Both the position numbers and the translations under genes were made by a program. Under the pieces are notes generated by a model. It made no database searches. It worked only from the letters and a program-made list of their open reading frames with translations, and was not told the origin of the DNA. A stretch of 64,000 nucleotides of DNA from Ignavibacteriales bacterium (GTDB taxonomy: Bacteria > Bacteroidota > Ignavibacteria > Ignavibacteriales > Melioribacteraceae). Location: positions 62,001-126,000 of the forward strand of contig JACOUS010000030.1 in assembly GCA_016177735.1 (NCBI GenBank). The letters run 5' to 3'. Of the stretch, positions 1 through 64,000 are shown piece by piece (position 1 is the stretch's first letter; each line of letters starts with the position of its first letter).

Positions 1-234
1 AAAGTTTGGATCAGAATTTTCCCTGATAAACCGGTTACTAAAAAACCTCTTGAAACAAGAATGGGTAAAGGAAAAGGAGCGCCGGAATTTTGGGTTGCTG
101 TTGTTCTGCCCGGTAGAATTATGTTCGAAGTTGGCGGCGTTGATAAAACAACTGCGCTCGAAGCATTAAAGCTCGCTTCGCACAAATTACCTATTAAAAC
201 AAAAGCTGTTCAAAGACCCGATTACGAATCATAA
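1..234 (+). CDS. rplP: 50S ribosomal protein L16, C-terminal part
   Basis: The frame is open from the first base and stops with TAA at 232-234, leaving 77 visible residues. They match the C-terminal half of ribosomal protein L16 of the large subunit: the glycine-rich [15 protein letters not shown] segment and the [14 protein letters not shown] end are characteristic. The start lies outside the window, so the truncation is only an edge effect. rpmC follows after 14 bases, which is the usual S10/spc gene order. Confidence 0.95.
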
Positions 235-248
235 AAGGATCTGCCGAA

Positions 249-467
249 ATGAAGATATTTGAAATTCGTGAAATGTCCACAGATGAAATCAAGAAAAGAA
301 TTGTAGAAGATCAAAAAAATCTTGTGGATTTAAGATTTCAACAAGAATTAAAAAACCTAACTAACACTGCAAAACTGTATCTCGTTAGAAGAGATATCGC
401 AAGAATGAAAACAATTCTTAAAGAACGCGAGATTCAGGAAGCAAAGAATCAAAAGGCAAATAAATAA
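249..467 (+). CDS. rpmC: 50S ribosomal protein L29
   Basis: A 72-residue protein of normal L29 length, with the family pattern of a short N-terminal helix ([12 protein letters not shown]) followed by a long basic helix containing [10 protein letters not shown] and [12 protein letters not shown]29 sits near the peptide exit tunnel of the large subunit. It lies between rplP and rpsQ as in most bacteria, 17 bases ahead of rpsQ, and is clearly co-transcribed. Confidence 0.96.
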
Positions 468-484
468 GGAGCAATTGTTTTTCC

Positions 485-742
485 ATGCAGACAAGAAATT
501 TAAGAAAAGTTAGGGTCGGTACGGTAGTTAGCAATAAAATGAAAAAAAGTATAATTGTTGCAATTGAAAGACGTGTTGCGCACCCAATCTATAAAAAATA
601 TTTTAAGAAGACTACAAAGCTGATGGCGCATGATGAAGACAATCAGTGCGGATTGGGAGACGTTGTAAAAATTATGGAAACACGTCCGTTGAGCAAAAGA
701 AAAAAATGGCGCTTGGTTGAAATAGTAGAAAAAGCCAAGTAA
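485..742 (+). CDS. rpsQ: 30S ribosomal protein S17
   Basis: An 85-residue OB-fold protein that binds 16S rRNA. The segments [38 protein letters not shown] and the [23 protein letters not shown] end are textbook S17. It starts with ATG after a GGAG element 12-15 bases upstream and is followed by rplN after 25 bases. Confidence 0.97.
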
Positions 743-767
743 AAAGTTTGACGAGGAGCTGTTAATC

Positions 768-1136
768 ATGATACAAGAAGAAACAAATTTAGTCGTTGCG
801 GATAATTCGGGTGCCAAAAAAGTACGCTGCATCCGCGTACTTGGCGGAAGCAACAGACGCTATGCAAGTGTTGGAGATATAATTGTTGTTAGCGTTAAAA
901 CAGCAATACCCGGCGGCGGCGTTAAAAAAGGTGAAGTTTCGAGAGCTGTTATTGTGAGAACTAAAAAAGAAGTTAGACGCAACGATGGTTCGTATATCCG
1001 CTTCGATGAAAACGCGGCTGTTCTTTTGAATAATCAAGGTGAACCGAGAGGTACTCGTATCTTCGGTCCAGTTGCAAGAGAACTTAGAGATAAAAAATTC
1101 ATGAAAATTATTTCTCTGGCTCCAGAGGTTCTATAA
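768..1136 (+). CDS. rplN: 50S ribosomal protein L14
   Basis: A 122-residue protein of exactly the usual L14 length. The N-terminus [17 protein letters not shown], the central [10 protein letters not shown] and the terminal [10 protein letters not shown] are conserved family signatures. L14 forms part of the subunit interface. An AGGAG ribosome binding site precedes the ATG, and rplX follows 10 bases downstream. Confidence 0.98.
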
Positions 1137-1146
1137 GAGGATTGAA

Positions 1147-1473
1147 ATGAAGATTAAAAAGAACGATACAGTTAAAGTTATTGCCGGAAACTCAAAAGGA
1201 AAAACCGGAAAAGTTCTAAAAATTTTTAAGGCAGAAAGCAGAGTAATTGTTGAAGGTGTTAACCTTCGCAAGCGCCACACAAAGCCGAATCAGAAAAATC
1301 CGCAAGGCGGAATTTTGGAAAAGGAAGCTCCGATTCATATTTCCAATGTTATGATTCTTGACCCGAAAACTAACGAAGCTACGAGAATCGGTGCAAAAAT
1401 TATTATCGATGATAAATCCGGTAAAAAGAAAAGTGTAAGAGTAAGCAAAGTAAGCGGCGAAATGCTTGCATAA
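1147..1473 (+). CDS. rplX: 50S ribosomal protein L24
   Basis: A 108-residue protein with the KOW motif near the N-terminus ([20 protein letters not shown]) followed by [17 protein letters not shown], the typical rRNA-contacting stretch. L24 is an assembly initiator of the large subunit. An AGAGGA element lies just before the ATG. The gene is in its standard place between rplN and rplE. Confidence 0.97.
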
Positions 1474-1494
1474 AATTAAGGACGCATAATTACG

Positions 1495-2142
1495 ATGGCA
1501 AAGCAAAAAGAACAACAACCAAAAGAACAAAAAGAAAAGAAAGCCAAAGCTGTTGAAGAACCAAAGCCAAAAGTTGCTGAAGAAAAAATTCCGGCGCGGC
1601 TCAAAGAAAAGTATATTAAAGAAATTGTTCCAAAACTTAAAGAACAATTCTCTTATAAAAGTGTAATGCAAGTTCCAAAACTCGATAGGATTGTAGTTAA
1701 TATGGGTGTTGGAGCGGCTGTTCAAGATCCGAAAATTTTGGAAGAAGCTGTTAAAGATATTGAAACAATCACTGGTCAAAAAGCTTCTATTAGAATAGCA
1801 AAGAAATCGATCTCGAATTTCAAACTTCGCGAAGGAATGAAGATTGGTGCAAAAGTTACTTTGAGAAGAGAAAACATGTACGAATTTTTAGACCGCTTTA
1901 TTTCGATTGCACTGCCGAGAGTTAGAGATTTTAGAGGCGTATCGGATAAATCGTTCGACGGAAGAGGAAACTATACACTCGGTTTGAAAGAGCAGATTAT
2001 TTTCCCTGAAATTAACACTGACAAAGTGACAAAAATTTTGGGAATGGATATAACGTTTGTTACTACTGCTATAAGTGATAAAGAAGCTTACGAATTGTTG
2101 GCGGCATTCGGTTTGCCGTTCAGAAAAAAAGAAATTAATTAA
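1495..2142 (+). CDS. rplE: 50S ribosomal protein L5 with charged N-terminal extension
   Basis: A 215-residue protein whose residues from about 37 onward are ordinary L5: [70 protein letters not shown] and [16 protein letters not shown]5 binds 5S rRNA and contacts the P-site tRNA. The first 35 or so residues are a Lys/Glu/Pro/Ala-rich low-complexity stretch absent from standard L5 of about 180 residues. The ATG at 1495 has an AGGA element upstream and no later Met precedes the conserved core, so the extension is probably real. Confidence 0.95.
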
Positions 2143-2152
2143 AAGGTAGGTC

Positions 2153-2422
2153 ATGGCAAGAAAAAGCTTACTCGCAAGGGAAATTAAAAAAGCCAGATTG
2201 TACAAAAAATTTGAAGCCAAGAGAAAAGAATTAAAAGAAAAAGGTGATTACGAAGCTTTGCAGCAGCTGCCGAGAAATTCTGCACTAGTGCGTCAGCATA
2301 ATAGATGTCAAATTTCAGGCAGACCAAGGGGATACTACAGAAAATTCGGAATCTCCCGTTTAGTTTTAAGAGAAATGGCTTTACGCGGTGAAATACCCGG
2401 TGTAAAGAAATCAAGTTGGTAA
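2153..2422 (+). CDS. rpsN: 30S ribosomal protein S14, zinc-free type
   Basis: An 89-residue S14. The C-terminal part [20 protein letters not shown] and [18 protein letters not shown] is diagnostic. Only one cysteine is present, so the four-cysteine zinc site of the short S14 form is missing and this is the longer zinc-free type. It starts 10 bases after rplE with an AGGT element, and rpsH follows after 18 bases. Confidence 0.96.
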
Positions 2423-2440
2423 TAAGAGGAGAATAAGTAA

Positions 2441-2836
2441 ATGCCAGTAACCGATCCGATTGCAGATTTTTTAACCAGAGTAAGAAATGCAGTTAAAGCC
2501 AGAAAAAAAATTGTAAATATTCCTTCTTCCAAAACAAAAATTAATCTGGCTGAAATATTAAAAGCGAATCATTTTATCAAAGATTACAATGTTGTTGAAG
2601 ACAACAAGCAGAATGTTTTAAGAGTCCACTTAAAATATATTAACGGCACCCCTTCAATCAGCGGATTGAAAAGAATAAGCACGCCGGGTCTTCATCAATA
2701 TGTAGGAAAAGATAAACTTCCGAAAGTATTGAATGGTTTGGGCATAGCAGTTATTTCAACACCGAAGGGTTTATTGACCGATAAACAAGCTAAAAAAGAA
2801 TCAGTTGGCGGCGAAGTAATCTGCCACGTTTGGTAA
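2441..2836 (+). CDS. rpsH: 30S ribosomal protein S8
   Basis: A 131-residue protein of normal S8 length. The start [17 protein letters not shown], the middle [15 protein letters not shown] and the C-terminal [20 protein letters not shown] with GGEVICHVW match the family throughout. S8 binds the central domain of 16S rRNA and in many bacteria represses the spc operon by binding its mRNA; no such structure was assigned here. AGAGGAG precedes the ATG. Confidence 0.97.
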
Positions 2837-2859
2837 AAATTTTTGAATGAGGTTATAAA

Positions 2860-3396
2860 GTGTCTCGTATAGGTAAAAAACCGATACAAATTAAAGATGT
2901 TACCGTTACTAAAACTGACGGAACAATAAAAGTAAAAGGCAAACTCGGCGAACTGAGCATGAAAGTTCATCCGAACATCACTGTTGATGTTACCAATGAT
3001 GAAATAATTGTTACACGTCCGGATGATTCCAAAGAGAACAGATCACTCCACGGTTTAACAAGGGCTTTGCTTAATAACATTGTTAAAGGTGTTACGGAAG
3101 GTTACATCAAAACTTTGGATATTGTTGGAGTGGGCTATAAAGCGGAATTAAAAGGCGAAGCAATACTTTTCAGTTTGGGCTATTCGCATCCGATCTACTT
3201 CATGGCTCCGGCTGGAATTAAATTCGAAGTGCCGGTACCGACTCAAGTAAAAATATCCGGCAGCGATAAAGAATTGGTTGGATTGATTGCCGCAAAAATC
3301 AGATCATTAAAGAAACCTGAACCGTACAAAGGCAAAGGTATTAAATACTCCAACGAAGTTATAGTCCGCAAAGCTGGTAAGACAGCCGGTAAATAA
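2860..3396 (+). CDS. rplF: 50S ribosomal protein L6 (GTG start)
   Basis: A 178-residue L6 with its two similar domains: [11 protein letters not shown] at the start and, in the second half, the signature [27 protein letters not shown]6 lies at the base of the stalk near the GTPase centre. Translation begins at GTG (2860-2862) behind a GAGGT element. No in-frame ATG would preserve the conserved first residues. Confidence 0.97.
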
Positions 3397-3413
3397 TTAG
3401 GAGATTAGATAAA

Positions 3414-3779
3414 ATGTTTTTGAAGGATAATAAAAGAAGAATTCGTAAGAAAGCAAGAGTAAGAAAAAAAATTTCCGGCACTCTGGAAAGACCGAGATTC
3501 AGTGTGTTCAAAAGTTTGGATCATATCTATGCACAATTGATAGATGATACAAAGGGAGTAACTTTAGCATCGGCATCAACAAAATCGAAAGAACTTGCCG
3601 AAGAACTGAAGAACGCCAAAGGAAAAACTTCTAAAAGTACATTAGTAGGAAAATTGCTTGCTAAGATTGCAGTAGAAAAAGGAATTACTTCAGTAGTATT
3701 TGATAGAAACGGTTACACATTTCATGGTCGCATTAAAGCTGTAGCCGATGGCGCCCGCGAAGGCGGACTTAAATTTTAA
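3414..3779 (+). CDS. rplR: 50S ribosomal protein L18
   Basis: A 121-residue protein that binds 5S rRNA. The N-terminal basic stretch ([15 protein letters not shown]), [20 protein letters not shown] and the terminal [20 protein letters not shown] with REGGLKF are the L18 pattern. AGGAG precedes the ATG. Unusually, the next feature on the strand is a tRNA gene rather than rpsE. Confidence 0.97.
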
Positions 3780-3798
3780 TCCCTAAAGGGGACGGTAT

Positions 3799-3872
3799 TG
3801 CCGGGTCGTCTAATGGCAGGACAGCGGCCTTTGGAGCCGTATGTGGAGGTTCGAATCCTCCCCCGGCAGCCA
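3799..3872 (+). tRNA. tRNA-Gln (anticodon TTG)
   Basis: A full cloverleaf can be folded. The acceptor stem is TGCCGGG with CCCGGCA, the D stem is GTCT with GGAC, the anticodon stem is GCGGC with GCCGT, and the T arm GGAGG-TTCGAAT-CCTCC is standard. The anticodon loop is CTTTGGA, giving TTG for CAA glutamine codons. The discriminator G and a genomic CCA end the gene at 3872. It stands inside the ribosomal operon between rplR and rpsE on the same strand, so it is probably co-transcribed and cut out of the mRNA. Confidence 0.95.
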
Positions 3873-3910
3873 AAAAAATTCTGAGAAGATTGAAACATAG
3901 GAGTTAAAAA

Positions 3911-4423
3911 TTGAATTTCAAGCACAAAAAAGTATCGGGTTTAGAGAACTTAAAAGAAAAAATCGTTCACATTAATAGAGTTGCCAAAGTTGTTAAAGGC
4001 GGTAGAAGATTCAGCTTTAACGCTATTGTTGTTGTTGGCGATGGTAACGGTCACGTTGGTGTCGGACTCGGTAAAGCTAACGAAGTAACTGATGCAATCT
4101 CTAAAGGTATTGACGATGCAAAGAAAAATGTTTTCAGAGTTCCGGTTGTAAAAGGAACAGTTCCGCATCCGATAATCGGTAAATTTGGAGCCGGACAAGT
4201 ATTATTGAAACCGGCAACACCCGGTACTGGTCTTATAGCCGGCGGCGGTGTTCGTGCAGTGTTGGAAGCCGCGGGTGTTCAGGATGTTTTAACAAAATCA
4301 CTCGGTTCTTCCAATCCGCATAATCAAGTTAAAGCAACTTTAAATGCTTTGTTAAATCTTGTTGATGCAAGAACGGTGGCATCAAAACGCGGTATCAGTG
4401 TTACCGAGTTGTTCAATCTGTAA
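3911..4423 (+). CDS. rpsE: 30S ribosomal protein S5 (TTG start)
   Basis: A 170-residue S5. The [20 protein letters not shown] double-stranded RNA binding start, [20 protein letters not shown], and the second-domain signature [20 protein letters not shown] are unmistakable. S5 acts in decoding fidelity and mRNA unwinding. The first possible start is TTG at 3911 with TAGGAG about 7 bases upstream; no in-frame ATG precedes the conserved core. A tRNA-Gln lies directly upstream. Confidence 0.96.
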
Positions 4424-4435
4424 GAAGAGGATGAA

Positions 4436-4624
4436 ATGACTAAGAAATTAAAAATTACCCAAACCGGAAGTGTTATAGATCGTCCTTTAAGACAAAAATT
4501 AACTATAAAAGCGTTAGGCTTGGGCAGACCCAATTATCAAACAATTCATAACGATACTCCTCAAATAAGAGGGATGGTAAGAAAAGTATCGCATCTCGTA
4601 AAAGTTGAAGAAATAGAAGCATAG
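4436..4624 (+). CDS. rpmD: 50S ribosomal protein L30
   Basis: A 62-residue protein of normal L30 size: KKLKITQTGSVIDRPLRQK, then ALGLGRPNYQTIHNDTPQIRGMV and a terminal HLVKVEEIEA. L30 is a small large-subunit protein found between rpsE and rplO in most bacteria, as here. AAGAGGATG places the ribosome binding site close to the ATG. Confidence 0.96.
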   Translation: MTKKLKITQTGSVIDRPLRQKLTIKALGLGRPNYQTIHNDTPQIRGMVRKVSHLVKVEEIEA

Positions 4625-4632
4625 GGTGGTCA

Positions 4633-5097
4633 ATGGATATTTTAAGTAATTTAAAACCGGCAAAAGGCGCAAATAAAAAAGTAAAAAGAATAGGACGCGG
4701 AGAAGGCTCCGGTCACGGCGGAACAGCCACACGCGGTATGAACGGTCAGCGTTCACGCGCCGGCGCAAAATACAGAAGCTGGTTTGAAGGCGGACAGATG
4801 CCGCTTCAAAGACGTGTGCCCAAGAGAGGTTTCCACAGCCCGTTCAGAGTTGAATACCAGGTTGTTAATCTTGGCGCATTACAAAAATTGGTAGATAATA
4901 AAAAAGTTGATGACGGTGTCATCAATGCAGCATCTCTTTACAAGAATGGTGTTATTTCAAAATCATCAGCTCCGTATAAAGTTTTGGGTGCCGGTGAATT
5001 GAAAGCAAAAATAAATGTGGAAGCCCATGCATTCAGTGCTTCTGCAAAAGAAAAAATAGAATCACTTGGCGGAACCATAAAAGAGATAAAAGTTTAA
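4633..5097 (+). CDS. rplO: 50S ribosomal protein L15
   Basis: A 154-residue L15 with the glycine/arginine-rich N-terminal rRNA-binding tail (RIGRGEGSGHGGTATRGMNGQRSRAGAK) and the WFEGGQMPLQRRVPKRGF signature. L15 stabilises the large subunit interior. Its TAA stop overlaps the secY start by one base (TAATG), which implies translational coupling to the translocase gene. Confidence 0.97.
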   Translation: MDILSNLKPAKGANKKVKRIGRGEGSGHGGTATRGMNGQRSRAGAKYRSWFEGGQMPLQRRVPKRGFHSPFRVEYQVVNLGALQKLVDNKKVDDGVINAASLYKNGVISKSSAPYKVLGAGELKAKINVEAHAFSASAKEKIESLGGTIKEIKV

Positions 5098-6434
5098 TGG
5101 CTACTATTCAAGAAACTTTCCGTAATATTTTTAAAATTCATGAATTACGGCAGAGAATACTTTACACTATAGCTCTGCTAATAATTGTTCGCATCGGCTC
5201 ACATATTACATTACCGGGAATTGATTCACACTTGCTCAATTCTGCAATGGCGAACAGTACATCCGATAATTTATTTGGTTTGTACGATCTTTTTGTGGGC
5301 GGCGCTTTTAAAAATGCCGCGCTCTTTGCACTTGGAATTATGCCTTATATTTCGGCATCAATTGTTCTTCAGCTTGCCGGTGCTGTTGTTCCCTATATTC
5401 AAAAATTACAGCGCGAAGGTGAAGAAGGAAGAAAGAAAATTAATCAATGGACCAGATACGGTACAGTGATTGTTTCTACTTTCCAGGCTTGGGGTGTTAC
5501 AATCCACTTAAGAAATATTCAGTATAACAATATGCCGATTGTGCCGGAGGCTGTTGGAGGTTTCGGATGGTCGGTATCGGCAGTTATTTTCTTGGTTGCC
5601 GGCACAATGTTCATTATGTGGATGGGCGAGCAGATTACCGAAAAAGGAATCGGCAACGGAATTTCATTGATCATCTTTATCGGTATCATTGATCGTTTTC
5701 CGTTCGCAATACTTGATGAATACAGATTAATAGCCGCCGGTCAAAGAAATCTTGTTATTGAAATTGTGATTATAGCTTTCATGGTTCTTGTTATTGCCGG
5801 TGTTGTTTTGGTTACACAAGGTACAAGAAGAATTCCGGTTCAGTATGCTAAAAGAGTTGTAGGAAGAAAAGTTTACGGCGGTGTTACTCAATATATTCCT
5901 TTGCGTGTTAATACAGCGGGTGTTATGCCGATAATTTTTGCTCAATCAATTATGTTTATTCCGAGTACTTTATTATCGTTCTTCCCGAACAACGAATTTA
6001 TTGCTTCTATTTCAGGATACTTTACTTATCAATCGTTAACGTATGCTTTTATTTATGCAATCATGATTATCTTCTTTACATATTTTTATACTGCAATTGC
6101 ATTCAATCCGCAAGACGTTGCAGAAACAATGAAGAAACAAGGCGGATTTATTCCGGGTATTCGTCCGGGAAAACAAACTGCGGATTTTATTGATAACATT
6201 TTAACGAAGATTACTTTACCGGGTTCGGTATTTCTTGCAATCATTGCAATTCTTCCAACATTCGTATCAAAGTTTGGTGTCTCAGGAAGTTTTGCATCGT
6301 TCTTCGGCGGAACAAGTTTGTTGATTGTCGTGGGCGTTGCGCTCGATACTTTGCAGCAGATAGAATCGCATTTGTTGATGAGACATTATGATGGTTTCAT
6401 GAAATCCGGCAAAATCAAAGGCAGAAAATTCTAA
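5097..6434 (+). CDS. secY: Protein translocase subunit SecY
   Basis: A 445-residue polytopic membrane protein, the channel of the Sec translocon, with about ten hydrophobic helices. Recognisable parts are the plug-region helices, MPYISASIVLQL, the EQITEKGIGNGISLIIF loop, RRIPVQYAKRVVGRK in the cytosolic C4 loop, and FNPQDVAETMKKQGGFIPGI before the last helices. Its ATG overlaps the rplO stop by one base, and map follows after 29 bases, the usual spc operon end. Confidence 0.97.
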   Translation: MATIQETFRNIFKIHELRQRILYTIALLIIVRIGSHITLPGIDSHLLNSAMANSTSDNLFGLYDLFVGGAFKNAALFALGIMPYISASIVLQLAGAVVPYIQKLQREGEEGRKKINQWTRYGTVIVSTFQAWGVTIHLRNIQYNNMPIVPEAVGGFGWSVSAVIFLVAGTMFIMWMGEQITEKGIGNGISLIIFIGIIDRFPFAILDEYRLIAAGQRNLVIEIVIIAFMVLVIAGVVLVTQGTRRIPVQYAKRVVGRKVYGGVTQYIPLRVNTAGVMPIIFAQSIMFIPSTLLSFFPNNEFIASISGYFTYQSLTYAFIYAIMIIFFTYFYTAIAFNPQDVAETMKKQGGFIPGIRPGKQTADFIDNILTKITLPGSVFLAIIAILPTFVSKFGVSGSFASFFGGTSLLIVVGVALDTLQQIESHLLMRHYDGFMKSGKIKGRKF

Positions 6435-6463
6435 TTTAATTATAAGAGCAGACAGCTTAAGTA

Positions 6464-7225
6464 GTGATTTTCATAAAGACAAAAAGAGAGATTGATTATA
6501 TAAGGGAAAGCTGTCGTATTGTTGCAGAGACATTACAATTACTGAAGCGTTACGCAAAAGTTGGCGTAACGACACTTGAACTCGATAAGATTGCCGAAGA
6601 TTATATCTTAAGCAATAATGCACGGGCGGCGTTCAAAGGATATTCGCAAGCCGGTTCGTTCGATTTTCCGGGTTCAATTTGTTCTTCAATTGATGACGAA
6701 GTCGTTCACGGTATTCCCGGGAACAGAAAACTTAAAGAAGGCGAAATACTTTCCATTGATGTAGGCGTCGAAAAAAATAAATATTTCGGCGATGCCGCTC
6801 TTTCTGTAGCTATCGGAAATATTTCCGAAGAAAAAAGAAAGTTGATGGAAATAACCGAAAGGTCGTTGCATCTTGGGATTGAACAAGCTGTTGAAAAGAA
6901 TAGACTTGGTGATGTGGCGAATGCAATTCAAACGGAAGTTGAAAGTTTCGGGTTTTCTGTTGTGCGGGACCTTTGCGGGCACGGAGTAGGAAAATATTTG
7001 CACGAAGATCCTCAAATTCCAAACTACGGCAGAAAAAGTACCGGTGCAGTAATTAAAAACGGAATGACGCTTGCGATTGAACCTATGATAAACATGGGCG
7101 TATATAAAGTTACAATTGATGACGACGGATGGACAGTTAGAACAGCAGACGGAATGCCATCCGCGCACTTTGAACATACAATTGCAATTATAGACGGTAA
7201 ACCGGAAATATTAACAAAGTGTTGA
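6464..7225 (+). CDS. map: Methionine aminopeptidase type I
   Basis: A 253-residue cytoplasmic metalloprotease that removes the initiator methionine. The five metal ligands are visible: the Asp in SIDVGVE, the Asp in YFGDAALS, the His in CGHGVGKYLHEDP, the Glu in AIEPMINMG and the Glu in HFEHTIAI. There is no N-terminal zinc-finger extension, so it is the short bacterial form. The start is GTG at 6464 with only a weak upstream purine stretch, since the conserved FIKTKREIDYIRESC begins there. It leads into infA. Confidence 0.95.
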   Translation: MIFIKTKREIDYIRESCRIVAETLQLLKRYAKVGVTTLELDKIAEDYILSNNARAAFKGYSQAGSFDFPGSICSSIDDEVVHGIPGNRKLKEGEILSIDVGVEKNKYFGDAALSVAIGNISEEKRKLMEITERSLHLGIEQAVEKNRLGDVANAIQTEVESFGFSVVRDLCGHGVGKYLHEDPQIPNYGRKSTGAVIKNGMTLAIEPMINMGVYKVTIDDDGWTVRTADGMPSAHFEHTIAIIDGKPEILTKC

Positions 7226-7249
7226 TTCTCAAAAGGGAAAAATTTATAG

Positions 7250-7468
7250 ATGGCTAAACAAGGACCAATTAAAATCGACGGTGTGGTAAAGGAAACATTA
7301 CCAAATGCTCACTTCAGAGTAAAACTCGATAATGGTCATGAAGTTTTAGCTCATATTTCCGGAAAGATGAGAATGCACTTCATAAAAATTTTAGTGGGCG
7401 ATAAAGTTGCCATAGAACTTTCGCCGTACGATTTGAACAAAGGTAGAATTACATACAGATATAAATAA
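7250..7468 (+). CDS. infA: Translation initiation factor IF-1
   Basis: A 72-residue OB-fold protein of exact IF-1 length. [58 protein letters not shown] and TYRYK cover the family from end to end. IF-1 blocks the A site during initiation. It sits between map and rpmJ, the conserved arrangement. Confidence 0.97.
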
Positions 7469-7478
7469 CGGAGAAGCG

Positions 7479-7592
7479 ATGAAAGTTAGATCATCCGTAA
7501 GAAAAATGTGCGAGCATTGCAAGATAATAAAGCGCAAAGGGGTAGTAAGAGTTATCTGCAAAAATCCAAAACATAAACAAAGACAAGGTTAA
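7479..7592 (+). CDS. rpmJ: 50S ribosomal protein L36
   Basis: A short 37-residue gene, ATG at 7479 and TAA at 7590-7592, with GGAG just upstream. The protein starts [19 protein letters not shown] and ends [10 protein letters not shown]. The Cys11-Cys14-Cys27-His32 set is the zinc site of the classical L36 form. It lies between infA and rpsM, as expected. Confidence 0.97.
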
Positions 7593-7610
7593 AACCAGGA
7601 GGAATAAGAT

Positions 7611-7994
7611 TTGGCTCGTATTGCCGGTATCGACTTACCAAAACAAAAAAAAGCATTTATCGGATTGACCTATATCTTTGGTATAGGACGCAAATCTGCA
7701 ATGGAAATTTTAACCAAAGCAAACGTTAACCCCGATAAAAAGATCAGCGAACTCACTGAAGAAGATATTGCAAAAATCCGTTCTGTAATGACCGCCGACT
7801 ATAAAGTGGAAGGCGCTTTAAGAAGTGAAGTTCAACAGAGCATTAAAAGATTAATGGATATTGGAAGCTACCGCGGCTTAAGACACAGAAGAGGTTTACC
7901 GGTTAGAGGCCAGCGCACAAAAACCAATTCGAGAACGCGTAAAGGAAAACGTAAAACTGTAGCCGGCAAGAAAAAAGTAGCGGCTAAGAAGTAA
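7611..7994 (+). CDS. rpsM: 30S ribosomal protein S13 (TTG start)
   Basis: A 127-residue S13: [20 protein letters not shown] with the helix-two-turns-helix region [13 protein letters not shown], then the [20 protein letters not shown] signature and a basic tail reaching the P-site tRNA. The start is TTG at 7611 behind an AGGAGGAA element, which fixes it firmly. The tail ends with a run of Lys and Ala. Confidence 0.97.
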
Positions 7995-8016
7995 TAAATA
8001 ATCTTGAGGAGTAACA

Positions 8017-8403
8017 TTGGCTAAGGTTGTTAAAAAGACTAAAAAGAAAGTTCACGTTGATTCTGTTGGTGTTGCGCATATTAAGGCTTCATTCAACAAC
8101 GTGATAGTAACCATAACTGATATCTATGGAAATACAATTTCATGGTCGTCTGCCGGTAAAAACGGATTCAAAGGATCAAGAAAAAATACACCGTTTGCGG
8201 CTCAGGTTACCGCAGAAGCTGCCGCTAAAGAAGCGCATGATCTCGGCTTAAGAAAAATTGATGTATTTGTTAAAGGTCCCGGCGCCGGTAGAGAAGCGGC
8301 TGTTAGAGCATTAAGCGTTGCCGGTTTGGAAGTTTTATCTATTAAAGATACTACTCCGATTCCGCACAACGGCTGCAGACCGCCAAAACGTAGAAGAGTT
8401 TAA
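8017..8403 (+). CDS. rpsK: 30S ribosomal protein S11 (TTG start)
   Basis: A 128-residue S11. The segments [55 protein letters not shown] and the terminal [16 protein letters not shown] are the family hallmarks. S11 lines the mRNA exit region of the small subunit. The start is TTG at 8017 behind GAGGAG. It follows rpsM and precedes rpsD, as in most alpha operons. Confidence 0.97.
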
Positions 8404-8433
8404 TAACATTAATAAGAGGAATTAGAAAATAAC

Positions 8434-9045
8434 ATGGCTCGTAACAGAGAATCGATTGTAAAATTATCTCGTAAGTTAGGAATTCCTTTAACTCCTAAAG
8501 CAAGCAAATACATGGAACGCCGTCCCTACGGACCGGGTCAACATGGAAAAGGCAGACGTAGTAAAGTTTCAGAATACGGGCTCCAGTTGAAAGAAAAACA
8601 AAAAATGAAATACACATACGGAGTGCTGGAACGTCAATTCAGAAATTATTTTGAAAAAGCTCTCAGTATGAAAGGCAAAACCGGTGATAATCTTGTGAAA
8701 CTTCTTGAAAGACGCTTGGATAATGTTGTTTACCGTTTGGGTCTTGCGCCAACCCGCCGTACTGCTCGCCAGTTGGTAGTTCACGGTCACTTCAGGGTCA
8801 ATGAGGCAAAAGTTGATATACCCTCGTACTCGCTTTCGCCGGGTGATGTAATTTCTGTTCGTGAAAAGAGCCGTAAGCTTGATGTTATTCATAATTCTTT
8901 GAGACGTGTGAAAGATACTTCGTTGTACGGCTGGCTTGCTGTAGATAAAGCAGTATTATCAGGTACTTTTGTTAATGTTCCCGAAAGAGAAGAAGTACCG
9001 CTGAACATTAACGAACAACTTATCGTTGAATTATATTCTAAGTAA
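8434..9045 (+). CDS. rpsD: 30S ribosomal protein S4
   Basis: A 203-residue S4, an early 16S rRNA binder. It has the N-terminal ERRPYGPGQHGKGRRSKVSEYG stretch without zinc cysteines, then the S4 RNA-binding domain containing LERRLDNVVYRLGLAPTRR, ARQLVVHGHFRVN and SLSPGDVISVREKSRK. An AGAGGAA element lies 12 bases before the ATG. It is followed by rpoA, and S4 often autoregulates this operon. Confidence 0.97.
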   Translation: MARNRESIVKLSRKLGIPLTPKASKYMERRPYGPGQHGKGRRSKVSEYGLQLKEKQKMKYTYGVLERQFRNYFEKALSMKGKTGDNLVKLLERRLDNVVYRLGLAPTRRTARQLVVHGHFRVNEAKVDIPSYSLSPGDVISVREKSRKLDVIHNSLRRVKDTSLYGWLAVDKAVLSGTFVNVPEREEVPLNINEQLIVELYSK

Positions 9046-9073
9046 TTTTAAAATTTAATATAGAGGATACTAA

Positions 9074-10069
9074 ATGAGCTATCCGTTTATAAAGATGCCC
9101 GATGGCGTTTTACAAGACGATTCCTCAAAGAGTGCTACATTCGGAAGATTTACTGTTCAACCATTAGAGAGAGGATTCGGCGTAACATTAGGAAACTCAC
9201 TGAGAAGAGTTTTGTTATCGTCTCTTCCAGGTGCTGCAATAGTTGCAGTTAAAATTGAAGGTGTTCTTCATGAATTTGCTACCGTACCCGGTGTTGTTGA
9301 AGATGTTACCGAAATTATTCTTAATCTCAAAAAAGTGAGAATGAGAGTCGTTAACAAAAAAGCAACCGGCTGCGAACTTTCTCTTTCAGGCTCGAGAGAT
9401 TTTAAAGCTGAAGATATTCAAAAGGCTTGTCCAGATATAGAAATTCTGAACCCCGATCTTCACATTGCAAAATTAAATGCCGATGCTAAATTGAATCTGG
9501 AATTGAAGTTGGGAATCGGCAAAGGTTATGTTCCTTCCACAGAACAGAAAATTCCTGAAATGACAATCGGTACTATTCCGATCGATTCGATATTTACACC
9601 TATCGTTAACGTTAGATACGATGTAGAAAATGTGAGAATAGGTGAAAGAAATGATTACGAAAAATTAACTCTTGAAGTTGCTACCGACGGTTCGATTACT
9701 CCCGAAGAAGCGATCTCAAGTTCTTCAAAAATTTTGAAAGATCATATTCAATTGTTCATTAATTTCGAAGCGGAGCCGGAAGAAGAAAAAGTTGAAAACG
9801 AAAAAGATGCCGAAGAAGAAAGAGTAAGAAAAATATTATTGACCAACGTAGATGACCTTGAACTTAGCGTTCGTTCACACAATTGCTTGAAAGCTGCAAA
9901 TATTAAAACATTGGCAGATTTAGTTCGCCGTGACGAAAATGAAATGCTGAAGTTCAGAAACTTCGGAAGAAAATCTCTCGCTGAATTAATTGAGATTGTT
10001 GAAGTTTACGGTCTCGAATTCGGCATGGACGTTGACAAATTCATTAAAGATAAACCAGAAAATAACTAG
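9074..10069 (+). CDS. rpoA: DNA-directed RNA polymerase subunit alpha
   Basis: A 331-residue alpha subunit. The N-terminal assembly domain shows FTVQPLERGFGVTLGNSLRRVLLSSLPGAA and VPGVVEDVTEIILNLK. An acidic linker (around residue 240, EEEKVENEKDAEEERV) leads into the C-terminal domain that binds UP elements and activators (LELSVRSHNCLKAANIKTLADLV, FGRKSLAELIEIV). It lies between rpsD and rplQ. Confidence 0.98.
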   Translation: MSYPFIKMPDGVLQDDSSKSATFGRFTVQPLERGFGVTLGNSLRRVLLSSLPGAAIVAVKIEGVLHEFATVPGVVEDVTEIILNLKKVRMRVVNKKATGCELSLSGSRDFKAEDIQKACPDIEILNPDLHIAKLNADAKLNLELKLGIGKGYVPSTEQKIPEMTIGTIPIDSIFTPIVNVRYDVENVRIGERNDYEKLTLEVATDGSITPEEAISSSSKILKDHIQLFINFEAEPEEEKVENEKDAEEERVRKILLTNVDDLELSVRSHNCLKAANIKTLADLVRRDENEMLKFRNFGRKSLAELIEIVEVYGLEFGMDVDKFIKDKPENN

Positions 10070-10091
10070 TATTTTTCCCGAAGGTTAAATA

Positions 10092-10661
10092 ATGAGACAT
10101 AGAGTTAAAGGCAGAAAACTTAAAAGAACATCAAGCCACAGACGTGCAACTTTGAGAGCTTTAGCCACCGCATTGTTGAAGCACAAAAAAATCAAAACAA
10201 CTCTTGCCAAAGCAAAAGAGTTGAGAGTTTTTGTTGAGCCGTTGATAACAAAAGCCAAAACGGATTCCGTTGCCGCAAAAAGACATGTTTACGATGATAT
10301 TAAAGATAGAGACGTTCTACAAGAATTGTTCGGCGATATTTCGGCTAAGGTTGGCAGCCGTCCCGGCGGTTACACAAGAATAGTTAAACTCGGGCAGAGA
10401 AAAGGAGACGCCGCAGAATTGGCAATTATCGAGTTGGTTGATTACAGCGGTATCGTAAAACCGAAAGCTCCGAAGAAAGAAAAAGCTGAAAGCGTAGCGC
10501 CGAAGACCGAAGAAACAAAAGCCGAAGCCGCAGAAGAAAAGAAACCGGCTAAACCGAAAACTGCAAAACCGAAAAAGTCTGAAGGCAAAAAAGAAACAAA
10601 AGAAAAAACAGCTCCGGCTAAAGGCAAAACAAAAACAACCAAAAAGCCTTTATCGAAATAA
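10092..10661 (+). CDS. rplQ: 50S ribosomal protein L17 with long basic C-terminal tail
   Basis: Residues 1-125 or so are normal L17: RHRVKGRKLKRTSSHRRATLRALATALLKH, LRVFVEPLITKAK and the SRPGGYTRIVKLGQRKGDAAELAIIELVD end. The protein has 189 residues, so about 65 extra residues rich in Lys, Ala, Glu and Pro form a disordered-looking tail. It is the last gene of the ribosomal block, followed by a strong terminator hairpin. Confidence 0.96.
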   Translation: MRHRVKGRKLKRTSSHRRATLRALATALLKHKKIKTTLAKAKELRVFVEPLITKAKTDSVAAKRHVYDDIKDRDVLQELFGDISAKVGSRPGGYTRIVKLGQRKGDAAELAIIELVDYSGIVKPKAPKKEKAESVAPKTEETKAEAAEEKKPAKPKTAKPKKSEGKKETKEKTAPAKGKTKTTKKPLSK

Positions 10662-10685
10662 CATTTCATAATTTCGTTTTTGAAA

Positions 10686-10717
10686 AAGAGCGATCGTAAA
10701 TACGATTGCTCTTTTTT
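10686..10717 (+). terminator. Rho-independent terminator after rplQ
   Basis: A 13-bp stem (AAGAGCGATCGTA with TACGATTGCTCTT, one G-T pair) around a two-base AA loop is followed by six T residues. It lies 25 bases after the rplQ stop and ends the ribosomal operon. Confidence 0.9.
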
Positions 10718-10770
10718 GTTTTAAACCTACAGAACATGGATATGTTTTTTGCCGAATCGGTATCGTTGTG

Positions 10771-10829
10771 GAGACGCAATTTATAGCGTCTCAATTATTG
10801 AAAAATGGAGACTCCATGAATGGCGTCTC
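10771..10829. repeat. Two neighbouring GAGAC-type inverted repeats
   Basis: Two degenerate copies of one palindrome lie 15 bases apart between rplQ and engB. The first (10771-10792) has arms GAGACGC and GCGTCTC; the second (10808-10829) has arms GAGACTCCAT and ATGGCGTCTC. They look like a dispersed intergenic palindrome of REP type. The rest of the gap 10718-10917 shows no gene. Confidence 0.6.
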
Positions 10830-10917
10830 TATAGAATGATTTACCAATAAAATTTTGTTCTTCTGAACATGTGCAACTGCCACCGAACAGTCTCCGCAAC
10901 TTTTATATATTTGCCAT

Positions 10918-11499
10918 ATGAAAAAAATTGAATTTGTAAAACCGGTTTACAGTCTGAACGAAATTCCGAAAGAGGAATTGCCCACAGTTGTTCTTTGCGG
11001 AAGGTCGAATGTCGGCAAATCTTCTTTTATCAATTGTCTGTTCAAACCTTTGAAAGTTGCCAAGACAAGTTCAACGCCCGGCAAAACAAGATCGATAAAT
11101 TATTATCTTGTAGAGAATAAATTTTATCTCGTTGACTTGCCCGGTTTCGGTTATGCAAAAGTTTCCATTAAGGAACGCGATTATTGGCAGAGGCTTCTGG
11201 AAAGATATTTTGAGGTAAATAAAAATATAGTTCTCGCTTTCCATATTATAGACAGCCGGCACGAGCCGACCAAACTTGATATCGGACTGAATAATTTTTT
11301 GACGGCGAAAGAAATTACGTACAACGTAATTCTAAACAAGTCGGACAAACTGAAGCAATCCGAGTTAGCGAAAGCACGGAAAAAGATACGGGAATACTTT
11401 CCCGAATTATTGATGGGCGACAATCTATTTCTTTTCTCGTCGGTTAACGGAACCGGCAAGAAAGAAATTATTCGTCTGTTGAACTCATTACTGTTATGA
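10918..11499 (+). CDS. engB: Ribosome biogenesis GTPase YsxC/EngB
   Basis: A 193-residue GTP-binding protein of the YihA/EngB family, needed for large-subunit assembly. The P-loop is GRSNVGKSSF at residues 28-37, the switch region contains KTSSTPGKTRSINYY, G3 is DLPGFGYA and G4 is NKSDKL. Length is normal for the family. It begins a new unit after the ribosomal terminator and the GAGAC repeats, with no clear Shine-Dalgarno sequence before its ATG. Confidence 0.94.
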   Translation: MKKIEFVKPVYSLNEIPKEELPTVVLCGRSNVGKSSFINCLFKPLKVAKTSSTPGKTRSINYYLVENKFYLVDLPGFGYAKVSIKERDYWQRLLERYFEVNKNIVLAFHIIDSRHEPTKLDIGLNNFLTAKEITYNVILNKSDKLKQSELAKARKKIREYFPELLMGDNLFLFSSVNGTGKKEIIRLLNSLLL

Positions 11500-11524
11500 A
11501 AGTTTCTCAAAACTTTAGTATAAT

Positions 11525-13444
11525 TTGAATGAAGTTTTGAAAGAAATTGATTATTCAACTCACTCATTCGGCGGTTGGATGGGGCTCTCTGAAAAATACA
11601 GAAAACGAATACTGATCTTTTTATTTATACCAGTCTTAATTTTAATTCCGATCTTAACGGAAGATCTTTTGATAAAAATTATTTCAGGCATCGTGCTTGT
11701 AATTTACGTTGCGTTTATAATTTTTCTGAGAGATTCCAAGCACGAAGAGCATTCAGTCGCCAACAGAGAAGATGAAAGCGACGAGTTCGAAGAATCCGAA
11801 ATAGAGAAAATTAAGCCGAACGAAGGCGAAGATTTTAAAATCATCTCTCCGAATAAAGAGATTGAAATAATAACCGCAGAAAATTTTACCTCTTCATCGA
11901 ACAGAGGCAGCCGCGAATTTTTCAAGCCGCCGGATTTCAAAGAGAATTTTGAAAAAATTGTTCACGAAGAACTTCCGAAAGATGTAAGCCACGATGAACA
12001 ATTCGGCTTTGTACTCGAAAAAATTTTGAGTGTTATCAAGGATTCGTTCATGGCTCACACGGCGGCTTTCTTTTGGTACAATAAAAATAGGAAGCGGCTG
12101 ACGCTTGAAAGATACGTAACAAGCTCATCGCAGATGACCAAACAAAAGTTCGATCTCGAAGACGACATCCTCGGAAAAATTGTTCAGAAAGAAGAACCGG
12201 AACTGTTGACGGATATTTCTTCAAATGCCGAAATAGATGTTATACGTTATTACAGTGTACCGCAAGGGATAAAAAGTTTTGTGGGTGTGCCGTTGTTTTA
12301 CGGCAAAAGTCTAACCGGAATTTTAACGCTCGATTCAAAAGTAAATGACGCATTCGGCATCGAGCAGATTTATTCGCTCGGTAGAATTGTGCGTGTAATT
12401 TCCGTTATCATTTCTCTCTTCGAAGAAAAATATACCGAATCGCAAGCAGAACAAAGATTGAAAGCGCTGCTCGGAGTTTTGAGTTCGGAAAAAAGATTTG
12501 AATCTGAAACCGATTTGTATGCCGCATTGGAAAATGCAGTTCAGGGATTGATAGATTGGGATGCATTTACTTTTGTTTCATATTTTCCGAACGAACATAA
12601 GTTCAAAACGGCGCGTATCATAAATAAAACATCGCTTAAATATGTCGGCGAACATCTCGAAATAGATATTACCGGAACGCTTGTCGGCAAAGCAATTTTG
12701 AGTTCAACCCCGGTGAAAATTGACGATACTTCCGTAACGGAACATCCGCGTTTTTCCAAAAACGAGGATGTGAGTTTTGACGGTTCTTTCCTTGCAATAC
12801 CTTTGATTTACGATGAGCAGAATTACGGCGTACTTTGTTTCGAAAGCCTGAAGAAAAATGTTTATTCGAACACAGAAGTTACATTCATAAAAAACGCGAC
12901 TAAAATGTTTGCGTTCATTCTCCATTCTTATTCCACAATAAATATTCTTAAAGGATTGTTATCGGTTGATATCGAAACAAAAACTCTTAATTATGATTCT
13001 TTTACCGAACGATTAACGATTGATCTTGTCCGCAGTAAAGAACTTGGAATTCCCGGTGCACTTGTATTAATCAGGATCGATGATTTTCTCGAACAAGAAT
13101 CTTTGTTTGAAGGCGATCCGTTCCCGAAAGTTCTGCGTGCCGTTGCGCAGATGATAAAAGACGAAATGACGCCGCTCAACATTTTTGGAAGATTAAGCGA
13201 TAGAGTTTTTGCAATCTATTTTTTCAATACACAGCCCAAAGATGTTTTTCTTTGGTCGGAAAAATTAAGAATAAAAATTGCTCGTAAACCGATTGCAGTT
13301 GTATCGAAACAAACAACATTCACGGTTTCAATTGGTGTTGCTGCAACAACAAATAAAACGGATGTTCAGGAAATTCTTTACAATGTAGAACTTGCGTTGA
13401 AGAAGGCTCTTGAAAAAGGCGGCAATACGGTTAAGAGTATTTAA
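11525..13444 (+). CDS. Membrane GAF-domain protein with degenerate GGDEF-like C-terminus
   Basis: A protein of up to 639 residues. Two hydrophobic helices lie at about 30-70, then an acidic linker, a GAF-type sensor domain at about 150-295 (DSFMAHTAAFFWY, IKSFVGVPLFYGKSLTGILTLDS), a second GAF-like domain at about 310-475 (DGSFLAIPLIYDEQNYGVLCFES), and a C-terminal domain whose layout follows diguanylate cyclases (LIRIDDF, VLRAVAQMIKDEM, TFTVSIGVAA). The catalytic GGDEF stretch is replaced by RLSDRVFAIYF, so cyclase activity is unlikely. The start may be TTG 11525 or ATG 11579. The ligand is unknown. Confidence 0.75.
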   Translation: MNEVLKEIDYSTHSFGGWMGLSEKYRKRILIFLFIPVLILIPILTEDLLIKIISGIVLVIYVAFIIFLRDSKHEEHSVANREDESDEFEESEIEKIKPNEGEDFKIISPNKEIEIITAENFTSSSNRGSREFFKPPDFKENFEKIVHEELPKDVSHDEQFGFVLEKILSVIKDSFMAHTAAFFWYNKNRKRLTLERYVTSSSQMTKQKFDLEDDILGKIVQKEEPELLTDISSNAEIDVIRYYSVPQGIKSFVGVPLFYGKSLTGILTLDSKVNDAFGIEQIYSLGRIVRVISVIISLFEEKYTESQAEQRLKALLGVLSSEKRFESETDLYAALENAVQGLIDWDAFTFVSYFPNEHKFKTARIINKTSLKYVGEHLEIDITGTLVGKAILSSTPVKIDDTSVTEHPRFSKNEDVSFDGSFLAIPLIYDEQNYGVLCFESLKKNVYSNTEVTFIKNATKMFAFILHSYSTINILKGLLSVDIETKTLNYDSFTERLTIDLVRSKELGIPGALVLIRIDDFLEQESLFEGDPFPKVLRAVAQMIKDEMTPLNIFGRLSDRVFAIYFFNTQPKDVFLWSEKLRIKIARKPIAVVSKQTTFTVSIGVAATTNKTDVQEILYNVELALKKALEKGGNTVKSI

Positions 13445-13452
13445 TTAATCCC

Positions 13453-14619
13453 ATGAAAAATTTTATAATCATAGTGCTCGATGGCGTCGGCATTGGCGAA
13501 CTGCCCGATGCCGCAAAATATAAAGACGTAGGCAGCGACACGCTTGCTAATATGGCTGATGTCGTAGGCGGATTGAATCTGCCCAATCTCGAAAAACTGG
13601 GATTGGGAAATATTCATCCGATACTTGGAATAAAACCGCAGAACAAACCGCATGCATCATTCGGAAAAATGACCGAAGTTTCTTCCGGCAAAGATTCTAC
13701 TTCAGGGCATTGGGAATTGGGCGGATTAAAATTGGAAAAAGAATTTCCCCTCTTCCCGAACGGATTTCCAAAAAATATTATTGATGCATTTATAAAAGAA
13801 ACGGGCGTCAAAGGAATACTCGGCAATTATGCCGCCTCGGGAACTGAAATTATTCAACAGCTTGGCGATGAACATGTGCATTCAGGATTTCCGATTGTGT
13901 ACACATCTGCCGATTCGGTTTTTCAAATTGCGGCACACGAGCAAATAATTCCGCTCGAAAAATTATATGAGATATGCACGATTGCCCGCGAAAAAATTCT
14001 TACGAACGAAAACGAAGTTGGAAGAGTTATCGCGCGTCCGTTTATCGGCACAAGTGGAAATTATGTTCGCACAACTAACCGGAGAGATTTTTCAATCGAT
14101 CCTTTTTCAAATACAATTCTCGATTTTTTGAAAGATGCCGGAATTGAAACGGTTGCAATCGGAAAAATAAATGATCTTTTTAATTACCGCGGCATCAGCA
14201 AAAAAATAAAAACAAAGACAAATCAGGAAGGAATTGAAAAGATTATCGAATCGTGTGAAAAAGAGAAAGGTGCTTTCATCTTCGCAAACCTTGTTGATTT
14301 TGATGTTTACTTCGGGCACAGAAACGATCCGAAGGGCTTTGCAGATGCACTGAAATATTTTGATGACCGTCTCGATGAAATATTAGCTTTATTTGATGAT
14401 ACCGACCGGTTGATAATTACTGCCGATCACGGAAATGATCCGACAACACCGAGCACGGATCACAGCCGTGAATATGTACCTCTTCTTTATTACAGAAAAA
14501 AACAGCCGGGCATTAATCTTGGTGTGCGAAAAACATTTGCAGATGTTGCTCAAACAGCCGCGCACTTTTTTAATGTGAATAACGATCTCAACGGAGAAAG
14601 TTTTTTGAATGAACAGTAA
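13453..14619 (+). CDS. deoB: Phosphopentomutase
   Basis: A 388-residue alkaline-phosphatase-superfamily enzyme that interconverts ribose 1-phosphate and 5-phosphate in nucleoside salvage. The metal-binding start FIIIVLDGVGIGELPDAA, GSDTLANMAD, the catalytic Thr region GKDSTSGHWELGG, FANLVDFDVYFGHRNDP and ITADHGNDPTTPSTDHSRE are all present. It follows the GAF gene after 8 bases, and its stop overlaps the next small gene by 11 bases. Confidence 0.95.
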   Translation: MKNFIIIVLDGVGIGELPDAAKYKDVGSDTLANMADVVGGLNLPNLEKLGLGNIHPILGIKPQNKPHASFGKMTEVSSGKDSTSGHWELGGLKLEKEFPLFPNGFPKNIIDAFIKETGVKGILGNYAASGTEIIQQLGDEHVHSGFPIVYTSADSVFQIAAHEQIIPLEKLYEICTIAREKILTNENEVGRVIARPFIGTSGNYVRTTNRRDFSIDPFSNTILDFLKDAGIETVAIGKINDLFNYRGISKKIKTKTNQEGIEKIIESCEKEKGAFIFANLVDFDVYFGHRNDPKGFADALKYFDDRLDEILALFDDTDRLIITADHGNDPTTPSTDHSREYVPLLYYRKKQPGINLGVRKTFADVAQTAAHFFNVNNDLNGESFLNEQ

Positions 14620-14902
14620 ATCAACAAACAAACTTTTTGATTTTCGATCTGTGATTAATGAAGACGGTGGAATAAATATTCCGAAGGGAAAATTTCTGCA
14701 ATTGAAAGAAGAAGGAATAAACGAAGTGATAATTTCGGTTGATGTTGATTTTATTGATGCTGTTCAAAAATCAGCGATGGATGTGGAATTGTTAACAAAG
14801 ATTGAAGAAGTACAATCGCTGCCGCGCGATGTGGTTTTTCATTTTATGAAGTCGAAAGGTTCGTTCGCCGGTTCAAAGTTTTTTGATAGAATTAATTTTT
14901 AA
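14609..14902 (+). CDS. Hypothetical small protein, possible PIN partner
   Basis: A 97-residue acidic protein of unknown function with no signal peptide or membrane segment. The stretch GGINIPKGKFLQLKEEGINE vaguely resembles the swapped-hairpin start of AbrB-like proteins but is not a firm match. It overlaps the end of deoB by 11 bases. A PIN-domain gene follows 67 bases later, so an antitoxin-like role is possible though weakly supported. Confidence 0.55.
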   Translation: MNSKSTNKLFDFRSVINEDGGINIPKGKFLQLKEEGINEVIISVDVDFIDAVQKSAMDVELLTKIEEVQSLPRDVVFHFMKSKGSFAGSKFFDRINF

Positions 14903-14966
14903 AGCCCTCCCTTTTTGCATCGCCGCTATGTGGGAAGGGTTGGCATAGCCACTATGAGGGATAGGT
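14903..14966. repeat. Small GC-rich intergenic repeat element
   Basis: Between the 97-residue gene and the PIN gene lies a stretch of about 60 bases that is richer in G and C than its surroundings. It contains CCCTCCC facing GGGAAGGG, and two similar words, GCCGCTATGTGGG and GCCACTATGAGGG, 29 bases apart. It looks like a dispersed REP-like unit; no second copy was found in the window. Confidence 0.4.
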
Positions 14967-14969
14967 AAT

Positions 14970-15344
14970 GTGGAATATTTAATTGATACGGACATCATTA
15001 TTGAACATCTCGCTCATACCGATGCACAAACGGAATCTGTTCTTGAAAAATTAATGACACACGGGGTTTGTTTTACGACTGTGGTAAATGCATCGGAATT
15101 ATATTTTGCTGCATCGTCCGAAGAAGAAAAAAGAGTGATTGATGCGGTGATGAAAGCACTAAAAGTACTTGGAATAAATTCGCGTTACAGTTTGAACATT
15201 TCAGAATTTTTTAATAAAGTTGCGACCACACGTGACGCATTAATTTGTACGGTTGCTAAAATTAATAAGCTGCCGTTGGTAACAAATAATATGGATAAGT
15301 ACAAAGAGAGTGGAATTACAATTATCAATCCAAAAGAGTTGTGA
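14970..15344 (+). CDS. PIN-domain protein (VapC-like)
   Basis: A 124-residue PIN-domain protein. The N-terminal acidic pair is in MEYLIDTDIIIEHL (Asp6, Asp8), a conserved Glu is in NASELYF, and TTRDALICTVAKINKLPLVTNNMDKY carries the later Asp and the typical LPLVTNN strand. Proteins of this kind are usually RNases of VapBC toxin-antitoxin pairs. The start is GTG 14970 behind ATAGGTA. The nearest upstream gene is the 97-residue protein, which is not a recognised VapB antitoxin. Confidence 0.8.
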   Translation: MEYLIDTDIIIEHLAHTDAQTESVLEKLMTHGVCFTTVVNASELYFAASSEEEKRVIDAVMKALKVLGINSRYSLNISEFFNKVATTRDALICTVAKINKLPLVTNNMDKYKESGITIINPKEL

Positions 15345-15351
15345 GGTATAA

Positions 15352-15651
15352 TTGATTTTAGGAAGAGTAATTGGAACAGTTTGGTCAACACGCAAAGATG
15401 AAAATTTAGTCGGCGCAAAATTTTTAATAGTGCGCCAGTTAAATCTTGATTACACACCGAAAGAATTTACGGTTGTTGCAGTCGATTCTGTCGGAGCCGG
15501 AGTTGGAGAAGTAGTTCTCGTTGCACAAGGAAGTTCCGCAAGACAGACTACATTCACCAAAAACAAACCGGTCGATGCTGTGATAATGGCAATAGTTGAT
15601 AAACTTGATGTTGCCGTAAAAGAGAATAATAAAGAGACGGGTAAACAATAA
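15352..15651 (+). CDS. EutN/CcmL-family microcompartment vertex protein 1 (TTG start)
   Basis: A 99-residue protein of the EutN/CcmL family, whose members form pentamers at the corners of bacterial microcompartments. ILGRVIGTVWSTRKDENLVGAKFLIVRQL, VAVDSVGAGVGEVVLVAQGSSAR and PVDAVIMAIVDKLDV follow the family closely. The start is TTG 15352 with a GAGG element 9-12 bases upstream. Its stop overlaps the next gene of the same family by one base. No shell hexamer (BMC-domain) gene or encapsulated enzyme is seen anywhere in the window. Confidence 0.9.
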   Translation: MILGRVIGTVWSTRKDENLVGAKFLIVRQLNLDYTPKEFTVVAVDSVGAGVGEVVLVAQGSSARQTTFTKNKPVDAVIMAIVDKLDVAVKENNKETGKQ

Positions 15652-15920
15652 TGTATCTCGGCAAAGTAATCGGTACAATTTGGGCAACAAAAAAATACGA
15701 AACCATTACCGGTTATAAAATGCAGTTCGTGCAGCCGTTGAATGCCGAGCTTAAAAAAACCGGAGACCCGCTAATTGCACTCGATACTGTTGGAGCCGGT
15801 CCCGGCGAAATAATTTATTACGTTACTGCCAGCGAAGCCGTAATACCGCTTGATGTTGATATGGCTCCGGTGGATGCTTCTATTGTGGGTATTGTCGATT
15901 CAATCAATGTTGAAAGCTAA
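15651..15920 (+). CDS. EutN/CcmL-family microcompartment vertex protein 2
   Basis: An 89-residue paralogue of the preceding protein: MYLGKVIGTIWATKKYETITGYKMQFVQPL, ALDTVGAGPGEIIYYVTASEAV and PVDASIVGIVDSINV. The ATG shares one base with the upstream TAA (TAATG), so the two are translationally coupled. It is followed 15 bases later by the sigma factor gene. Two diverged pentamer genes side by side usually accompany a shell locus; here they stand alone. Confidence 0.9.
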   Translation: MYLGKVIGTIWATKKYETITGYKMQFVQPLNAELKKTGDPLIALDTVGAGPGEIIYYVTASEAVIPLDVDMAPVDASIVGIVDSINVES

Positions 15921-15935
15921 TTTGGGAGAGCACCG

Positions 15936-16790
15936 TTGAAAATCACAAAACAATTTACCAATAGAGAAAGCCAGTCTTTAGATAAATATCTTCAGGAAAT
16001 CGGGAAGGTTGATTTGCTGACACCCGACGAAGAAATTGAACTCGCCGTTAGAATAAAAAAGAACGATCCGAAGGCTCTCGAAAAATTGGTGAAGGCAAAT
16101 TTACGTTTCGTGGTTTCGGTAGCGAAACAATATCAAAATCAGGGGCTCACTCTCGGCGATCTTATTAATGAAGGAAATCTCGGATTAATAAAAGCGGCAA
16201 AACGTTTTGACGAAACGCGCGGTTTCAAATTTATTTCGTATGCCGTTTGGTGGATTCGTCAATCGATTCTGCAAGCACTTGCCGAGCAGTCAAGAATAGT
16301 GCGCCTTCCGTTAAACAGAGTTGGTGCTTTAAATAAAATAGGCAAAGCGTACAATAATCTCGAACAAGAATTTGAACGCGAACCGAGCGCACATGAACTC
16401 GCACAAGAACTTGAAATGGATATAAGCGAAGTTTCCGACGCATTGAAAATTTCGGGCAGACATGTTTCGATGGACGCACCGTTTTTGCAAGGCGAAGAAA
16501 ACCGCTTGCTTGATGTTCTCACAAATGAAGAAATACCTTCACCGGATTTTACATTAATGACAGAATCGCTTCGCAATGAAATTGAACGCGCTCTTTCAAC
16601 ACTTTCCGAAAGGGAAGCGGAAGTTGTTAAACTTTATTTCGGGCTAAGCAAAGAACATTCTTTAACGCTCGAAGAGATCGGAGAAAAATTTAATCTTACG
16701 AGAGAACGTGTACGGCAGATAAAAGAAAAAGCAATCAGAAGATTGCGCCACGCATCACGCAGTAAAAATTTAAGAGCATATCTCGGTTAA
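15936..16790 (+). CDS. rpoD: RNA polymerase sigma factor, RpoD/SigA type (TTG start)
   Basis: A 284-residue sigma-70 factor of the short primary type common in Bacteroidota and relatives, without region 1.1. Region 1.2 is [21 protein letters not shown]; region 2 contains [21 protein letters not shown] and [16 protein letters not shown]; region 3 includes RLPLNRV; region 4 ends [29 protein letters not shown]. The start is TTG 15936 with GGGAGAG upstream. It follows the vertex protein genes closely and may be co-transcribed with them. Confidence 0.92.
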
Positions 16791-16796
16791 CAATTG

Positions 16797-17504
16797 ATGA
16801 TTTCATTCAGAACGATAAAACTTGCTGCGCTCGCTTTCATTTTCTTTATGATGTTTGTTGGATGCGGAGCTGCTTCTTCTTCACAACGGTACGGACACAC
16901 CAAATCTAAAAAAGAAGAACCTTCCTCAAAACCAAGATTCGGCAGAACAAACGAGCAAGAAAAATATGATTCGGATAAATCAGAAATAACTATTTATGAT
17001 GATCTGCCGGATACCGCACAAGTTGAATTTGATGAAGCGCCGGTGGAAGATATAACAGTTGATAAATCAAAATTTACCGCCAACTATGATAAGCTGAAAA
17101 ATTTCAATGTAGCTTTAACAACACGCGAAAAAATTCTTTTCGAAGTAATTAAATATCTCGATACCCCGTACAAATACGGCGGCAGTTCTGCAAAAGGAAT
17201 GGACTGCTCGGCTTTCACGCGTCAAGTTTATCAAAGCTCGCTTTCATTTGATTTGCCGCGCTCGGCAAGGGAACAATATTCTGTTGGGGATGATATTGAT
17301 ACTGAAGAATTAAAATTCGGCGATCTCGTATTTTTTAATACAACACGGCGAGCATTTCCGGGGCATGTCGGAATTTATCTTGGTGATAATCAATTCGTAC
17401 ATGCAAGCCGCAAACTTGGCGTAACGGTTTCATCGCTCGAATCAACTTATTACAAAAAACGTTACGTTGGTGCCCGCAGAGTAAATAACATCGAAACCGA
17501 ATAA
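16797..17504 (+). CDS. NlpC/P60-family peptidoglycan hydrolase, lipoprotein
   Basis: About 235 residues. A hydrophobic start ends in the lipobox FVGC, predicting a lipid-anchored envelope protein. A charged linker leads to an NlpC/P60 domain with the catalytic Cys in GMDCSAFTRQVY, LPRSAREQY, and the catalytic His in PGHVGIYLGDNQFVHAS. Such enzymes cut peptide stems in the cell wall. ATG 16797 directly follows an in-frame TTG at 16794; either could be used. It lies just after the sigma factor gene. Confidence 0.88.
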   Translation: MISFRTIKLAALAFIFFMMFVGCGAASSSQRYGHTKSKKEEPSSKPRFGRTNEQEKYDSDKSEITIYDDLPDTAQVEFDEAPVEDITVDKSKFTANYDKLKNFNVALTTREKILFEVIKYLDTPYKYGGSSAKGMDCSAFTRQVYQSSLSFDLPRSAREQYSVGDDIDTEELKFGDLVFFNTTRRAFPGHVGIYLGDNQFVHASRKLGVTVSSLESTYYKKRYVGARRVNNIETE

Positions 17505-17537
17505 CCCGTCAGCGTAGTTTTTCTCATCAAGTTTTTT

Positions 17538-17580
17538 TACGCGACCCTGAAGGTCGTCGAGACCTTCAAGGTCTGGACGT
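17538..17580. repeat. Imperfect hairpin repeat before fumC
   Basis: A 13-base arm GACCCTGAAGGTC (17543-17555) faces GACCTTCAAGGTC (17561-17573) with one mismatch and a 5-base loop; the shorter outer arms TTACG and CGTAA extend it. There is no T-run behind it, so it is more like a dispersed palindrome than a terminator. The remainder of 17505-17671 shows no gene. Confidence 0.55.
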
Positions 17581-17671
17581 AAATTCCATAATCCATTTCA
17601 CAAAACTTATTTTGCCTTTAGTTACCATCTTCTTTAATTTTTATCACTACGAAAATCATGGAGAGTAAAAA

Positions 17672-19063
17672 ATGGAATACAGAATTGAAACAGACAGCAT
17701 GGGCGAAATCAATGTTCCTACCGGCAAATATTACGGCGCACAAACTGCGCGTTCATTGATGAATTTTAAAATCGGAGGCGAGAGATTTCCGGCTGAAATG
17801 ATCCGTGCACTTGGAATTGTAAAGAAAGCAGCAGCATTGACCAACAACGAACTCGGAATTCTTCCTTCCGAAAAATGTGAGTTGATTGTAAAAGCTGCAG
17901 ATGAAGTGATTGAAGGAAAGTTGAATGATCATTTTCCGCTTGTAGTTTGGCAGACCGGAAGCGGAACACAAACAAACATGAATACGAACGAAGTAATTTC
18001 AAACCGCGCTATCGAAATTGCCGGCGGTGTCCTCGGAAGCAAAAAACCGATTCACCCGAACGATGATGTGAACAAAGCGCAGTCAACAAACGATGCATTC
18101 CCGACGGCTATTCATGTTGCCGCAGTTGAAGAAATTTACAGAAGATTAATTCCGATGGTTACAAAATTGCGCGATGCACTCGATGCAAAAGCAAAAGAGT
18201 ACAAAGACATTATCAAAATCGGAAGAACACATTTGATGGATGCAACTCCGTTAACATTGGGGCAAGAATTTTCCGGTTATGCACAACAGTTAACAAACGG
18301 ATTGGAAAGAATCTCGGATAGTTTAAAAAGATTGTATGAAATTCCGCTTGGCGGAACTGCAGTAGGAACCGGATTGAATACTCATCCCGATTATGCTGTA
18401 AAGGTTGCAAAGAAAATTTCCGAGTTGACCGGCAAGCCATTTAGAACAGCGCAAAACAAATTTGAAGCAATGGCTGGCAAAGACGCACTTGTGGAAATGA
18501 GCGGCACATTGAAAACATTGGCGGCATCACTGATGAAAATTGCAAACGATCTACGCTGGCTCGGCTCGGGTCCGCGCTGCGGAATAGGAGAAATATCGCT
18601 TCCCGAAAATGAGCCGGGCAGTTCAATCATGCCGGGTAAAGTAAACCCGACACAGTCGGAAGCATTGACGATGGTTTGCATTCAAGTTTTTGGAAACGAT
18701 GTTACAATTAATTTTGCCGGTGCAAGCGGAAATTTTGAGCTGAATGTTTTTATGCCGGTAATTGCTTTCAACATTTTGCAATCAATAAAATTGCTTGCCG
18801 ATGCATGTGAAAGTTTCAGCGAGCATTGTGTTGAAGGAATTACTGCAAATGAATTGAACATCAAGAAACATCTTGATAATTCTTTGATGCTTGTTACTTC
18901 GCTCAACCCGGTCATTGGTTACGATAACGCCGCCAAAGCTGCAAAGAAAGCACACAAAGAAAACAAGACATTAAAAGAAGCCGCACTCGAACTTGGTTTG
19001 TTAACCTCAGAAAAATTTGACGAAGTGGTGCGCCCCGAAAAAATGATTGGACCGAAAAAATAA
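17672..19063 (+). CDS. fumC: Class II fumarate hydratase
   Basis: A 463-residue enzyme of the fumarase/aspartase superfamily that interconverts fumarate and malate in the TCA cycle. The signature [13 protein letters not shown] is present, as are [41 protein letters not shown] and [20 protein letters not shown]. The length and the TNMNTNEV form fit fumarase rather than aspartase. A GGAG element precedes the ATG. It is a single-gene unit closed by a terminator. Confidence 0.95.
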
Positions 19064-19074
19064 TTCCAAATAGC

Positions 19075-19104
19075 AGAGCAGATTTTTAATCTGCTCTTTT
19101 TTTA
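19075..19104 (+). terminator. Rho-independent terminator after fumC
   Basis: A perfect 10-bp stem (AGAGCAGATT with AATCTGCTCT) with a TTT loop is followed by a run of six T residues, 12 bases after the fumC stop. Confidence 0.9.
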
Positions 19105-19153
19105 TCTATGTACATCATAATTAATGCTTCAATTAAGGGGGAGATAATTATTC

Positions 19154-19537
19154 ATGATTGACGTCTCATATACCATTCTGTACGTAAAAGATCAACAAGC
19201 GAGTGCAAAGTTTTATTCAAATGTTTTGAGTAAAGAGCCGCGGCTTAACGTGCCCGGGATGACGGAATTTGACATGGCGGAAAAATCTGTTTTAGGTTTA
19301 ATGCCTGAGGTAGGAATAAAAAGACTACTTGGAGAAAAACTTCCCGATCCTTCGCAAGCAAACGGAATTCCACGCGCAGAAATTTATTTGATGGTAGATA
19401 AACCTCAAGAATATTTTGAACGCGCAATAAAAAACGGTGCTAGTGAGTTGAGCAAATTAGAAAAAAGAAATTGGGGGCATCACGCCGCTTACTGTCTAGA
19501 TCCCGACGGCCATGTTCTCGCTTTTGCGAAAGAATAA
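19154..19537 (+). CDS. VOC/glyoxalase-superfamily protein
   Basis: A 127-residue single-domain protein of the vicinal oxygen chelate fold: the beta-alpha-beta start DVSYTILYVKDQQASAKFYSNVL, a second half with PRAEIYLMVDKPQEYFERAIKNGA and the end GHHAAYCLDPDGHVLAFAKE. Metal ligands at the usual places (an early His or Glu, the His and Glu near the end) are not all visible, so catalytic activity is uncertain and the substrate is unknown. It stands alone between two terminators. Confidence 0.8.
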   Translation: MIDVSYTILYVKDQQASAKFYSNVLSKEPRLNVPGMTEFDMAEKSVLGLMPEVGIKRLLGEKLPDPSQANGIPRAEIYLMVDKPQEYFERAIKNGASELSKLEKRNWGHHAAYCLDPDGHVLAFAKE

Positions 19538-19652
19538 AACAAACATAGGGTGTAGTGGTGAATGGATTGAAAACGTTTGCGCGGCATTTCTGTTCATGAT
19601 GCATTGGTCAAATTATATCAACTGCGCATTCAATTTTATAAATAGCATGTCT

Positions 19653-19686
19653 AAAAAAAGCGAATCAACATGATCCGCTTTTTTAT
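19653..19686. terminator. Bidirectional terminator between converging genes
   Basis: A 14-bp stem with one mismatch (AAAAAAGCGAATCA facing TGATCCGCTTTTTT) around an ACA loop, with A and T runs on its two sides. It lies between the VOC gene on the plus strand and the M28 peptidase on the minus strand and can serve both. Confidence 0.8.
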
Positions 19687-19710
19687 AACTGTAAAAAAAT
19701 GAAACGCTTC

Positions 19711-21510
19711 TTACTTCGCAATCAATTCAAGATTAAGTGTTGCTTCTTTCCCATCGCGAAGTACAACAACATCAACTTTGTCGCCGGGCGAAAATTCACC
19801 CATCGCGTACATGAAATCGTAAATGTTGTTTACTGTTTTTGCACCGAACTTAATAATGACATCGCCGGGTTTCATTCCGCCTTTTGCCGCCGGACCGCCT
19901 TCGGTAACTCCTGAAATTTTATAACCGCTTCCGTTGTAACCGAATTCCGGAACAGTGCCAACGGTAACTTTAGAACGCGCAGCTCCTCTGTTGGAAGGCT
20001 CTTCCACTTTTACATAATCGGGTCGTGCAGTGTTCGTTTGTATTGCGTCCGCGATATCGAATACATAATTAGCAACAAGTTCTTCTCCGGCTGTGTTGAT
20101 TTTGTCTGCATCGTCCGATGGTTTGTGATAATCCGAATGAGTGCCGGTAAAAAAGAAGAGTACCGGAATATTTTTATTTGTAAATGCCTGATGGTCGCTT
20201 CCGCCTGAACCTGAATCGTTCAACGCAAGTTTCAACTCATACTTATTTTTTTCATTGAGAAGCTCTTTCCACTTTGAAGAAGTGCCGGCGCCGATGACCG
20301 TTAAAGATTTTTCATCATTCAATCTTCCGATCATATCCATGTTCAACATTGCCGCAATATTTTTAAGGTCGATCGGACAGTTGTTTGTGAAATAAGTAGA
20401 GCCGAGCAAGCCGAGTTCCTCTCCGCTGAAGGCAATAAAAATTATACTTCTCTTCAATTCGTTTTTTATTGAAGCAAATTTTTCTGCAAGTTCAAGCAAA
20501 CCCGTTGTGCCGGAAGCATTATCATCAGCACCGTTATGAATTTGCTTATCACTTCCTTTGTACATCGATGCAGTGAGATACTGATCAATGCCGAGATGAT
20601 CGTAATGTGCGCCGATTACAAGAAATTCATTTTTCAATTGGGGATCATTTCCTTCCAAAAATCCGGCAACGTTGCGTGCAATTTTTTCTATTTCTTTTAC
20701 TTCAGTTGCTAATTCTACTTTGACATTTTTGAAAACAAACGATGCCGGTTTCTTTTGCGCATCAATTTGTTTTTGATAATCAGCGAGATTTAGATTTTGT
20801 GATTTGAAGATTTCATCGGCAATATTTCTTTTAATTTGTACGGCAGAAAAATCTTTGATGCCGGCGGCACCATCGTATCTCAATTCCATCAAGCGGTCTT
20901 CATCGTTGTGAGGCAAGTAACCGTTTACAAAAATAATTCCTACAGCACCTTTATCACGTGCTGCGGAGGCTTTTTGTCTGAAAGAAGCGTAACGATCAAA
21001 TTCCGATTTTGCACTGTCGTGTTCGGCATGATATCTCATCGCCACAACAATTTTCCCTTTTACATCGATGCCGTCATAATCATCGTAATTGAGCTTGGGT
21101 GCGGAAATTCCATAGCCCACAAAAACCAATTCCGCAGATACTTTTCCTTTGCCTGAAAAAGGCGCGGTGATATAATCTTTTTTTACTGCAAGCGGTTTTT
21201 TCACTCCGTTAATATCAAATGATAATCCATTTGCGTCAGTCAGTTCAACGCTTTCAATAAATGAAAATTCCTGGAAAAAATTTCCGTTGAATAAAGGAAG
21301 CAAGCCGGAAGAGCTGAATTGATTTTTAATATAATCGCCGGCAATTCTTTCTTCGGGTGAGCCGGTAAATCTGCCTTTGAGATCATCGGAAGCGAGATAA
21401 GTTATGTGAGCTTTGATATCCTTTGCGGTAATTTGAGGATCGAACCATGTCCTTTGTGCTGATGTGATAGAACTAATGATAAACAGAAGAAGCAGTATTA
21501 TTCTTTTCAT
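19711..21510 (-). CDS. Secreted M28-family aminopeptidase with PA and PDZ domains
   Basis: A 599-residue protein. A signal peptide (first 18 residues, ending at SAQ) is followed by a PA-like region (about 110-240), an M28 zinc peptidase domain and a C-terminal PDZ domain (about 500-599, with GGMKPGDVIIKFGAKTV). Metal and catalytic motifs are GAHYDHLG, HNGADDNASGTTGLLE, AFSGEELGLLGS, NMDMIGR and THSDYHKPSDD. It should trim peptides outside the cytoplasm. It is a single gene, convergent with the VOC gene. Confidence 0.92.
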   Translation of the reverse strand: MKRIILLLLFIISSITSAQRTWFDPQITAKDIKAHITYLASDDLKGRFTGSPEERIAGDYIKNQFSSSGLLPLFNGNFFQEFSFIESVELTDANGLSFDINGVKKPLAVKKDYITAPFSGKGKVSAELVFVGYGISAPKLNYDDYDGIDVKGKIVVAMRYHAEHDSAKSEFDRYASFRQKASAARDKGAVGIIFVNGYLPHNDEDRLMELRYDGAAGIKDFSAVQIKRNIADEIFKSQNLNLADYQKQIDAQKKPASFVFKNVKVELATEVKEIEKIARNVAGFLEGNDPQLKNEFLVIGAHYDHLGIDQYLTASMYKGSDKQIHNGADDNASGTTGLLELAEKFASIKNELKRSIIFIAFSGEELGLLGSTYFTNNCPIDLKNIAAMLNMDMIGRLNDEKSLTVIGAGTSSKWKELLNEKNKYELKLALNDSGSGGSDHQAFTNKNIPVLFFFTGTHSDYHKPSDDADKINTAGEELVANYVFDIADAIQTNTARPDYVKVEEPSNRGAARSKVTVGTVPEFGYNGSGYKISGVTEGGPAAKGGMKPGDVIIKFGAKTVNNIYDFMYAMGEFSPGDKVDVVVLRDGKEATLNLELIAK

Positions 21511-21656
21511 TTTAACCTCTGCTGAATTTGACGGTAGGTAAAATAATATTATTTGTTTGCGTTAAGCAAAAATATTTTTTGCGGATTAATCGGAATATTT
21601 TTTGTGAGAATCGTTTTATAGTAAAACAATTCTTGTTTTGTTGAAGCAGAAAAAAT

Positions 21657-22379
21657 TTATTCCGGTACATGAACCAGAAAATATTCTCTCGCGGTCTTTC
21701 CGATTTGTGAAGCTTGTTCGATTGTCATGTGGAGTTCGCTTGCATGTTCATCGCGTGCACCGGCTTCAATAATTGCGAGATCGGAACCTTTCGCAAACTT
21801 AACGAGGTTATCGCAGTATGCAGTGTCTCCGCCGTAACAAATTGATTTGCTGTCATAATGAAATTTGTAACCGAGTGATGGAATTAGTTCCGATGAAATT
21901 CCATCCGGCAAAGGTTCGCGGTGGTTAACTTTGAATGGCTGAATTTTAACCGAGTTACGCGAGAATGCTGTCTGCTTTTCAACCGGCTTCAAAATTACTT
22001 TGTACGATAATTCTTTTCCGTAAACTTGATGGAATGCGTTGTAGATACTTTTTATTTCTACGCAGCCTTTCGGGTAGTGAATTGTTAACGGAGCTTTTCT
22101 TCGCAGAACAGAAAGATAGGTGAGAAGAGACCAAACTCCACCGACATGATCGTGATGCCCGTGGCTTACAAAAATATCGGAAACTTTTATGATTGTTTCG
22201 GCGCCAACATCTTTATTCAAGTCGCGTAAAATACCGTCACCCGGATCGATAATAAAAGCGGCTTTGCTTGTGGTGAGTAAAATTCCGGTGGCGATATTTG
22301 GGATCGAACAATAAATTTTTATGAAGAAATCATCTTTGCGCCAGATAAGAGGATACTTGTGTAAGTCGGGTTGTCTCAT
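21657..22379 (-). CDS. MBL-fold metallohydrolase (RNase Z-like)
   Basis: A 240-residue metallo-beta-lactamase-fold protein. The zinc motif HGHHDHVGG is at about residues 73-81, a further Asp ligand is in CYGGDTAYC, and other histidines follow near the end. The layout resembles RNase Z and related phosphodiesterases, but the tRNase-specific exosite is not obvious. The true substrate is open. It is the last gene of the fur-feoA-feoB series on the minus strand, 15 bases after feoB. Confidence 0.82.
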   Translation of the reverse strand: MRQPDLHKYPLIWRKDDFFIKIYCSIPNIATGILLTTSKAAFIIDPGDGILRDLNKDVGAETIIKVSDIFVSHGHHDHVGGVWSLLTYLSVLRRKAPLTIHYPKGCVEIKSIYNAFHQVYGKELSYKVILKPVEKQTAFSRNSVKIQPFKVNHREPLPDGISSELIPSLGYKFHYDSKSICYGGDTAYCDNLVKFAKGSDLAIIEAGARDEHASELHMTIEQASQIGKTAREYFLVHVPE

Positions 22380-22394
22380 AGTTGCTCTATTAAA

Positions 22395-24431
22395 TTATAT
22401 TATTATTTGCGCTACCAATCCGCCGATAAAGAAAGCAGTGACCCATGTACCGATCCAAATAGCAATTCCTTCTTTCCAGCCTCTCTCTTTCAACATTACA
22501 ACGAACGAAGCGATACACGGAACGAATAATGTAATTGTAATGATTGCAACAGTTGCTTGCATCGCACTTAAATGCATGTGGAATAAACCGGCGGCGCCGA
22601 AATCTCTGCGAACCATGCCCATAACAAATGCACTGGCGGCTTCTCTCGGAAGCTTGAGCCATGTTGTTGTAAGCGGCGCCAAAAGATTCTGCCAAACATT
22701 TAAGAGTCCGGTAATTTCCATTATTCCGACTGCAAGTGCGCCGACGAAGAACCAGAATCCGGCTTCCTTCATAAAACCGTAACTTCTGAAAAATGTTTTC
22801 TTTGCAACGTTGCTCATTCTCGGAAAACGCATTATCGGGAGATCAATTAAAAGGGGAGAACTTTCGCCCGGCAGCATTTTATTTAATACTGTTGATAAAG
22901 TAATCAGCACCGTAAAAATTACGCCGGCAAATATTAAAAGCGATTGAATTCCTACTCCGCTCAAAAGAACAGTAATAACTGCAAGCTGTGCAGAGCAAGG
23001 AATTGTAAATTGTAATATTGCTGTCACAATAGATTTTTCTCTTTCGGTCCCGAGCAAACGCGTAGTAATATTTGCCATCGTGATGCATCCGAAACCAAGC
23101 ATGATTGGAATAACAGCTCTTCCGTTTAAACCAATTTTGTTGAACGCTCTATCGAGCATTGTTGCAAGGCGCGGAAGATATCCGCTGTCTTCGAGAAGTG
23201 CCATCACAAAATAGAATCCGATAACTAACGGCGTAAGCAAGAAAAGGAGATAGGTAATTGTCATTGTAATAACGCCGAACTCGCCGAAGAACAAACGCAC
23301 AAACGGATTTGAGTAATGAAATTCGGAAACTGTACCGGGCTTTGATGAAAAGTTTTTGAATTCATTTGCAAGTTGTTGATTAGCATTAATTCCATCTTTG
23401 AATGCAAATATTTTTTGCTCAACAACATTATTGTTTTGGTCGAGCACTTGAACATCAATTGTGGAAGGTGTGTAATCAGCAACAAAAGATTTTACATTAT
23501 ATTCAAACACACCTTTGCCGATTACCTTTTCAGTGTAGTTAACTATTTGCTGGGATACGAAATCTCCGATGAAGAAATAGACAAGTGTTAGCATTACTAA
23601 TAAAATCGGTATGCCGGTAAGCGGAGTTAATGAAAGTCTGCCCAGCAGATTAAATATTTCTCCTTTTTTGGAATCTTCAAACTCAACAATATCAACAATT
23701 TCGTTTACTCTATTTCTTCTCCCGATATAAATTTTTTCACGTTCATCGGCAGTACCATTCGGAATATTGTATTTATCTGAAGTTTCTTGATCGCCTTCGA
23801 GAATTAAAAGTGCTTCCGCTTGCGGAATCGATTTATCCATCACTTGCTGAAGCATAAAGTGCAGATCGAGTTGTTGATTCCCAACTTTTGCATGCTCGAT
23901 TGCATAATCGATTTTATCAAAGCCGGTTTTATTGACGGCAGAAGTTTCAATAATTTCAACGCCGAGATGCTCGGAAAGTTTTGCAGTGCTAATTCTGATT
24001 TTTCGTTTTTTCAATTCATCGGAAAAATTAAGAAGTACAGTAACCCTTTTGCCCATATCAATCAATTGCTGGGTTAGGAATAAATCCCGTTCAAGATGAA
24101 GAGCATTAACAATGTTGAGTACAACATCGGCATCCAATATTATTTCCTTGGCAACTTTTTCTTCATCATTAAAGGAAGAAACGCCGTAGATGCCGGGAGT
24201 ATCGTAAACATCTTTTCCTTTGTAATTGCTTTTTATTAACGATACTGTGGTGCCGGGGAAATTAGAAACATCAACATACATTCCGCTGAGATAATTGAAG
24301 ACGCAAGATTTGCCGACGTTAGGATTTCCAACAAGTACAACTTTTTCTTTTTTTACAAGTTGTAAAGATTCATCAAAATTTATCTGTGATTCTTTGACGG
24401 AATTGAGATTAACTATATTATCGGATTTCAT
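22395..24431 (-). CDS. feoB: Ferrous iron transporter FeoB
   Basis: A 678-residue inner-membrane Fe(II) transporter. The N-terminal G domain has GNPNVGKSCVFNYLSG (G1), DTPGIYG (G3) and LLNFSDELKKRKI in the G4 region, followed by the helical GDI-like part. The membrane part contains the two gate repeats with GFGCITMANITTRLL and the core-helix region QFTIPCSAQLAVITVLLSG. Length is normal. It lies 6 bases after feoA and is probably controlled together with fur. Confidence 0.95.
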   Translation of the reverse strand: MKSDNIVNLNSVKESQINFDESLQLVKKEKVVLVGNPNVGKSCVFNYLSGMYVDVSNFPGTTVSLIKSNYKGKDVYDTPGIYGVSSFNDEEKVAKEIILDADVVLNIVNALHLERDLFLTQQLIDMGKRVTVLLNFSDELKKRKIRISTAKLSEHLGVEIIETSAVNKTGFDKIDYAIEHAKVGNQQLDLHFMLQQVMDKSIPQAEALLILEGDQETSDKYNIPNGTADEREKIYIGRRNRVNEIVDIVEFEDSKKGEIFNLLGRLSLTPLTGIPILLVMLTLVYFFIGDFVSQQIVNYTEKVIGKGVFEYNVKSFVADYTPSTIDVQVLDQNNNVVEQKIFAFKDGINANQQLANEFKNFSSKPGTVSEFHYSNPFVRLFFGEFGVITMTITYLLFLLTPLVIGFYFVMALLEDSGYLPRLATMLDRAFNKIGLNGRAVIPIMLGFGCITMANITTRLLGTEREKSIVTAILQFTIPCSAQLAVITVLLSGVGIQSLLIFAGVIFTVLITLSTVLNKMLPGESSPLLIDLPIMRFPRMSNVAKKTFFRSYGFMKEAGFWFFVGALAVGIMEITGLLNVWQNLLAPLTTTWLKLPREAASAFVMGMVRRDFGAAGLFHMHLSAMQATVAIITITLFVPCIASFVVMLKERGWKEGIAIWIGTWVTAFFIGGLVAQIII

Positions 24432-24437
24432 ATAAAC

Positions 24438-24692
24438 CTATGACTGAATAATAACTGATATTTTTTTTGCGAGATCAAAACCGACTGCAATTTCTTGTCT
24501 GTTCTTTTGCACAACTATAGTACCGCCGGGAAGCCGCTCAATACATTTTAAAGTATCACCTTCGGTGATTCCCAATCGTATTAACTGCGAGCGGATATTT
24601 CCTTGCGGAAGATTTACAATTGTAATTGGTTTCCCTTTTTTAGCTTTATCTAAAGTGCTGTTAGGCGTTTTTGTTTGTTTTGCAGTTTGCAT
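24438..24692 (-). CDS. feoA: FeoA-domain protein
   Basis: An 84-residue protein with the SH3-like FeoA fold: ITIVNLPQGNIRSQLIRLGITEGDTLKCIERLPGGTIVVQK, then the QEIAVGFDLAKKISV end. It partners FeoB in Fe(II) uptake. The open frame extends upstream into fur, but the Met at 24692 (MQTAKQTK) is the sensible start. Even so, the start overlaps the fur gene by 32 bases, so the two are tightly coupled. Confidence 0.88.
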   Translation of the reverse strand: MQTAKQTKTPNSTLDKAKKGKPITIVNLPQGNIRSQLIRLGITEGDTLKCIERLPGGTIVVQKNRQEIAVGFDLAKKISVIIQS

Positions 24693-25125
24693 TTGTACAT
24701 TTACCAAAAATATTGAAAGAATATCCGGATATATCGAATCCAAGTTTATCGGCAACATCTTCAACTATCTTTGCAATTTTCGGTTCGGAAAATTCTTTGA
24801 TGGCGCCGCACGTTAAACAGATTAAATGATCGTGGGTCTTTTTGCCGTAGTTGGATTCATACCGGGCTTTGTTCTCACCGAAATTTCTTTTGGCAAGCAA
24901 TTCGCACGAAGCGAGAAGTTCGAGCGTGTTATAAACAGTTGCTCTCGATACATTCGAATTGTTGCTTTTCATTTTAAGATAAAGTTCATCGGCTCCAAAA
25001 TGTCCGTCGTATTCCAAAGCGTAATCAAGCACTTCAAATCTTTCGGGTGTAATTCGGTGGGTTCCTTTTTTCAAGAACTGCTTAAATTCTTCGTGAGCTA
25101 AGTTTAATTCCACTATTTTTACCAA
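24661..25125 (-). CDS. fur: Fur-family metalloregulator
   Basis: A 154-residue Fur-family repressor. The winged helix spans about 15-90 (RITPERFEVLDYAL, SRATVYNTLELL in the recognition helix). The dimerisation half has HDHLICLTCGAIKEF and a C-terminal CTNANC pair, giving a four-cysteine structural zinc site. The position ahead of feoAB suggests iron sensing; Zur or PerR function cannot be excluded from sequence. The start is TTG 25125 or GTG 25113, and no ribosome binding site is visible. Confidence 0.88.
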   Translation of the reverse strand: MVKIVELNLAHEEFKQFLKKGTHRITPERFEVLDYALEYDGHFGADELYLKMKSNNSNVSRATVYNTLELLASCELLAKRNFGENKARYESNYGKKTHDHLICLTCGAIKEFSEPKIAKIVEDVADKLGFDISGYSFNIFGKCTNANCKTNKNA

Positions 25126-25128
25126 TTA

Positions 25129-25145
25129 TTTAGATTGAGTCTACA
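25129..25145. promoter_or_regulatory. Candidate Fur-type operator in front of fur-feoAB
   Basis: A 13-bp near-perfect palindrome TAGATTGAGTCTA (25131-25143) inside an AT-rich stretch lies 6 bases before the fur start codon. Its place directly at the start of fur-feoA-feoB suggests autoregulation. That it binds this Fur protein is an inference; it does not resemble the classical GATAAT-repeat box. Confidence 0.45.
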
Positions 25146-25429
25146 TAAAATTAGGGAGTCTTGATATCAAATGCAAAAGAAATATAATTGTCTTATTAAA
25201 AAATCGTGCACTATTTTTTTGTCTTTCATTTAGTTCAAGATTTATAGAGCAAATTATGATTGGAATATTGTTGTGAAAATTTCGCTATGACTTTCATATT
25301 ATTTAATGCGGCTTTGCTCATTTGAATATAATCACAGTGGTTGATTTGTTGTGATGAAAAGATTTATTTTCGTTTGTAACTCTTCCAAAACAAACCATTT
25401 GAACTTTTTACAACCAAAAGAGGGTTAAT
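25146..25429. other. AT-rich intergenic region between fur and the dodecin gene
   Basis: About 280 bases without a gene, separating divergent units. It must hold the promoter of the dodecin gene. An inverted word pair, ATCACA (about 25332) and TTGTGAT (about 25349), and a 10-bp palindrome TTGATATCAA at 25161 are visible but not assignable. Nothing else is seen. Confidence 0.5.
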
Positions 25430-25633
25430 ATGTCAACAAGCTTTGAAGTAATCGAACGGGTCGGTATATCAACCGAGAGTATTTCCGATGCAATCAAATC
25501 AGTTGTTCTTTCTGCTCATAATGAAAAGAAGGTAGGCTGGTTCGAAGTTATCGAACAAAGAGGCAGAGTAACTTCCGAAGGGAAAGTGGAATTTCAAGTA
25601 AAAGTAAAAATCGGTAGGAAACTATCGGAATAA
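25430..25633 (+). CDS. Dodecin-family flavin-binding protein
   Basis: A 67-residue protein of dodecin size and pattern: TSFEVIERVGISTESISDAIKSVVLSAHN, then KKVGWFEVIEQRGRV and EFQVKVKIGRKL. The Trp in VGWFEV is the residue that stacks on flavin in dodecins, which store riboflavin or FMN in a 12-subunit shell. The upstream AGAGGGT is a fair ribosome binding site. It is followed after 16 bases by a peroxiredoxin. Confidence 0.88.
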   Translation: MSTSFEVIERVGISTESISDAIKSVVLSAHNEKKVGWFEVIEQRGRVTSEGKVEFQVKVKIGRKLSE

Positions 25634-25649
25634 AAGAAAGGAGTATCAA

Positions 25650-26132
25650 ATGGCTTTAAAGGTTGGCGATACGGCGCCAAATTTTTCGTTGAAGAATGCC
25701 GCTAATGAAACATACACTCTTAATGATTTTAAGGGGAAGAAAAATGTTGTGTTGTTGTTTTTCCCGGCAGTTGGTTCATCTGTCTGCGAAAAAGAATTAT
25801 GTTCAACACGGGACGGCATGAAAGATTATGAAAGTCTCGATGCACAAGTGCTGGCAATAAGTGTAGATGGACCGTTCGCACAAAAATTGTGGTCGGATAA
25901 ACATCAATTCAACTTTCCGGTATTGAGCGATTTTAATAAAGAAGTAGCTCCGGCATACGAAGCATTTTACGATGTGTGGCTTGCCGGCAAATTTGATTTA
26001 AAAGGCGTTGCGAAAAGATCGGCATTTGTCATCGATAAAAACGGTACAATCCAGTATACCGAAATTCTTGAAAATGCCGGTAACGAACCTAACTATGCAG
26101 CAATTCAGGAAACATTGAAGAAGTTGTCTTAA
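25650..26132 (+). CDS. Peroxiredoxin (AhpE/BCP-like)
   Basis: A 160-residue thioredoxin-fold peroxidase. The active-site stretch FPAVGSSVCEKELCSTRDG holds the peroxidatic Cys with Pro at -7 and Ser (in place of Thr) at -3, and a second Cys five residues later as in atypical two-Cys peroxiredoxins. An Arg is present in AKRSAFVID. It should reduce peroxides in the cytoplasm. AAAGGAG precedes the ATG, and it pairs with the dodecin gene upstream. Confidence 0.88.
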   Translation: MALKVGDTAPNFSLKNAANETYTLNDFKGKKNVVLLFFPAVGSSVCEKELCSTRDGMKDYESLDAQVLAISVDGPFAQKLWSDKHQFNFPVLSDFNKEVAPAYEAFYDVWLAGKFDLKGVAKRSAFVIDKNGTIQYTEILENAGNEPNYAAIQETLKKLS

Positions 26133-26242
26133 TATTTTTTTGTAGATTTGAAAGGGCAGACATTCGGTTTGTCCTTTTATTTTTAATAGGGGATCGTACA
26201 GTTTGCGATCTCTATATTTACGCGGCTTGTAAAGTCAGTAAA

Positions 26243-26716
26243 ATGGAGAATAAAATGGTTGAAGAAGGGAAGAAAGCTCCAAAGTTTTCGCTTTTCGACA
26301 GCAATGATATAAAAATTTCGCTCGATGATTACAAAGGCTGGAAAGTTGTTTTGTATTTTTATCCGAAAGACATGACTTCTGGCTGCACAAAAGAAGCATG
26401 CGATTTCAGGGATACTTTCCCCAATTTCAAAAAAATAAAAACTGTGGTAATCGGCATCAGCCCCGATAATGTTGCATCCCACAAAAAGTTTGCGGATAAA
26501 TATGATCTGCCTTTCACACTTTTGAGTGATGAGAAAAAAGAAGTTGTTCAAAAGTACGGCGTGTGGAAAGAAAAAAATATGTACGGAAGAAAATATATGG
26601 GTGTTGAAAGAACAACTTTTGTAATAGATGAAGAAGGGAAGATCAAAAAAATTTTTCCGAAGGTTAAAGTGAACGGTCACGTCGAAGAAGTTCTGAAAAT
26701 TCTGAAATCAAAATAG
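26243..26716 (+). CDS. bcp: Peroxiredoxin of the BCP/PrxQ type
   Basis: A 157-residue thiol peroxidase. The motif YPKDMTSGCTKEACDFRD has the peroxidatic Cys preceded by Thr at -3 and the resolving Cys at +5, typical of BCP/PrxQ. The end VERTTFVIDEEGKIKKIF carries the conserved Arg. An alternative start is the ATG at 26255. It is a second peroxiredoxin unlike the one just upstream, so the two are not a recent duplication. Confidence 0.92.
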   Translation: MENKMVEEGKKAPKFSLFDSNDIKISLDDYKGWKVVLYFYPKDMTSGCTKEACDFRDTFPNFKKIKTVVIGISPDNVASHKKFADKYDLPFTLLSDEKKEVVQKYGVWKEKNMYGRKYMGVERTTFVIDEEGKIKKIFPKVKVNGHVEEVLKILKSK

Positions 26717-26747
26717 AAATAAACCGCAAACAAATCATAAATCCGAA

Positions 26748-27173
26748 ATGTTATATTTAACACGAAGAGAAGTTTTCAGTGCGTCCCATCGTTTGTATAA
26801 TGAAAAATATACCGATGAAGAGAACGAAAAAATTTTCGGCAAGTGCAGTAACCCGAGCGGACACGGGCACAATTATGTTCTTGAAGTAGTTGTTGCCGGC
26901 GAAGCAGATCACGAAACCGGTTACGTTGTAGATCTGAAAATTCTTAAAGAAATTATTGATAAACATGTGCTCAAAAAAGTTGATCACAAAAATTTGAATG
27001 TTGACGTGGACTTCTTGAAAGGAATAAATCCTACTGTTGAAAATATTGCGATCGGAATCTGGAATCAACTTGAAGATAAAATTCCGAGAGGAAGATTATA
27101 TTCGGTAAAAGTTAAAGAGACAGAAAATAATTTTGTTGAATACAAAGGAAGGAATGAAATTGAATTTAGATAA
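26748..27173 (+). CDS. 6-pyruvoyl-tetrahydropterin synthase (PTPS/QueD family)
   Basis: A 141-residue T-fold enzyme. The zinc histidines lie in SASHR and GHGHNY. The catalytic Cys lies in [14 protein letters not shown], whose spacing and wording follow true PTPS of biopterin synthesis more than Que[12 protein letters not shown] and [13 protein letters not shown] also match PTPS. It would convert dihydroneopterin triphosphate to 6-pyruvoyl-tetrahydropterin. The following gene is GTP cyclohydrolase I, overlapping by 20 bases, then an SDR gene. A queuosine role is the alternative. Confidence 0.85.
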
Positions 27174-27726
27174 TATTGAAAAAAGCATCAAAACATTACT
27201 GGAAGAACTTGGGGAAGATGCGAATCGAGAGGGATTACTTCGTACACCGCACCGTGTTGCAAAGGCTTATGAATATCTGACGCAAGGATATCACAAAAAA
27301 ATTAAAGATGTTCTCAACGGCGCAATCTTTGAAGAACGCTACGATGAAATGGTAATCGTGAAAGATGTTGATTTTTACAGCATGTGCGAACACCATCTTC
27401 TTCCGTTTTTTGGCAAAGTACACATTGCTTATATACCCGACGGCAAAATAGTCGGGCTGAGCAAAATTCCGAGAGTGATTGATGTATTTGCACGGCGGCT
27501 GCAAGTTCAGGAAAGAATGACACAAGAAATTGCAGATACACTCGAAGAGTATTTAAATCCGCGCGGAGTTGGTGTTGTTGTTGAAGCTTACCACATGTGC
27601 ATGATGATGCGCGGCGTGCAAAAACAAAATTCGATTACTACAACAAGTGCAATGCACGGCATATTCAAAGAAGACGCACGAACAAGAACCGAATTTCTCA
27701 ACCTAATAGCACAGAAGAAAATCTAA
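27154..27726 (+). CDS. folE: GTP cyclohydrolase I
   Basis: A 190-residue enzyme making dihydroneopterin triphosphate from [28 protein letters not shown], the zinc site [20 protein letters not shown] with a later Cys in [11 protein letters not shown], and [23 protein letters not shown] are conserved. ATG 27154 with AAGGAAGG upstream is preferred over the upstream in-frame start at 27133, which would lengthen the overlap with the PTPS gene. The stop shares one base with the SDR start. Confidence 0.96.
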
Positions 27727-28439
27727 TGTCCGATCTCAAAAAATCTGTCTGGATTACCGGCGCAAGTTCCGGTATCGGCAAACAGCTTACAATCGAATTT
27801 GCTAAAAACGGCGAAACAGTTCTTGCAACAGCGAGAAGAACTTCTTTGATAGAAAATTACAGCAAAGAGCTTGGCGAGTTTTCAAAAAATATTATTCCTT
27901 TCGAAGTGAATGTTTCGGATGTCCCGTCGATTCAGAATTTTTTCAATTCACTCAGCGAAAAGTTTTTTGTATCCGCATTAATAAATAACGCCGGCATCAC
28001 TTCTTTCAAACCGGCAGAGAAAGATTCACTGCAAGAAATTAAAGAAATAGTAGATACAAATCTGCTCGGCTCTATCTATGCCATTAAAACTGTTCTCCCG
28101 GCAATGATAGAAAATAATTCCGGTACGATCATAAACATACTTTCGGTTGTAACACAAAAAGTTTTTACCGGAAGCAGTGCATATTCTGCATCGAAAGCGG
28201 GATTGAAAGCTTATGCAGATTCTTTGCGGGAAGAAATTAGGAAGAACAATATTAGAGTGATAAACATTTTGCCCGGTGCAGCAAAAACTGCAATATGGCA
28301 CACAAGTGTTTTGGAAAAGCACTCACACAGAATGATGTCTCCCGAAGATATTGCTAAGTTTGTGTATCAAGTTTATTCTCAAAAAAATAATCTTGTTGCC
28401 GAAGAAATTGTGATGAGACCTTTACAAGGCGATATCTAA
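27726..28439 (+). CDS. Short-chain dehydrogenase/reductase, candidate sepiapterin reductase step
   Basis: A 237-residue classical SDR. The NADP-binding TGASSGIGKQL, ARR after strand two, NNAG at about 85-88 and the catalytic Ser with YSASKAGLKAY (Tyr and Lys) are all present. The ATG is fused to the folE stop (TAATG), so translation is coupled. SDRs carry out the last reduction in tetrahydrobiopterin synthesis, and the operon position makes that the best guess. The substrate is not readable from sequence alone. Confidence 0.82.
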   Translation: MSDLKKSVWITGASSGIGKQLTIEFAKNGETVLATARRTSLIENYSKELGEFSKNIIPFEVNVSDVPSIQNFFNSLSEKFFVSALINNAGITSFKPAEKDSLQEIKEIVDTNLLGSIYAIKTVLPAMIENNSGTIINILSVVTQKVFTGSSAYSASKAGLKAYADSLREEIRKNNIRVINILPGAAKTAIWHTSVLEKHSHRMMSPEDIAKFVYQVYSQKNNLVAEEIVMRPLQGDI

Positions 28440-28482
28440 TCTGCATATGAAAATTTTTGAAGCAAAAAAAAATATTGTAAGT

Positions 28483-28510
28483 AAAAAAAACCCGGCAGTC
28501 AGCCGGGCTC
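28483..28510 (-). terminator. Rho-independent terminator after the Spy-like gene
   Basis: Read on the minus strand, a 6-bp stem GCCC GG type (CCCGGC and GCCGGG around TGACT) is followed by eight T residues. It lies just beyond the stop of the minus-strand Spy-like gene and opposes the SDR gene. Confidence 0.8.
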
Positions 28511-28514
28511 TTTA

Positions 28515-29021
28515 TTAGTTGTTTGACTCATCATCCATAAAATGACGGTGCATTCTTTCTCTCATTATTCCGCGCATCATTTGTCCTTCATGCATATCGT
28601 TGCCGCCGCGCATTCCCGTTCCCATAAAACTTTCAGCCCAAATGTCTTTTTGTTCTTTGTCCAAAGTTTTGTAGATGGCAAGCGATGTTTTTACGGCAGA
28701 TTGTTTCAACTGTGCCTGAAGTTTGCTGTTCTCTTCGGTTAATGCAAGCACCTTTTGTTCGTCAACGTTTTTATTATCAAGCAAGTTTTTCAATTCAAGA
28801 CGATTTTTTTGAACCTTCGCGCGAAGATCAATCGATTCGCTTTGATGTTTATATGTAATGTCGCTGAATTGTTTTTCTTGCTCTGCGGAAAGATTAAGTT
28901 TTTCTTTCAACTGCATTTTGCCGAAGCCTCGTTTGCCCATTCCGCAACCATCCGGCTGTGCAAACAACGAACCGCTTAAAAGAACTGCAAATACGAGTGT
29001 TACGATGATATTTTTTTTCAT
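28515..29021 (-). CDS. Spy/LTXXQ-like periplasmic protein
   Basis: A 168-residue exported protein. The signal peptide MKKNIIVTLVFAVLLSGSLFAQ precedes a helical region with the LTXXQ-type motif LNLSAEQEKQF, followed by charged coiled-coil helices and a Met/His-rich tail (GMRGGNDMHEGQMMRG, ERMHRHFMDD) that could bind metal. Proteins of this group (Spy, CpxP, CnrX) act as periplasmic chaperones or sensors. ATG 29021 with a strong AAGGAGG is the start, although an open frame runs further upstream. It diverges from the ECF sigma gene. Confidence 0.8.
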   Translation of the reverse strand: MKKNIIVTLVFAVLLSGSLFAQPDGCGMGKRGFGKMQLKEKLNLSAEQEKQFSDITYKHQSESIDLRAKVQKNRLELKNLLDNKNVDEQKVLALTEENSKLQAQLKQSAVKTSLAIYKTLDKEQKDIWAESFMGTGMRGGNDMHEGQMMRGIMRERMHRHFMDDESNN

Positions 29022-29171
29022 TACTGCCTCCTTTTTGTGAAATGTTTTCTTTTTGCTAATTTGACACAGCATAACACGAGTCAGTTTAATTGAACTGCAA
29101 TTTTTTATTTTTCCCGATCATTAAACCGCAGTACTTGATTTGATGTCTATTTAAAGAATAGCGATGGAATT

Positions 29172-29720
29172 ATGAATAATACCAATGATTTTGAATTGAT
29201 CGAGAGGTTTGTAGCCGGAGATGAAAAGGCTTTCAATATTATTGTGAAGAAGTATCAAAAAAAAATTTATTGGCATGCAAGACAAATGCTCGGCGAGCAT
29301 TTGGATGCTGATGAAGTTACTCAAGAAGTTCTTGTTGTGATGTATCAGAAGTTGAAGACTTTTAATTTTCAGTCGGCGCTTTACACATGGATTTATAAAA
29401 TTGTTACTACGCGCAGTCTGAATCAAATTAAAAGAAGACAGTTAAGAAAAATATTTTCTTTCGAACATACAGACGAAAAAGAATTGGCTGTTGAAAATGA
29501 TATTGTAGAAGATATTGCCAACAAAGAAAAATTAGAAAAGGTAAACAGATCATTGGAAAAACTTCCGGCAAAGCAGAGACAAATTTTTGTTATGAGAAAT
29601 TTTGACCAGCTTTCTTATGAAGAAATTTCGGAAATAACCGGCAAAAGTGTCGGCGGCTTGAAAGCAAATTACTTTCATGCATTAAGAAAAGTTACGGAGT
29701 ATGTAAATGAAAAAGATTAG
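29172..29720 (+). CDS. ECF-type RNA polymerase sigma factor
   Basis: A 182-residue extracytoplasmic-function sigma factor. Region 2 spans about 12-80 (FNIIVKKYQKKIYWHARQML, DADEVTQEVLVVMYQKLKTF, LYTWIYKIVTTRSLNQIKRR) and region 4 about 120-175 (LPAKQRQIFVMRNFDQLSYEEISEITGKSVGGLKAN). There is no region 3. The next gene starts within its last codons, overlaps by 14 bases and has the layout of an anti-sigma factor. Confidence 0.92.
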   Translation: MNNTNDFELIERFVAGDEKAFNIIVKKYQKKIYWHARQMLGEHLDADEVTQEVLVVMYQKLKTFNFQSALYTWIYKIVTTRSLNQIKRRQLRKIFSFEHTDEKELAVENDIVEDIANKEKLEKVNRSLEKLPAKQRQIFVMRNFDQLSYEEISEITGKSVGGLKANYFHALRKVTEYVNEKD

Positions 29721-30318
29721 CGATGAAATATTGAAATATCTCTCCGATATGATGAATGATCGGGAAAAAAGAGAGTTCGAAAACAAACTAAGCGCATCGG
29801 CAGAATTAAAAACTGAATTGGCTGAAGCAGAACAGATGTTGAACGACTTATCTGCAATCAATGATACGGCAGTTAACGAGCAGTATTTTGCGAACTTGCT
29901 GCCGAGAGCAAGAATGAAAATGGAGCAGAAGAAAAAGTTTGGCATCGTAAAAAAAATGTCTTTTGCTGTCCCGGTGCTGGCTTCTGCAATTATAGTTTTC
30001 TTCTTATTCGCCCCTAAGCCTGTTCAAGATATTTCGGAACAGCACCAGGCACTTGTTAACGATGTTCTGGAAAATGTAAACGATACAGATGTTGTACGAA
30101 AAGTACTCGACGATGTTTACCTTGAATCATCAATGATGTACGGTGGAGGCAATGAAATGTTGGGTGAAACCGAATTACCTGAAAATATTACAGTATCGGA
30201 AGATAAATTATTCAGCATCGTTGATCTTGCATATACGGATTATTCTACTTTGCAAAATTTGCCGGATGAAGATTTCAACGAGATTTACGAAAAACTAAGT
30301 AAGATAACTTTACAATAG
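29707..30318 (+). CDS. Candidate anti-sigma factor, single-pass membrane protein
   Basis: A 203-residue protein with a cytoplasmic charged N-terminus (MKKISDEILKYLSDMMNDREKREFENKL, similar to the short sigma-binding start of zf-HC2-less anti-sigma proteins), one membrane helix at about 85-101 (MSFAVPVLASAIIVFFLFA) and a periplasmic end of about 100 residues. No zinc motif is present. It overlaps the ECF gene by 14 bases and is followed 7 bases later by a Spy-like protein. The anti-sigma call is mainly from context. Confidence 0.72.
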   Translation: MKKISDEILKYLSDMMNDREKREFENKLSASAELKTELAEAEQMLNDLSAINDTAVNEQYFANLLPRARMKMEQKKKFGIVKKMSFAVPVLASAIIVFFLFAPKPVQDISEQHQALVNDVLENVNDTDVVRKVLDDVYLESSMMYGGGNEMLGETELPENITVSEDKLFSIVDLAYTDYSTLQNLPDEDFNEIYEKLSKITLQ

Positions 30319-30325
30319 GTGCTTT

Positions 30326-30820
30326 ATGAAAAATATAATTTACATGTTGATTGTTTTTACCATTTGTGCGAGTGCATCAAGCGCACAAATGAGAGAGAAA
30401 GGAATGTTTATGCCGCCCGGCGCGAAGCCGATGGAAAAACTTGAACAGCTCGAAAAGATGAAGCTTATTGAAATTCTGGATCTCGACGAAGAAACTTCGA
30501 TAAGATTTTTTGCGCGTAAGAATGAACATCAAAAAAAGATGAAAGATTTGATTGGCGAGCGTGAAAAAACTTTGGCAGAACTTGAAAATGCTTTCCGCGA
30601 TAAGAAAGAAGACGAGCAATTCTACAAACGTTACATCGCCCATGTTTTGGAATTCGAAAATAAAATTATCAACGAAAGAAATAATTTTATCACTTCGTTA
30701 AATACGATACTAACACAACAGCAAATTGCTAAGCTTACTGTTTTCGAGTTCAAATTTAGGCGGGAACTTACCGAGCAGATTTTGGAAAGAGGGCGCGGAA
30801 TGATGAAGAGAGATTTATGA
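30326..30820 (+). CDS. Spy-like periplasmic protein in the ECF operon
   Basis: A 164-residue exported protein: signal peptide ending at SSAQ, then KLEQLEKMKLIEILDLDEET and long charged helices (RKNEHQKKMKDLIGEREKTLAEL, EFENKIINERNNFITSLNTILTQQQIAKLTVFEF). The last stretch has an LTXXQ-like word (LTQQQ). The layout is that of CnrX/Spy-type sensors that tell an anti-sigma factor about envelope stress or metals. It lies 7 bases after the anti-sigma gene. Confidence 0.72.
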   Translation: MKNIIYMLIVFTICASASSAQMREKGMFMPPGAKPMEKLEQLEKMKLIEILDLDEETSIRFFARKNEHQKKMKDLIGEREKTLAELENAFRDKKEDEQFYKRYIAHVLEFENKIINERNNFITSLNTILTQQQIAKLTVFEFKFRRELTEQILERGRGMMKRDL

Positions 30821-30895
30821 TGAAAATATTTTTCTCTTACAGCTTCAGCTATTGCATTTAATATTACTGCCCTATATTTTGCCAACGCAATTTTT

Positions 30896-30982
30896 GCGGA
30901 AGTGGTGAAATTGGTATACACGCTACTTTGAGGGGGTAGTGCCCGTTCGGGCGTAGGGGTTCGAGTCCCCTCTTCCGCACCA
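30896..30982 (+). tRNA. tRNA-Leu (anticodon GAG)
   Basis: An 87-base class II tRNA. The acceptor arms GCGGAAG and CTTCCGC pair fully, the anticodon stem CTACT pairs with GGTAG around TTGAGGG, giving anticodon GAG, and the long variable arm GCCCGTTCGGGC forms a stem, as leucine tRNAs require. The T arm GGGG-TTCGAGT-CCCC follows, and a genomic CCA ends the gene. It lies between the Spy-like gene and a TPR gene. Confidence 0.96.
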
Positions 30983-31012
30983 TTCGTAAACAAAACAAAC
31001 AAAGGAAGTGGC

Positions 31013-31777
31013 ATGAAAAAGAACCGGGGATTCTTATTCACACTGTTTTTTCTTTTCTCAATATCCACATTTGCACAAAGTGCCGATATGCCAGCCGAAG
31101 CTGCCAAAGCTTATAATGAAGGGAATAAATTATACAAAGCCGGAAACTATGACGGTGCAATTCAACAATATAGAGAAGCATTAAAAATTGCTAACGACCA
31201 TCGTATTTATTATCAGCTTGGTGTTACATTGAAAAAGCAAGGCAAGCTTGCAGATTCTGAATCTGCTTTTAACGAAGCGATTAAAATAAATCCTAATTTT
31301 GATTTGGCGTACAACGGTCTCGGAGGTACTTATTTTCAGGACGGAAAATTTGCCGAGGCTGTAGAAAGCTTCAAAAAATTTGAAGAACTGACAAAACAGA
31401 AATCATTGAAAGATCAGGCAAAAGAATACATTGCACGTTCTTTGGTAAAACTCGGCGAGCAGTATAAAAAAGACGGTAACTATCCAAAAGCTTTGGAAAG
31501 TTTGAACGAAGCTATTAAATACAAGCCTCTCGATGCAGCATACATTCTTCTTGCAACAACTTATTATGAAAACGCCGATTATGATAAAACTTTGAGCACT
31601 GTTGAGCAAGTAATCAATATGAAAACGGCTGGCTTAAAAGGCGCCGCTTATTATTACAAAGGTATGGCTTACAAACAGAAACAAGATATTACAAAAGCCA
31701 AAGAGAATTTCGAACTCGCAAAAAAAGATCCTCAGTATAAACGCCTTGCCGAATACGAATTAAATCTTCTAAAATAA
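31013..31777 (+). CDS. Secreted tetratricopeptide-repeat protein
   Basis: A 254-residue protein with a signal peptide ending near FAQSAD and five to six TPR units, for example AYNEGNKLYKAGNYDGAIQQYREALK, ADSESAFNEAIKINPNFDLAYNGLG and GNYPKALESLNEAIKYKPLDAAY. TPR arrays hold protein partners; none can be named. An AAAGGAAG element precedes the ATG. It is a single-gene unit closed by a terminator. Confidence 0.85.
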   Translation: MKKNRGFLFTLFFLFSISTFAQSADMPAEAAKAYNEGNKLYKAGNYDGAIQQYREALKIANDHRIYYQLGVTLKKQGKLADSESAFNEAIKINPNFDLAYNGLGGTYFQDGKFAEAVESFKKFEELTKQKSLKDQAKEYIARSLVKLGEQYKKDGNYPKALESLNEAIKYKPLDAAYILLATTYYENADYDKTLSTVEQVINMKTAGLKGAAYYYKGMAYKQKQDITKAKENFELAKKDPQYKRLAEYELNLLK

Positions 31778-31785
31778 TTTTTTAT

Positions 31786-31814
31786 GAAACCCTCTTCGTG
31801 AGGGTTTCTTTTTT
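31786..31814 (+). terminator. Rho-independent terminator after the TPR gene
   Basis: A perfect 9-bp stem (GAAACCCTC with GAGGGTTTC) around TTCGT is followed by six T residues, 8 bases after the TPR stop codon. Confidence 0.9.
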
Positions 31815-31887
31815 GAATCACGTCGAGCCGAATACCGGATTATTTGCTAACTTTCAGTTAGTTAATAATAAATCGACGTCTATATAG

Positions 31888-32676
31888 TTGGAAAATTTTT
31901 TAACAGCCTTTCTTTTGGCATCTCTCGTTTCAGTAATTTCCTTTCGATTTGGATTTCTAACTTTCAGCGCTGCCGCCGCGGCATTCGTTTTCGGGATAAT
32001 AATTTTTGGACTGGGCGGTTTACAGTTCAGCATTCCGCTCTTGTTATTTTTTTTCTCATCAAGTCTTTTATCCAAACTTAGATATGCGCGTAACAAAGAA
32101 GTAGAAACTTATTTTGAAAAAACCGGCGCGCGCGATTACAAACAAGTAATTGCCAACGGTTTGATTCCATCACTCATTGTTTGTCTCGGCTCTGTTTATA
32201 ATGACGGGATCTATTTTTTAGTTTACTGTGTAAGTATTGCCTCTGTTTGTGCCGATACGTGGGGAACGGAAATTGGAACATTGAGAAAAGCGGTTACGTA
32301 TAATATTCTAAATTTCAAACGGATAGAACAAGGAATGTCGGGTGGAATTTCTGTAATAGGAACTTTTGGTTCTTTGATTGGAGCGGCGATAATTTCCTTC
32401 TCAAGTTTATTTTGGGCGGGATTTAATATCAATATTTTTCTTTCTATTGTTATTGCGGGATTTGGCGCCGGGATTATTGACAGCATTTTAGGAGCGTCGT
32501 TGCAGATTCAATATAAGTGCAATGAATGCGGAAAGACTGTCGAAAAAGAAAAACATTGCGGCGTATCAACACAAAGTGAGAAGGGATTTTATTTTTTTAC
32601 CAACGATGTTGTAAATTTGATTTGCAGTATTTCGGGTGCATTAATTCTAATTGTAATCTATAATTTATTCTTGTGA
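31888..32676 (+). CDS. DUF92-family membrane protein (TTG start)
   Basis: A 262-residue membrane protein of the DUF92 family, which includes phytol-phosphate kinase VTE6 of plants and cyanobacteria. Six or more hydrophobic helices, the motif VCADTWGTEIGTL, MSGGISVIGTFGSLIGA, GAGIIDSILGASLQ and a pair of CxxC-like cysteines (YKCNECGKTVEKEKHCG) are family features. The physiological role in bacteria is not established; prenyl-alcohol phosphate metabolism is the best guess. The start is TTG 31888. It leads the seven-gene envelope operon. Confidence 0.85.
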   Translation: MENFLTAFLLASLVSVISFRFGFLTFSAAAAAFVFGIIIFGLGGLQFSIPLLLFFFSSSLLSKLRYARNKEVETYFEKTGARDYKQVIANGLIPSLIVCLGSVYNDGIYFLVYCVSIASVCADTWGTEIGTLRKAVTYNILNFKRIEQGMSGGISVIGTFGSLIGAAIISFSSLFWAGFNINIFLSIVIAGFGAGIIDSILGASLQIQYKCNECGKTVEKEKHCGVSTQSEKGFYFFTNDVVNLICSISGALILIVIYNLFL

Positions 32677-32680
32677 CATC

Positions 32681-35650
32681 ATGCCTAAAAAAATATTTGT
32701 AATAATCTTTGTGCTCTCGTCATTTTTGTATTCTCAAACAAATGATAACGAGTACACATCGGCTTTGAATCATTATCAAAATAAAAATTATCCGGCGGCG
32801 TACGGGCTATTTAAAAAGATATCGAACAATCCTTCCTCTGAACTATTGGAAAAATCTCAATCGGATTATTTTGGTGCGGATTGCTTGTTGAAGATGAACA
32901 TGCTTGGCGGAGCCGCTTCTGAATTCGAAAATTTTATCGATAAGTATAAGTTCTCAAATTTCCGCGAGACGGCACTCTACACTCTCGGCTCAATATATTT
33001 TAATAACGGCGAGTTCAGAAAGACGAGAGAAATTTTCAACTATCTTTTGATTGATTATCCCCGGAGTGAGCTAAAAGGTTCCGCTTATTATTGGATGGCA
33101 GAATCATACAAAGCGGAAAATAAATTTGTTGAAGCAGAAGAATTTTTCAACAATGCTGTTTCAAACAGACAAACCAATCAATACATTACAAACAGCATTT
33201 TTTCGCTGGCACAGTTATATGAATCAAACAGCGATTACAATAATGCTGTTACCAATTATGATGAACTCTTAACTTATTATAAAAAAGATGCACTCGCGCC
33301 GAAAGCACAGCTTCGAATCGGTATCTGCTATTTCAATCTGAAAGAATACGACAGTGCCGTGCTCGAATTGACCGACCCTTTGATAAATGAGCTTAATGCA
33401 AATGATTTGACCGAAGCCAAATATTATCTCGCAAATTCATTTACGCGTCTCAAAGATTTTAATAACGCATCGGCTATTTATGAAGAACTTTTGCAAGGGG
33501 ACGCTTCTGCTGAATTTAAAAGCAAAATAAATTACAGTTTGGCATGGATAAAATTTCAGACAAGCGATTACAACGAAGCATACAATTTGTTTAATGAATT
33601 ATCCAAAATAGAAAGTGACACACTTGCTGTGAGCGCACTTTATTGGAGTGCGGAATGCAAACGGTATTCGGGCGATATTAACGAAGCCGATGAAATCTAT
33701 AAAACATTTCTTGAAAAATATCCGCACCATCATCTTGCGGCGAGAGCACAGCTTGGCAAAGGAACTGTTTATTACAACAAAGAACAGTCTGACGAAGCAG
33801 AGAAATCATTGTTGAATGCCGTGATATCAAACGACCCTTTAACAAAAGGTCGTGCATTCACTTTGCTCGGCGAAATGAAACTAAGCAAAAAAGATTTTCC
33901 CGAGGCAAAAAATTATTTTTCACAAGCGCTTCGTTTTACCGAAAATTCTGCTGAATTGAATAACAGAGCATCGCTCGGTCTCGGAGCTGCAGAATTTTAT
34001 TTGAATAATTATGATGATGCTGTTCAACGTCTCGAAAATCTTCAGTCGCGTGCGAAGGAATTCGAAAAAGATAAAGTGAATTTCTATCTTGCGGAAACTT
34101 ATTTTGCGCGCGGAGAATTTTCCGCTTCGCTGAAACATTACAACCAAATAAATTCGGCGGATGAACTTTTGAAAAAACAGACTTTGCTGGGCAAAGCATA
34201 TTCGCATTTCAATCTGAAAGATTTTCCGAATGCCGTTTATAATTTCAATGAGTACGTTAATAAGTATAAAAAAGATAAGTATGTTATCGATGCGAAGTTA
34301 AGACTTGCAGATTCTTATTTCGGGATAAAAAATTTTGATAAAGCGAGCACTATCTACACCGAAATATTTTCCAAAGATAGAGCGAAGATGAACGATGACC
34401 AGATTTATTACCAGTACTGCCAGTCGTTATTCAAAGCCGGAAAATCAGGCGAAGCAATTTCAGAGTTTGAAAATCTGCAAAGGAAATTTCCGCGTTCCAA
34501 ATATGCCGATGCTTCGCAGTATATAATCGGGTGGATAAATTTTCAGCACAGCGATTTCGGCGGTGCAATCGGCAATTACAAAAAATTGATAAACAAATAT
34601 CCGAATTCGCCATTAGTGCCAATCGCTTACTATTCAATCGGTGATTCGTATTTCAATCTCGGCAATTACGATTCATCAATAGTTTTTTACAATAAAATTT
34701 TGGAAAATTTTTCGAACACAAGCTACGTTCTTGATGCGGCAAACGGAATACAATATGCTTACATTGCAAAAGATCAGCCGGATAATGCCGTAACATTTAT
34801 CGATCAGTTCGTAAGTGAAAATCCTTCATCAAAATACGGCGACCAAATATTTTTTAAGAAGGGAGATATTTTTTACAGCACGGATAATTATGAAAAAGCA
34901 ATTGAATCGTACCGGGAATTTATAATGCGCTATCCTTCCAGCGTGATTGTGCCCAACGCATATTTTTGGATCGGGAAGAGTGCAGCTAATTTAAAAAGAG
35001 AAACAGAAGCACTTGAAAATTTCAACAAGGTAGTTGAGCGTTCCCGCAAATCCGATATTGGAATTTCTGCCGCGATTGAACTTTCAAATTTGTATGCGGG
35101 CAAAAATCAATTTAATTCTTCGATTGATATTTTGAATTCGGCAATTGATGCACAGCCGGCTTCCAACCGCGTACCGGAACTTTTGTTTTTGCGAGGACAA
35201 GCGGAAGTAAAAGCAAATAAATCCAGCGAAGCTGCCGGATCTTTCGATCAGATTATAAAATATTATGAAGGAACAGTCTTTGCGGCGAAATCAAAATTGG
35301 AACTCGGAATTTTGGAATACAACAACAAAAATTTTGATAACTCTTTAATTCTGTTAAACGAGCTTGCCGAAAAAAGAACGGATGATATCGGCGCGCAAGC
35401 TCAATACTTTATCGGGATGATTTATTTTGATCAAAATAAAATTGATGAAGCAATCACGGCGTTTGTAAGAGTGCGTACAGTCTATGCGTCTTTTGATGAG
35501 TGGTACACAAAATCTTTACTGCGGCTTGGCGATAGTTATGTGAAGGCAAAAGACACGAAGCAAGCACGCGATATGTACAAAGCAGTTGTTAACCGGCACA
35601 AGACCGGAATTTATGCACAAGAAGCAAAAAGAAAATTGAACCAGTTATGA
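32681..35650 (+). CDS. Large secreted TPR protein
   Basis: A 989-residue protein with a short signal peptide (IFVIIFVLSSFLYSQ) and about 25 consecutive TPR-like units over its whole length, such as ALYTLGSIYFNNGEFRKTREIFNYLL and YYSIGDSYFNLGNYDSSIVFYNKIL. The unit spacing with Tyr-rich helices resembles BamD/YbgF-type outer-membrane assembly proteins. It lies 4 bases after the DUF92 gene and overlaps the beta-barrel gene, so a scaffold function in the same envelope system is likely. Confidence 0.82.
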   Translation: MPKKIFVIIFVLSSFLYSQTNDNEYTSALNHYQNKNYPAAYGLFKKISNNPSSELLEKSQSDYFGADCLLKMNMLGGAASEFENFIDKYKFSNFRETALYTLGSIYFNNGEFRKTREIFNYLLIDYPRSELKGSAYYWMAESYKAENKFVEAEEFFNNAVSNRQTNQYITNSIFSLAQLYESNSDYNNAVTNYDELLTYYKKDALAPKAQLRIGICYFNLKEYDSAVLELTDPLINELNANDLTEAKYYLANSFTRLKDFNNASAIYEELLQGDASAEFKSKINYSLAWIKFQTSDYNEAYNLFNELSKIESDTLAVSALYWSAECKRYSGDINEADEIYKTFLEKYPHHHLAARAQLGKGTVYYNKEQSDEAEKSLLNAVISNDPLTKGRAFTLLGEMKLSKKDFPEAKNYFSQALRFTENSAELNNRASLGLGAAEFYLNNYDDAVQRLENLQSRAKEFEKDKVNFYLAETYFARGEFSASLKHYNQINSADELLKKQTLLGKAYSHFNLKDFPNAVYNFNEYVNKYKKDKYVIDAKLRLADSYFGIKNFDKASTIYTEIFSKDRAKMNDDQIYYQYCQSLFKAGKSGEAISEFENLQRKFPRSKYADASQYIIGWINFQHSDFGGAIGNYKKLINKYPNSPLVPIAYYSIGDSYFNLGNYDSSIVFYNKILENFSNTSYVLDAANGIQYAYIAKDQPDNAVTFIDQFVSENPSSKYGDQIFFKKGDIFYSTDNYEKAIESYREFIMRYPSSVIVPNAYFWIGKSAANLKRETEALENFNKVVERSRKSDIGISAAIELSNLYAGKNQFNSSIDILNSAIDAQPASNRVPELLFLRGQAEVKANKSSEAAGSFDQIIKYYEGTVFAAKSKLELGILEYNNKNFDNSLILLNELAEKRTDDIGAQAQYFIGMIYFDQNKIDEAITAFVRVRTVYASFDEWYTKSLLRLGDSYVKAKDTKQARDMYKAVVNRHKTGIYAQEAKRKLNQL

Positions 35651-37233
35651 AAAAATTATTTTTAATTATAGTATTAGCCGCATCGCTGAAAGTTGCGGCA
35701 CAAAGTGAACAGAAAAGCATCGAGCTTCCGGATTTTGTTATTACCGGCAGACAAAGTGTTGAAGTTTTATCGGCACAAAAATCGAAACCGGAATTGATCA
35801 GCACACTTTCAAAAGAATTTTTTGTTCCCCAATATTCGCCCGAAGAACTTCCTTTGTTGATCGAATCGGATTTGAAATCCGTTCATCCTTCGATTATCGC
35901 AGAAGATTTTTTTGACGGCAATGTTAATATCGGCGTTGGCAGCCAAACATTTCCGGCTGGCGAATTCAACCTGGCAAAGTCGTTCGGAAATTATTTGGTG
36001 AAAGCCTCGGCGTGGGGAAAAAATGTTAAACAGTATATCGATAATGCCGGCTTTAACAATTCCGGAGTTTCACTTGATAATGAATTTTTCATCGGCACTA
36101 AATCTAATTTTCTTCCGGGTGCAAAAATTAAATTGAGCGGAGCTTATTCAAGAGAGTCTTCAAAATTTTTCGGCTCGCTCACCCCGTCGTTTGAAAGAAA
36201 AACCGATCGTGCTTCTGCGATTCTCTCGCTTGCAGATAATTACAGCCAGCGTTTTAATTTTGGTATCGATCTCAAGGGAAATTTCTTTTCGATGGAAGAA
36301 AATGATTTGACTGAAAAGAAACTCGGCTTAAAACCATTTGCGGCTGTTAAATTCGGGAAATTCGAAATCGGCGCCGAAGGTTTTTATCAAAAACAAATTT
36401 TGGAAAATAATTTGAGCGGAGTTGATGATTATGATTTTTATTTCGTCAACCCCTATTTGAAGGTTAGTCCTACAAAAGATGTAATACTTCTTGGTGGAGT
36501 AACTTATGCAAGTAATTCAAACAACACTTTCTTTAGTCCGTTCGGCTCGATTCAATATCTTGTTGATAATGGGATAGTTCTTCAAGCAGATTACAAACCG
36601 GCAGTGAACAATTATACTGTTTCGGATTTCACCGCAAAAAATTATTACTCGGCAAACGGATTAATAGATAATATTCTTAACGAAGTGAATGTTGATCTAA
36701 AAGTTTCTTTCAGATTTGATTACGAAAAATATTTTTCTTTTATGTTGTGGAGCGAATACAAAAAAGAAGACGGCTATTTATACTTTGAAGATGCTTCACA
36801 GAAAGGAATTTTTAATGTGCTTCGGGCAGACGATGTTAAAACCACATCGCTCGGTATAAATTTTTTGATGAATAACAACGGTTTCGGATATTTTATGATG
36901 AATGCCGGGTACAATAAAGTTACAGATAGCAAGGATAAACTCATTCCGTACAATCCCAAATTTTCCGCAGACATAACTTACGGTTATGATTTCGATTTCG
37001 GAGCCGGTGCAAAGGCTGTTTATAAATTTGCACAAGATTCGTATGCCAACCTCCTGAATACTTATAAATTAAATTCATATCATAATCTTTCTTTGGGAGT
37101 TTATTACAAACTATTTGAAGCAATAACATTGAGTGCAGACTTTCAAAACATTTTGAATAGGAGTAACTTTGCACTTAGATATTACGAAGAAAAACCTTTC
37201 GATATAATTGTTGGTGTTGAATACAGATGGTAG
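35647..37233 (+). CDS. Outer-membrane beta-barrel protein, TonB-receptor-like
   Basis: A 528-residue protein with a signal peptide (LFLIIVLAASLKVAAQ), then IELPDFVITGRQSVEVLSAQ, which resembles a TonB box region, and about 420 residues of alternating beta strands ending in VEYRW, an aromatic C-terminal pattern of outer-membrane barrels. A full plug domain is not visible, so it is not a standard TonB receptor. The ATG overlaps the TPR stop by 4 bases. ExbB-ExbD-TonB follow in the same operon. Confidence 0.75.
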   Translation: MKKLFLIIVLAASLKVAAQSEQKSIELPDFVITGRQSVEVLSAQKSKPELISTLSKEFFVPQYSPEELPLLIESDLKSVHPSIIAEDFFDGNVNIGVGSQTFPAGEFNLAKSFGNYLVKASAWGKNVKQYIDNAGFNNSGVSLDNEFFIGTKSNFLPGAKIKLSGAYSRESSKFFGSLTPSFERKTDRASAILSLADNYSQRFNFGIDLKGNFFSMEENDLTEKKLGLKPFAAVKFGKFEIGAEGFYQKQILENNLSGVDDYDFYFVNPYLKVSPTKDVILLGGVTYASNSNNTFFSPFGSIQYLVDNGIVLQADYKPAVNNYTVSDFTAKNYYSANGLIDNILNEVNVDLKVSFRFDYEKYFSFMLWSEYKKEDGYLYFEDASQKGIFNVLRADDVKTTSLGINFLMNNNGFGYFMMNAGYNKVTDSKDKLIPYNPKFSADITYGYDFDFGAGAKAVYKFAQDSYANLLNTYKLNSYHNLSLGVYYKLFEAITLSADFQNILNRSNFALRYYEEKPFDIIVGVEYRW

Positions 37234-37257
37234 ATTTCATAAAAAAGAAAGCATGAC

Positions 37258-39207
37258 ATGACGATTTCGGAACTGCAAAAGAAAGCGGCGGAGGTGCTGG
37301 GTGTATCAAGTTCTCAGAAAGAACTTGCTTTCGATATCCTCATCTCTAAAATTTCCGAAGTACTCGTTGATAACGTTACGCTTAAAGTTCCGTTGATAGG
37401 ATTTTTCCAGATAAAAGAGAATGACGAATCAAACTCGTTGATTTTCTCTCCGCTATCGGAAGATTTTTCCAAAGAAAGCAGAACACTTTATCTTACAATC
37501 GAGAGCCCGAAAAAATTTCCATTATCACAAGAGACCGATTCCGGCGCATTCAGCATTGGAGTGGGCAAGCCGTTAATTCCGCTCACTGATACCGCCGATA
37601 CAAACTCGGAACCGGAAACTTCTTTTGCCATTCTGAAAAAATCTATCGAAGAGAGAGTCAACGAAATTATTTCCGAATCGGATCATCTTCCGTACTTCAA
37701 TATTTGGGATGATTATTACGAATCGCTGAACAATCAAGCGGACGAAAAAAACGAGCAAGTTAATTTATCCGAGCTGACTGCAGATATCGAATTCAAAGAC
37801 GATTTGATTGCTGAGAACATCACTGATAATCTCCTGAATCTTGAAACAAAAGAAGAGGCAAGCGAAAAAAATCTGCCGGAAGTTTCTGCAGAACTTACAC
37901 CCTCCGATCTTTTGGCAGATTATGTTCCGCACAAAATAGATGAAGTACCTTCTGTACCCGAAATAAAATTAGAAGAAGATGTAACGAACAAAACAGAATT
38001 TGAACAACTCGAACAGATAATCGAAAAATTAGAATCGCTCGAAGAAAAAATAACGACGGAAAGTGATCTCAAAAAAAATGTTGAGTCCTCTTCGCCGTTC
38101 GACGATAGACAGCTTGAAGAAAAATTTGCCGAAGAAGAACTTGAAAAAAAACTTGCCGATGAATTAAAAGAGGAAAAGATTCCGGAAGATTTGGGAATTG
38201 AAGCTGAAGATGAAGAAGAATTTCTCGGATTGAAAAAAAATAAAGTAAAAAAGATCGAATGGAATTGGGGCGATGAACTAAAAGAAGAATTCGATTCGGC
38301 GGTAAATGAAGAAGAAACAATTTTAGATGTCCCACAAGAAGAAGAGGAAGAAATAGTTTCTCCCGAAGATATTTTTAAGAAGACTAAACCGCTTTCCGTA
38401 ACTTTGTTTGAACAGCTCGATGAATCGATAAAAAAAGAATTGGTAGAAAGCGAAAAAGATGTTCAATATTTGGAATATGCCGGTGCACCGCAAAGTTTTG
38501 ATTTTGTAGAAGATAAAGCGGCAGAAATTCCTCCGGCGGGTTACCAGGAAGAAAGACGAACAAATTATCAATCATCAACAAAAACGGATACATTCGAAGA
38601 AGAGTATCATTCGAAAGAAAAATATTTCAACAAAACTTTTCTGGTTATCTTTATTGCATTTATAGTAACAACCGGATTGACAATTTATTTACTGCTTCCG
38701 AATAAAGGAGATTCTGGGAAACAGAATGTTACATTATCGGAAACAGACCCGGCACAACACGCGGAAATAGCGAGTCCGGCGCAAACAGATACTCAGACAA
38801 CCGGCGGCGATGAGTTCAGTGATTTTCCAAGAGTTGCTTCACTGCCGGTAAAAAATGAAGGGAAGAAAGAAAAAACAAAAAATATAATTCCCCCCTCAAC
38901 AAAAATTAGTACGCCTTCGAAAACAAAACCCGGAAACGATTTGTATAAAATTCTGCAAACAGATACGCGTATTTATAAAACAATTTATTACGACGGAAGC
39001 GGTTATAACGTGCAAGTTTCATCGTGGCTCAACAAACAAAAAGCCGAAAATGAAGTGAAGAGACTGCGGCGTGAAGGTTTGACGGCTTTTTTGGTTGAAG
39101 CAAATTTACCGCAGAAGGGCGGTCTGTGGTACCGCGTGCGAATCGGCAATTTTAATTCGCGTGAAGAAGCAGAACAATTTTTAATCAACTATAATTTTGA
39201 AAAATAA
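37258..39207 (+). CDS. HU-like/SPOR two-ended membrane protein
   Basis: A 649-residue protein. Residues 1-90 look like an HU/CCDC81-type DNA-binding fold (ELQKKAAEVLGVSSSQKELAFDILISK, LKVPLIGFFQIKEN). A very acidic middle (about 110-450) leads to one membrane helix at about 461-482 (FLVIFIAFIVTTGLTIYLL), and a C-terminal SPOR domain (about 580-649, GYNVQVSSWLNKQKAENEV, GLWYRVRIGNF) binds denuded peptidoglycan. The layout could tie the nucleoid to division-site cell wall. It sits between the barrel gene and exbB. Confidence 0.8.
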   Translation: MTISELQKKAAEVLGVSSSQKELAFDILISKISEVLVDNVTLKVPLIGFFQIKENDESNSLIFSPLSEDFSKESRTLYLTIESPKKFPLSQETDSGAFSIGVGKPLIPLTDTADTNSEPETSFAILKKSIEERVNEIISESDHLPYFNIWDDYYESLNNQADEKNEQVNLSELTADIEFKDDLIAENITDNLLNLETKEEASEKNLPEVSAELTPSDLLADYVPHKIDEVPSVPEIKLEEDVTNKTEFEQLEQIIEKLESLEEKITTESDLKKNVESSSPFDDRQLEEKFAEEELEKKLADELKEEKIPEDLGIEAEDEEEFLGLKKNKVKKIEWNWGDELKEEFDSAVNEEETILDVPQEEEEEIVSPEDIFKKTKPLSVTLFEQLDESIKKELVESEKDVQYLEYAGAPQSFDFVEDKAAEIPPAGYQEERRTNYQSSTKTDTFEEEYHSKEKYFNKTFLVIFIAFIVTTGLTIYLLLPNKGDSGKQNVTLSETDPAQHAEIASPAQTDTQTTGGDEFSDFPRVASLPVKNEGKKEKTKNIIPPSTKISTPSKTKPGNDLYKILQTDTRIYKTIYYDGSGYNVQVSSWLNKQKAENEVKRLRREGLTAFLVEANLPQKGGLWYRVRIGNFNSREEAEQFLINYNFEK

Positions 39208-39221
39208 TCATAAAGGTAATT

Positions 39222-39878
39222 ATGGATTTACTCTCAATGTTCATCAAGGGCGGCTTTGTAATGTGGCCTATCTTAGTATGTTCGGTTGTTGCCGTTGCAA
39301 TCATTATTGAAAAACTAATTGTTCTTAAAAAATCCAGACAGAATATTCCCGCTTTTGTTGTTAAAGTAAGAAATTATTTAAAGCGGAAAGATGTTGTTGG
39401 TGCAATCGGGTTATGCATGGAAGAGAAGACCCCGATTTCCGGCATCGTAAAAAAAGCTTTGAAGAAACATAAACACGGTCATCAGAGAGTAGTTGAAGCA
39501 ATTGAAAGTGCCGGAAGGTTGGAAATCAATAAACTTGAAAAAGGTTTATCAACACTTGCAACAATTGCCGGTGCCGCACCGATGCTCGGTTTTTTGGGAA
39601 CAGTAACCGGAATGATCGGCGCGTTTATGAAAGTTCAAGAACTTCAAGGCGCCGCCGGACCGGCAGACCTTGCCGGCGGTATCTGGGAAGCACTTCTAAC
39701 GACTGCTTTCGGGCTCTTTGTGGGCATTCCCGTACTTGCCGTTTATAATTATCTGCACGGATTAATTCAAAAAATTGTTGTGGATATGGAAGTTGTTGTA
39801 ACCGATATTCTGGATTTGCTCGATGAATCCGGCAAAGACAAAACTCTTGAAAACTCCGATGACGAAATTTATGTGTAG
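39222..39878 (+). CDS. exbB: ExbB/TolQ-family proton channel protein
   Basis: A 218-residue inner-membrane protein of the MotA/TolQ/ExbB family with three helices. The conserved block LEKGLSTLATIAGAAPMLGFLGTVTGMIGAF and GGIWEALLTTAFGLFVGIPVLAVYNYL forms the proton path with ExbD. Length is normal. AAAGGTAATT lies before the ATG, and exbD follows 2 bases later. Confidence 0.93.
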   Translation: MDLLSMFIKGGFVMWPILVCSVVAVAIIIEKLIVLKKSRQNIPAFVVKVRNYLKRKDVVGAIGLCMEEKTPISGIVKKALKKHKHGHQRVVEAIESAGRLEINKLEKGLSTLATIAGAAPMLGFLGTVTGMIGAFMKVQELQGAAGPADLAGGIWEALLTTAFGLFVGIPVLAVYNYLHGLIQKIVVDMEVVVTDILDLLDESGKDKTLENSDDEIYV

Positions 39879-39880
39879 GA

Positions 39881-40291
39881 ATGCCAATGAAATTCGAAAC
39901 TAAAAGCCAGCCGATCAGCGCATTTAATTTTTCATCGTTAACCGATATTGTAATGCTTCTGCTGATTTTTTTCTTGCTTACTTCGCAGTTTGTTATTCAA
40001 ACCGGAATAAAAGTAAAACTACCCGGGGCGCAGAATAACGAGCAAGCGCTTCCTTCAAAAATGATTGTTACAATCACCGAACAAAGCAGAGTTTATCTCG
40101 GCTCCGAAGAAATTACAATTGATAAACTTGCCGGCAGATTGGAAGAAATTAAAAAATCTTCTTCGGAAAACAATCTTATTATTCGTGCAGATAAAACGGT
40201 AAAGATCGATTTGATAATCCGCGTAATTGATGCGGCAAAAGGGATCGGGATTGATAAGTTCACAATCGAAACAGAAAAAACCAGCGTGTGA
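39881..40291 (+). CDS. exbD: ExbD/TolR-family protein
   Basis: A 136-residue single-pass protein. The helix at about 21-42 holds the proton-carrying Asp in SLTDIVMLLLIFFLLTS. The periplasmic part with VKLPGA, IIRADKTVKIDLIIRVIDAAKGIGI is the ExbD/TolR fold. It overlaps the following TonB gene by 4 bases (ATGA type). With exbB it forms the proton-driven motor. Confidence 0.93.
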   Translation: MPMKFETKSQPISAFNFSSLTDIVMLLLIFFLLTSQFVIQTGIKVKLPGAQNNEQALPSKMIVTITEQSRVYLGSEEITIDKLAGRLEEIKKSSSENNLIIRADKTVKIDLIIRVIDAAKGIGIDKFTIETEKTSV

Positions 40292-40980
40292 TGTTAAATA
40301 AAAATCCAAGAAATATTTCGTACGTAATTTCGTTTGCACTGCACATACTTTTATTAATTCTATTTACGTTTATCACTTTTTCCGCCGAAACTGAAGCGGA
40401 TGATTATGTAACAATCGGGTTCGGAAGCGGAATGAGCATGGGAAGTCCCGGTCCTTTCGGACAAGATCAGCTCACGGAAAAAAATCAGCCGAAAGAAGAG
40501 CAGTTAAAAGAAAAAAATGAAGAACAGAAAAAAGTTGAATTACCGGAAACAAAAAATAAAGAACGCGATAACGTAGTTGTTGAAGCCGATAAGAAAAAAA
40601 AGAAAGAGAATGTTGAAGCCGAAAAGGTAAAACCGCTGAATGAAAGTTTGAACCGCACGAAAGGTACAGAACCTGAAGGTGATGCAGAAGGCGGCTTCGG
40701 ATTCGAAATTGATTTCGGCGGAAAGGGGATGAGAAAAATTTACAGTTACATTCTGCCCGAATATCCAGAAGGTGTTGCGAAAGAAATTGATGTTAAACTC
40801 CGCTTTACAATTCTTCCGGATGGAACGGTTGGTAAAATTTTCCCGCTGATAAAAGCTGATGCACGGCTTGAACTTGCCGCAATTAATTCACTTCGCCAGT
40901 GGAGATTTGAACCTCTGCCCGTCAATGCAAAACAGATTGAGCAGACTGTTATTGTGACTTTTCCTTATCGTCTGCAGTAG
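40288..40980 (+). CDS. tonB: TonB-family energy transducer
   Basis: A 230-residue protein: an N-terminal anchor helix (ISYVISFALHILLLILFTFI), a charged Lys/Glu-rich periplasmic spacer (about 60-125) and a C-terminal TonB fold (about 150-230, YPEGVAKEIDVKLRFTILPDGTVGKIFPL, INSLRQWRFEPL). It should pass the energy of the ExbB-ExbD motor to outer-membrane proteins. The spacer is short of Pro-Lys repeats. The operon carries its own barrel protein, a likely client. Confidence 0.85.
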   Translation: MMLNKNPRNISYVISFALHILLLILFTFITFSAETEADDYVTIGFGSGMSMGSPGPFGQDQLTEKNQPKEEQLKEKNEEQKKVELPETKNKERDNVVVEADKKKKKENVEAEKVKPLNESLNRTKGTEPEGDAEGGFGFEIDFGGKGMRKIYSYILPEYPEGVAKEIDVKLRFTILPDGTVGKIFPLIKADARLELAAINSLRQWRFEPLPVNAKQIEQTVIVTFPYRLQ

Positions 40981-41254
40981 CGTTGATGTCATTGTAATAG
41001 AATCTATAGAAAAAGAATTCCGCAATTGAAAGCAAAGTGAGCGAGATTGCATCCGCATCGAATTGAATTCCCAAACCTTTGCTGTCGAAAAATATTTTTA
41101 CTACAGTTGTACTGATAGACCATCCGACCGAAAAAAGAATTATGATGAGCGCAAGATTTATGAATGCGGAACCGAGCGATTCATCTTGCCACTTCTTTGT
41201 AAAAATTATTGTAACGAAAAACAGATGAGCAAAAAAGATAAATGCACTAATCAT
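40949..41254 (-). CDS. Small membrane protein
   Basis: A 101-residue protein with three hydrophobic stretches (ISAFIFFAHLFFVTIIF, SAFINLALIIILFSVGWSI, ISLTLLSIAEFFFYRF). Function is not recognised. It is the last gene of a minus-strand operon, starting 3 bases after the gene upstream. It runs 32 bases into the end of tonB on the opposite strand, so the two genes converge and overlap. Confidence 0.6.
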   Translation of the reverse strand: MISAFIFFAHLFFVTIIFTKKWQDESLGSAFINLALIIILFSVGWSISTTVVKIFFDSKGLGIQFDADAISLTLLSIAEFFFYRFYYNDINATADDKEKSQ

Positions 41255-41257
41255 TTT

Positions 41258-41764
41258 TTAGCTTTGATTTTTTTGTTTGCTGTTAATTACTTGTGCGCCG
41301 ATTATGCCGCCGATTATTCCGAACACAGAATTTATTGCAAGATTGTTTATCAAAATGGAAAAAGCGTACAACGGAGAGAACCCGTATTGTAAAATATCAT
41401 CCCGAACGCCTGAAAATAGTTTCATCACATCATTTTTAATATTTTCCGGCAGAGAGAATAATTGCAGCACTCGCGGCAATTCTGAGAATGCGGCAACAAC
41501 ATCATTATTTTTTGTGATGAGCGTGATCAAAATATCAAATCCGCTTCCGAAGAGTGCGGCGTACAAACCCGTCATCAATCCGAACATCAATGCTTTTTTA
41601 GAAGGAATTAATTCGTCGGTAGGATTTGCTTTCCGGTCCAACATTAACGAAATGAAAGCCGCCAAAGGAATTATCAAACAGCATGAAAAAGTTTTGGCTA
41701 CCGGAACAACATGCAAAACTCCGGCACCGAAGCCGCACACAAAAGCAGATAAATATTTTTTCAA
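41258..41764 (-). CDS. Membrane protein of unknown function
   Basis: About 168 residues with hydrophobic segments at both ends: LSAFVCGFGAGVLHVVPVAK, CLIIPLAAFISLML, ALMFGLMTGLYAALFGSGFDILITL and INSVFGIIGGIIGAQ. Family not recognised. The start is placed at TTG 41764, one base after the stop of the DUF2085 gene, with AGGAATTGA upstream. An in-frame ATG at 41809 would overlap that gene by 44 bases. An open frame of the same length on the plus strand is a shadow. Confidence 0.62.
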   Translation of the reverse strand: MKKYLSAFVCGFGAGVLHVVPVAKTFSCCLIIPLAAFISLMLDRKANPTDELIPSKKALMFGLMTGLYAALFGSGFDILITLITKNNDVVAAFSELPRVLQLFSLPENIKNDVMKLFSGVRDDILQYGFSPLYAFSILINNLAINSVFGIIGGIIGAQVINSKQKNQS

Positions 41765-41765
41765 A

Positions 41766-42224
41766 TCAATTCCTATTAGTGGTTTTCGTAAAAAGAAAAT
41801 TGAGACCATTGCAAAAATAAATAAATAGTACCGAACCGAAAAGAATTCCGGTTAACAGAGCAATTGTTTTTGAGTAATTGTAAACCTTAAGGCTTGAGAA
41901 GATTACATCGACAAGCATCAAAATACCGGTGAATAAAAAATATTTTATTGGAGGATTTTGCTTCGGCTGTTTGAACAGAAAAGCAAACGAAAGAATCAGT
42001 GCACTCAAATAAATTCCGGTACAGCGAGCACAAACCAAACTCCGGCATCCGCCAACTTCAATTAATTTCTTTTGATCTTGATGGCATACTAATGAGTAAC
42101 TCTGTTTTGCAAAAGGGTAGAAGTAAATCATTTTTTTATTAACGTGTACGAAACACTCGAACCAAATTCCCGTGAACCACAATAATATCAGCGCAAAAAG
42201 AAGTGTGCGTTTGGAGAAATTCAA
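41766..42224 (-). CDS. DUF2085-family membrane protein
   Basis: A 152-residue membrane protein. The cysteine motif SYSLVCHQDQKKL and CRSLVCARCTGIYLSALIL is the DUF2085 signature, presumably a metal or redox site at the membrane surface. Four hydrophobic helices are visible. The function of the family is unknown. Its start overlaps the end of the NHL gene by 4 bases, so it belongs to the same operon. Confidence 0.85.
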   Translation of the reverse strand: MNFSKRTLLFALILLWFTGIWFECFVHVNKKMIYFYPFAKQSYSLVCHQDQKKLIEVGGCRSLVCARCTGIYLSALILSFAFLFKQPKQNPPIKYFLFTGILMLVDVIFSSLKVYNYSKTIALLTGILFGSVLFIYFCNGLNFLFTKTTNRN

Positions 42225-43087
42225 TTTTTTCTTCCGGTAATTTTATAGATCAAAATTTTTGTTCCGGTTAACAAATATAATTTTGAGTTGAAAATTGCGG
42301 CGTTTTCAATTTTTTCATCCAAGCCGGGTTCAAACGAGTTGAATAGAAAATTATTTGCAGAAGCATTATCAATTCTTGAATAATAGATTGTACTGTCGGC
42401 AGATAAACAGATGAAATCCGAACCGATATTAATATTGTCCGGCTCGAAATCCAAATCTTGCCGCTTAATAAAATTTCCGAAAGTATCGAAAAGTACGAGA
42501 GCGGCTTCATCAATTACAAAAATTTTTCCGCCGCCGTTCATTGCAATCTTTTTGGGATTATCGAAAACATAATTTGCGTTATCGTATCCGCCGATTGCAG
42601 TCTGCAATTCTCCTCTAAAATTGAATTTCAAAATTCGCGCGTTGTCGGAATCCAAAACAAAAAAATCACCTTGAGAATAGACAGCAATGCCGGTCGGATA
42701 TCTGAAAGAATAATTTTCATCACCGGAAAGCGGAGTTGAGAAAGTGGAGAGGTAATTCAAATCTTTGTCGTAAATTTGAATCCGGTCGTTGTTGCGGTCG
42801 GCAACATAAACATTGAGCGTGTTGGCAAAAATATCAGCCGGTTCGTCGAACAAATAGTTCTCGCGTCCGTAGCCGCCGATAGTTTTGAGAACGTTGCCGA
42901 GTGTATCCATCTTTACAATTTCGTTCGTTCCGGCATCGCAAACGAAGATAAAGCCCGATTGATTGATTGAAAAAGCATTCGCTGCGGTGAAATGACCTAT
43001 CTCATTGCTTAAATGGAAATCTTGTGCGTTATTTGCCAATGACAAAAATAAAAGTAAAATTGACATGTAAAATCTTGTGGTCTTCAT
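42221..43087 (-). CDS. Exported NHL-repeat beta-propeller protein
   Basis: A 288-residue protein with a signal peptide (SILLLFLSLANNAQ) and about five NHL-type blades, for example GFIFVCDAGTNEIVKMDTLGNVLKTIGGYG, LNVYVADRNNDRIQIYDKDL and DFFVLDSDNARILKFNFRGELQTAIGGYD. Such six-bladed propellers bind proteins or carbohydrates outside the cell. It is the first gene of the four-gene minus-strand operon. Confidence 0.85.
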   Translation of the reverse strand: MKTTRFYMSILLLFLSLANNAQDFHLSNEIGHFTAANAFSINQSGFIFVCDAGTNEIVKMDTLGNVLKTIGGYGRENYLFDEPADIFANTLNVYVADRNNDRIQIYDKDLNYLSTFSTPLSGDENYSFRYPTGIAVYSQGDFFVLDSDNARILKFNFRGELQTAIGGYDNANYVFDNPKKIAMNGGGKIFVIDEAALVLFDTFGNFIKRQDLDFEPDNINIGSDFICLSADSTIYYSRIDNASANNFLFNSFEPGLDEKIENAAIFNSKLYLLTGTKILIYKITGRKN

Positions 43088-43221
43088 TTCAGGCTATACT
43101 TTAATCGATAAAATGTAAATTAAAATTTGGGCATACTTTCTGTAACATTTTGCTTAATAAAAATAATTGAATTTATTAAATTTACCCAAAACGTAAGTGC
43201 CAATACTTTCTGAGGACAAAT

Positions 43222-46200
43222 ATGCAAAAATATTTTAAGGTTTTTCTTGCCGCACTACTAATATTATCCTCATGTAAATTAAAAGATGGTAAATCAGATA
43301 TAAACGACCCGGGTACCGGAGGAGTTACAATTAAAGTTACGTCTCCCAACGGCGGTGAAACTTTAATGGATGGAGAAACACATGCTATACAATGGTCCAG
43401 CGCGAACATTACGTATGTAAGAATACAATTCTCAATTGATAATGGTGCAACGTGGTCTTTGGTTGCCGATAGTGCTAAGAGTCTTGGGAATTTTTCCTGG
43501 CAAGTACCGAATATTATTTCAAGCCAATGTAAAATAAGAATAGTAAGTGCAGATGGACAAACAGCCGATGAAAGCGATAATGTTTTCAGCATCATAAAAA
43601 ATTCCAACGAAAGTATTAGAATAGTTTCACCGGCCGGCGGTGAATCGTGGGAAGGCGGAACAGCAAAAGAAATTAAGTGGTACAGTTCGGGTCTCGATTC
43701 GGTGAAGATCGAATATTCGACCAACAACGGAAACAACTGGCATTTAATTGCGGTTGATAAAAAGAACACCGGCATTTATTACTGGGAACCGGTGCCAAAC
43801 ACACCTTCAACATTAGCACAAATTAGAATCACCAATGCAAAAGACGGATCTCCTTCCGCGGTTAGTTTGGTATTCAACATTTTGCCGGAACCGATTTTGA
43901 AAGTGCTCTCTCCAAACGGCGGCGAAGTTTTGCTTTCCGGCGGAAGCAGAAAAGTTGAATGGGTCTCAGAAAATATTCAGAACGTAAAAATTGCTTATAC
44001 AACAGACAACGGATTTGGCTGGACTACAATTGTCGAATCAACTCCGAGCATCGGCTTCTACACATGGAATCAAATACCGAATTTAAATTCTCAATTGTGC
44101 AAGATAAGAATATTCGATGCTGTTGACGGCGAACCTTCGGATGTTTCGGATAGCGTTTTCACAATTACAAATCAAGTTACCCAAACACTGGAAGTAACTT
44201 TGCCAAACGGAAGCGAAAGCTGGCAAGCCGGAACGGCAAAAAGTATCATTTGGAAATCGAGTGGTGTTTCGAATGTTAAAATAGATTTTACTTCGAACAA
44301 TGGAATTACATGGAATAACATTATTGATAATCTCTACAACACCGGTGCTTATGAATGGAACGTTCCGAATTCTCTTTCTACCCAATGTTTGATCAGAATT
44401 AGCGATGCAAACGACGGTGAACCTGTCGATCAAAGCAATGGACCTTTTAACATCGTTCCTAAACCAGAATTAAAAATTATTGCACCGAACGGCGGTGAAA
44501 CATGGACTGCCGGACAGATTGATACAATAAAATGGTATTCAGTCGGCGTGGAAAATGTCTTTATTGATTACACTGCAGATAATGGAATAACTTGGAATAC
44601 AATTGTTGAAAAGACTCCATCGGACGGCGAGTACGCATTTAGTTTCAGTTCTTCGGGCACGCTATTCAAAGTAAGAATTATTGACGCGGAAAATCTTTCA
44701 CCAAGAGACGAAAGCGATGGTACTTTCACCGTTCTGCCGGAACCTAAAATTATAGTCGTTAGTCCTAACGGCGGAGAAGAATTGTACGTCGGTTCAAGCA
44801 ACAATATTATGTGGACTTCCAACAACATCGAAAATGTGAAGATTGATTTCACAACCAATAACGGTGCAACGTGGGCAACAATTGTTAACAGTACCCCGAG
44901 CGATGGTGTCTTTGCATGGAATAGTATTCCCGATTTGAGTTCGCTGCAATGCAGAATTAGAATCAGCGATGCTGTTGATGGAATTCCGGCAGATATTTCG
45001 GATGATAATTTTACTATTACGACTCTCGGCAATCAATTAATAAGAGTAACTGCACCGAACGGCGGGGAAGATTGGCAAGCCGGTTCTGCTCAAAATATTA
45101 CTTGGGATGCCGCCGGCATTACAAATGTTAAAATAGAATTTACAACTAATAACGGTATCAATTGGTCAACAATTGTTTCAAGCACGCAGAGTGATGGTTT
45201 CTTCACATGGTTACAATTGCCAAGTTTATCAACCACAAATTGCAAAGTACGAATTAGTGATGCGTCAGACGGCTCTCCAAGCGACGAAAGTGATAGTTTC
45301 TTTGACATTTCTCCCGAACCAGATATTGAAATTTTGAGACCGAACGGAAATGAAATTTTCCTTACCGGCGCAGTTGAAGAAATACGTTGGACTTCTGAAA
45401 GTGTTGAAAATGTTAAGATTGAATACACAACAAACAATGGTGCGACGTGGACTGAAATTATAAACAATTTACCGAGTAATGGAAGTTATTACTGGAGTAC
45501 TATTCCGGCATTAAATTCATCTCTTTGCAAAATAAAAATTTCCGATGCTGATGACGGTAATCCGTTCGATGTATCGAATAATAATTTCCAGATTGCAAAT
45601 CAACTTGGACAAATTATAACGATCACATCCCCGGCTGGTGGAGAAGGATGGCAAGCCGGTACTTCTCAAACAATTCAGTGGACTTCAATCAGTGTTAATA
45701 ATGTTAAGATTGACTACACAACAAACAATGGTCAAACATGGATCGAGATTGTTTCTTCAACAACGAGCGACGGCTTCTATACATGGGCACAAGTTCCGAG
45801 CACTGCTTCGAACAATTGTAGAATAAGAATCAGCGATGCGGCTGATGGTGTTCCAACGGTTGCTAGCGAATTATTCAGTATCGAACCTGAACCTTCATTG
45901 AATGTTGTATCTCCTAATGGAGGCGAGACTGTTAATTATGGTGATAACATTGCTATTAAGTGGACATCGCAAAATGTTGCTAATGTTAAAATCGAATACA
46001 CACTTAACGGAGGTGCTAACTGGAACACTATTATAAACAGTGTGCCGAGTATCGGTACTTACGTGTGGAATACAGCACTCGATGCTAATTTAAATACTAA
46101 CTCTGAACAATGTAGAATTAGAATCAGTGATACAAGTGACGGTGTACCGTTTGATATTTCCGATGCTAATTTTAGTCTGTCAAATCAAGTCGTGCAAAGT

Positions 46201-47427
46201 ATATCTATTACGAGCCCCAACGGCGGAGAAAATTGGGAAGCCGGAACAAAACATAATATCACATGGGAATCTTCTGCTGTAAGTAAATTCAAAATTGAAT
46301 TGACAACCGATAAAGGTGCAAGCTGGGCTACACTTGTAGATAATTACGCCGGAGGTGCTTACGAGTGGAATTTAGCCGAAGTATTGAATTCAACACAATG
46401 CCAGATTAGAATAAGCAATGCTGAAAATACCAGTGTTTCTGATATAAGCGATGCAACGTTTATTATTTCACCGATGAAATGGATACTTGTTACCGGTCCT
46501 CAATCAGGAATTTATAAATCTAATGAACCGGTTACAATAACATGGCAGTCAGGCGGAATGGAATATGTTGGAATTAAATACACTACTACCAATGGAATAG
46601 CAACTGCTTATAACCCGGCATTTACAACATTGGTGGATAAAGTCGGTGCAACAAGCGGTTCGTACACAACTTATTTTTCACTTCCGTCGGATCAATATTT
46701 TGTTGTTGTGTATAATGCCGATGAAGGTGCAAATGGAACGCCAAGCAACAATAGTCCCGGTTTTACAGTCGAAAAAGCTGAAGCGGCGTCAATTACTATA
46801 ACAGCGCCAAACGGCGGTGAGGAATGGCTTTTCAATGAAACTTTCCAAATTAAATGGAACGGAACATCAATAAATAATGTGAAGATCGAATGGTCAACAA
46901 CCGGCGGCGGTTCATGGAATACAGTTAAAGGTGCATCGAGTACAACAAACGATGGCAGCTTCTTCTGGAACCCGGCAGATGAACTAACGGATGTCGGCGG
47001 TATTGCACCCGATAGTTCCGATAATTGCAAAATTAGAATCAGTTCAACGGATGTCGGTGTTACTGCTTCTGATATGACTGACGGATACTTCTCGATTCAT
47101 AAGAGTAAGAAGATACAAGTTACATATCCAAATACCGGAGAAGATTTCTATAAAGGCAGCGGCGATCCGGCAAAAGATGTTATGGCAATCAGTTGGTCCA
47201 GCTACGGTGTAACAAGTGTTGATATCTATTACAGTTTGGATAACGGAGTTACATGGACAACGCTTCTAACAAATTATCAATCAACCGGTGTTTACGGATG
47301 GGATTATGTTGCAGAGACTCGAACTTCGCAACTAGGCAGACTTAGAATTGTTGATCATGACGATGCAACTATCTGGGATGTCAACGATATTCCATTCTTC
47401 TTGAATGTTCAAAAGATTGGTGAATAG
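43222..47427 (+). CDS. Giant repeat lipoprotein, 14 Ig-like PNGGE repeats
   Basis: A 1401-residue secreted lipoprotein. The signal ends in the lipobox LSSC (Cys18). The rest consists of 14 units of about 95 residues that begin with PNGGE or a variant, carry the core IxWxSxxVxNVKIxYTTNNGxxW and end with CxIRISDAxDGxPxDxSDxxFxI. The fold should be a beta sandwich as in Kre9/KNH-type surface domains. Units 3-11 alternate between two linker types (LPEP-like and NQ-like), pointing to duplication of pairs. Likely a cell-surface stalk or adhesin; no binding partner is known. Confidence 0.88.
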   Translation: MQKYFKVFLAALLILSSCKLKDGKSDINDPGTGGVTIKVTSPNGGETLMDGETHAIQWSSANITYVRIQFSIDNGATWSLVADSAKSLGNFSWQVPNIISSQCKIRIVSADGQTADESDNVFSIIKNSNESIRIVSPAGGESWEGGTAKEIKWYSSGLDSVKIEYSTNNGNNWHLIAVDKKNTGIYYWEPVPNTPSTLAQIRITNAKDGSPSAVSLVFNILPEPILKVLSPNGGEVLLSGGSRKVEWVSENIQNVKIAYTTDNGFGWTTIVESTPSIGFYTWNQIPNLNSQLCKIRIFDAVDGEPSDVSDSVFTITNQVTQTLEVTLPNGSESWQAGTAKSIIWKSSGVSNVKIDFTSNNGITWNNIIDNLYNTGAYEWNVPNSLSTQCLIRISDANDGEPVDQSNGPFNIVPKPELKIIAPNGGETWTAGQIDTIKWYSVGVENVFIDYTADNGITWNTIVEKTPSDGEYAFSFSSSGTLFKVRIIDAENLSPRDESDGTFTVLPEPKIIVVSPNGGEELYVGSSNNIMWTSNNIENVKIDFTTNNGATWATIVNSTPSDGVFAWNSIPDLSSLQCRIRISDAVDGIPADISDDNFTITTLGNQLIRVTAPNGGEDWQAGSAQNITWDAAGITNVKIEFTTNNGINWSTIVSSTQSDGFFTWLQLPSLSTTNCKVRISDASDGSPSDESDSFFDISPEPDIEILRPNGNEIFLTGAVEEIRWTSESVENVKIEYTTNNGATWTEIINNLPSNGSYYWSTIPALNSSLCKIKISDADDGNPFDVSNNNFQIANQLGQIITITSPAGGEGWQAGTSQTIQWTSISVNNVKIDYTTNNGQTWIEIVSSTTSDGFYTWAQVPSTASNNCRIRISDAADGVPTVASELFSIEPEPSLNVVSPNGGETVNYGDNIAIKWTSQNVANVKIEYTLNGGANWNTIINSVPSIGTYVWNTALDANLNTNSEQCRIRISDTSDGVPFDISDANFSLSNQVVQSISITSPNGGENWEAGTKHNITWESSAVSKFKIELTTDKGASWATLVDNYAGGAYEWNLAEVLNSTQCQIRISNAENTSVSDISDATFIISPMKWILVTGPQSGIYKSNEPVTITWQSGGMEYVGIKYTTTNGIATAYNPAFTTLVDKVGATSGSYTTYFSLPSDQYFVVVYNADEGANGTPSNNSPGFTVEKAEAASITITAPNGGEEWLFNETFQIKWNGTSINNVKIEWSTTGGGSWNTVKGASSTTNDGSFFWNPADELTDVGGIAPDSSDNCKIRISSTDVGVTASDMTDGYFSIHKSKKIQVTYPNTGEDFYKGSGDPAKDVMAISWSSYGVTSVDIYYSLDNGVTWTTLLTNYQSTGVYGWDYVAETRTSQLGRLRIVDHDDATIWDVNDIPFFLNVQKIGE

Positions 47428-47451
47428 AAAAATTTTTCACAACAAAATTAG

Positions 47452-47483
47452 AAGTGCAGCTCGTGTGGCTGCACTTTTTCTTT
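47452..47483 (+). terminator. Rho-independent terminator after the repeat lipoprotein
   Basis: A 9-bp stem (AAGTGCAGC with GCTGCACTT) around a 7-base loop is followed by a T-rich stretch, 24 bases after the stop codon. Confidence 0.88.
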
Positions 47484-47556
47484 TTAAAGAAGAATAAATA
47501 TTTCTCGTCTGCATTTTTAGTTTTACCAATTATTAATTAGTTTTGCTTGTGAAAAT

Positions 47557-47629
47557 TGCCCCGTAGTGTAATTGGCAACACGTCTGACTCTGGATCAGAA
47601 GACTTCAGGTTCGACCCCTGACGGGGCAG
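47557..47629 (+). tRNA. tRNA-Gln (anticodon CTG)
   Basis: A 73-base cloverleaf with acceptor arms TGCCCCG and CGGGGCA, D arm GTGT-ACAC, anticodon stem TCTGA with TCAGA around CTCTGGA (anticodon CTG for CAG codons), and T arm CAGG-TTCGACC-CCTG. The discriminator is G; CCA is not encoded, unlike in the other two tRNA genes of the window. It stands at the point where the sequence turns visibly more AT-rich and accessory. Confidence 0.95.
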
Positions 47630-47634
47630 CACTG

Positions 47635-47671
47635 AAAGGTTTGAAAATGAAATGTTTTCAAACCTTTTTCT
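47635..47671 (+). terminator. Rho-independent terminator after tRNA-Gln
   Basis: A perfect 13-bp stem (AAAGGTTTGAAAA with TTTTCAAACCTTT) around a 7-base loop, followed by T residues, begins 6 bases after the tRNA. Confidence 0.9.
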
Positions 47672-47741
47672 TTTTTGCCTATCAGAAAAGTCTTATGATT
47701 TTCTAATTTTCGCTGTATGTACTTTTACATACGCTAATACG

Positions 47742-47795
47742 GGTATAAAGTCAAATTTAGTTGAGATTCGCCAGAGGCGAACAAGTTCAGAGACT
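47742..47795. repeat. 54-bp dispersed repeat, copy 1
   Basis: A 54-base unit starting GGTATAAAGTCAAATTTAG and ending ACAAGTTCAGAGACT, with an inner hairpin TTCGCC-AGA-GGCGAA. A second copy with a single base difference lies at 49183-49236. Here it is intergenic, downstream of tRNA-Gln. Confidence 0.9.
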
Positions 47796-47815
47796 CCTAT
47801 TCCATAAGTTCGATA

Positions 47816-47835
47816 CCCCGCTGCTTGTGGCGGGG
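47816..47835. repeat. GC-rich hairpin
   Basis: CCCCGC (47816-47821) faces GCGGGG (47830-47835) around TGCTTGTG. It lies 20 bases after the 54-bp repeat and close to the end of the minus-strand rhodanese gene. There is no clear T-run on the minus-strand side, so it is more likely part of a repeat element than a terminator. Between 47672 and 47890 no gene is seen. Confidence 0.55.
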
Positions 47836-47890
47836 AGCTTCATTAGGTTCTTTACATGTTTTTGATTATCTCATTCAAAGGGAGTATAAA

Positions 47891-48328
47891 TTATTGTTTG
47901 ATTATTTTTTCCCTAAATTCTACCATTCCTCCAACCACATTCTTTTCTTTAAAACCATAGCTGTTCAATATTTTTGTTCCAAAAACAGATCTCTTACCGC
48001 TTCTACAAATTACAGCAATATCCATCCTTTTATATTTATCTAATTCGTGAATTCTTTTTTCCAGCTCATCAATTGGAATATGAATAGCCCCATCAATTTT
48101 TCCTAATGGTCCAATCAGCTCAGCAGAAGTTCTAACATCCAGAATTACTAGTGACTTATTATTTTTAATCTCCTTTGATAATTTTTTTACTGAAATTTCT
48201 TGAGCTGCAATATTATTACTGCAAATAAGAAATAGTAATAAAAAGATCAGAAACTTAAAGGGCTTTTCTTTACTTCTAATATTTACTCTCCAGAATTTTA
48301 TTAAATAATAAATGTGTTGTGAAAACAT
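47891..48328 (-). CDS. Exported rhodanese-domain protein
   Basis: A 145-residue protein with an N-terminal hydrophobic signal (FLIFLLLFLICSNNIAAQ) and one rhodanese domain: LVILDVRTSAELIGPLGKIDGAIHIPI and the active-site loop VICRSGKRS with its Cys. Such proteins carry sulfane sulfur in the periplasm. The start ATG 48328 lies 43 bases from a palindromic operator candidate shared with the divergent DUF6789 gene. Confidence 0.85.
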   Translation of the reverse strand: MFSQHIYYLIKFWRVNIRSKEKPFKFLIFLLLFLICSNNIAAQEISVKKLSKEIKNNKSLVILDVRTSAELIGPLGKIDGAIHIPIDELEKRIHELDKYKRMDIAVICRSGKRSVFGTKILNSYGFKEKNVVGGMVEFREKIIKQ

Positions 48329-48371
48329 TGATTTGAAACATGTTTTGGGAAGAAAAATTTATTCACAGCTG

Positions 48372-48387
48372 TGTCAAAAATTTGACA
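48372..48387. promoter_or_regulatory. Crp/Fnr-like operator candidate, site A
   Basis: TGTCA-AAAATT-TGACA, a 16-bp palindrome with perfect five-base arms, in the divergent gap between the rhodanese gene and the DUF6789 gene (centre about 51 and 72 bases from their start codons). The arm-N6-arm form is that of Crp/Fnr-family sites. Similar sites recur at 56708, 61802 and 61878. Confidence 0.6.
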
Positions 48388-48451
48388 CCGTAAGTGTAAC
48401 GTATTATTTAAGTTTTCTCTAGAAATAACAATAAACAATAAGGAGTAAAAA

Positions 48452-48892
48452 ATGAAAACACGTTTCTCGATTCAATCAACATTAGTAGCCGGCTTAATAG
48501 CAACGGTAGCAATGACAGCATTTACATTCATGGCGCCTTTAATGGGCTTTGAAATGAACATACCACAAATGCTTGCCGGAACAATGGGTGCACCGTTAAT
48601 TGTTGGATGGATGGCGCATTTTATGGTGGGGCTGGTATTGGCAATTATATATGCAGCAATATTTTTAGCAGCAATTAATAAAGAAGCAAACTTTAAAAAC
48701 GGTGCGCTATTTGGAATACTTCCTTGGCTATTAGCTCAATTAATGGTGATGCCAATGATGAGTTTAATGAGTGGTGGAAGTTTCGTATCCGGTTTATTCT
48801 CTGGTTCCTTACTTATTGCCATAGCAAGTTTAATGGGACATTTATTGTATGGCGCAGCGCTAGGTACTATTTATAAACTGCAATCTGTATAA
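48452..48892 (+). CDS. DUF6789-like membrane protein
   Basis: A 146-residue membrane protein with four hydrophobic helices and many Gly/Met residues (IATVAMTAFTFMAPLMGF, GWMAHFMVGLVLAIIYAAIF, GILPWLLAQLMVMPMMSLMSGG, SLMGHLLYGAALGTIYKL). It resembles the DUF6789 group of unknown function. AAGGAG precedes the ATG. The candidate Crp/Fnr-type site A lies upstream. Confidence 0.7.
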   Translation: MKTRFSIQSTLVAGLIATVAMTAFTFMAPLMGFEMNIPQMLAGTMGAPLIVGWMAHFMVGLVLAIIYAAIFLAAINKEANFKNGALFGILPWLLAQLMVMPMMSLMSGGSFVSGLFSGSLLIAIASLMGHLLYGAALGTIYKLQSV

Positions 48893-48924
48893 TTCAATAT
48901 ATCATTAAAATAAAGGATTCTAAA

Positions 48925-49275
48925 GTGGAGCTAAATAAATCACAGAAGCGAATTTTATTTATTGGGCTGCTTGCAATAGTGACAGCTCTTTTAATGTGGA
49001 TAGGTTTTGGCGGTGAAATATTCACCAAAACTCAAGTGATAGTAGAAAAACAAAATGAATTGTTTGGAACAACTTATAAAGAATGGAAAGATCAATTTAT
49101 TCTTGGTCTGGATTACACATTAGCATTTATCGTATTAGCAGTGATGCTAACTTTAATGACTATCTATTTTAAAAGAGATAAAGGTATAAAGTCAAATTTA
49201 GTTGAGATTCGCCAGGGGCGAACAAGTTCAGAGACTTCATTATTTCTAAGCTATTTTTTGTTGTTCAAGTTTTAG
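48925..49275 (+). CDS. Small membrane protein with repeat-derived C-terminus
   Basis: A 116-residue protein with two hydrophobic helices (RILFIGLLAIVTALLMWIGF and TLAFIVLAVMLTLMTIYF). From residue 87 on (GIKSNLVEIRQGRTSSET) the coding sequence is the 54-bp dispersed repeat, so the original protein probably ended soon after the FKRDK stretch and the last 30 residues are a by-product of the insertion. Function unknown. Confidence 0.65.
   Translation: MELNKSQKRILFIGLLAIVTALLMWIGFGGEIFTKTQVIVEKQNELFGTTYKEWKDQFILGLDYTLAFIVLAVMLTLMTIYFKRDKGIKSNLVEIRQGRTSSETSLFLSYFLLFKF
49183..49236. repeat. 54-bp dispersed repeat, copy 2
   Basis: The second copy of the unit at 47742, identical except one A-to-G change in the hairpin loop region. 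It lies inside the 3' end of the 116-residue membrane protein gene and adds new codons to it. Confidence 0.9.
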
Positions 49276-49334
49276 TTCTGCCCTTGACGACGTTCTCAGT
49301 AAATGTAATTTCTCATAACAAACAAGGATAAGAA

Positions 49335-49877
49335 ATGAATAATAAATTATTAGTAACTTTAATTTTTCTCATTATTATTGTAGCATTTTTTGGATTTAAA
49401 AAAGAAGAAATAAAAATTAATCCAATTTCAAAGGGAAAAGTGATAATTCATTTGGCTACAAATATTAAGAAAGATGATGGACCTACATGTGTAGCTTTTG
49501 ATATTGCATTAGTAAACTTGAAGCTCGGCAAAAAAGTTGAATTCCTTTTTGACTCAGAAGCTGCATGGAATTTAAAGAGAACAGAAAAAGACGGTAAAAA
49601 CGATTTTGACAGATATGATGTTCCAAAGGACTTAAAAGAACTCCTCGTTAAACAGTTGAAAGATAGTGAGTTATTGGCTCTAAAAAATTTCGGTGATTTC
49701 TTAGAGCTTTTATCAAAAAAAGGAGCTAAAATAACAATTAATGGAACATGGAATGTTTTGACTGGTGTTGAAAAAGAATTAAAAGGGAAAACAAAACTGC
49801 CAAACTATGTTGAACCGCTTGATCTAAAAGAGTTAGCAAGCCATGTAAATGGCAGTGACATCTACTATAGATACTAA
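49335..49877 (+). CDS. DsrE-like protein with membrane anchor
   Basis: A 180-residue protein. An N-terminal signal anchor (LLVTLIFLIIIVAFFGF) is followed by a DsrE/DsrF-like fold: GKVIIHLATNIKKDDGPTCVAFDIALVNLKLGKKVEFLF and later KKGAKITINGTWNVLTGVEKE. One Cys lies in GPTCVAF. DsrE-like proteins move sulfur atoms, which fits the rhodanese gene nearby, but the catalytic Cys position is not certain. It precedes the flavoprotein fusion gene. Confidence 0.65.
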   Translation: MNNKLLVTLIFLIIIVAFFGFKKEEIKINPISKGKVIIHLATNIKKDDGPTCVAFDIALVNLKLGKKVEFLFDSEAAWNLKRTEKDGKNDFDRYDVPKDLKELLVKQLKDSELLALKNFGDFLELLSKKGAKITINGTWNVLTGVEKELKGKTKLPNYVEPLDLKELASHVNGSDIYYRY

Positions 49878-49986
49878 TTGCCCAATTATTCATCGGCATT
49901 AGAAATGGTCAATCAATTTTTGTCAAGAAATAAATTTGAATCAATGTTGATTAACATTTAATTGCATCGTATAACATTGGCGTATA

Positions 49987-52467
49987 ATGAAAATAATGAA
50001 AAATTATTTTAGCTGGCTTCAGAGAAATGTTCCCACCGGAGAAGTTGAAAAATATCCGGATATAGATTCGAATGGAGAAACTTCTGTAAAAGGAATTTTT
50101 ATAATCGGCGATCTTACAGGAATTCCGTTGCTAAAGTTAGCTGCAGAAAGCGGGAAAAAGATAATTGACTTTTTTGAATCAAATGATGAATCCAAAAAAT
50201 TAAAAAAAAGTAAAAAAGAGAATGAAATTTTTGATCTATTAATTATTGGTGCCGGACCGGCCGGTGTTGCCGCTGGAATTGAAGCATTTAAAAGAAATTA
50301 TTCATTCAAAATTTTAGAATCTGCAAAAAAGTTTAACACTATTGTTAATTTCCCGAAAGCTAAACCTATTATTGCTGCACCGGATGATTATAAGCAACAA
50401 TCCGATTTAAAAATAAACGATGGTATAAAAGAATCTTTGCTTGATGAATTACATGATCAAATAAAGAATATCGATCTGCCGATAGATGAAGGGGTGATGG
50501 TAAATAAGATTGAAAAAGAAGGAGATTATTTTCTTGTTATTACAGATGAGAAAAAGTACAAGGCAATTAGAGTAGTATTGGCAATTGGTAAATCCGGTAA
50601 TTCAAGACAATTAAATGTACCTGGCGAAGAGCTGCCAAAAGTATTCAACAGATTAATTGATCCCGAAGAAGCACACGGGTTGGATGTTTTGGTTGTTGGA
50701 GGAGGGGATTCGGCGTTAGAAACTGCAATAGCCGTTGCATCATGTGCAAAGTCTGTTACTTTATCTTACCGTAAACCTATTTTTGCCAGGCCGAAAGAAC
50801 AAAATGCTGAGAAACTTGCTTCTTTTGCTAAACAAGGGAAAATCAATTTGTTGATGGAATCAGATGTTAAAGAAGTAAAAAATGATTCTGTTAAGCTTTC
50901 AACAAATGACGGAGAAAAAGAAATTCCGAATTCAATTGTTTACACAATGATCGGCAAAGAACTTCCGACTGCATTCTTCAAAAGAAGCGGTATTAAGATG
51001 GAGGGAGAACTGTCGCTTACTGCAAAGTTGCAGTTTGTGCTGCTGCTTTTGGTTGCCGCTGTAATTTATTTTGGAAAAAGTAGCGAAGAACTATTTTTAT
51101 ATTTCTTCGGGAAAATGAATTCATGGACAGAAGCTTTTTCAAATGTTTTTAGTGCTACTTTCTGGTGGAAATTTATTCTTCTACCTGTTAGCATCTTAAA
51201 AATTTTTGCAACCAATGAATTAAGAATTTGGAACGTAACGGAATATGTGAATGCTTTCATTGCATATTTTTCACTCATAGGTGTTATGGTCCTTGGATGT
51301 TACTTACTCTATAAGTTTTTCGAAGATTATAGTTCGCAAATAAAACTCAACTGGCAGACTTTTAAATATTTTTATTTTATTACCGTTGGCTTTTTCTTTG
51401 CGATCGTGTTTTTTGGTGGAAAATATTTTGGGGTTGAGTTTCTGGGTAAGACACAAGGTTTTTGGTACACCGGGCTTTATTCTCTTACAATTTTGCTTTT
51501 CGGTTTGAGAAGAATGAAAATGAATCCTACTAAATATATAAAGATTCAGACCTGGACATTGATTTTGATTCAAGCACTACCTCTTTTCATTTTCCCGGAG
51601 TTTTTATTTCCTTATCTCGGAAAGATAGGAGCGTTGGGAAGTCCAGATGGCTTTATTCTTACACAAATATTTCCTAACGGAAGTTATTGGCGCTCGTATG
51701 GTTTTATACTTGCATGGCCCTTGTTTTTAAGCAACATATATAATTCAAGCGTTACGTCATTCTGGCTGGTGTTTAGTTTTGTACAAACATTTGTTTTCAT
51801 TCCATATATTGTTTACAGATGGGGCAAAGGAGCTTATTGCGGGTGGATTTGTTCATGCGGTGCATTAGCCGAAACTCTTGGTGACGAATATAGAACTCTC
51901 GCTCCCCACGGCGCAAAAGCAAAAAAGTGGGAAAATTTTGGTCAGTGGGCTTTGCTTGCTGCTTTTCTAATAACGGGATTAAAATTACTTAGCGTTCTTT
52001 ATGATTTCAATTTCCCGATTATAAATGAACATATTTCATATACAGCAGATTTCTTTCATAACATTTATCACTTCTCAATTGATATTATTTTTGCAGGTGT
52101 TCTTGGAGTTGGTGTTTACTTCTTTTTAAGCGGAAGAGTTTGGTGCCGCTTCGGTTGCCCGCTTGCTGCATGGATGCATATTGTAAACCGATTTTCTCGC
52201 TACAGAATTTTTGCAGATAAAAAGAAATGTATTTCATGTAACATTTGTACAAAAGTTTGTCACATGGGAATTGATGTAATGAATTTTGCCAACAAAGGAA
52301 TTCCGATGAACGATGTTGAATGTGTAAGATGTTCGGCTTGTGTTGTAAACTGTCCTACACAAGTTCTTTCATTTGGAAGCTTGCCGAAAACGGATATTCA
52401 AAATGAATTATATAAAATTACAAAACTACCAGTGCTCGATAACAATGACTGGCGAAGCGGTTTATAA
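49987..52467 (+). CDS. FAD/NAD(P)-binding oxidoreductase fused to NapH-like 4Fe-4S membrane protein
   Basis: An 826-residue fusion. Residues 75-350 or so form a thioredoxin-reductase-like flavoprotein: FDLLIIGAGPAGVAAGIEA (FAD) and LDVLVVGGGDSALETAIAVA (NAD(P)H), without a CxxC redox pair. Residues 360-740 have about eight membrane helices with NapH-type cysteines (GAYCGWICSCGAL, WCRFGCPLAAW). Two 4Fe-4S motifs follow (CISCNICTKVC, CVRCSACVVNCP). It should move electrons from NAD(P)H through the membrane. Genes of this design occur next to arsenosugar genes, as here. Confidence 0.85.
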   Translation: MKIMKNYFSWLQRNVPTGEVEKYPDIDSNGETSVKGIFIIGDLTGIPLLKLAAESGKKIIDFFESNDESKKLKKSKKENEIFDLLIIGAGPAGVAAGIEAFKRNYSFKILESAKKFNTIVNFPKAKPIIAAPDDYKQQSDLKINDGIKESLLDELHDQIKNIDLPIDEGVMVNKIEKEGDYFLVITDEKKYKAIRVVLAIGKSGNSRQLNVPGEELPKVFNRLIDPEEAHGLDVLVVGGGDSALETAIAVASCAKSVTLSYRKPIFARPKEQNAEKLASFAKQGKINLLMESDVKEVKNDSVKLSTNDGEKEIPNSIVYTMIGKELPTAFFKRSGIKMEGELSLTAKLQFVLLLLVAAVIYFGKSSEELFLYFFGKMNSWTEAFSNVFSATFWWKFILLPVSILKIFATNELRIWNVTEYVNAFIAYFSLIGVMVLGCYLLYKFFEDYSSQIKLNWQTFKYFYFITVGFFFAIVFFGGKYFGVEFLGKTQGFWYTGLYSLTILLFGLRRMKMNPTKYIKIQTWTLILIQALPLFIFPEFLFPYLGKIGALGSPDGFILTQIFPNGSYWRSYGFILAWPLFLSNIYNSSVTSFWLVFSFVQTFVFIPYIVYRWGKGAYCGWICSCGALAETLGDEYRTLAPHGAKAKKWENFGQWALLAAFLITGLKLLSVLYDFNFPIINEHISYTADFFHNIYHFSIDIIFAGVLGVGVYFFLSGRVWCRFGCPLAAWMHIVNRFSRYRIFADKKKCISCNICTKVCHMGIDVMNFANKGIPMNDVECVRCSACVVNCPTQVLSFGSLPKTDIQNELYKITKLPVLDNNDWRSGL

Positions 52468-52500
52468 ATATTTGAATGTAGAAATAAGATCGAGGTTAAT

Positions 52501-53871
52501 ATTAAATATTCAGTAATTATACCAACATACAACGAAGAATATTTCATTGAGAAAAATTTACAATCTCTCAGAAAGTATGATGAAGATTTGGAAATAATTG
52601 TATCTGATGGCGGAAGCAGCGATAATACTATTGAAATTTGTAAACGTGAAAAAGTTATTCTTGTTACTTCAGGTAAAGGTAGAGGCGATCAATTAAATAA
52701 AGGAGCAACTGCTGCAAACGGAGAAATTTTATTATTTCTTCATGCAGATACTTTTTTACCAGATAATGCATTTGAGTTGTTAGACGAATTTTTTATGAAT
52801 GACAAAAATAAAATATGCCGCTTTCTGCTTGGCTTTGACATTGACCACTGGTTTCTCGACTTATGCGTTTCATTTTCTAGATATAGTTTTCCTTTCACAC
52901 AATTTGGTGATTCATCAATTGTAGTGCGTAAATCTTTTTTTGAAAAACTTGGAGGATATCCGCCAATTAGTTCGTTTGAGGATGTTGAGTTTTTTAAGCG
53001 AGCAGCAAAAAGCGGAAACATTTCTATTCTTCACTCAAGTGTTGATTCGTCATCAAGACGATTTATTCAAAACGGACCTATTAGGCAGAAGTTAATTGAT
53101 TTCATGTTGTTCGCCGGTTACTTATTAAAATTAAATCCGGAATTAATGACTCGCTTTTACAACAAAAAAATAAAAAAAAATAAACTCTCGTCATTAATAG
53201 TTTTTTTAAGATCTCCTCGAATAGGGAAAGTAAAAACACGTCTTGCGGAAACCACAACTGAGGAATTTGCTCTTCACTTTTATCGAGAATGTGCTAACAA
53301 AATAATGAGTGAGATAAAAAGGATTCCTCGAATGAATAAGTACGTTTTCTATTCGGACAAATATGAAAAAGAAGAAGTTAAAAAATGGCTTGGGAATAGA
53401 TTTCTGTACTCACACCAGGATGGAGATGATTTAGGTACAAGGATGAAAAATGCTTTTCAAAAAGTATTCAGTCATGGGGCAGGGAAGGTGGTTATTGTTG
53501 GGACAGACATTCCCGATCTAACTCACTCAATTGTTGAAAACGCAATTTATTTGTTGAATGAGAACGATGTTGTAATTGGTCCATCAAAGGACGGCGGTTA
53601 TTATCTGCTCGGAATGAAAAAGATGCACAATACTCTATTTGATGATATTGAGTTCAGCACTTCATCGGTTTTACCCGAAACAATTCGCAAAATTGAAAAA
53701 ATAGGATTAAAATTTTCTTTGCTTCCACAACTTCAGGATATTGATACCGAGGCAGAACTTATACACTGGTTAGGCAATGGTAACGGCTCGCCGATTAAAA
53801 AAAAGATAGATTTAGTTTATAACCTTATAAACGGAAAGATTAGGCAACGATGCGTTCATTGTGGAGAATAG
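52501..53871 (+). CDS. Two-domain glycosyltransferase, arsenosugar type (TIGR04283 + TIGR04282), apparent ATT start
   Basis: A 456-residue fusion. The first part (about 1-220) is a family-2 glycosyltransferase of the rSAM-associated 'transferase 2' kind: YSVIIPTYNEE, IIVSDGGSSDNT, GKGRGDQLNKGA, LLFLHADT. The second (about 225-450) is the 'transferase 1'/DUF2064 kind: VFLRSPRIGKVKTRLAE, VIVGTDIPDL, VIGPSKDGGYYLLG. No ATG, GTG or TTG lies in frame before the conserved N-terminus. ATT 52501 sits 5 bases after GAGG, and the sequence reads as a normal start with ATG changed to ATT. TTG 52588 would lose 29 conserved residues. It is followed by DUF547. Confidence 0.85.
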   Translation: MKYSVIIPTYNEEYFIEKNLQSLRKYDEDLEIIVSDGGSSDNTIEICKREKVILVTSGKGRGDQLNKGATAANGEILLFLHADTFLPDNAFELLDEFFMNDKNKICRFLLGFDIDHWFLDLCVSFSRYSFPFTQFGDSSIVVRKSFFEKLGGYPPISSFEDVEFFKRAAKSGNISILHSSVDSSSRRFIQNGPIRQKLIDFMLFAGYLLKLNPELMTRFYNKKIKKNKLSSLIVFLRSPRIGKVKTRLAETTTEEFALHFYRECANKIMSEIKRIPRMNKYVFYSDKYEKEEVKKWLGNRFLYSHQDGDDLGTRMKNAFQKVFSHGAGKVVIVGTDIPDLTHSIVENAIYLLNENDVVIGPSKDGGYYLLGMKKMHNTLFDDIEFSTSSVLPETIRKIEKIGLKFSLLPQLQDIDTEAELIHWLGNGNGSPIKKKIDLVYNLINGKIRQRCVHCGE

Positions 53872-54614
53872 TATTAATCATTCTATTGTTATCGGGGAAG
53901 AGTAATATGGCGCAGAGTCATCAGCTTTTTACAGAAATACTTAACCTATATGTTAAAAACGGGTTGGTGGATTATAAAGGATTTAAGAAAGATAACAGAC
54001 TTGCTCAGTACACTGACCAGATTTCTAAAACAAACCCGGAAAAGTTAACGCGAAACGAAAAACTTGCTTTTTGGATAAATGCTTATAATGCTTTCACTCT
54101 AAAAATTGTTATAGATAATTATCCTATCGAAAGCATTACGGAACTTCACTCCGGTGGAAAGATTCTCGGTTATCTTTTAGGGAAAACAGTTTGGGATAAA
54201 GAATTTATCTTAATCAACAGTAAAAAATATTCACTCGGGGATATTGAACATACGATTTTAAGAAAAATGAATGAGCCAAGAATACATTTTTCAATTGTGT
54301 GTGCGTCAATAAGCTGCCCGCCTTTACGTAATGAAGCATTTGAAGCTGATAAAATTGATGAGCAATTAAAATCTCAAGCCGTTCAATTTATTAATGATAA
54401 ATCAAGAAATTATTTTGATATACAAAAACGAGAAGCGTATTTATCAAAAATATTTAGTTGGTTTAGTGAAGACTTCGGCAACTCTGATGAGAATGTTCTA
54501 AAGTTTGTACTTCAATATTTACCGGAAAATATTTCGAGTGATATTAAAAATAATTTATCTAAGTGGGATATATCATATAAAGATTACAATTGGAATCTCA
54601 ACGAAAATAAATAA
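53850..54614 (+). CDS. Exported DUF547-domain protein
   Basis: A 254-residue protein with a signal peptide (WRIVLIILLLSGKSNMAQ) and a DUF547 domain: LAFWINAYNAFTLKIVIDNYP, WDKEFILINSKKYSLGDIEH, IHFSIVCASISCPPLRNEAF. The Cys in ASISCPPL is conserved in the family; its activity is unknown. It overlaps the glycosyltransferase by 22 bases and often accompanies arsenosugar-type genes. Confidence 0.88.
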   Translation: MRSLWRIVLIILLLSGKSNMAQSHQLFTEILNLYVKNGLVDYKGFKKDNRLAQYTDQISKTNPEKLTRNEKLAFWINAYNAFTLKIVIDNYPIESITELHSGGKILGYLLGKTVWDKEFILINSKKYSLGDIEHTILRKMNEPRIHFSIVCASISCPPLRNEAFEADKIDEQLKSQAVQFINDKSRNYFDIQKREAYLSKIFSWFSEDFGNSDENVLKFVLQYLPENISSDIKNNLSKWDISYKDYNWNLNENK

Positions 54615-54623
54615 GGAGTAAAA

Positions 54624-54956
54624 ATGAACTATTACGAATCGAAAGATCTTGGACGCTTTGCTGAAGTAGGTAAATTTAAGCCGGAATTAATGAGAAAATT
54701 TTTTGATTATTACAGCGAAGCAACTAGCACAGAGGGCGCCTTAACAAAAAAGGAAAAAGCGTTGATTGCACTTGCTATCGCACACTTTAAACCTTGCCCA
54801 TATTGTATTGATGCATATACGACAGCATGCCTTGAAAACGGTGCCAATCCTGATCAAATGACTGAAGCGATTCATGTTGCAGCAGCTATGGCTGCCGGGA
54901 TTGATTTAGTTCACGGTGTCCAAATGCTTAATGTATTGGAGAAACAGGGGGCATAA
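54624..54956 (+). CDS. AhpD-like carboxymuconolactone decarboxylase-family protein of the arsenosugar cluster
   Basis: A 110-residue protein. The CxxC redox pair is in FKPCPYCIDAYTTACLENGA, with a conserved His in AIHVAAAMAAG. This is the AhpD fold found beside the radical SAM protein ArsS in arsenosugar gene sets; the exact role is unknown, possibly reduction of arsenic or of the product. TAAGGAG precedes the ATG, 9 bases after DUF547. arsS follows after 23 bases. Confidence 0.88.
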   Translation: MNYYESKDLGRFAEVGKFKPELMRKFFDYYSEATSTEGALTKKEKALIALAIAHFKPCPYCIDAYTTACLENGANPDQMTEAIHVAAAMAAGIDLVHGVQMLNVLEKQGA

Positions 54957-54979
54957 ATTATTTTAAACGAAAGGATAGT

Positions 54980-55993
54980 ATGAAAGAATCTGCCTTACAT
55001 CTTGTAAATAATACTCGTTATAATTTTGAAAATAAGTTAAGCGAACACGACCTTGATTTACCACCGCTCGCAATTGATACTCTTCAAGTAAATGTTACTC
55101 TAAAATGTAATCAAGCTTGTTTGCATTGCCACGTTGATTCTTCTCCAAAAAGAACCGAGCAAATGAGCAAAGAAATTATTGATAAATGCTTGGAGATTCT
55201 AAGAAATAATCCCCAACTAAAAAATCTTGACTTGACGGGTGGCGCACCGGAATTAAATCCTCATTTCGATTACTTTGTTTCTGAAGCGAAAAAACTTGGT
55301 AAACATATTATGGTCCGCCACAATTTAACCGTAACGATTGATGGAGACCCGACAACAAAAGAATCGAAAATGTATCTTCCAAAATTTTATGCCGATAATA
55401 AAGTTGAGGTTATATCGTCACTGCCTTATTATCAAGAATATTTTACAGATAAACAAAGAGGAAAAGGCGTATTTCAAAAAAGCATTGAATCCTTGCGTAT
55501 GTTAAATGAAGCAGGATACGGCGATGAAAAAAGCGGACTCATACTAGACTTGGTCTATAATCCTGTTGGAGCCTTTCTTCCGGCTTCACAAGAAATACTA
55601 GAAAAAGATTATAAGGAAGAGTTGTGGAAAAATTATCAGCTAAAATTTAATAATCTATATACTATGACAAACATGCCGATACACCGGTTCAGAGAGCAAT
55701 TGGAAAGACTTGGAGCTTACGAAGAGTATATGGAAAAATTAATTAACGCATTTAATCCCTTGGCTGCATCTGGAATTATGTGCAGGTCGTTATTAAGTGT
55801 TTCATATGATGGAAGAATTTACGACTGCGATTTTAACCAAATGCTAAATATGCAAGTGTTTGTTGATAAACCAATGACCGTCTTTGATTTTGATTACAAT
55901 AAACTTGTTAGCCGAAAAATCATTTTTGATTCCCATTGTTTTGGCTGCACGGCGGGTGCAGGCAGTAGCTGCGGCGGAGCAATATCAGAATGA
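54980..55993 (+). CDS. arsS: Radical SAM arsenosugar biosynthesis protein ArsS
   Basis: A 337-residue radical SAM protein. The iron-sulfur cysteines are in LKCNQACLHCHVDSSP (CxxxCxxC), with LDLTGGAPELNPHFD next, and the C-terminal SPASM-like/selenodomain cysteines in GIMCRSLLSVSYDGRIYDCDFNQ and HCFGCTAGAGSSCGG. The matching family (TIGR04167, ArsS) adds the 5'-deoxyadenosyl group to dimethylarsenite. In some relatives a Cys here is selenocysteine; this copy uses ordinary codons. The stop overlaps the next gene by 4 bases. Confidence 0.92.
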   Translation: MKESALHLVNNTRYNFENKLSEHDLDLPPLAIDTLQVNVTLKCNQACLHCHVDSSPKRTEQMSKEIIDKCLEILRNNPQLKNLDLTGGAPELNPHFDYFVSEAKKLGKHIMVRHNLTVTIDGDPTTKESKMYLPKFYADNKVEVISSLPYYQEYFTDKQRGKGVFQKSIESLRMLNEAGYGDEKSGLILDLVYNPVGAFLPASQEILEKDYKEELWKNYQLKFNNLYTMTNMPIHRFREQLERLGAYEEYMEKLINAFNPLAASGIMCRSLLSVSYDGRIYDCDFNQMLNMQVFVDKPMTVFDFDYNKLVSRKIIFDSHCFGCTAGAGSSCGGAISE

Positions 55994-56685
55994 TAAACAA
56001 TAAAAAGATTGTCGTAATAATCCCCGCATTCAATGAAGAAGAATCACTTCCGCATGTAATTAAAGATATACCAAAATTTGTAGATGAAATTATAGTTACT
56101 AATAACGGTTCGACAGATAGAACTGTAGGAGTCGCTTCAAATTCAGGTGCAACTGTTCTTACCGAAAATGAAAAAGGATACGGTGCGGCTTGCCTAAAGG
56201 CGATCAATTATATAAAAAATAAAAATTATGATGTGGTTGTTTTTCTTGATGGCGATTACAGCGATCACCCGGAGGATATGGAATTGGTAGTTAACCCAAT
56301 CATTAATAATGGTTACGATCTTGTAATCGGTTCACGAATGAACGGCAATAGAACAAATGGAGCCATGTTGCCTCAGGCTATTTTGGGAAATTGGCTCTCT
56401 TCTTTTTTAATAAAAATATTCTGGAAATATAAGTTTACAGATCTTGGTCCATTCCGCGCAATTAAATATTCCTCTCTCATAAAACTCAATATGCAGGATC
56501 GAAACTTTGGCTGGACAGTTGAGATGCAAATTAAGGCAGCAAAACAAAAAATAAAATGCACTGAAGTACCGGTGAGCTATCGAAAACGGATTGGTAAATC
56601 AAAAGTTACTGGAACAATAAACGGAACTATTAGAGCATCATTCAAAATTCTTTATTTGATCTTTCGAAGCCTATTACCTTATTAA
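55990..56685 (+). CDS. Family-2 glycosyltransferase (dolichyl-phosphate mannose synthase-like)
   Basis: A 231-residue glycosyltransferase: VVIIPAFNEEESLPHVIKDI, NNGSTDRTVGVA, GYGAACLKAINY, VVFLDGDYSDHPEDM (metal-binding Asp), then DLGPFRAIKYSSL and EVPVSYRKRIGKSKVTG at the end. It is cytoplasmic or membrane associated, without clear helices. The gene overlaps arsS by 4 bases and closes this part of the arsenosugar cluster. Confidence 0.88.
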   Translation: MINNKKIVVIIPAFNEEESLPHVIKDIPKFVDEIIVTNNGSTDRTVGVASNSGATVLTENEKGYGAACLKAINYIKNKNYDVVVFLDGDYSDHPEDMELVVNPIINNGYDLVIGSRMNGNRTNGAMLPQAILGNWLSSFLIKIFWKYKFTDLGPFRAIKYSSLIKLNMQDRNFGWTVEMQIKAAKQKIKCTEVPVSYRKRIGKSKVTGTINGTIRASFKILYLIFRSLLPY

Positions 56686-56707
56686 GCAAGATTATTAACA
56701 TCATAAC

Positions 56708-56723
56708 TGTCAGATACTTGACA
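56708..56723. promoter_or_regulatory. Crp/Fnr-like operator candidate, site B
   Basis: TGTCA-GATACT-TGACA, perfect five-base arms around six bases, about 104 bases before the ATG of the gnd/tkt chimera. It matches sites A, C and E in arm sequence and spacing, and the middle GATACT is near-identical to the AATACT of site E. Confidence 0.6.
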
Positions 56724-56819
56724 TCTCATAAACTCCGTAAACTCTAAATTATATTTAGAAACTGAAATTTGTATTGCATTTAGTTAGCGATTCAGTGTCT
56801 AAAAATTATAGGAGAAAAA

Positions 56820-57719
56820 ATGAAAATCGGATTTATCGGCTTAGGCAAAATGGGATTTAATATGGTTCAACGATTGTTGAAAGACGGACACGAAATTGTT
56901 GTTTGGAACAGAGATGTCACGTCCATCAAAAAAAATGTAAAACAAGGTGCTATTGCAAACGGAATTGCTTTAAGCGGATTAAAAACATTCGCCTCGACAT
57001 TTTTGGTTTTTTCAGATTATGGACGTTCATCAATTCGTCTCTCTGCTTTGATGAATCTTCCGGTTATTTACATTTTCACTCATGACAGCATTGGCGTTGG
57101 CGAAGATGGTCCAACTCATCAACCGATTGAGCACATCGCATCATTACGCGCAATTCCAAATTTGGAAGTTATTCGACCGGGTGACGCAAACGAAGTTGCT
57201 GTTTTATGGAAATATATAATGGAATCTAAGAACACTCCGACAGCATTAATATTAAGTAGACAAGATTTGGCAGTATTTGATAGAACAAAATATTCATCTG
57301 CTGAAGGTGCGTTAAAAGGAGGTTACGTTTTAGCAGATAGTGATGGAACACCGGATGTAATATTAATCGCAACTGGTTCAGAGGTTCAGTTAGCAATTGA
57401 AGGTTATGAAGAATTGAAGAAAGAAGGAATTAAAGCAAGAGTAGTGAGTATGCCGAACTGGAATCTATACGAAAGACAAAGCCCGGAATATTGGGAATCA
57501 GTTTTACCGAACAAAGTTAAAGCACGTGTTGCTATTGAAGCTGGTTCAACATTTGGATGGAGAAGATTTGTTGGTATTCACGGAGATGGTGAAGTTCTTG
57601 GAATGAGAACTTTCGGCGCTTCCGGGAAGCTGAATAATCTTTTAGAAGAATTTGGATTGACGGTTGAATCGGTAGTGAGAACAGCTAAAAATGTTATTAA
57701 TAAAAATAAAAATTTGTAG
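56820..57719 (+). pseudogene. Chimera of 6-phosphogluconate dehydrogenase start and transketolase end
   Basis: A 299-residue open frame joining two unrelated enzymes. Residues 1-44 are the Rossmann start of 6-phosphogluconate dehydrogenase (KIGFIGLGKMGFNMVQRLLK, VWNRD). From about residue 45 on it is the C-terminal half of transketolase (FLVFSDYGRSS, GVGEDGPTHQPIEHI, SMPNWNLYERQSPEYW, GWRRFVGIHGDGEV). About 380-400 transketolase residues, including the thiamine-diphosphate domain and the Glu of the REH motif, are missing, so neither activity is expected. Joined at about 56946-56957, where both proteins read Gly-Ala-Ile. Confidence 0.8.
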
Positions 57720-57728
57720 GAGAATAAA

Positions 57729-60536
57729 ATGCTAAAGCTAAACCAACTTGCATCATTGGGACAATCAATATGGTACGACTATATCCGCCGCCAATTTATT
57801 ACCGGAGGTGAACTTCAAAAATTAATTAACAATGGTTTGAGGGGAGTTACATCCAATCCCTCCATATTCGAAAAAGCTATTGCCGGAAGTAGTGATTACG
57901 ATGAAGATATAAAAAGTTTGATAGATAAGAATTTATCACTCACAGAGATATATGAAAAATTAGCGCTGAAGGATATCGAACTTGCATGCGATCTGATGCT
58001 GCCGGTTTATCAAGCGACGGATAGATTGGATGGCTACGTTAGCATTGAAGTAAATCCGCAATTAGCACATAAAACCGAAGCGACAATTCAAGAAGCAAAA
58101 AGATTATTCGCACTTCTTAATAAGCCGAATGCTATGATCAAAGTTCCCGCAACAGAAGAAGGTATTCCGGTTATTACGGAACTTATCGGTTCGCAGATTA
58201 ATGTTAATGTTACATTAATCTTCAATTCGGAAAATTACCGTAAAGTAGCTGAAGCTTACCTTAGCGGGTTGGAGCTTCTTATCCAGCGAAAGGGCGATCT
58301 ATCTAAAGTTGCATCGGTAGCTTCTTTTTTTATCAGCAGAATAGATGCAGCGGTTGATAAAGAGTTAGAAAAAATCGGTAACAAAGATTTGCAGAGAAAA
58401 GCTGCAATTGCCAATGCTAAGTATTCATACAAAATTTTTAATGAATTGTCTCATGGCTTGAGATGGAGAAATTTTGAAAAGCACGGCGCAAGAACGCAGC
58501 GGTTACTTTGGGCAAGCACGGGAACAAAAAATCCTCTTTACCCGGACACAATTTATGTTGATGGACTTATCGGAAAACAAACAGTAAACACTGTTCCGCC
58601 AACTACATTTAATGATTTTATGGATCATGGAATTGTTGCGGTTACCCTGGATAACGGATTGGAAGAGGCCATTGATCAACTTGACGAATTGAAAAAACTT
58701 GGAATTAATTTAGATGAAATAACAAATCAATTACAAAAAGAAGGTACTATCGCTTTTTCAAAATCATTTGATACAATAATGAATTCCTTAAATGAAAAAA
58801 TTGATCGAATTAAAAAAGAAAAAGTTCTTTTCAAAGTAAATGCTGTCAATTATCAATCTACTATCGATAACGCAACGATGGAATTAAAACAAAAAAGAAT
58901 TGTGGAAAGAATATGGGAAAAAGATTTTACCGTTTGGAGCGACAAACCAAATGAAATTACAAATCGGCTCGGCTGGCTAAAAAGCCCGGAAGTCTCGCTG
59001 GAAATGTCAGATGAAATTAATGGGTTTGTTGAGACCGTCAAAAAAGATGGCTACACAAATGTACTACTGCTTGGTATGGGCGGCTCAAGCCTGGCGCCGG
59101 AAGTATTTAGTAAAACTTTTGGAACAAAGGAAGGTTATTTGAATTTAGAAATTCTTGACAGCACACATCCTGAAGCAGTTCTTGAATATGCCGAAAGATT
59201 TGATCCGTCAAAAACTCTTTACATAGTTTCAACAAAATCTGGCGGTACTGTTGAAACATTTTCATTTATGAAATTCTTTTACAATCAAGCTCTCAAGAAA
59301 GTCGGAAAAGAAAATGTTGGCAAGCATTTCATTGCAATTACAGACCCCGGAAGCGGATTGGAAACAGTTGCTAAACAATTAAACTTTAGAAAAATATTTT
59401 TGAACGATTCAAATATTGGTGGAAGATATGCTGCACTTTCACTTTTTGGAATAGTGCCGGCGACATTGATAGGAATTGATATTAAGAAATTACTCAACAA
59501 TGCTGAAGTAATGGTTTGCAATAGCGAAGGAAGCAATTGTCCAGTTCATGGTGATAACACACCGGCAAAGTTAGGAGTGGTTATGGGGGCTTTAGCTGAA
59601 GTAGGCAGAGATAAAGTTACTTTTATTACTTCCGAAAAATTATCATTCTTTGGGAGTTGGGTTGAGCAATTGATAGCCGAGAGCACGGGTAAATTAGGCA
59701 AAGGAATCCTTCCAGTAGTAGGTGAGGAAGTTTTACAGCCAACATTTTATTCGAACGATAGATTATTTGTTTATCTGAAATTAGAAAATGATTCTGCGAA
59801 TGATAAAGCAGTTGAGAAGTTAAAAGAAGCCGGATATCCCGTGGTAGAAGTTGTACTAAAAGATATTTACGATCTTGGAGGAGAATTCTTCAGATGGGAA
59901 ATGGCAACTGTAATATCGGGATGGAAAATAGGAATAAACCCATTCGATCAGCCGAATGTTGAAGCAGCAAAAATTCTTGCAAGAGAATTACTTGCTCAAT
60001 ATTCAAGAGATGGAAAACTGCCGCAACCGCAAGTATCATTTGAATCAGATGGTATCAAAGTTTATTCACCAAATAATGAAAATAACTTCACCGATCTTGT
60101 TGAAGAATATTTTGGAAAAGGCGATAAAGGTTTTCGAGAGAAGGGTAATCAATATATTTCAATTCACGCATATATGAATCCAAGCAAAGAATTGGATAAG
60201 CATCTTCATACATTCCAGACTAATCTTCAGAAAAAATATCAATCCGCGGTCACTGTTGGTTATGGACCAAGATTTTTACATTCAACCGGTCAACTTCATA
60301 AAGGAGATGCGGGCAAAGGTGTAGTTATTCAGATTATTTCAAGAGGCGAAAAGGATGCACCAATTCCAGATAATGCAGGAGATGATAAATCAAGCATGTC
60401 TTTCGGAACATTGATTACAGCACAAGCCTTTGGTGACAGTCAGGCTTTATTTAAAAATAATCGTATAGTGATTTCTTTCGAAATCGAAAGTATTAATCAC
60501 GACAAAATTGTGACTTTGATAAATATGTTTGATTAA
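57729..60536 (+). CDS. Bifunctional transaldolase / glucose-6-phosphate isomerase
   Basis: A 935-residue fusion. The N-terminal transaldolase (about 1-365) has GVTSNPSIFEKAI, the Schiff-base Lys in AMIKVPATEEG, and LRWRNFEKHGARTQRLLWASTGTKNP. The C-terminal glucose-6-phosphate isomerase (about 390-935) has LLGMGGSSLAPEVF, VSTKSGGTVETFSF, IGGRYAALSLFG, AESTGKLGKGILPVVGEE and GINPFDQPNVEAAK. Tal-Pgi fusions are known. It starts 9 bases after the chimera with TAGGAG and should be translated from the same mRNA. Confidence 0.93.
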   Translation: MLKLNQLASLGQSIWYDYIRRQFITGGELQKLINNGLRGVTSNPSIFEKAIAGSSDYDEDIKSLIDKNLSLTEIYEKLALKDIELACDLMLPVYQATDRLDGYVSIEVNPQLAHKTEATIQEAKRLFALLNKPNAMIKVPATEEGIPVITELIGSQINVNVTLIFNSENYRKVAEAYLSGLELLIQRKGDLSKVASVASFFISRIDAAVDKELEKIGNKDLQRKAAIANAKYSYKIFNELSHGLRWRNFEKHGARTQRLLWASTGTKNPLYPDTIYVDGLIGKQTVNTVPPTTFNDFMDHGIVAVTLDNGLEEAIDQLDELKKLGINLDEITNQLQKEGTIAFSKSFDTIMNSLNEKIDRIKKEKVLFKVNAVNYQSTIDNATMELKQKRIVERIWEKDFTVWSDKPNEITNRLGWLKSPEVSLEMSDEINGFVETVKKDGYTNVLLLGMGGSSLAPEVFSKTFGTKEGYLNLEILDSTHPEAVLEYAERFDPSKTLYIVSTKSGGTVETFSFMKFFYNQALKKVGKENVGKHFIAITDPGSGLETVAKQLNFRKIFLNDSNIGGRYAALSLFGIVPATLIGIDIKKLLNNAEVMVCNSEGSNCPVHGDNTPAKLGVVMGALAEVGRDKVTFITSEKLSFFGSWVEQLIAESTGKLGKGILPVVGEEVLQPTFYSNDRLFVYLKLENDSANDKAVEKLKEAGYPVVEVVLKDIYDLGGEFFRWEMATVISGWKIGINPFDQPNVEAAKILARELLAQYSRDGKLPQPQVSFESDGIKVYSPNNENNFTDLVEEYFGKGDKGFREKGNQYISIHAYMNPSKELDKHLHTFQTNLQKKYQSAVTVGYGPRFLHSTGQLHKGDAGKGVVIQIISRGEKDAPIPDNAGDDKSSMSFGTLITAQAFGDSQALFKNNRIVISFEIESINHDKIVTLINMFD

Positions 60537-61093
60537 ACAATCTGAAACAGCTCCCTTCCCAATCATAAAGCGCTTCTCCATTAAAAGAGGAGCGCTTAAA
60601 CAAGAAATGAAAATGGTTCCCAAAATGTATCTTGCCATGGAAATACTCCCGAATTGCTTGAGACATATATTTATGGTTATAAAAAGTTTAAACATGACTC
60701 CGGATTTACTCCTCAAGAACAAGAAGTAATTTTCTTAACCATTAGTTATGAAAACGGTTGTGAATATTGTTTAGCTGCACATTCGATTGTGGCAGATTTT
60801 CAATCTAAAGTCCCGATAGATATAACTGAAGCAATAAGAAATGGAGAAGATATCTCCGACCAAGATTGAAAGCATTGTCTGAATTTACAAAGATCATGTT
60901 AAATAAACGCGGTTGTCCATCTAAAGAAGATGTTGATAAATTTTTAAGTGCGGGATTTTCTCAAGAGCAGATTTTAGCAGTTATATTAGCAATCTCTGTA
61001 AAGACTATAAGTAACTATACAAATCATATTTTCCAAACACCTCTAGATGCAGCTTTTAAGGTTAGGGAATGGAAAGGATACAAAGTTGCCTGA
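60529..61093 (+). pseudogene. Frameshifted carboxymuconolactone decarboxylase-family gene
   Basis: One AhpD-like gene broken over three frames. Segment 1 (to about 60652) reads MVPKMYLAMEILP; segment 2 (about 60651-60866) reads LLETYIYGYKKF and SYENGCEYCLAAHS with the CxxC pair; segment 3 (60866-61093) reads KALSEFTKIMLNKRG and SNYTNHIFQTPLDAAF. Both frame changes fit loss of a single base, near 60650 and near 60862 (where one extra C would restore SDPRLKAL). The start and the first segment are also worn. It may be a decaying gene or sequencing error. Confidence 0.75.
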
Positions 61094-61193
61094 AAGATTG
61101 TTTAGTTTTTTAGAGGAAGTCAAAATTGATAACGAGGTGAGTTAACAATTAGAAACGATATTCTAATTTATATGATGGAAAATGAGTAGAAAT

Positions 61194-61233
61194 AAAAAAC
61201 CCCGTACACATAAATTTGTGACGGGTTTTTTTT
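61194..61233 (-). terminator. Terminator after the YHS gene
   Basis: A hairpin with arms AAAAACCCCGT and ACGGGTTTTT plus inner CACA/TGTG around TAAATT, with T and A runs at the two ends. It lies 16 bases beyond the stop of the minus-strand YHS gene and may act in both directions. Confidence 0.8.
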
Positions 61234-61248
61234 TAGAATTAAAAAAAA

Positions 61249-61698
61249 TTATTTATTTGCAAGTACTGCCAAATTTTTATTGGCACCCTTGATTGTCATA
61301 TCAGGATCTTTATCGAATTCTGCCTTTGCCACTTTATTTGAAAATAAATATGTGGAATCTTTATAAACTGAAAATATCCCGGGAGCAGATTCAACCCTTT
61401 TCCCCATTGCTAATGCAGTTGCACAATAACCATCATACTTTGGTAAATATTTAACCGGATCAGAATCAAACATTTTTTTTGCATCTGCCATTGCAAAGAA
61501 ATATGTTTTTCCTTTATAAGTTGAAGAAAATTTTGCATCACCTTTAACAGCTTTATTCATTGCCGCATATGCTACCGGGCAGTATTGATGAAGTGCTATT
61601 TCCTTTTTTGATTTCTTTGCAGTTTGAGCATTTACTGTTAATGTAAAACCAAAAGTAAAAAGTAGTGCAAGACCTAGTACTCTTAATGCGAGTTTCAT
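61249..61698 (-). CDS. Exported YHS-domain protein
   Basis: A 149-residue protein with a signal peptide (VLGLALLFTFGFTLTVNAQ) and two YHS-like units: YCPVAYAAMNKAVKG with YKGKTYFFAMADAKKMFDSDPVKY, and YCATALAMGKRVE with YKDSTYLFSNKVAKAEFDKDP. YHS domains are small metal-binding-like folds with a conserved Cys. Function is unknown. It diverges from nrtS, and its upstream region holds sites C and E. Confidence 0.82.
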   Translation of the reverse strand: MKLALRVLGLALLFTFGFTLTVNAQTAKKSKKEIALHQYCPVAYAAMNKAVKGDAKFSSTYKGKTYFFAMADAKKMFDSDPVKYLPKYDGYCATALAMGKRVESAPGIFSVYKDSTYLFSNKVAKAEFDKDPDMTIKGANKNLAVLANK

Positions 61699-61801
61699 AT
61701 ATATCCTTTTTAATTACCTATTAATTTGTTTTAAACTTAAGTACTTTTTTGATTAGTACAGAAGTAATGAAACAAATCTAATGTGCATACGAAAGGAGTA
61801 T

Positions 61802-61817
61802 TGTCAAATACCTGACA
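61802..61817. promoter_or_regulatory. Crp/Fnr-like operator candidate, site C
   Basis: TGTCA-AATACC-TGACA with perfect arms in the divergent gap between the YHS gene and nrtS, about 112 bases from the YHS start codon and 120 from the nrtS start. Confidence 0.6.
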
Positions 61818-61877
61818 GATATTAATATTTGACAGTTTTGTAGTGGCAGCCAATAATAATCCTATTTTCTGCACATA

Positions 61878-61893
61878 TGTCTAATACTTGACA
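61878..61893. promoter_or_regulatory. Crp/Fnr-like operator candidate, site E
   Basis: TGTCT-AATACT-TGACA, nine of ten arm bases matching the consensus of sites A-C, about 44 bases before the nrtS ATG. A lone half-site (TTTGACA) also lies at about 61828-61834. Confidence 0.55.
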
Positions 61894-61929
61894 ATATTAA
61901 AAAACAGATTAACATAGATTACCTCAAAA

Positions 61930-62202
61930 ATGAAAAGTTCTATGGCACAATTAACCGCACAGATATTTGACCGGAATAATTTATTTAAGCACATGCGAAC
62001 TTCCATGTTTGTTGGCACTGTCTTAAATATTATTAACCAGGGTCAGCATATAATCAGCCTCGATTTTGGAGGAATAGATTATTTCAAGTTTATACTTACA
62101 TTTTTAGTCCCATTTGCCGTTTCGGCATATGCGGCGGGGACAGTTGGAAATAAAAAAGTTAATAGCGATAATTCCGTTGCCACTTTGGATGTAGAGAAAT
62201 GA
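61930..62202 (+). CDS. nrtS: NrtS-like nitrate/nitrite transporter
   Basis: A 90-residue protein with two hydrophobic helices: SMFVGTVLNIINQGQHII and FKFILTFLVPFAVSAYAAGTVG. The pattern TxLNxINQG...LTxLVPFxVxxYxA is that of NrtS, a small nitrate/nitrite transporter family. It overlaps the NnrE gene by 4 bases (ATGA). Site E lies directly upstream, which would suit control by nitrogen oxides or oxygen. Confidence 0.82.
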   Translation: MKSSMAQLTAQIFDRNNLFKHMRTSMFVGTVLNIINQGQHIISLDFGGIDYFKFILTFLVPFAVSAYAAGTVGNKKVNSDNSVATLDVEK

Positions 62203-62933
62203 GTATAAAGTTCCGAACTGAAAATGGTATTGTTGTTCCTTCAGTAACAATGGAACAAATGATTGAAGTGGATAGAATTGCTGTTGAAGAAACCGGACCG
62301 AATCTTTATCAGATGATGGAAAATGCCGGACGAAGTTTAAGTCAGCTTACAATTGAAACGCTTGGAGAGAACTGGAAAAATTCAAAGATCATTGTTCTTG
62401 CTGGGGCCGGCGGTAACGGAGGCGGGGGAATTTGTGCTGCAAGGCATCTTGCAAACCGAGGTGCCAACGTAAAAGTTTGCTTAACGGAACCGGAAAGATT
62501 GAAAGATGTAACTGTATTTCAACTTCACATCTTGAAATCCACAAACGCAAAAATTATTTCAATTGAAGAGTTGCAAAATGGAAAGCCGGATTTGATTATT
62601 GATGCAATTATAGGATACAGTTTGATGGGTGAGCCGAAAGGCAATTCGCTTGAATTAATTAAATGGGTATCTAATCAGCAGGGTATAGTTATTTCTTTAG
62701 ATATTCCTTCTGGAATTAATTCAACAACAGGAGATGTTGCTTGTAATTATATAAAGCCTGATTTAACATTAACACTCGCTTTGCCAAAGACTGGGTTACT
62801 TCCCTCATTAACAGGTGAACTTTATCTTGCTGATATTGGAATTCCAAACAAAGTTTATGAAGAACTGAATCTGAAATATCAACAGCCGTTTAATCATAAC
62901 TATTATGTAAAGCTGATAAGTGAAATATTGTAA
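62199..62933 (+). CDS. nnrE: NAD(P)H-hydrate epimerase (YjeF N-terminal domain)
   Basis: A 244-residue single-domain epimerase: QMIEVDRIAVEETGPNLYQMMENAGR, VLAGAGGNGGGGICAARHLANRGANV, IIDAIIGYSLMGEPKG and ISLDIPSGINSTTGDV. It repairs damaged NAD(P)HX. The C-terminal kinase domain (NnrD) usually fused to it in bacteria is absent. The start overlaps nrtS by 4 bases, so the two share an mRNA. Confidence 0.88.
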   Translation: MSIKFRTENGIVVPSVTMEQMIEVDRIAVEETGPNLYQMMENAGRSLSQLTIETLGENWKNSKIIVLAGAGGNGGGGICAARHLANRGANVKVCLTEPERLKDVTVFQLHILKSTNAKIISIEELQNGKPDLIIDAIIGYSLMGEPKGNSLELIKWVSNQQGIVISLDIPSGINSTTGDVACNYIKPDLTLTLALPKTGLLPSLTGELYLADIGIPNKVYEELNLKYQQPFNHNYYVKLISEIL

Positions 62934-62975
62934 AAGCAATATTAAAAATTGATGAATAAAAAATAAGGAACAAAA

Positions 62976-63944
62976 ATGAGCTATCTTGAAAAAGTTGAAG
63001 ACGTGTATAAAGAAGCTGCATTAAATCCCGATAAAGGATTATGCTGTACTACTACACCAATCTGGCAATTACCGGGATTGAATATTCCTAAAAAAATGCT
63101 TGAGATGAATTATGGATGTGGAAGCACCGTGCATCCACGCGATTTATCTAACAACCCGACGGTTCTTTATGTTGGAATTGGAGGAGGTATGGAGCTGCTT
63201 CAGTTTTCATACTTCACAAGAAAAAAAACATCTGTAATTGGTGTTGATCCGGTTGAAGAAATGATTACCGCATGTAGAGAAAATTTGATTGATGCAGAAA
63301 AACAAAATGATTGGTTCAAAAAAGATTTTATCAAATTATATAAAGGAAGTGCGTTGCAGCTTCCGCTTGAAAATGAATCTGTGGATGTCGCCGCTCAAAA
63401 TTGTTTATTCAATATTTTTCACGAGGAAGAACTTATACAAGCGTTGAAAGAAATTTATCGCGTATTAAAGTCTCACGGAAGATTGGTTCTTTCCGATCCT
63501 ATCTGTGAAACTGAAATGCCTGAAAACCTAAAAAATGATGCACGTCTGCGCGCACTGTGTTTAAGCGGTGCTCTTCCTTTAAAAAAATATTTAGAATTGA
63601 TCACGTCAATAGGTTTTGGAACAATTGAAATACGTGCAAAGAGACCGTATAGAATTCTTGATCCCGAACATTACAACACATACGAAAATATCTATATCGA
63701 AAGCGTGGAAATCTGCGCGATCAAAGATCCCATTCCGGCTGATGGCCCATGTATCTTTACCGGCAGAACAGCCATTTATTACGGTTCGGACGAATTGTTT
63801 GATGATAAAAAGGGACACGTTCTTTTAAACAATCAACCTCTTGCTGTTTGCGATAAGACTGCTAAAGTGCTTAGTAATTTTGGGCGGAAAAATATTTTTA
63901 TTTCTGAATCAACATATTTTTATGACGGTGGCGGATGCTGTTAA
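62976..63944 (+). CDS. arsM: Arsenite methyltransferase ArsM of the arsenosugar type
   Basis: A 322-residue SAM-dependent methyltransferase. The SAM motif is LYVGIGGGMELLQF, then VIGVDPVEEMI and HEEELIQALKEIYRVLKSHGRLVLSDP. Cysteines that can hold arsenic are in PDKGLCCTTTP, NYGCGSTV and the far end DGGGCC. The first and last stretches are those of the ArsM associated with arsenosugar synthesis. It would dimethylate arsenite for ArsS. AAGGAAC precedes the ATG, 42 bases after nnrE. Confidence 0.88.
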   Translation: MSYLEKVEDVYKEAALNPDKGLCCTTTPIWQLPGLNIPKKMLEMNYGCGSTVHPRDLSNNPTVLYVGIGGGMELLQFSYFTRKKTSVIGVDPVEEMITACRENLIDAEKQNDWFKKDFIKLYKGSALQLPLENESVDVAAQNCLFNIFHEEELIQALKEIYRVLKSHGRLVLSDPICETEMPENLKNDARLRALCLSGALPLKKYLELITSIGFGTIEIRAKRPYRILDPEHYNTYENIYIESVEICAIKDPIPADGPCIFTGRTAIYYGSDELFDDKKGHVLLNNQPLAVCDKTAKVLSNFGRKNIFISESTYFYDGGGCC

Positions 63945-63966
63945 AATTATTAATTAAGGACAAATA

Positions 63967-64000
63967 ATGATTTTGATACTTCTTTTTCTTGCTACCGCTT
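63967..64000 (+). CDS. Start of an unidentified protein, cut by the window edge
   Basis: ATG at 63967 behind TAAGGA opens a frame whose 11 visible residues, MILILLFLLAT, are hydrophobic, as for a membrane protein or signal peptide. It lies 22 bases after arsM and probably belongs to the same operon. Confidence 0.55.
   Translation, partial: MILILLFLATA

Follow-up and report, generated by a model that had tools for sequence, protein, structure and literature searches.

Genes and palindromic sites of the locus

The DNA analysed here, hereafter the window, is a stretch of 64,000 nucleotides on contig C35 of an Ignavibacteriales genome, and carries four palindromic sites of the form TGTCA-N6-TGACA. 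A sequence-only reading had placed them at positions 48372, 56708, 61802 and 61878 and had seen none in the left part; their coordinates and gaps were as claimed, and allowing up to one mismatch gave no further match in the window. Three of these sites are exact, and a fourth exact copy lies outside the window, beside a Crp/Fnr gene (crp) located about 15 kb beyond it. The sites, the predicted promoter boxes and the genes around them are listed below (window positions, unless preceded by C35).

48372..48387, plus strand: operator TGTCAAAAATTTGACA of the putative DUF6789 operon, exact, box toward DUF6789
48409..48416, plus strand: -7 box TAAGTTTT, 21 bp past the operator
48452..48892, plus strand: DUF6789 membrane protein, first operon gene (Pfam PF20587, 1.3e-10), with an operator and box composite upstream of its orthologues too
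48925..49275, plus strand: small membrane protein recurring beside DUF6789 (8 of the 11 close genomes have the cluster), for which profile searches gave no family above cut-off
49335..56685, plus strand: remainder of the run, consisting of the following seven entries
49335-49877, plus strand: protein of unassigned family
49987-52467, plus strand: pyridine-nucleotide oxidoreductase with 4Fe-4S domains
52588-53871, plus strand: TIGR04282/TIGR04283 arsenosugar glycosyltransferase fusion
53850-54614, plus strand: ORF, which we take to be DUF547-like
54624-54956, plus strand: TIGR04169 peroxidase-like protein
54980-55993, plus strand: ArsS
55990-56685, plus strand: glycosyltransferase
56708..56723, plus strand: operator TGTCAGATACTTGACA of the pentose-phosphate genes, exact
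56745..56752, plus strand: -7 box TAAATTAT, one mismatch to TAnnTTT
56820..57719, plus strand: ORF joining about the first 46 residues of 6-phosphogluconate dehydrogenase (6PGD) to a transketolase C-terminal part
57729..60536, plus strand: bifunctional transaldolase/phosphoglucose isomerase (NF007080, 1098 bits)
61249..61698, minus strand: YHS-domain protein (PF04945, NF041384), predicted target of the 61802 site
61773..61780, minus strand: -7 box TAGATTTG for YHS
61802..61817, minus strand: operator (TGTCAAATACCTGACA on the plus strand), exact, box toward YHS only
61878..61893, plus strand: operator TGTCTAATACTTGACA, one arm base changed, toward nrtS-yjeF-arsM
61915..61922, plus strand: -7 box TAGATTAC, one mismatch to TAnnTTT
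61930..62202, plus strand: NrtS-like nitrate/nitrite transporter (NF038050 at cut-off, 25 bits; no Pfam match)
62199..62933, plus strand: NAD(P)H-hydrate epimerase domain, YjeF N-terminal (TIGR00197)
62976..63944, plus strand: arsenosugar-type ArsM methyltransferase (NF038099, 548 bits)
C35:140625-140879, minus strand, outside the window: thioredoxin-like gene (trx), adjoining crp
C35:140893-140908, outside the window: fourth exact operator, between crp and trx, 5 bp past the crp stop
C35:140913-141602 (L017:14913-15602), minus strand, outside the window: crp, 229 residues

Judged from gene spacing, the run up to 56685 would constitute one operon.

Distribution of the operator and of the Crp/Fnr gene

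Within the genome of 3,866,697 bases the exact word occurs four times and its reversed control not once, and all four copies are confined to a span of 30.5 kb (C35:110372-140908), which four randomly placed sites would share with a probability of about 2e-6. When one mismatch is allowed, the window holds 4 sites versus 1.77 expected, a number reached in 15 of 100 shuffles, so that by this count alone the window is unremarkable; genome-wide, such sites are at background level (60, with the reversed pattern at 61), unlike the exact ones.

The gene beside the fourth exact site encodes a Crp protein whose domains exceed the Pfam cut-offs (PF00027, 5.2e-21; PF13545, 1e-12; PF00325, 3.8e-5). It combines a cNMP-binding-type sensor domain with a C-terminal Crp helix-turn-helix (HTH), and the operator is a two-fold promoter element with arms six bases apart, as expected for the Crp/Fnr superfamily. 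The Crp HTH family has two matches above cut-off in this genome, and three weaker ones. The recognition helix of this Crp reads CSRQTVN (R-Q), that of a paralogue at C35:222 kb TSRETIS (R-E). An R-E-x-x-x-R helix together with the word TGTGA-N6-TCACA is the classic CRP form, and because the Glu of the CRP helix contacts the fourth base pair of TGTGA, the changes from Glu to Gln and from TGTGA to TGTCA fit each other; operator specificity would reside in R193-Q194 of the predicted binder.

Among 79 genomes of the family, 11 (the present one included) encode a full-length orthologue of at least 71% identity, 23 a more distant one, mostly of 56-62% (one of 43%, one a fragment), and 45 none, two matches of 30% identity (G064, G067) being placed in the last group. 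Exact sites and controls number 41 and 15 in the genomes with a close orthologue, 30 and 32 in those with a more distant one, where the sites are not enriched, and 37 and 64 in those with none; a rank test of the first group against the last gave p 4.8e-6 (control p 0.57). A genome of the same genus (G017) has neither an exact site nor an orthologue at E 1e-30. The motif is not equally frequent inside genes: 31 of the 41 sites are intergenic, counting L083:19257 and L086:9954, both inside over-long ORF calls, and 10 are coding, counting one (L107) within an ORF of 60 residues that is perhaps no gene.

The motif is also present upstream of orthologous target genes in relatives. DUF6789 orthologues occur in 23 of the 79 genomes, all within the 34 that have the regulator (p 5.9e-12), and in 22 upstream regions (G041 omitted as it has no upstream sequence, the second copy of G000 kept apart) the best composite has at most one mismatch in 14, two in 6 and three in 2. 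No operator was found upstream of the second DUF6789 copy of G000 (C38). Several of the weaker composites, from genomes of the more distant group, have TATCG-N6-TGTCA as operator and keep the box at its usual position. A genome with a 62% orthologue (G002) has the composite at two places of a DUF6789-small membrane protein-YjeF-AhpD cluster, and the G070 genome carries an intact 6PGD gene behind one site, followed by G6PD and 6-phosphogluconolactonase. Across genomes the genes behind sites encode DUF6789, CMD/AhpD-like, YceI, 6PGD, YHS or NrtS proteins, a T9SS-secreted protein, a DUF2652 protein, the thioredoxin-like protein and ArsM (identified from how its sequence begins and from its location). 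The site-bearing clusters also repeatedly include peroxiredoxin, DUF6969, histidine-kinase and YjeF genes.

The site behind crp was followed through 75 loci of named genomes, 69 of which were used (L188-L193, comprising a fragment and the remotest loci, were left out); these hold orthologues from Ignavibacteria (Melioribacteraceae and kin) and distant homologues largely from Flavobacteriales. Family-wide the operator consensus is broader, TGTCR-N6-YGACA. Of the 51 loci at 55% identity or more, 44 carry it, with at most one mismatch, in the interval from -10 to +60 relative to the crp stop, versus 0 of 51 for the reversed control. Loci with newly retrieved DNA have it in 18 of 21 cases (one of them, L180, from a genome among the 79), homologues below 50% identity in 1 of 18; in Flavobacteriales the R-Q helix is retained and the site behind crp is not. 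In most loci the palindrome lies some 4-14 bp beyond the stop, and in more distant orthologues it often reads TGTCA-N6-CGACA. A small C-x-x-C thioredoxin-like gene was called behind crp in 32 of 37 inspected loci, all three Flavobacteriales loci included. Five of the seven site-less loci have no thioredoxin-like frame behind crp, L164 has the frame and no good site, and in L137 a composite with one mismatch lies farther along. Across 37 whole loci the wider consensus is matched exactly 34 times, 30 of them intergenic, with none for the controls.

Promoter geometry and the predicted regulon

When 35 operator-target rows were aligned at the operator, two sites entering in both orientations, TAnnTTT emerged at one fixed distance (T 94%, A 91%), its first T lying 29.5 bp from the operator centre. 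Of 39 target promoters, 34 have TAnnTT exactly 21 bp past the operator and 2 have it so on the opposite strand, orientations here having been chosen after viewing the alignment; for the crp-trx promoters, whose orientation is set by crp, the same placement is seen in 37 of 44 (15 of 16 close, 22 of 28 distant). The box is in place in at least one orientation at 25 of the 31 intergenic exact sites versus 0 of the 10 coding ones, and among the six intergenic sites that have no correct box are that of 6PGD in G070 and that of trx in G054. The composite TGTC-N8-GACA-N21-TANNTTT outnumbers its control 35 to 1 in the 11 close genomes, each of which has at least one, and 19 to 3 in the 23 with a more distant orthologue (12 have one), compared with 7 to 6 in the 45 others. 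In the more distant group, autoregulation of crp via an upstream site was considered and rejected: of ten upstream sites, eight have the box directed at the divergent gene and none at crp.

A scan of 124 kb of the window's contig, with at most two mismatches in total, gave five composites, which are the four sites of the window and the crp-trx site. Site 61878 gains support from being among them and is nevertheless the least secure, because the start predicted from it lies only 3 bases before the listed nrtS ATG. The sequence-only reading had assigned 61802 and 61878 to YHS/nrtS promoters, which fits the YHS-side box of the former and the composite of the latter toward nrtS; its pairing of rhodanese with DUF6789 at 48372 is retained for DUF6789 only, as there is no box on the rhodanese side.

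TAnnTTTG is the primary sigma box of Bacteroidota (PMC7366714), which in Flavobacterium spans -12 to -5 (PMC9723704). With the box 21 bp past the operator and at -12 to -5, the operator centre is predicted to fall at -41.5. This is the class II position of CRP, and these promoters are therefore predicted to have the placement of a class II activator. The fixed distance, the Crp/Fnr gene beside the fourth exact site and the co-occurrence of sites with orthologues strongly support the Crp/Fnr-type regulon that had been proposed from the window.

Chance palindromes, or plain TTGACA -35 boxes with an accidental left arm, can practically be dismissed: many sites do have TTGACA as right arm and the one-mismatch count in the window is not significant, but exact words in the genome and in the close genomes, and wider-consensus matches in the whole loci, exceed their controls as given above, the left arm after crp is conserved equally to the right (one mismatch being allowed in the selection), and the 21 bp between TTGACA and the box are too long for a -35 box, whose spacing is 17. 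A reading of the site behind crp as a terminator or an RNA hairpin is also very improbable. A palindrome so shortly past a stop codon would suit one, but the arm letters are kept while the inner six bases vary, the trx -7 box holds its fixed distance in the great majority of loci, and most of the site-less loci have no thioredoxin-like frame either.

We consider it highly probable that a Crp/Fnr activator binds TGTCA-N6-TGACA at -41.5 and switches on an accessory island. The operator, its placement, its conservation and the co-occurrence with the regulator are given by sequence, and dimer binding, polymerase contact and activation are expected from knowledge of the family. A Crp dimer would sit on TGTCA-N6-TGACA centred at -41.5 of Bacteroidota-type TAnnTTT[G] promoters and contact RNA polymerase in class II geometry, so activating genes for thiol and peroxide defence, the NADPH-making pentose-phosphate pathway and arsenosugars, together with YHS and NrtS; the small CxxC thioredoxin-like gene that follows crp would be activated as well. 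That another palindrome-reading regulator binds the sites, or that Crp represses instead of activating, appears improbable. The binding of Crp to the sites is a prediction, and MerR and response regulators lie near them in some genomes; each of these clusters is, however, found in 4 of the 11 close genomes and crp in all 11, the arm-N6-arm word, R-Q helix and -41.5 spacing together are the form of a Crp activator, and a repressor does not need a single fixed distance.

If the Crp activator reading holds, the operator marks promoters of accessory redox-defence, sugar and arsenic genes in little-studied bacteria, and Ignavibacteria, represented here mostly by metagenome-assembled genomes, gain a testable regulon with regulator, operator, geometry and target list. 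It would bring Crp-type class II spacing to TAnnTTTG promoters, for which about 80 natural examples are aligned and available for testing, and would tie the DUF6789, DUF6969 and DUF2652 proteins to redox defence and arsenosugar making.

Candidate signals and comparison with known regulators

The sequence-only reading had suggested sensing of oxygen or nitric oxide, for which the protein offers no support. This Crp has two cysteines only, C107 and C191, and no conserved His in the sensor domain among 15 aligned orthologues, the only His present in at least 8 rows being H182 in the HTH; FNR and CooA chemistry are therefore unlikely. FNR-type sensing was rejected since it requires four cysteines for a [4Fe-4S] cluster. 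The same lack of a conserved sensor-domain His was noted in comparison with NO sensors of the DNR/HcpR type, which respond to NO through heme.

A thiol or peroxide cue is our best guess because peroxiredoxin, AhpD-like, thioredoxin and NADPH-making genes are among the targets, and we tentatively suggest, at less than even confidence, that a thiol/redox cue is read together with the thioredoxin-like partner. More speculatively still, Crp and this protein may form a thiol-switch pair in which C107 is set by oxidants and reset by the CxxC partner. The regulator would then switch on its own resetting partner, giving a self-resetting sensor that activates a mobile redox/arsenosugar island; to our knowledge, no such pair of a Crp and a dedicated CxxC partner is known in the Crp/Fnr family. 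Of 24 aligned homologues, Flavobacteriales included, 23 retain C107. It is present in the R-E homologues L184 and L186, so it is not special to the R-Q group.

The main rival to a thiol or peroxide signal is the same regulon responding to cAMP or another small ligand, a possibility to which we give comparable, tentative credence. The nearest solved structures are the cAMP-binding CRP of M. tuberculosis and GlxR, and the CRP-type cAMP pocket is partly kept, with E85 and R94 invariant among the aligned orthologues. Against cAMP, the residue after R94 varies (T in P0001; H, N or V elsewhere) and is followed by an invariant D, unlike the R-S-A of E. coli CRP at this stretch. The AlphaFold model (pLDDT 76, pTM 0.54) matches Crp structures at a TM of about 0.46, so its domain arrangement is unreliable and the pocket was not read from it.

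Among proteins of solved structure, M. tuberculosis CRP (Rv3676) and GlxR are closest both in sequence (3d0s and kin, E 6e-28) and in fold (4a2u and 3i54, at the model TM just given). Their word is TGTGA-N6-TCACA, and their helix reads S-R-E in PDB alignments versus S-R-Q in this Crp; a TGTGA-type CRP was rejected, the present helix being R-Q and the present word TGTCA. TGTGA-type CRP motifs have been reported near dehalogenase genes (PMC12090745). For CRP/FNR proteins of Ignavibacteria MAGs, carbon sensing has been predicted with matrices derived from other bacteria (PMC8510549); the proteins of that study resemble the present one in being Crp/Fnr regulators of the same bacterial group, and TGTCA has no occurrence in its main text. 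No description of this regulon was found in the open-licence literature searched, and it is within that scope that "undescribed", the term of the sequence-only reading, holds. HcpR recognizes TTGTGA-N6-TCACAA or ATTTGACC-NN-GGTCAAAT (PMC545781); HcpR/FNR-type regulators have the Crp/Fnr family and accessory redox targets in common with this system, while the operator word differs and this Crp has no cysteine cluster.

The arm had been said to be neither the CRP nor the FNR word; it is not the TGTGA word of CRP, but has a precedent in the CO-sensing Crp/Fnr activator CooA, whose published consensus is TGTCGGCNNGCCGACA and shares the outer word TGTC-N8-GACA with this operator (PMC545781). In sequence and in fold, CooA (2fmy) ranks below M. 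tuberculosis CRP against this Crp. The CooA recognition helix also has a Gln, and its heme is ligated via a sensor-domain histidine. CooA controls CO dehydrogenase genes, and none was seen among the genes annotated in this analysis. CooA-type sensing was rejected for this Crp, which has the operator word but, among the 15 aligned orthologues, no conserved His where CooA binds heme. The CooA word would thus be used by a protein unlike CooA in its sensor domain, and the targets here are redox, pentose-phosphate and arsenosugar genes.

The accessory island in the window and at crp

Two open reading frames of the window are considered here:
56820-57719, in-frame joined ORF comprising the first ~46 residues of 6-phosphogluconate dehydrogenase (6PGD) and the C-terminal part of transketolase
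43222-47427, 1401-residue ORF with, by eye, repeated modules of the SPNGGE type

The family genome G070 carries intact 6PGD, G6PD and lactonase genes behind the operator. The joined ORF of the window looks like the product of an internal deletion, either real or made by the assembly. The 1401-residue ORF, judged by eye, probably encodes a surface protein.

Upstream of crp, the gene for the putative Crp/Fnr-family regulator located beyond the window, lies a sequence that by eye resembles a broken tyrosine-recombinase gene (C35:141620-142700 on the contig carrying the window; 15620-16700 in locus L017), and an integrase-like ORF also precedes crp in locus L119; together, these suggest that the accessory island is, or formerly was, mobile. 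Just past the regulator, likewise outside the window, a run of gas-vesicle-like ORFs was noticed by eye (locus L018, C35:146001-158000).

Sites lacking the regulator or the -7 box

The same composite of operator and -7 box, TGTCGATTTGCCGACA...TATGTTT, is found at G059:C3:39748 and G060:C1:3598850, in two family genomes that both lack the regulator, and reflects either another factor or chance inheritance. The site TGTCAGAATAATGACA occupies a matching place in two genomes (L111:1992 and L113:1994) and is not accompanied by a -7 box; the small ORF that follows it is antitoxin-like by eye.

Operators at the divergent gene and at DUF6789

In eight loci (L142, L148, L150, L153, L156, L158, L162 and L166) an operator lies upstream of crp with its box oriented toward the divergent gene, which in L153 and L158 encodes a protein of ~320 residues that matched no Pfam family, and which in L153 is adjoined by a DUF3179 gene. 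Some of the genomes with a more distant orthologue of the regulator (loci L240, L242-L246 and L249) have a variant operator, TATCG-N6-TGTCA, upstream of DUF6789, followed by a -7 box at the usual distance.
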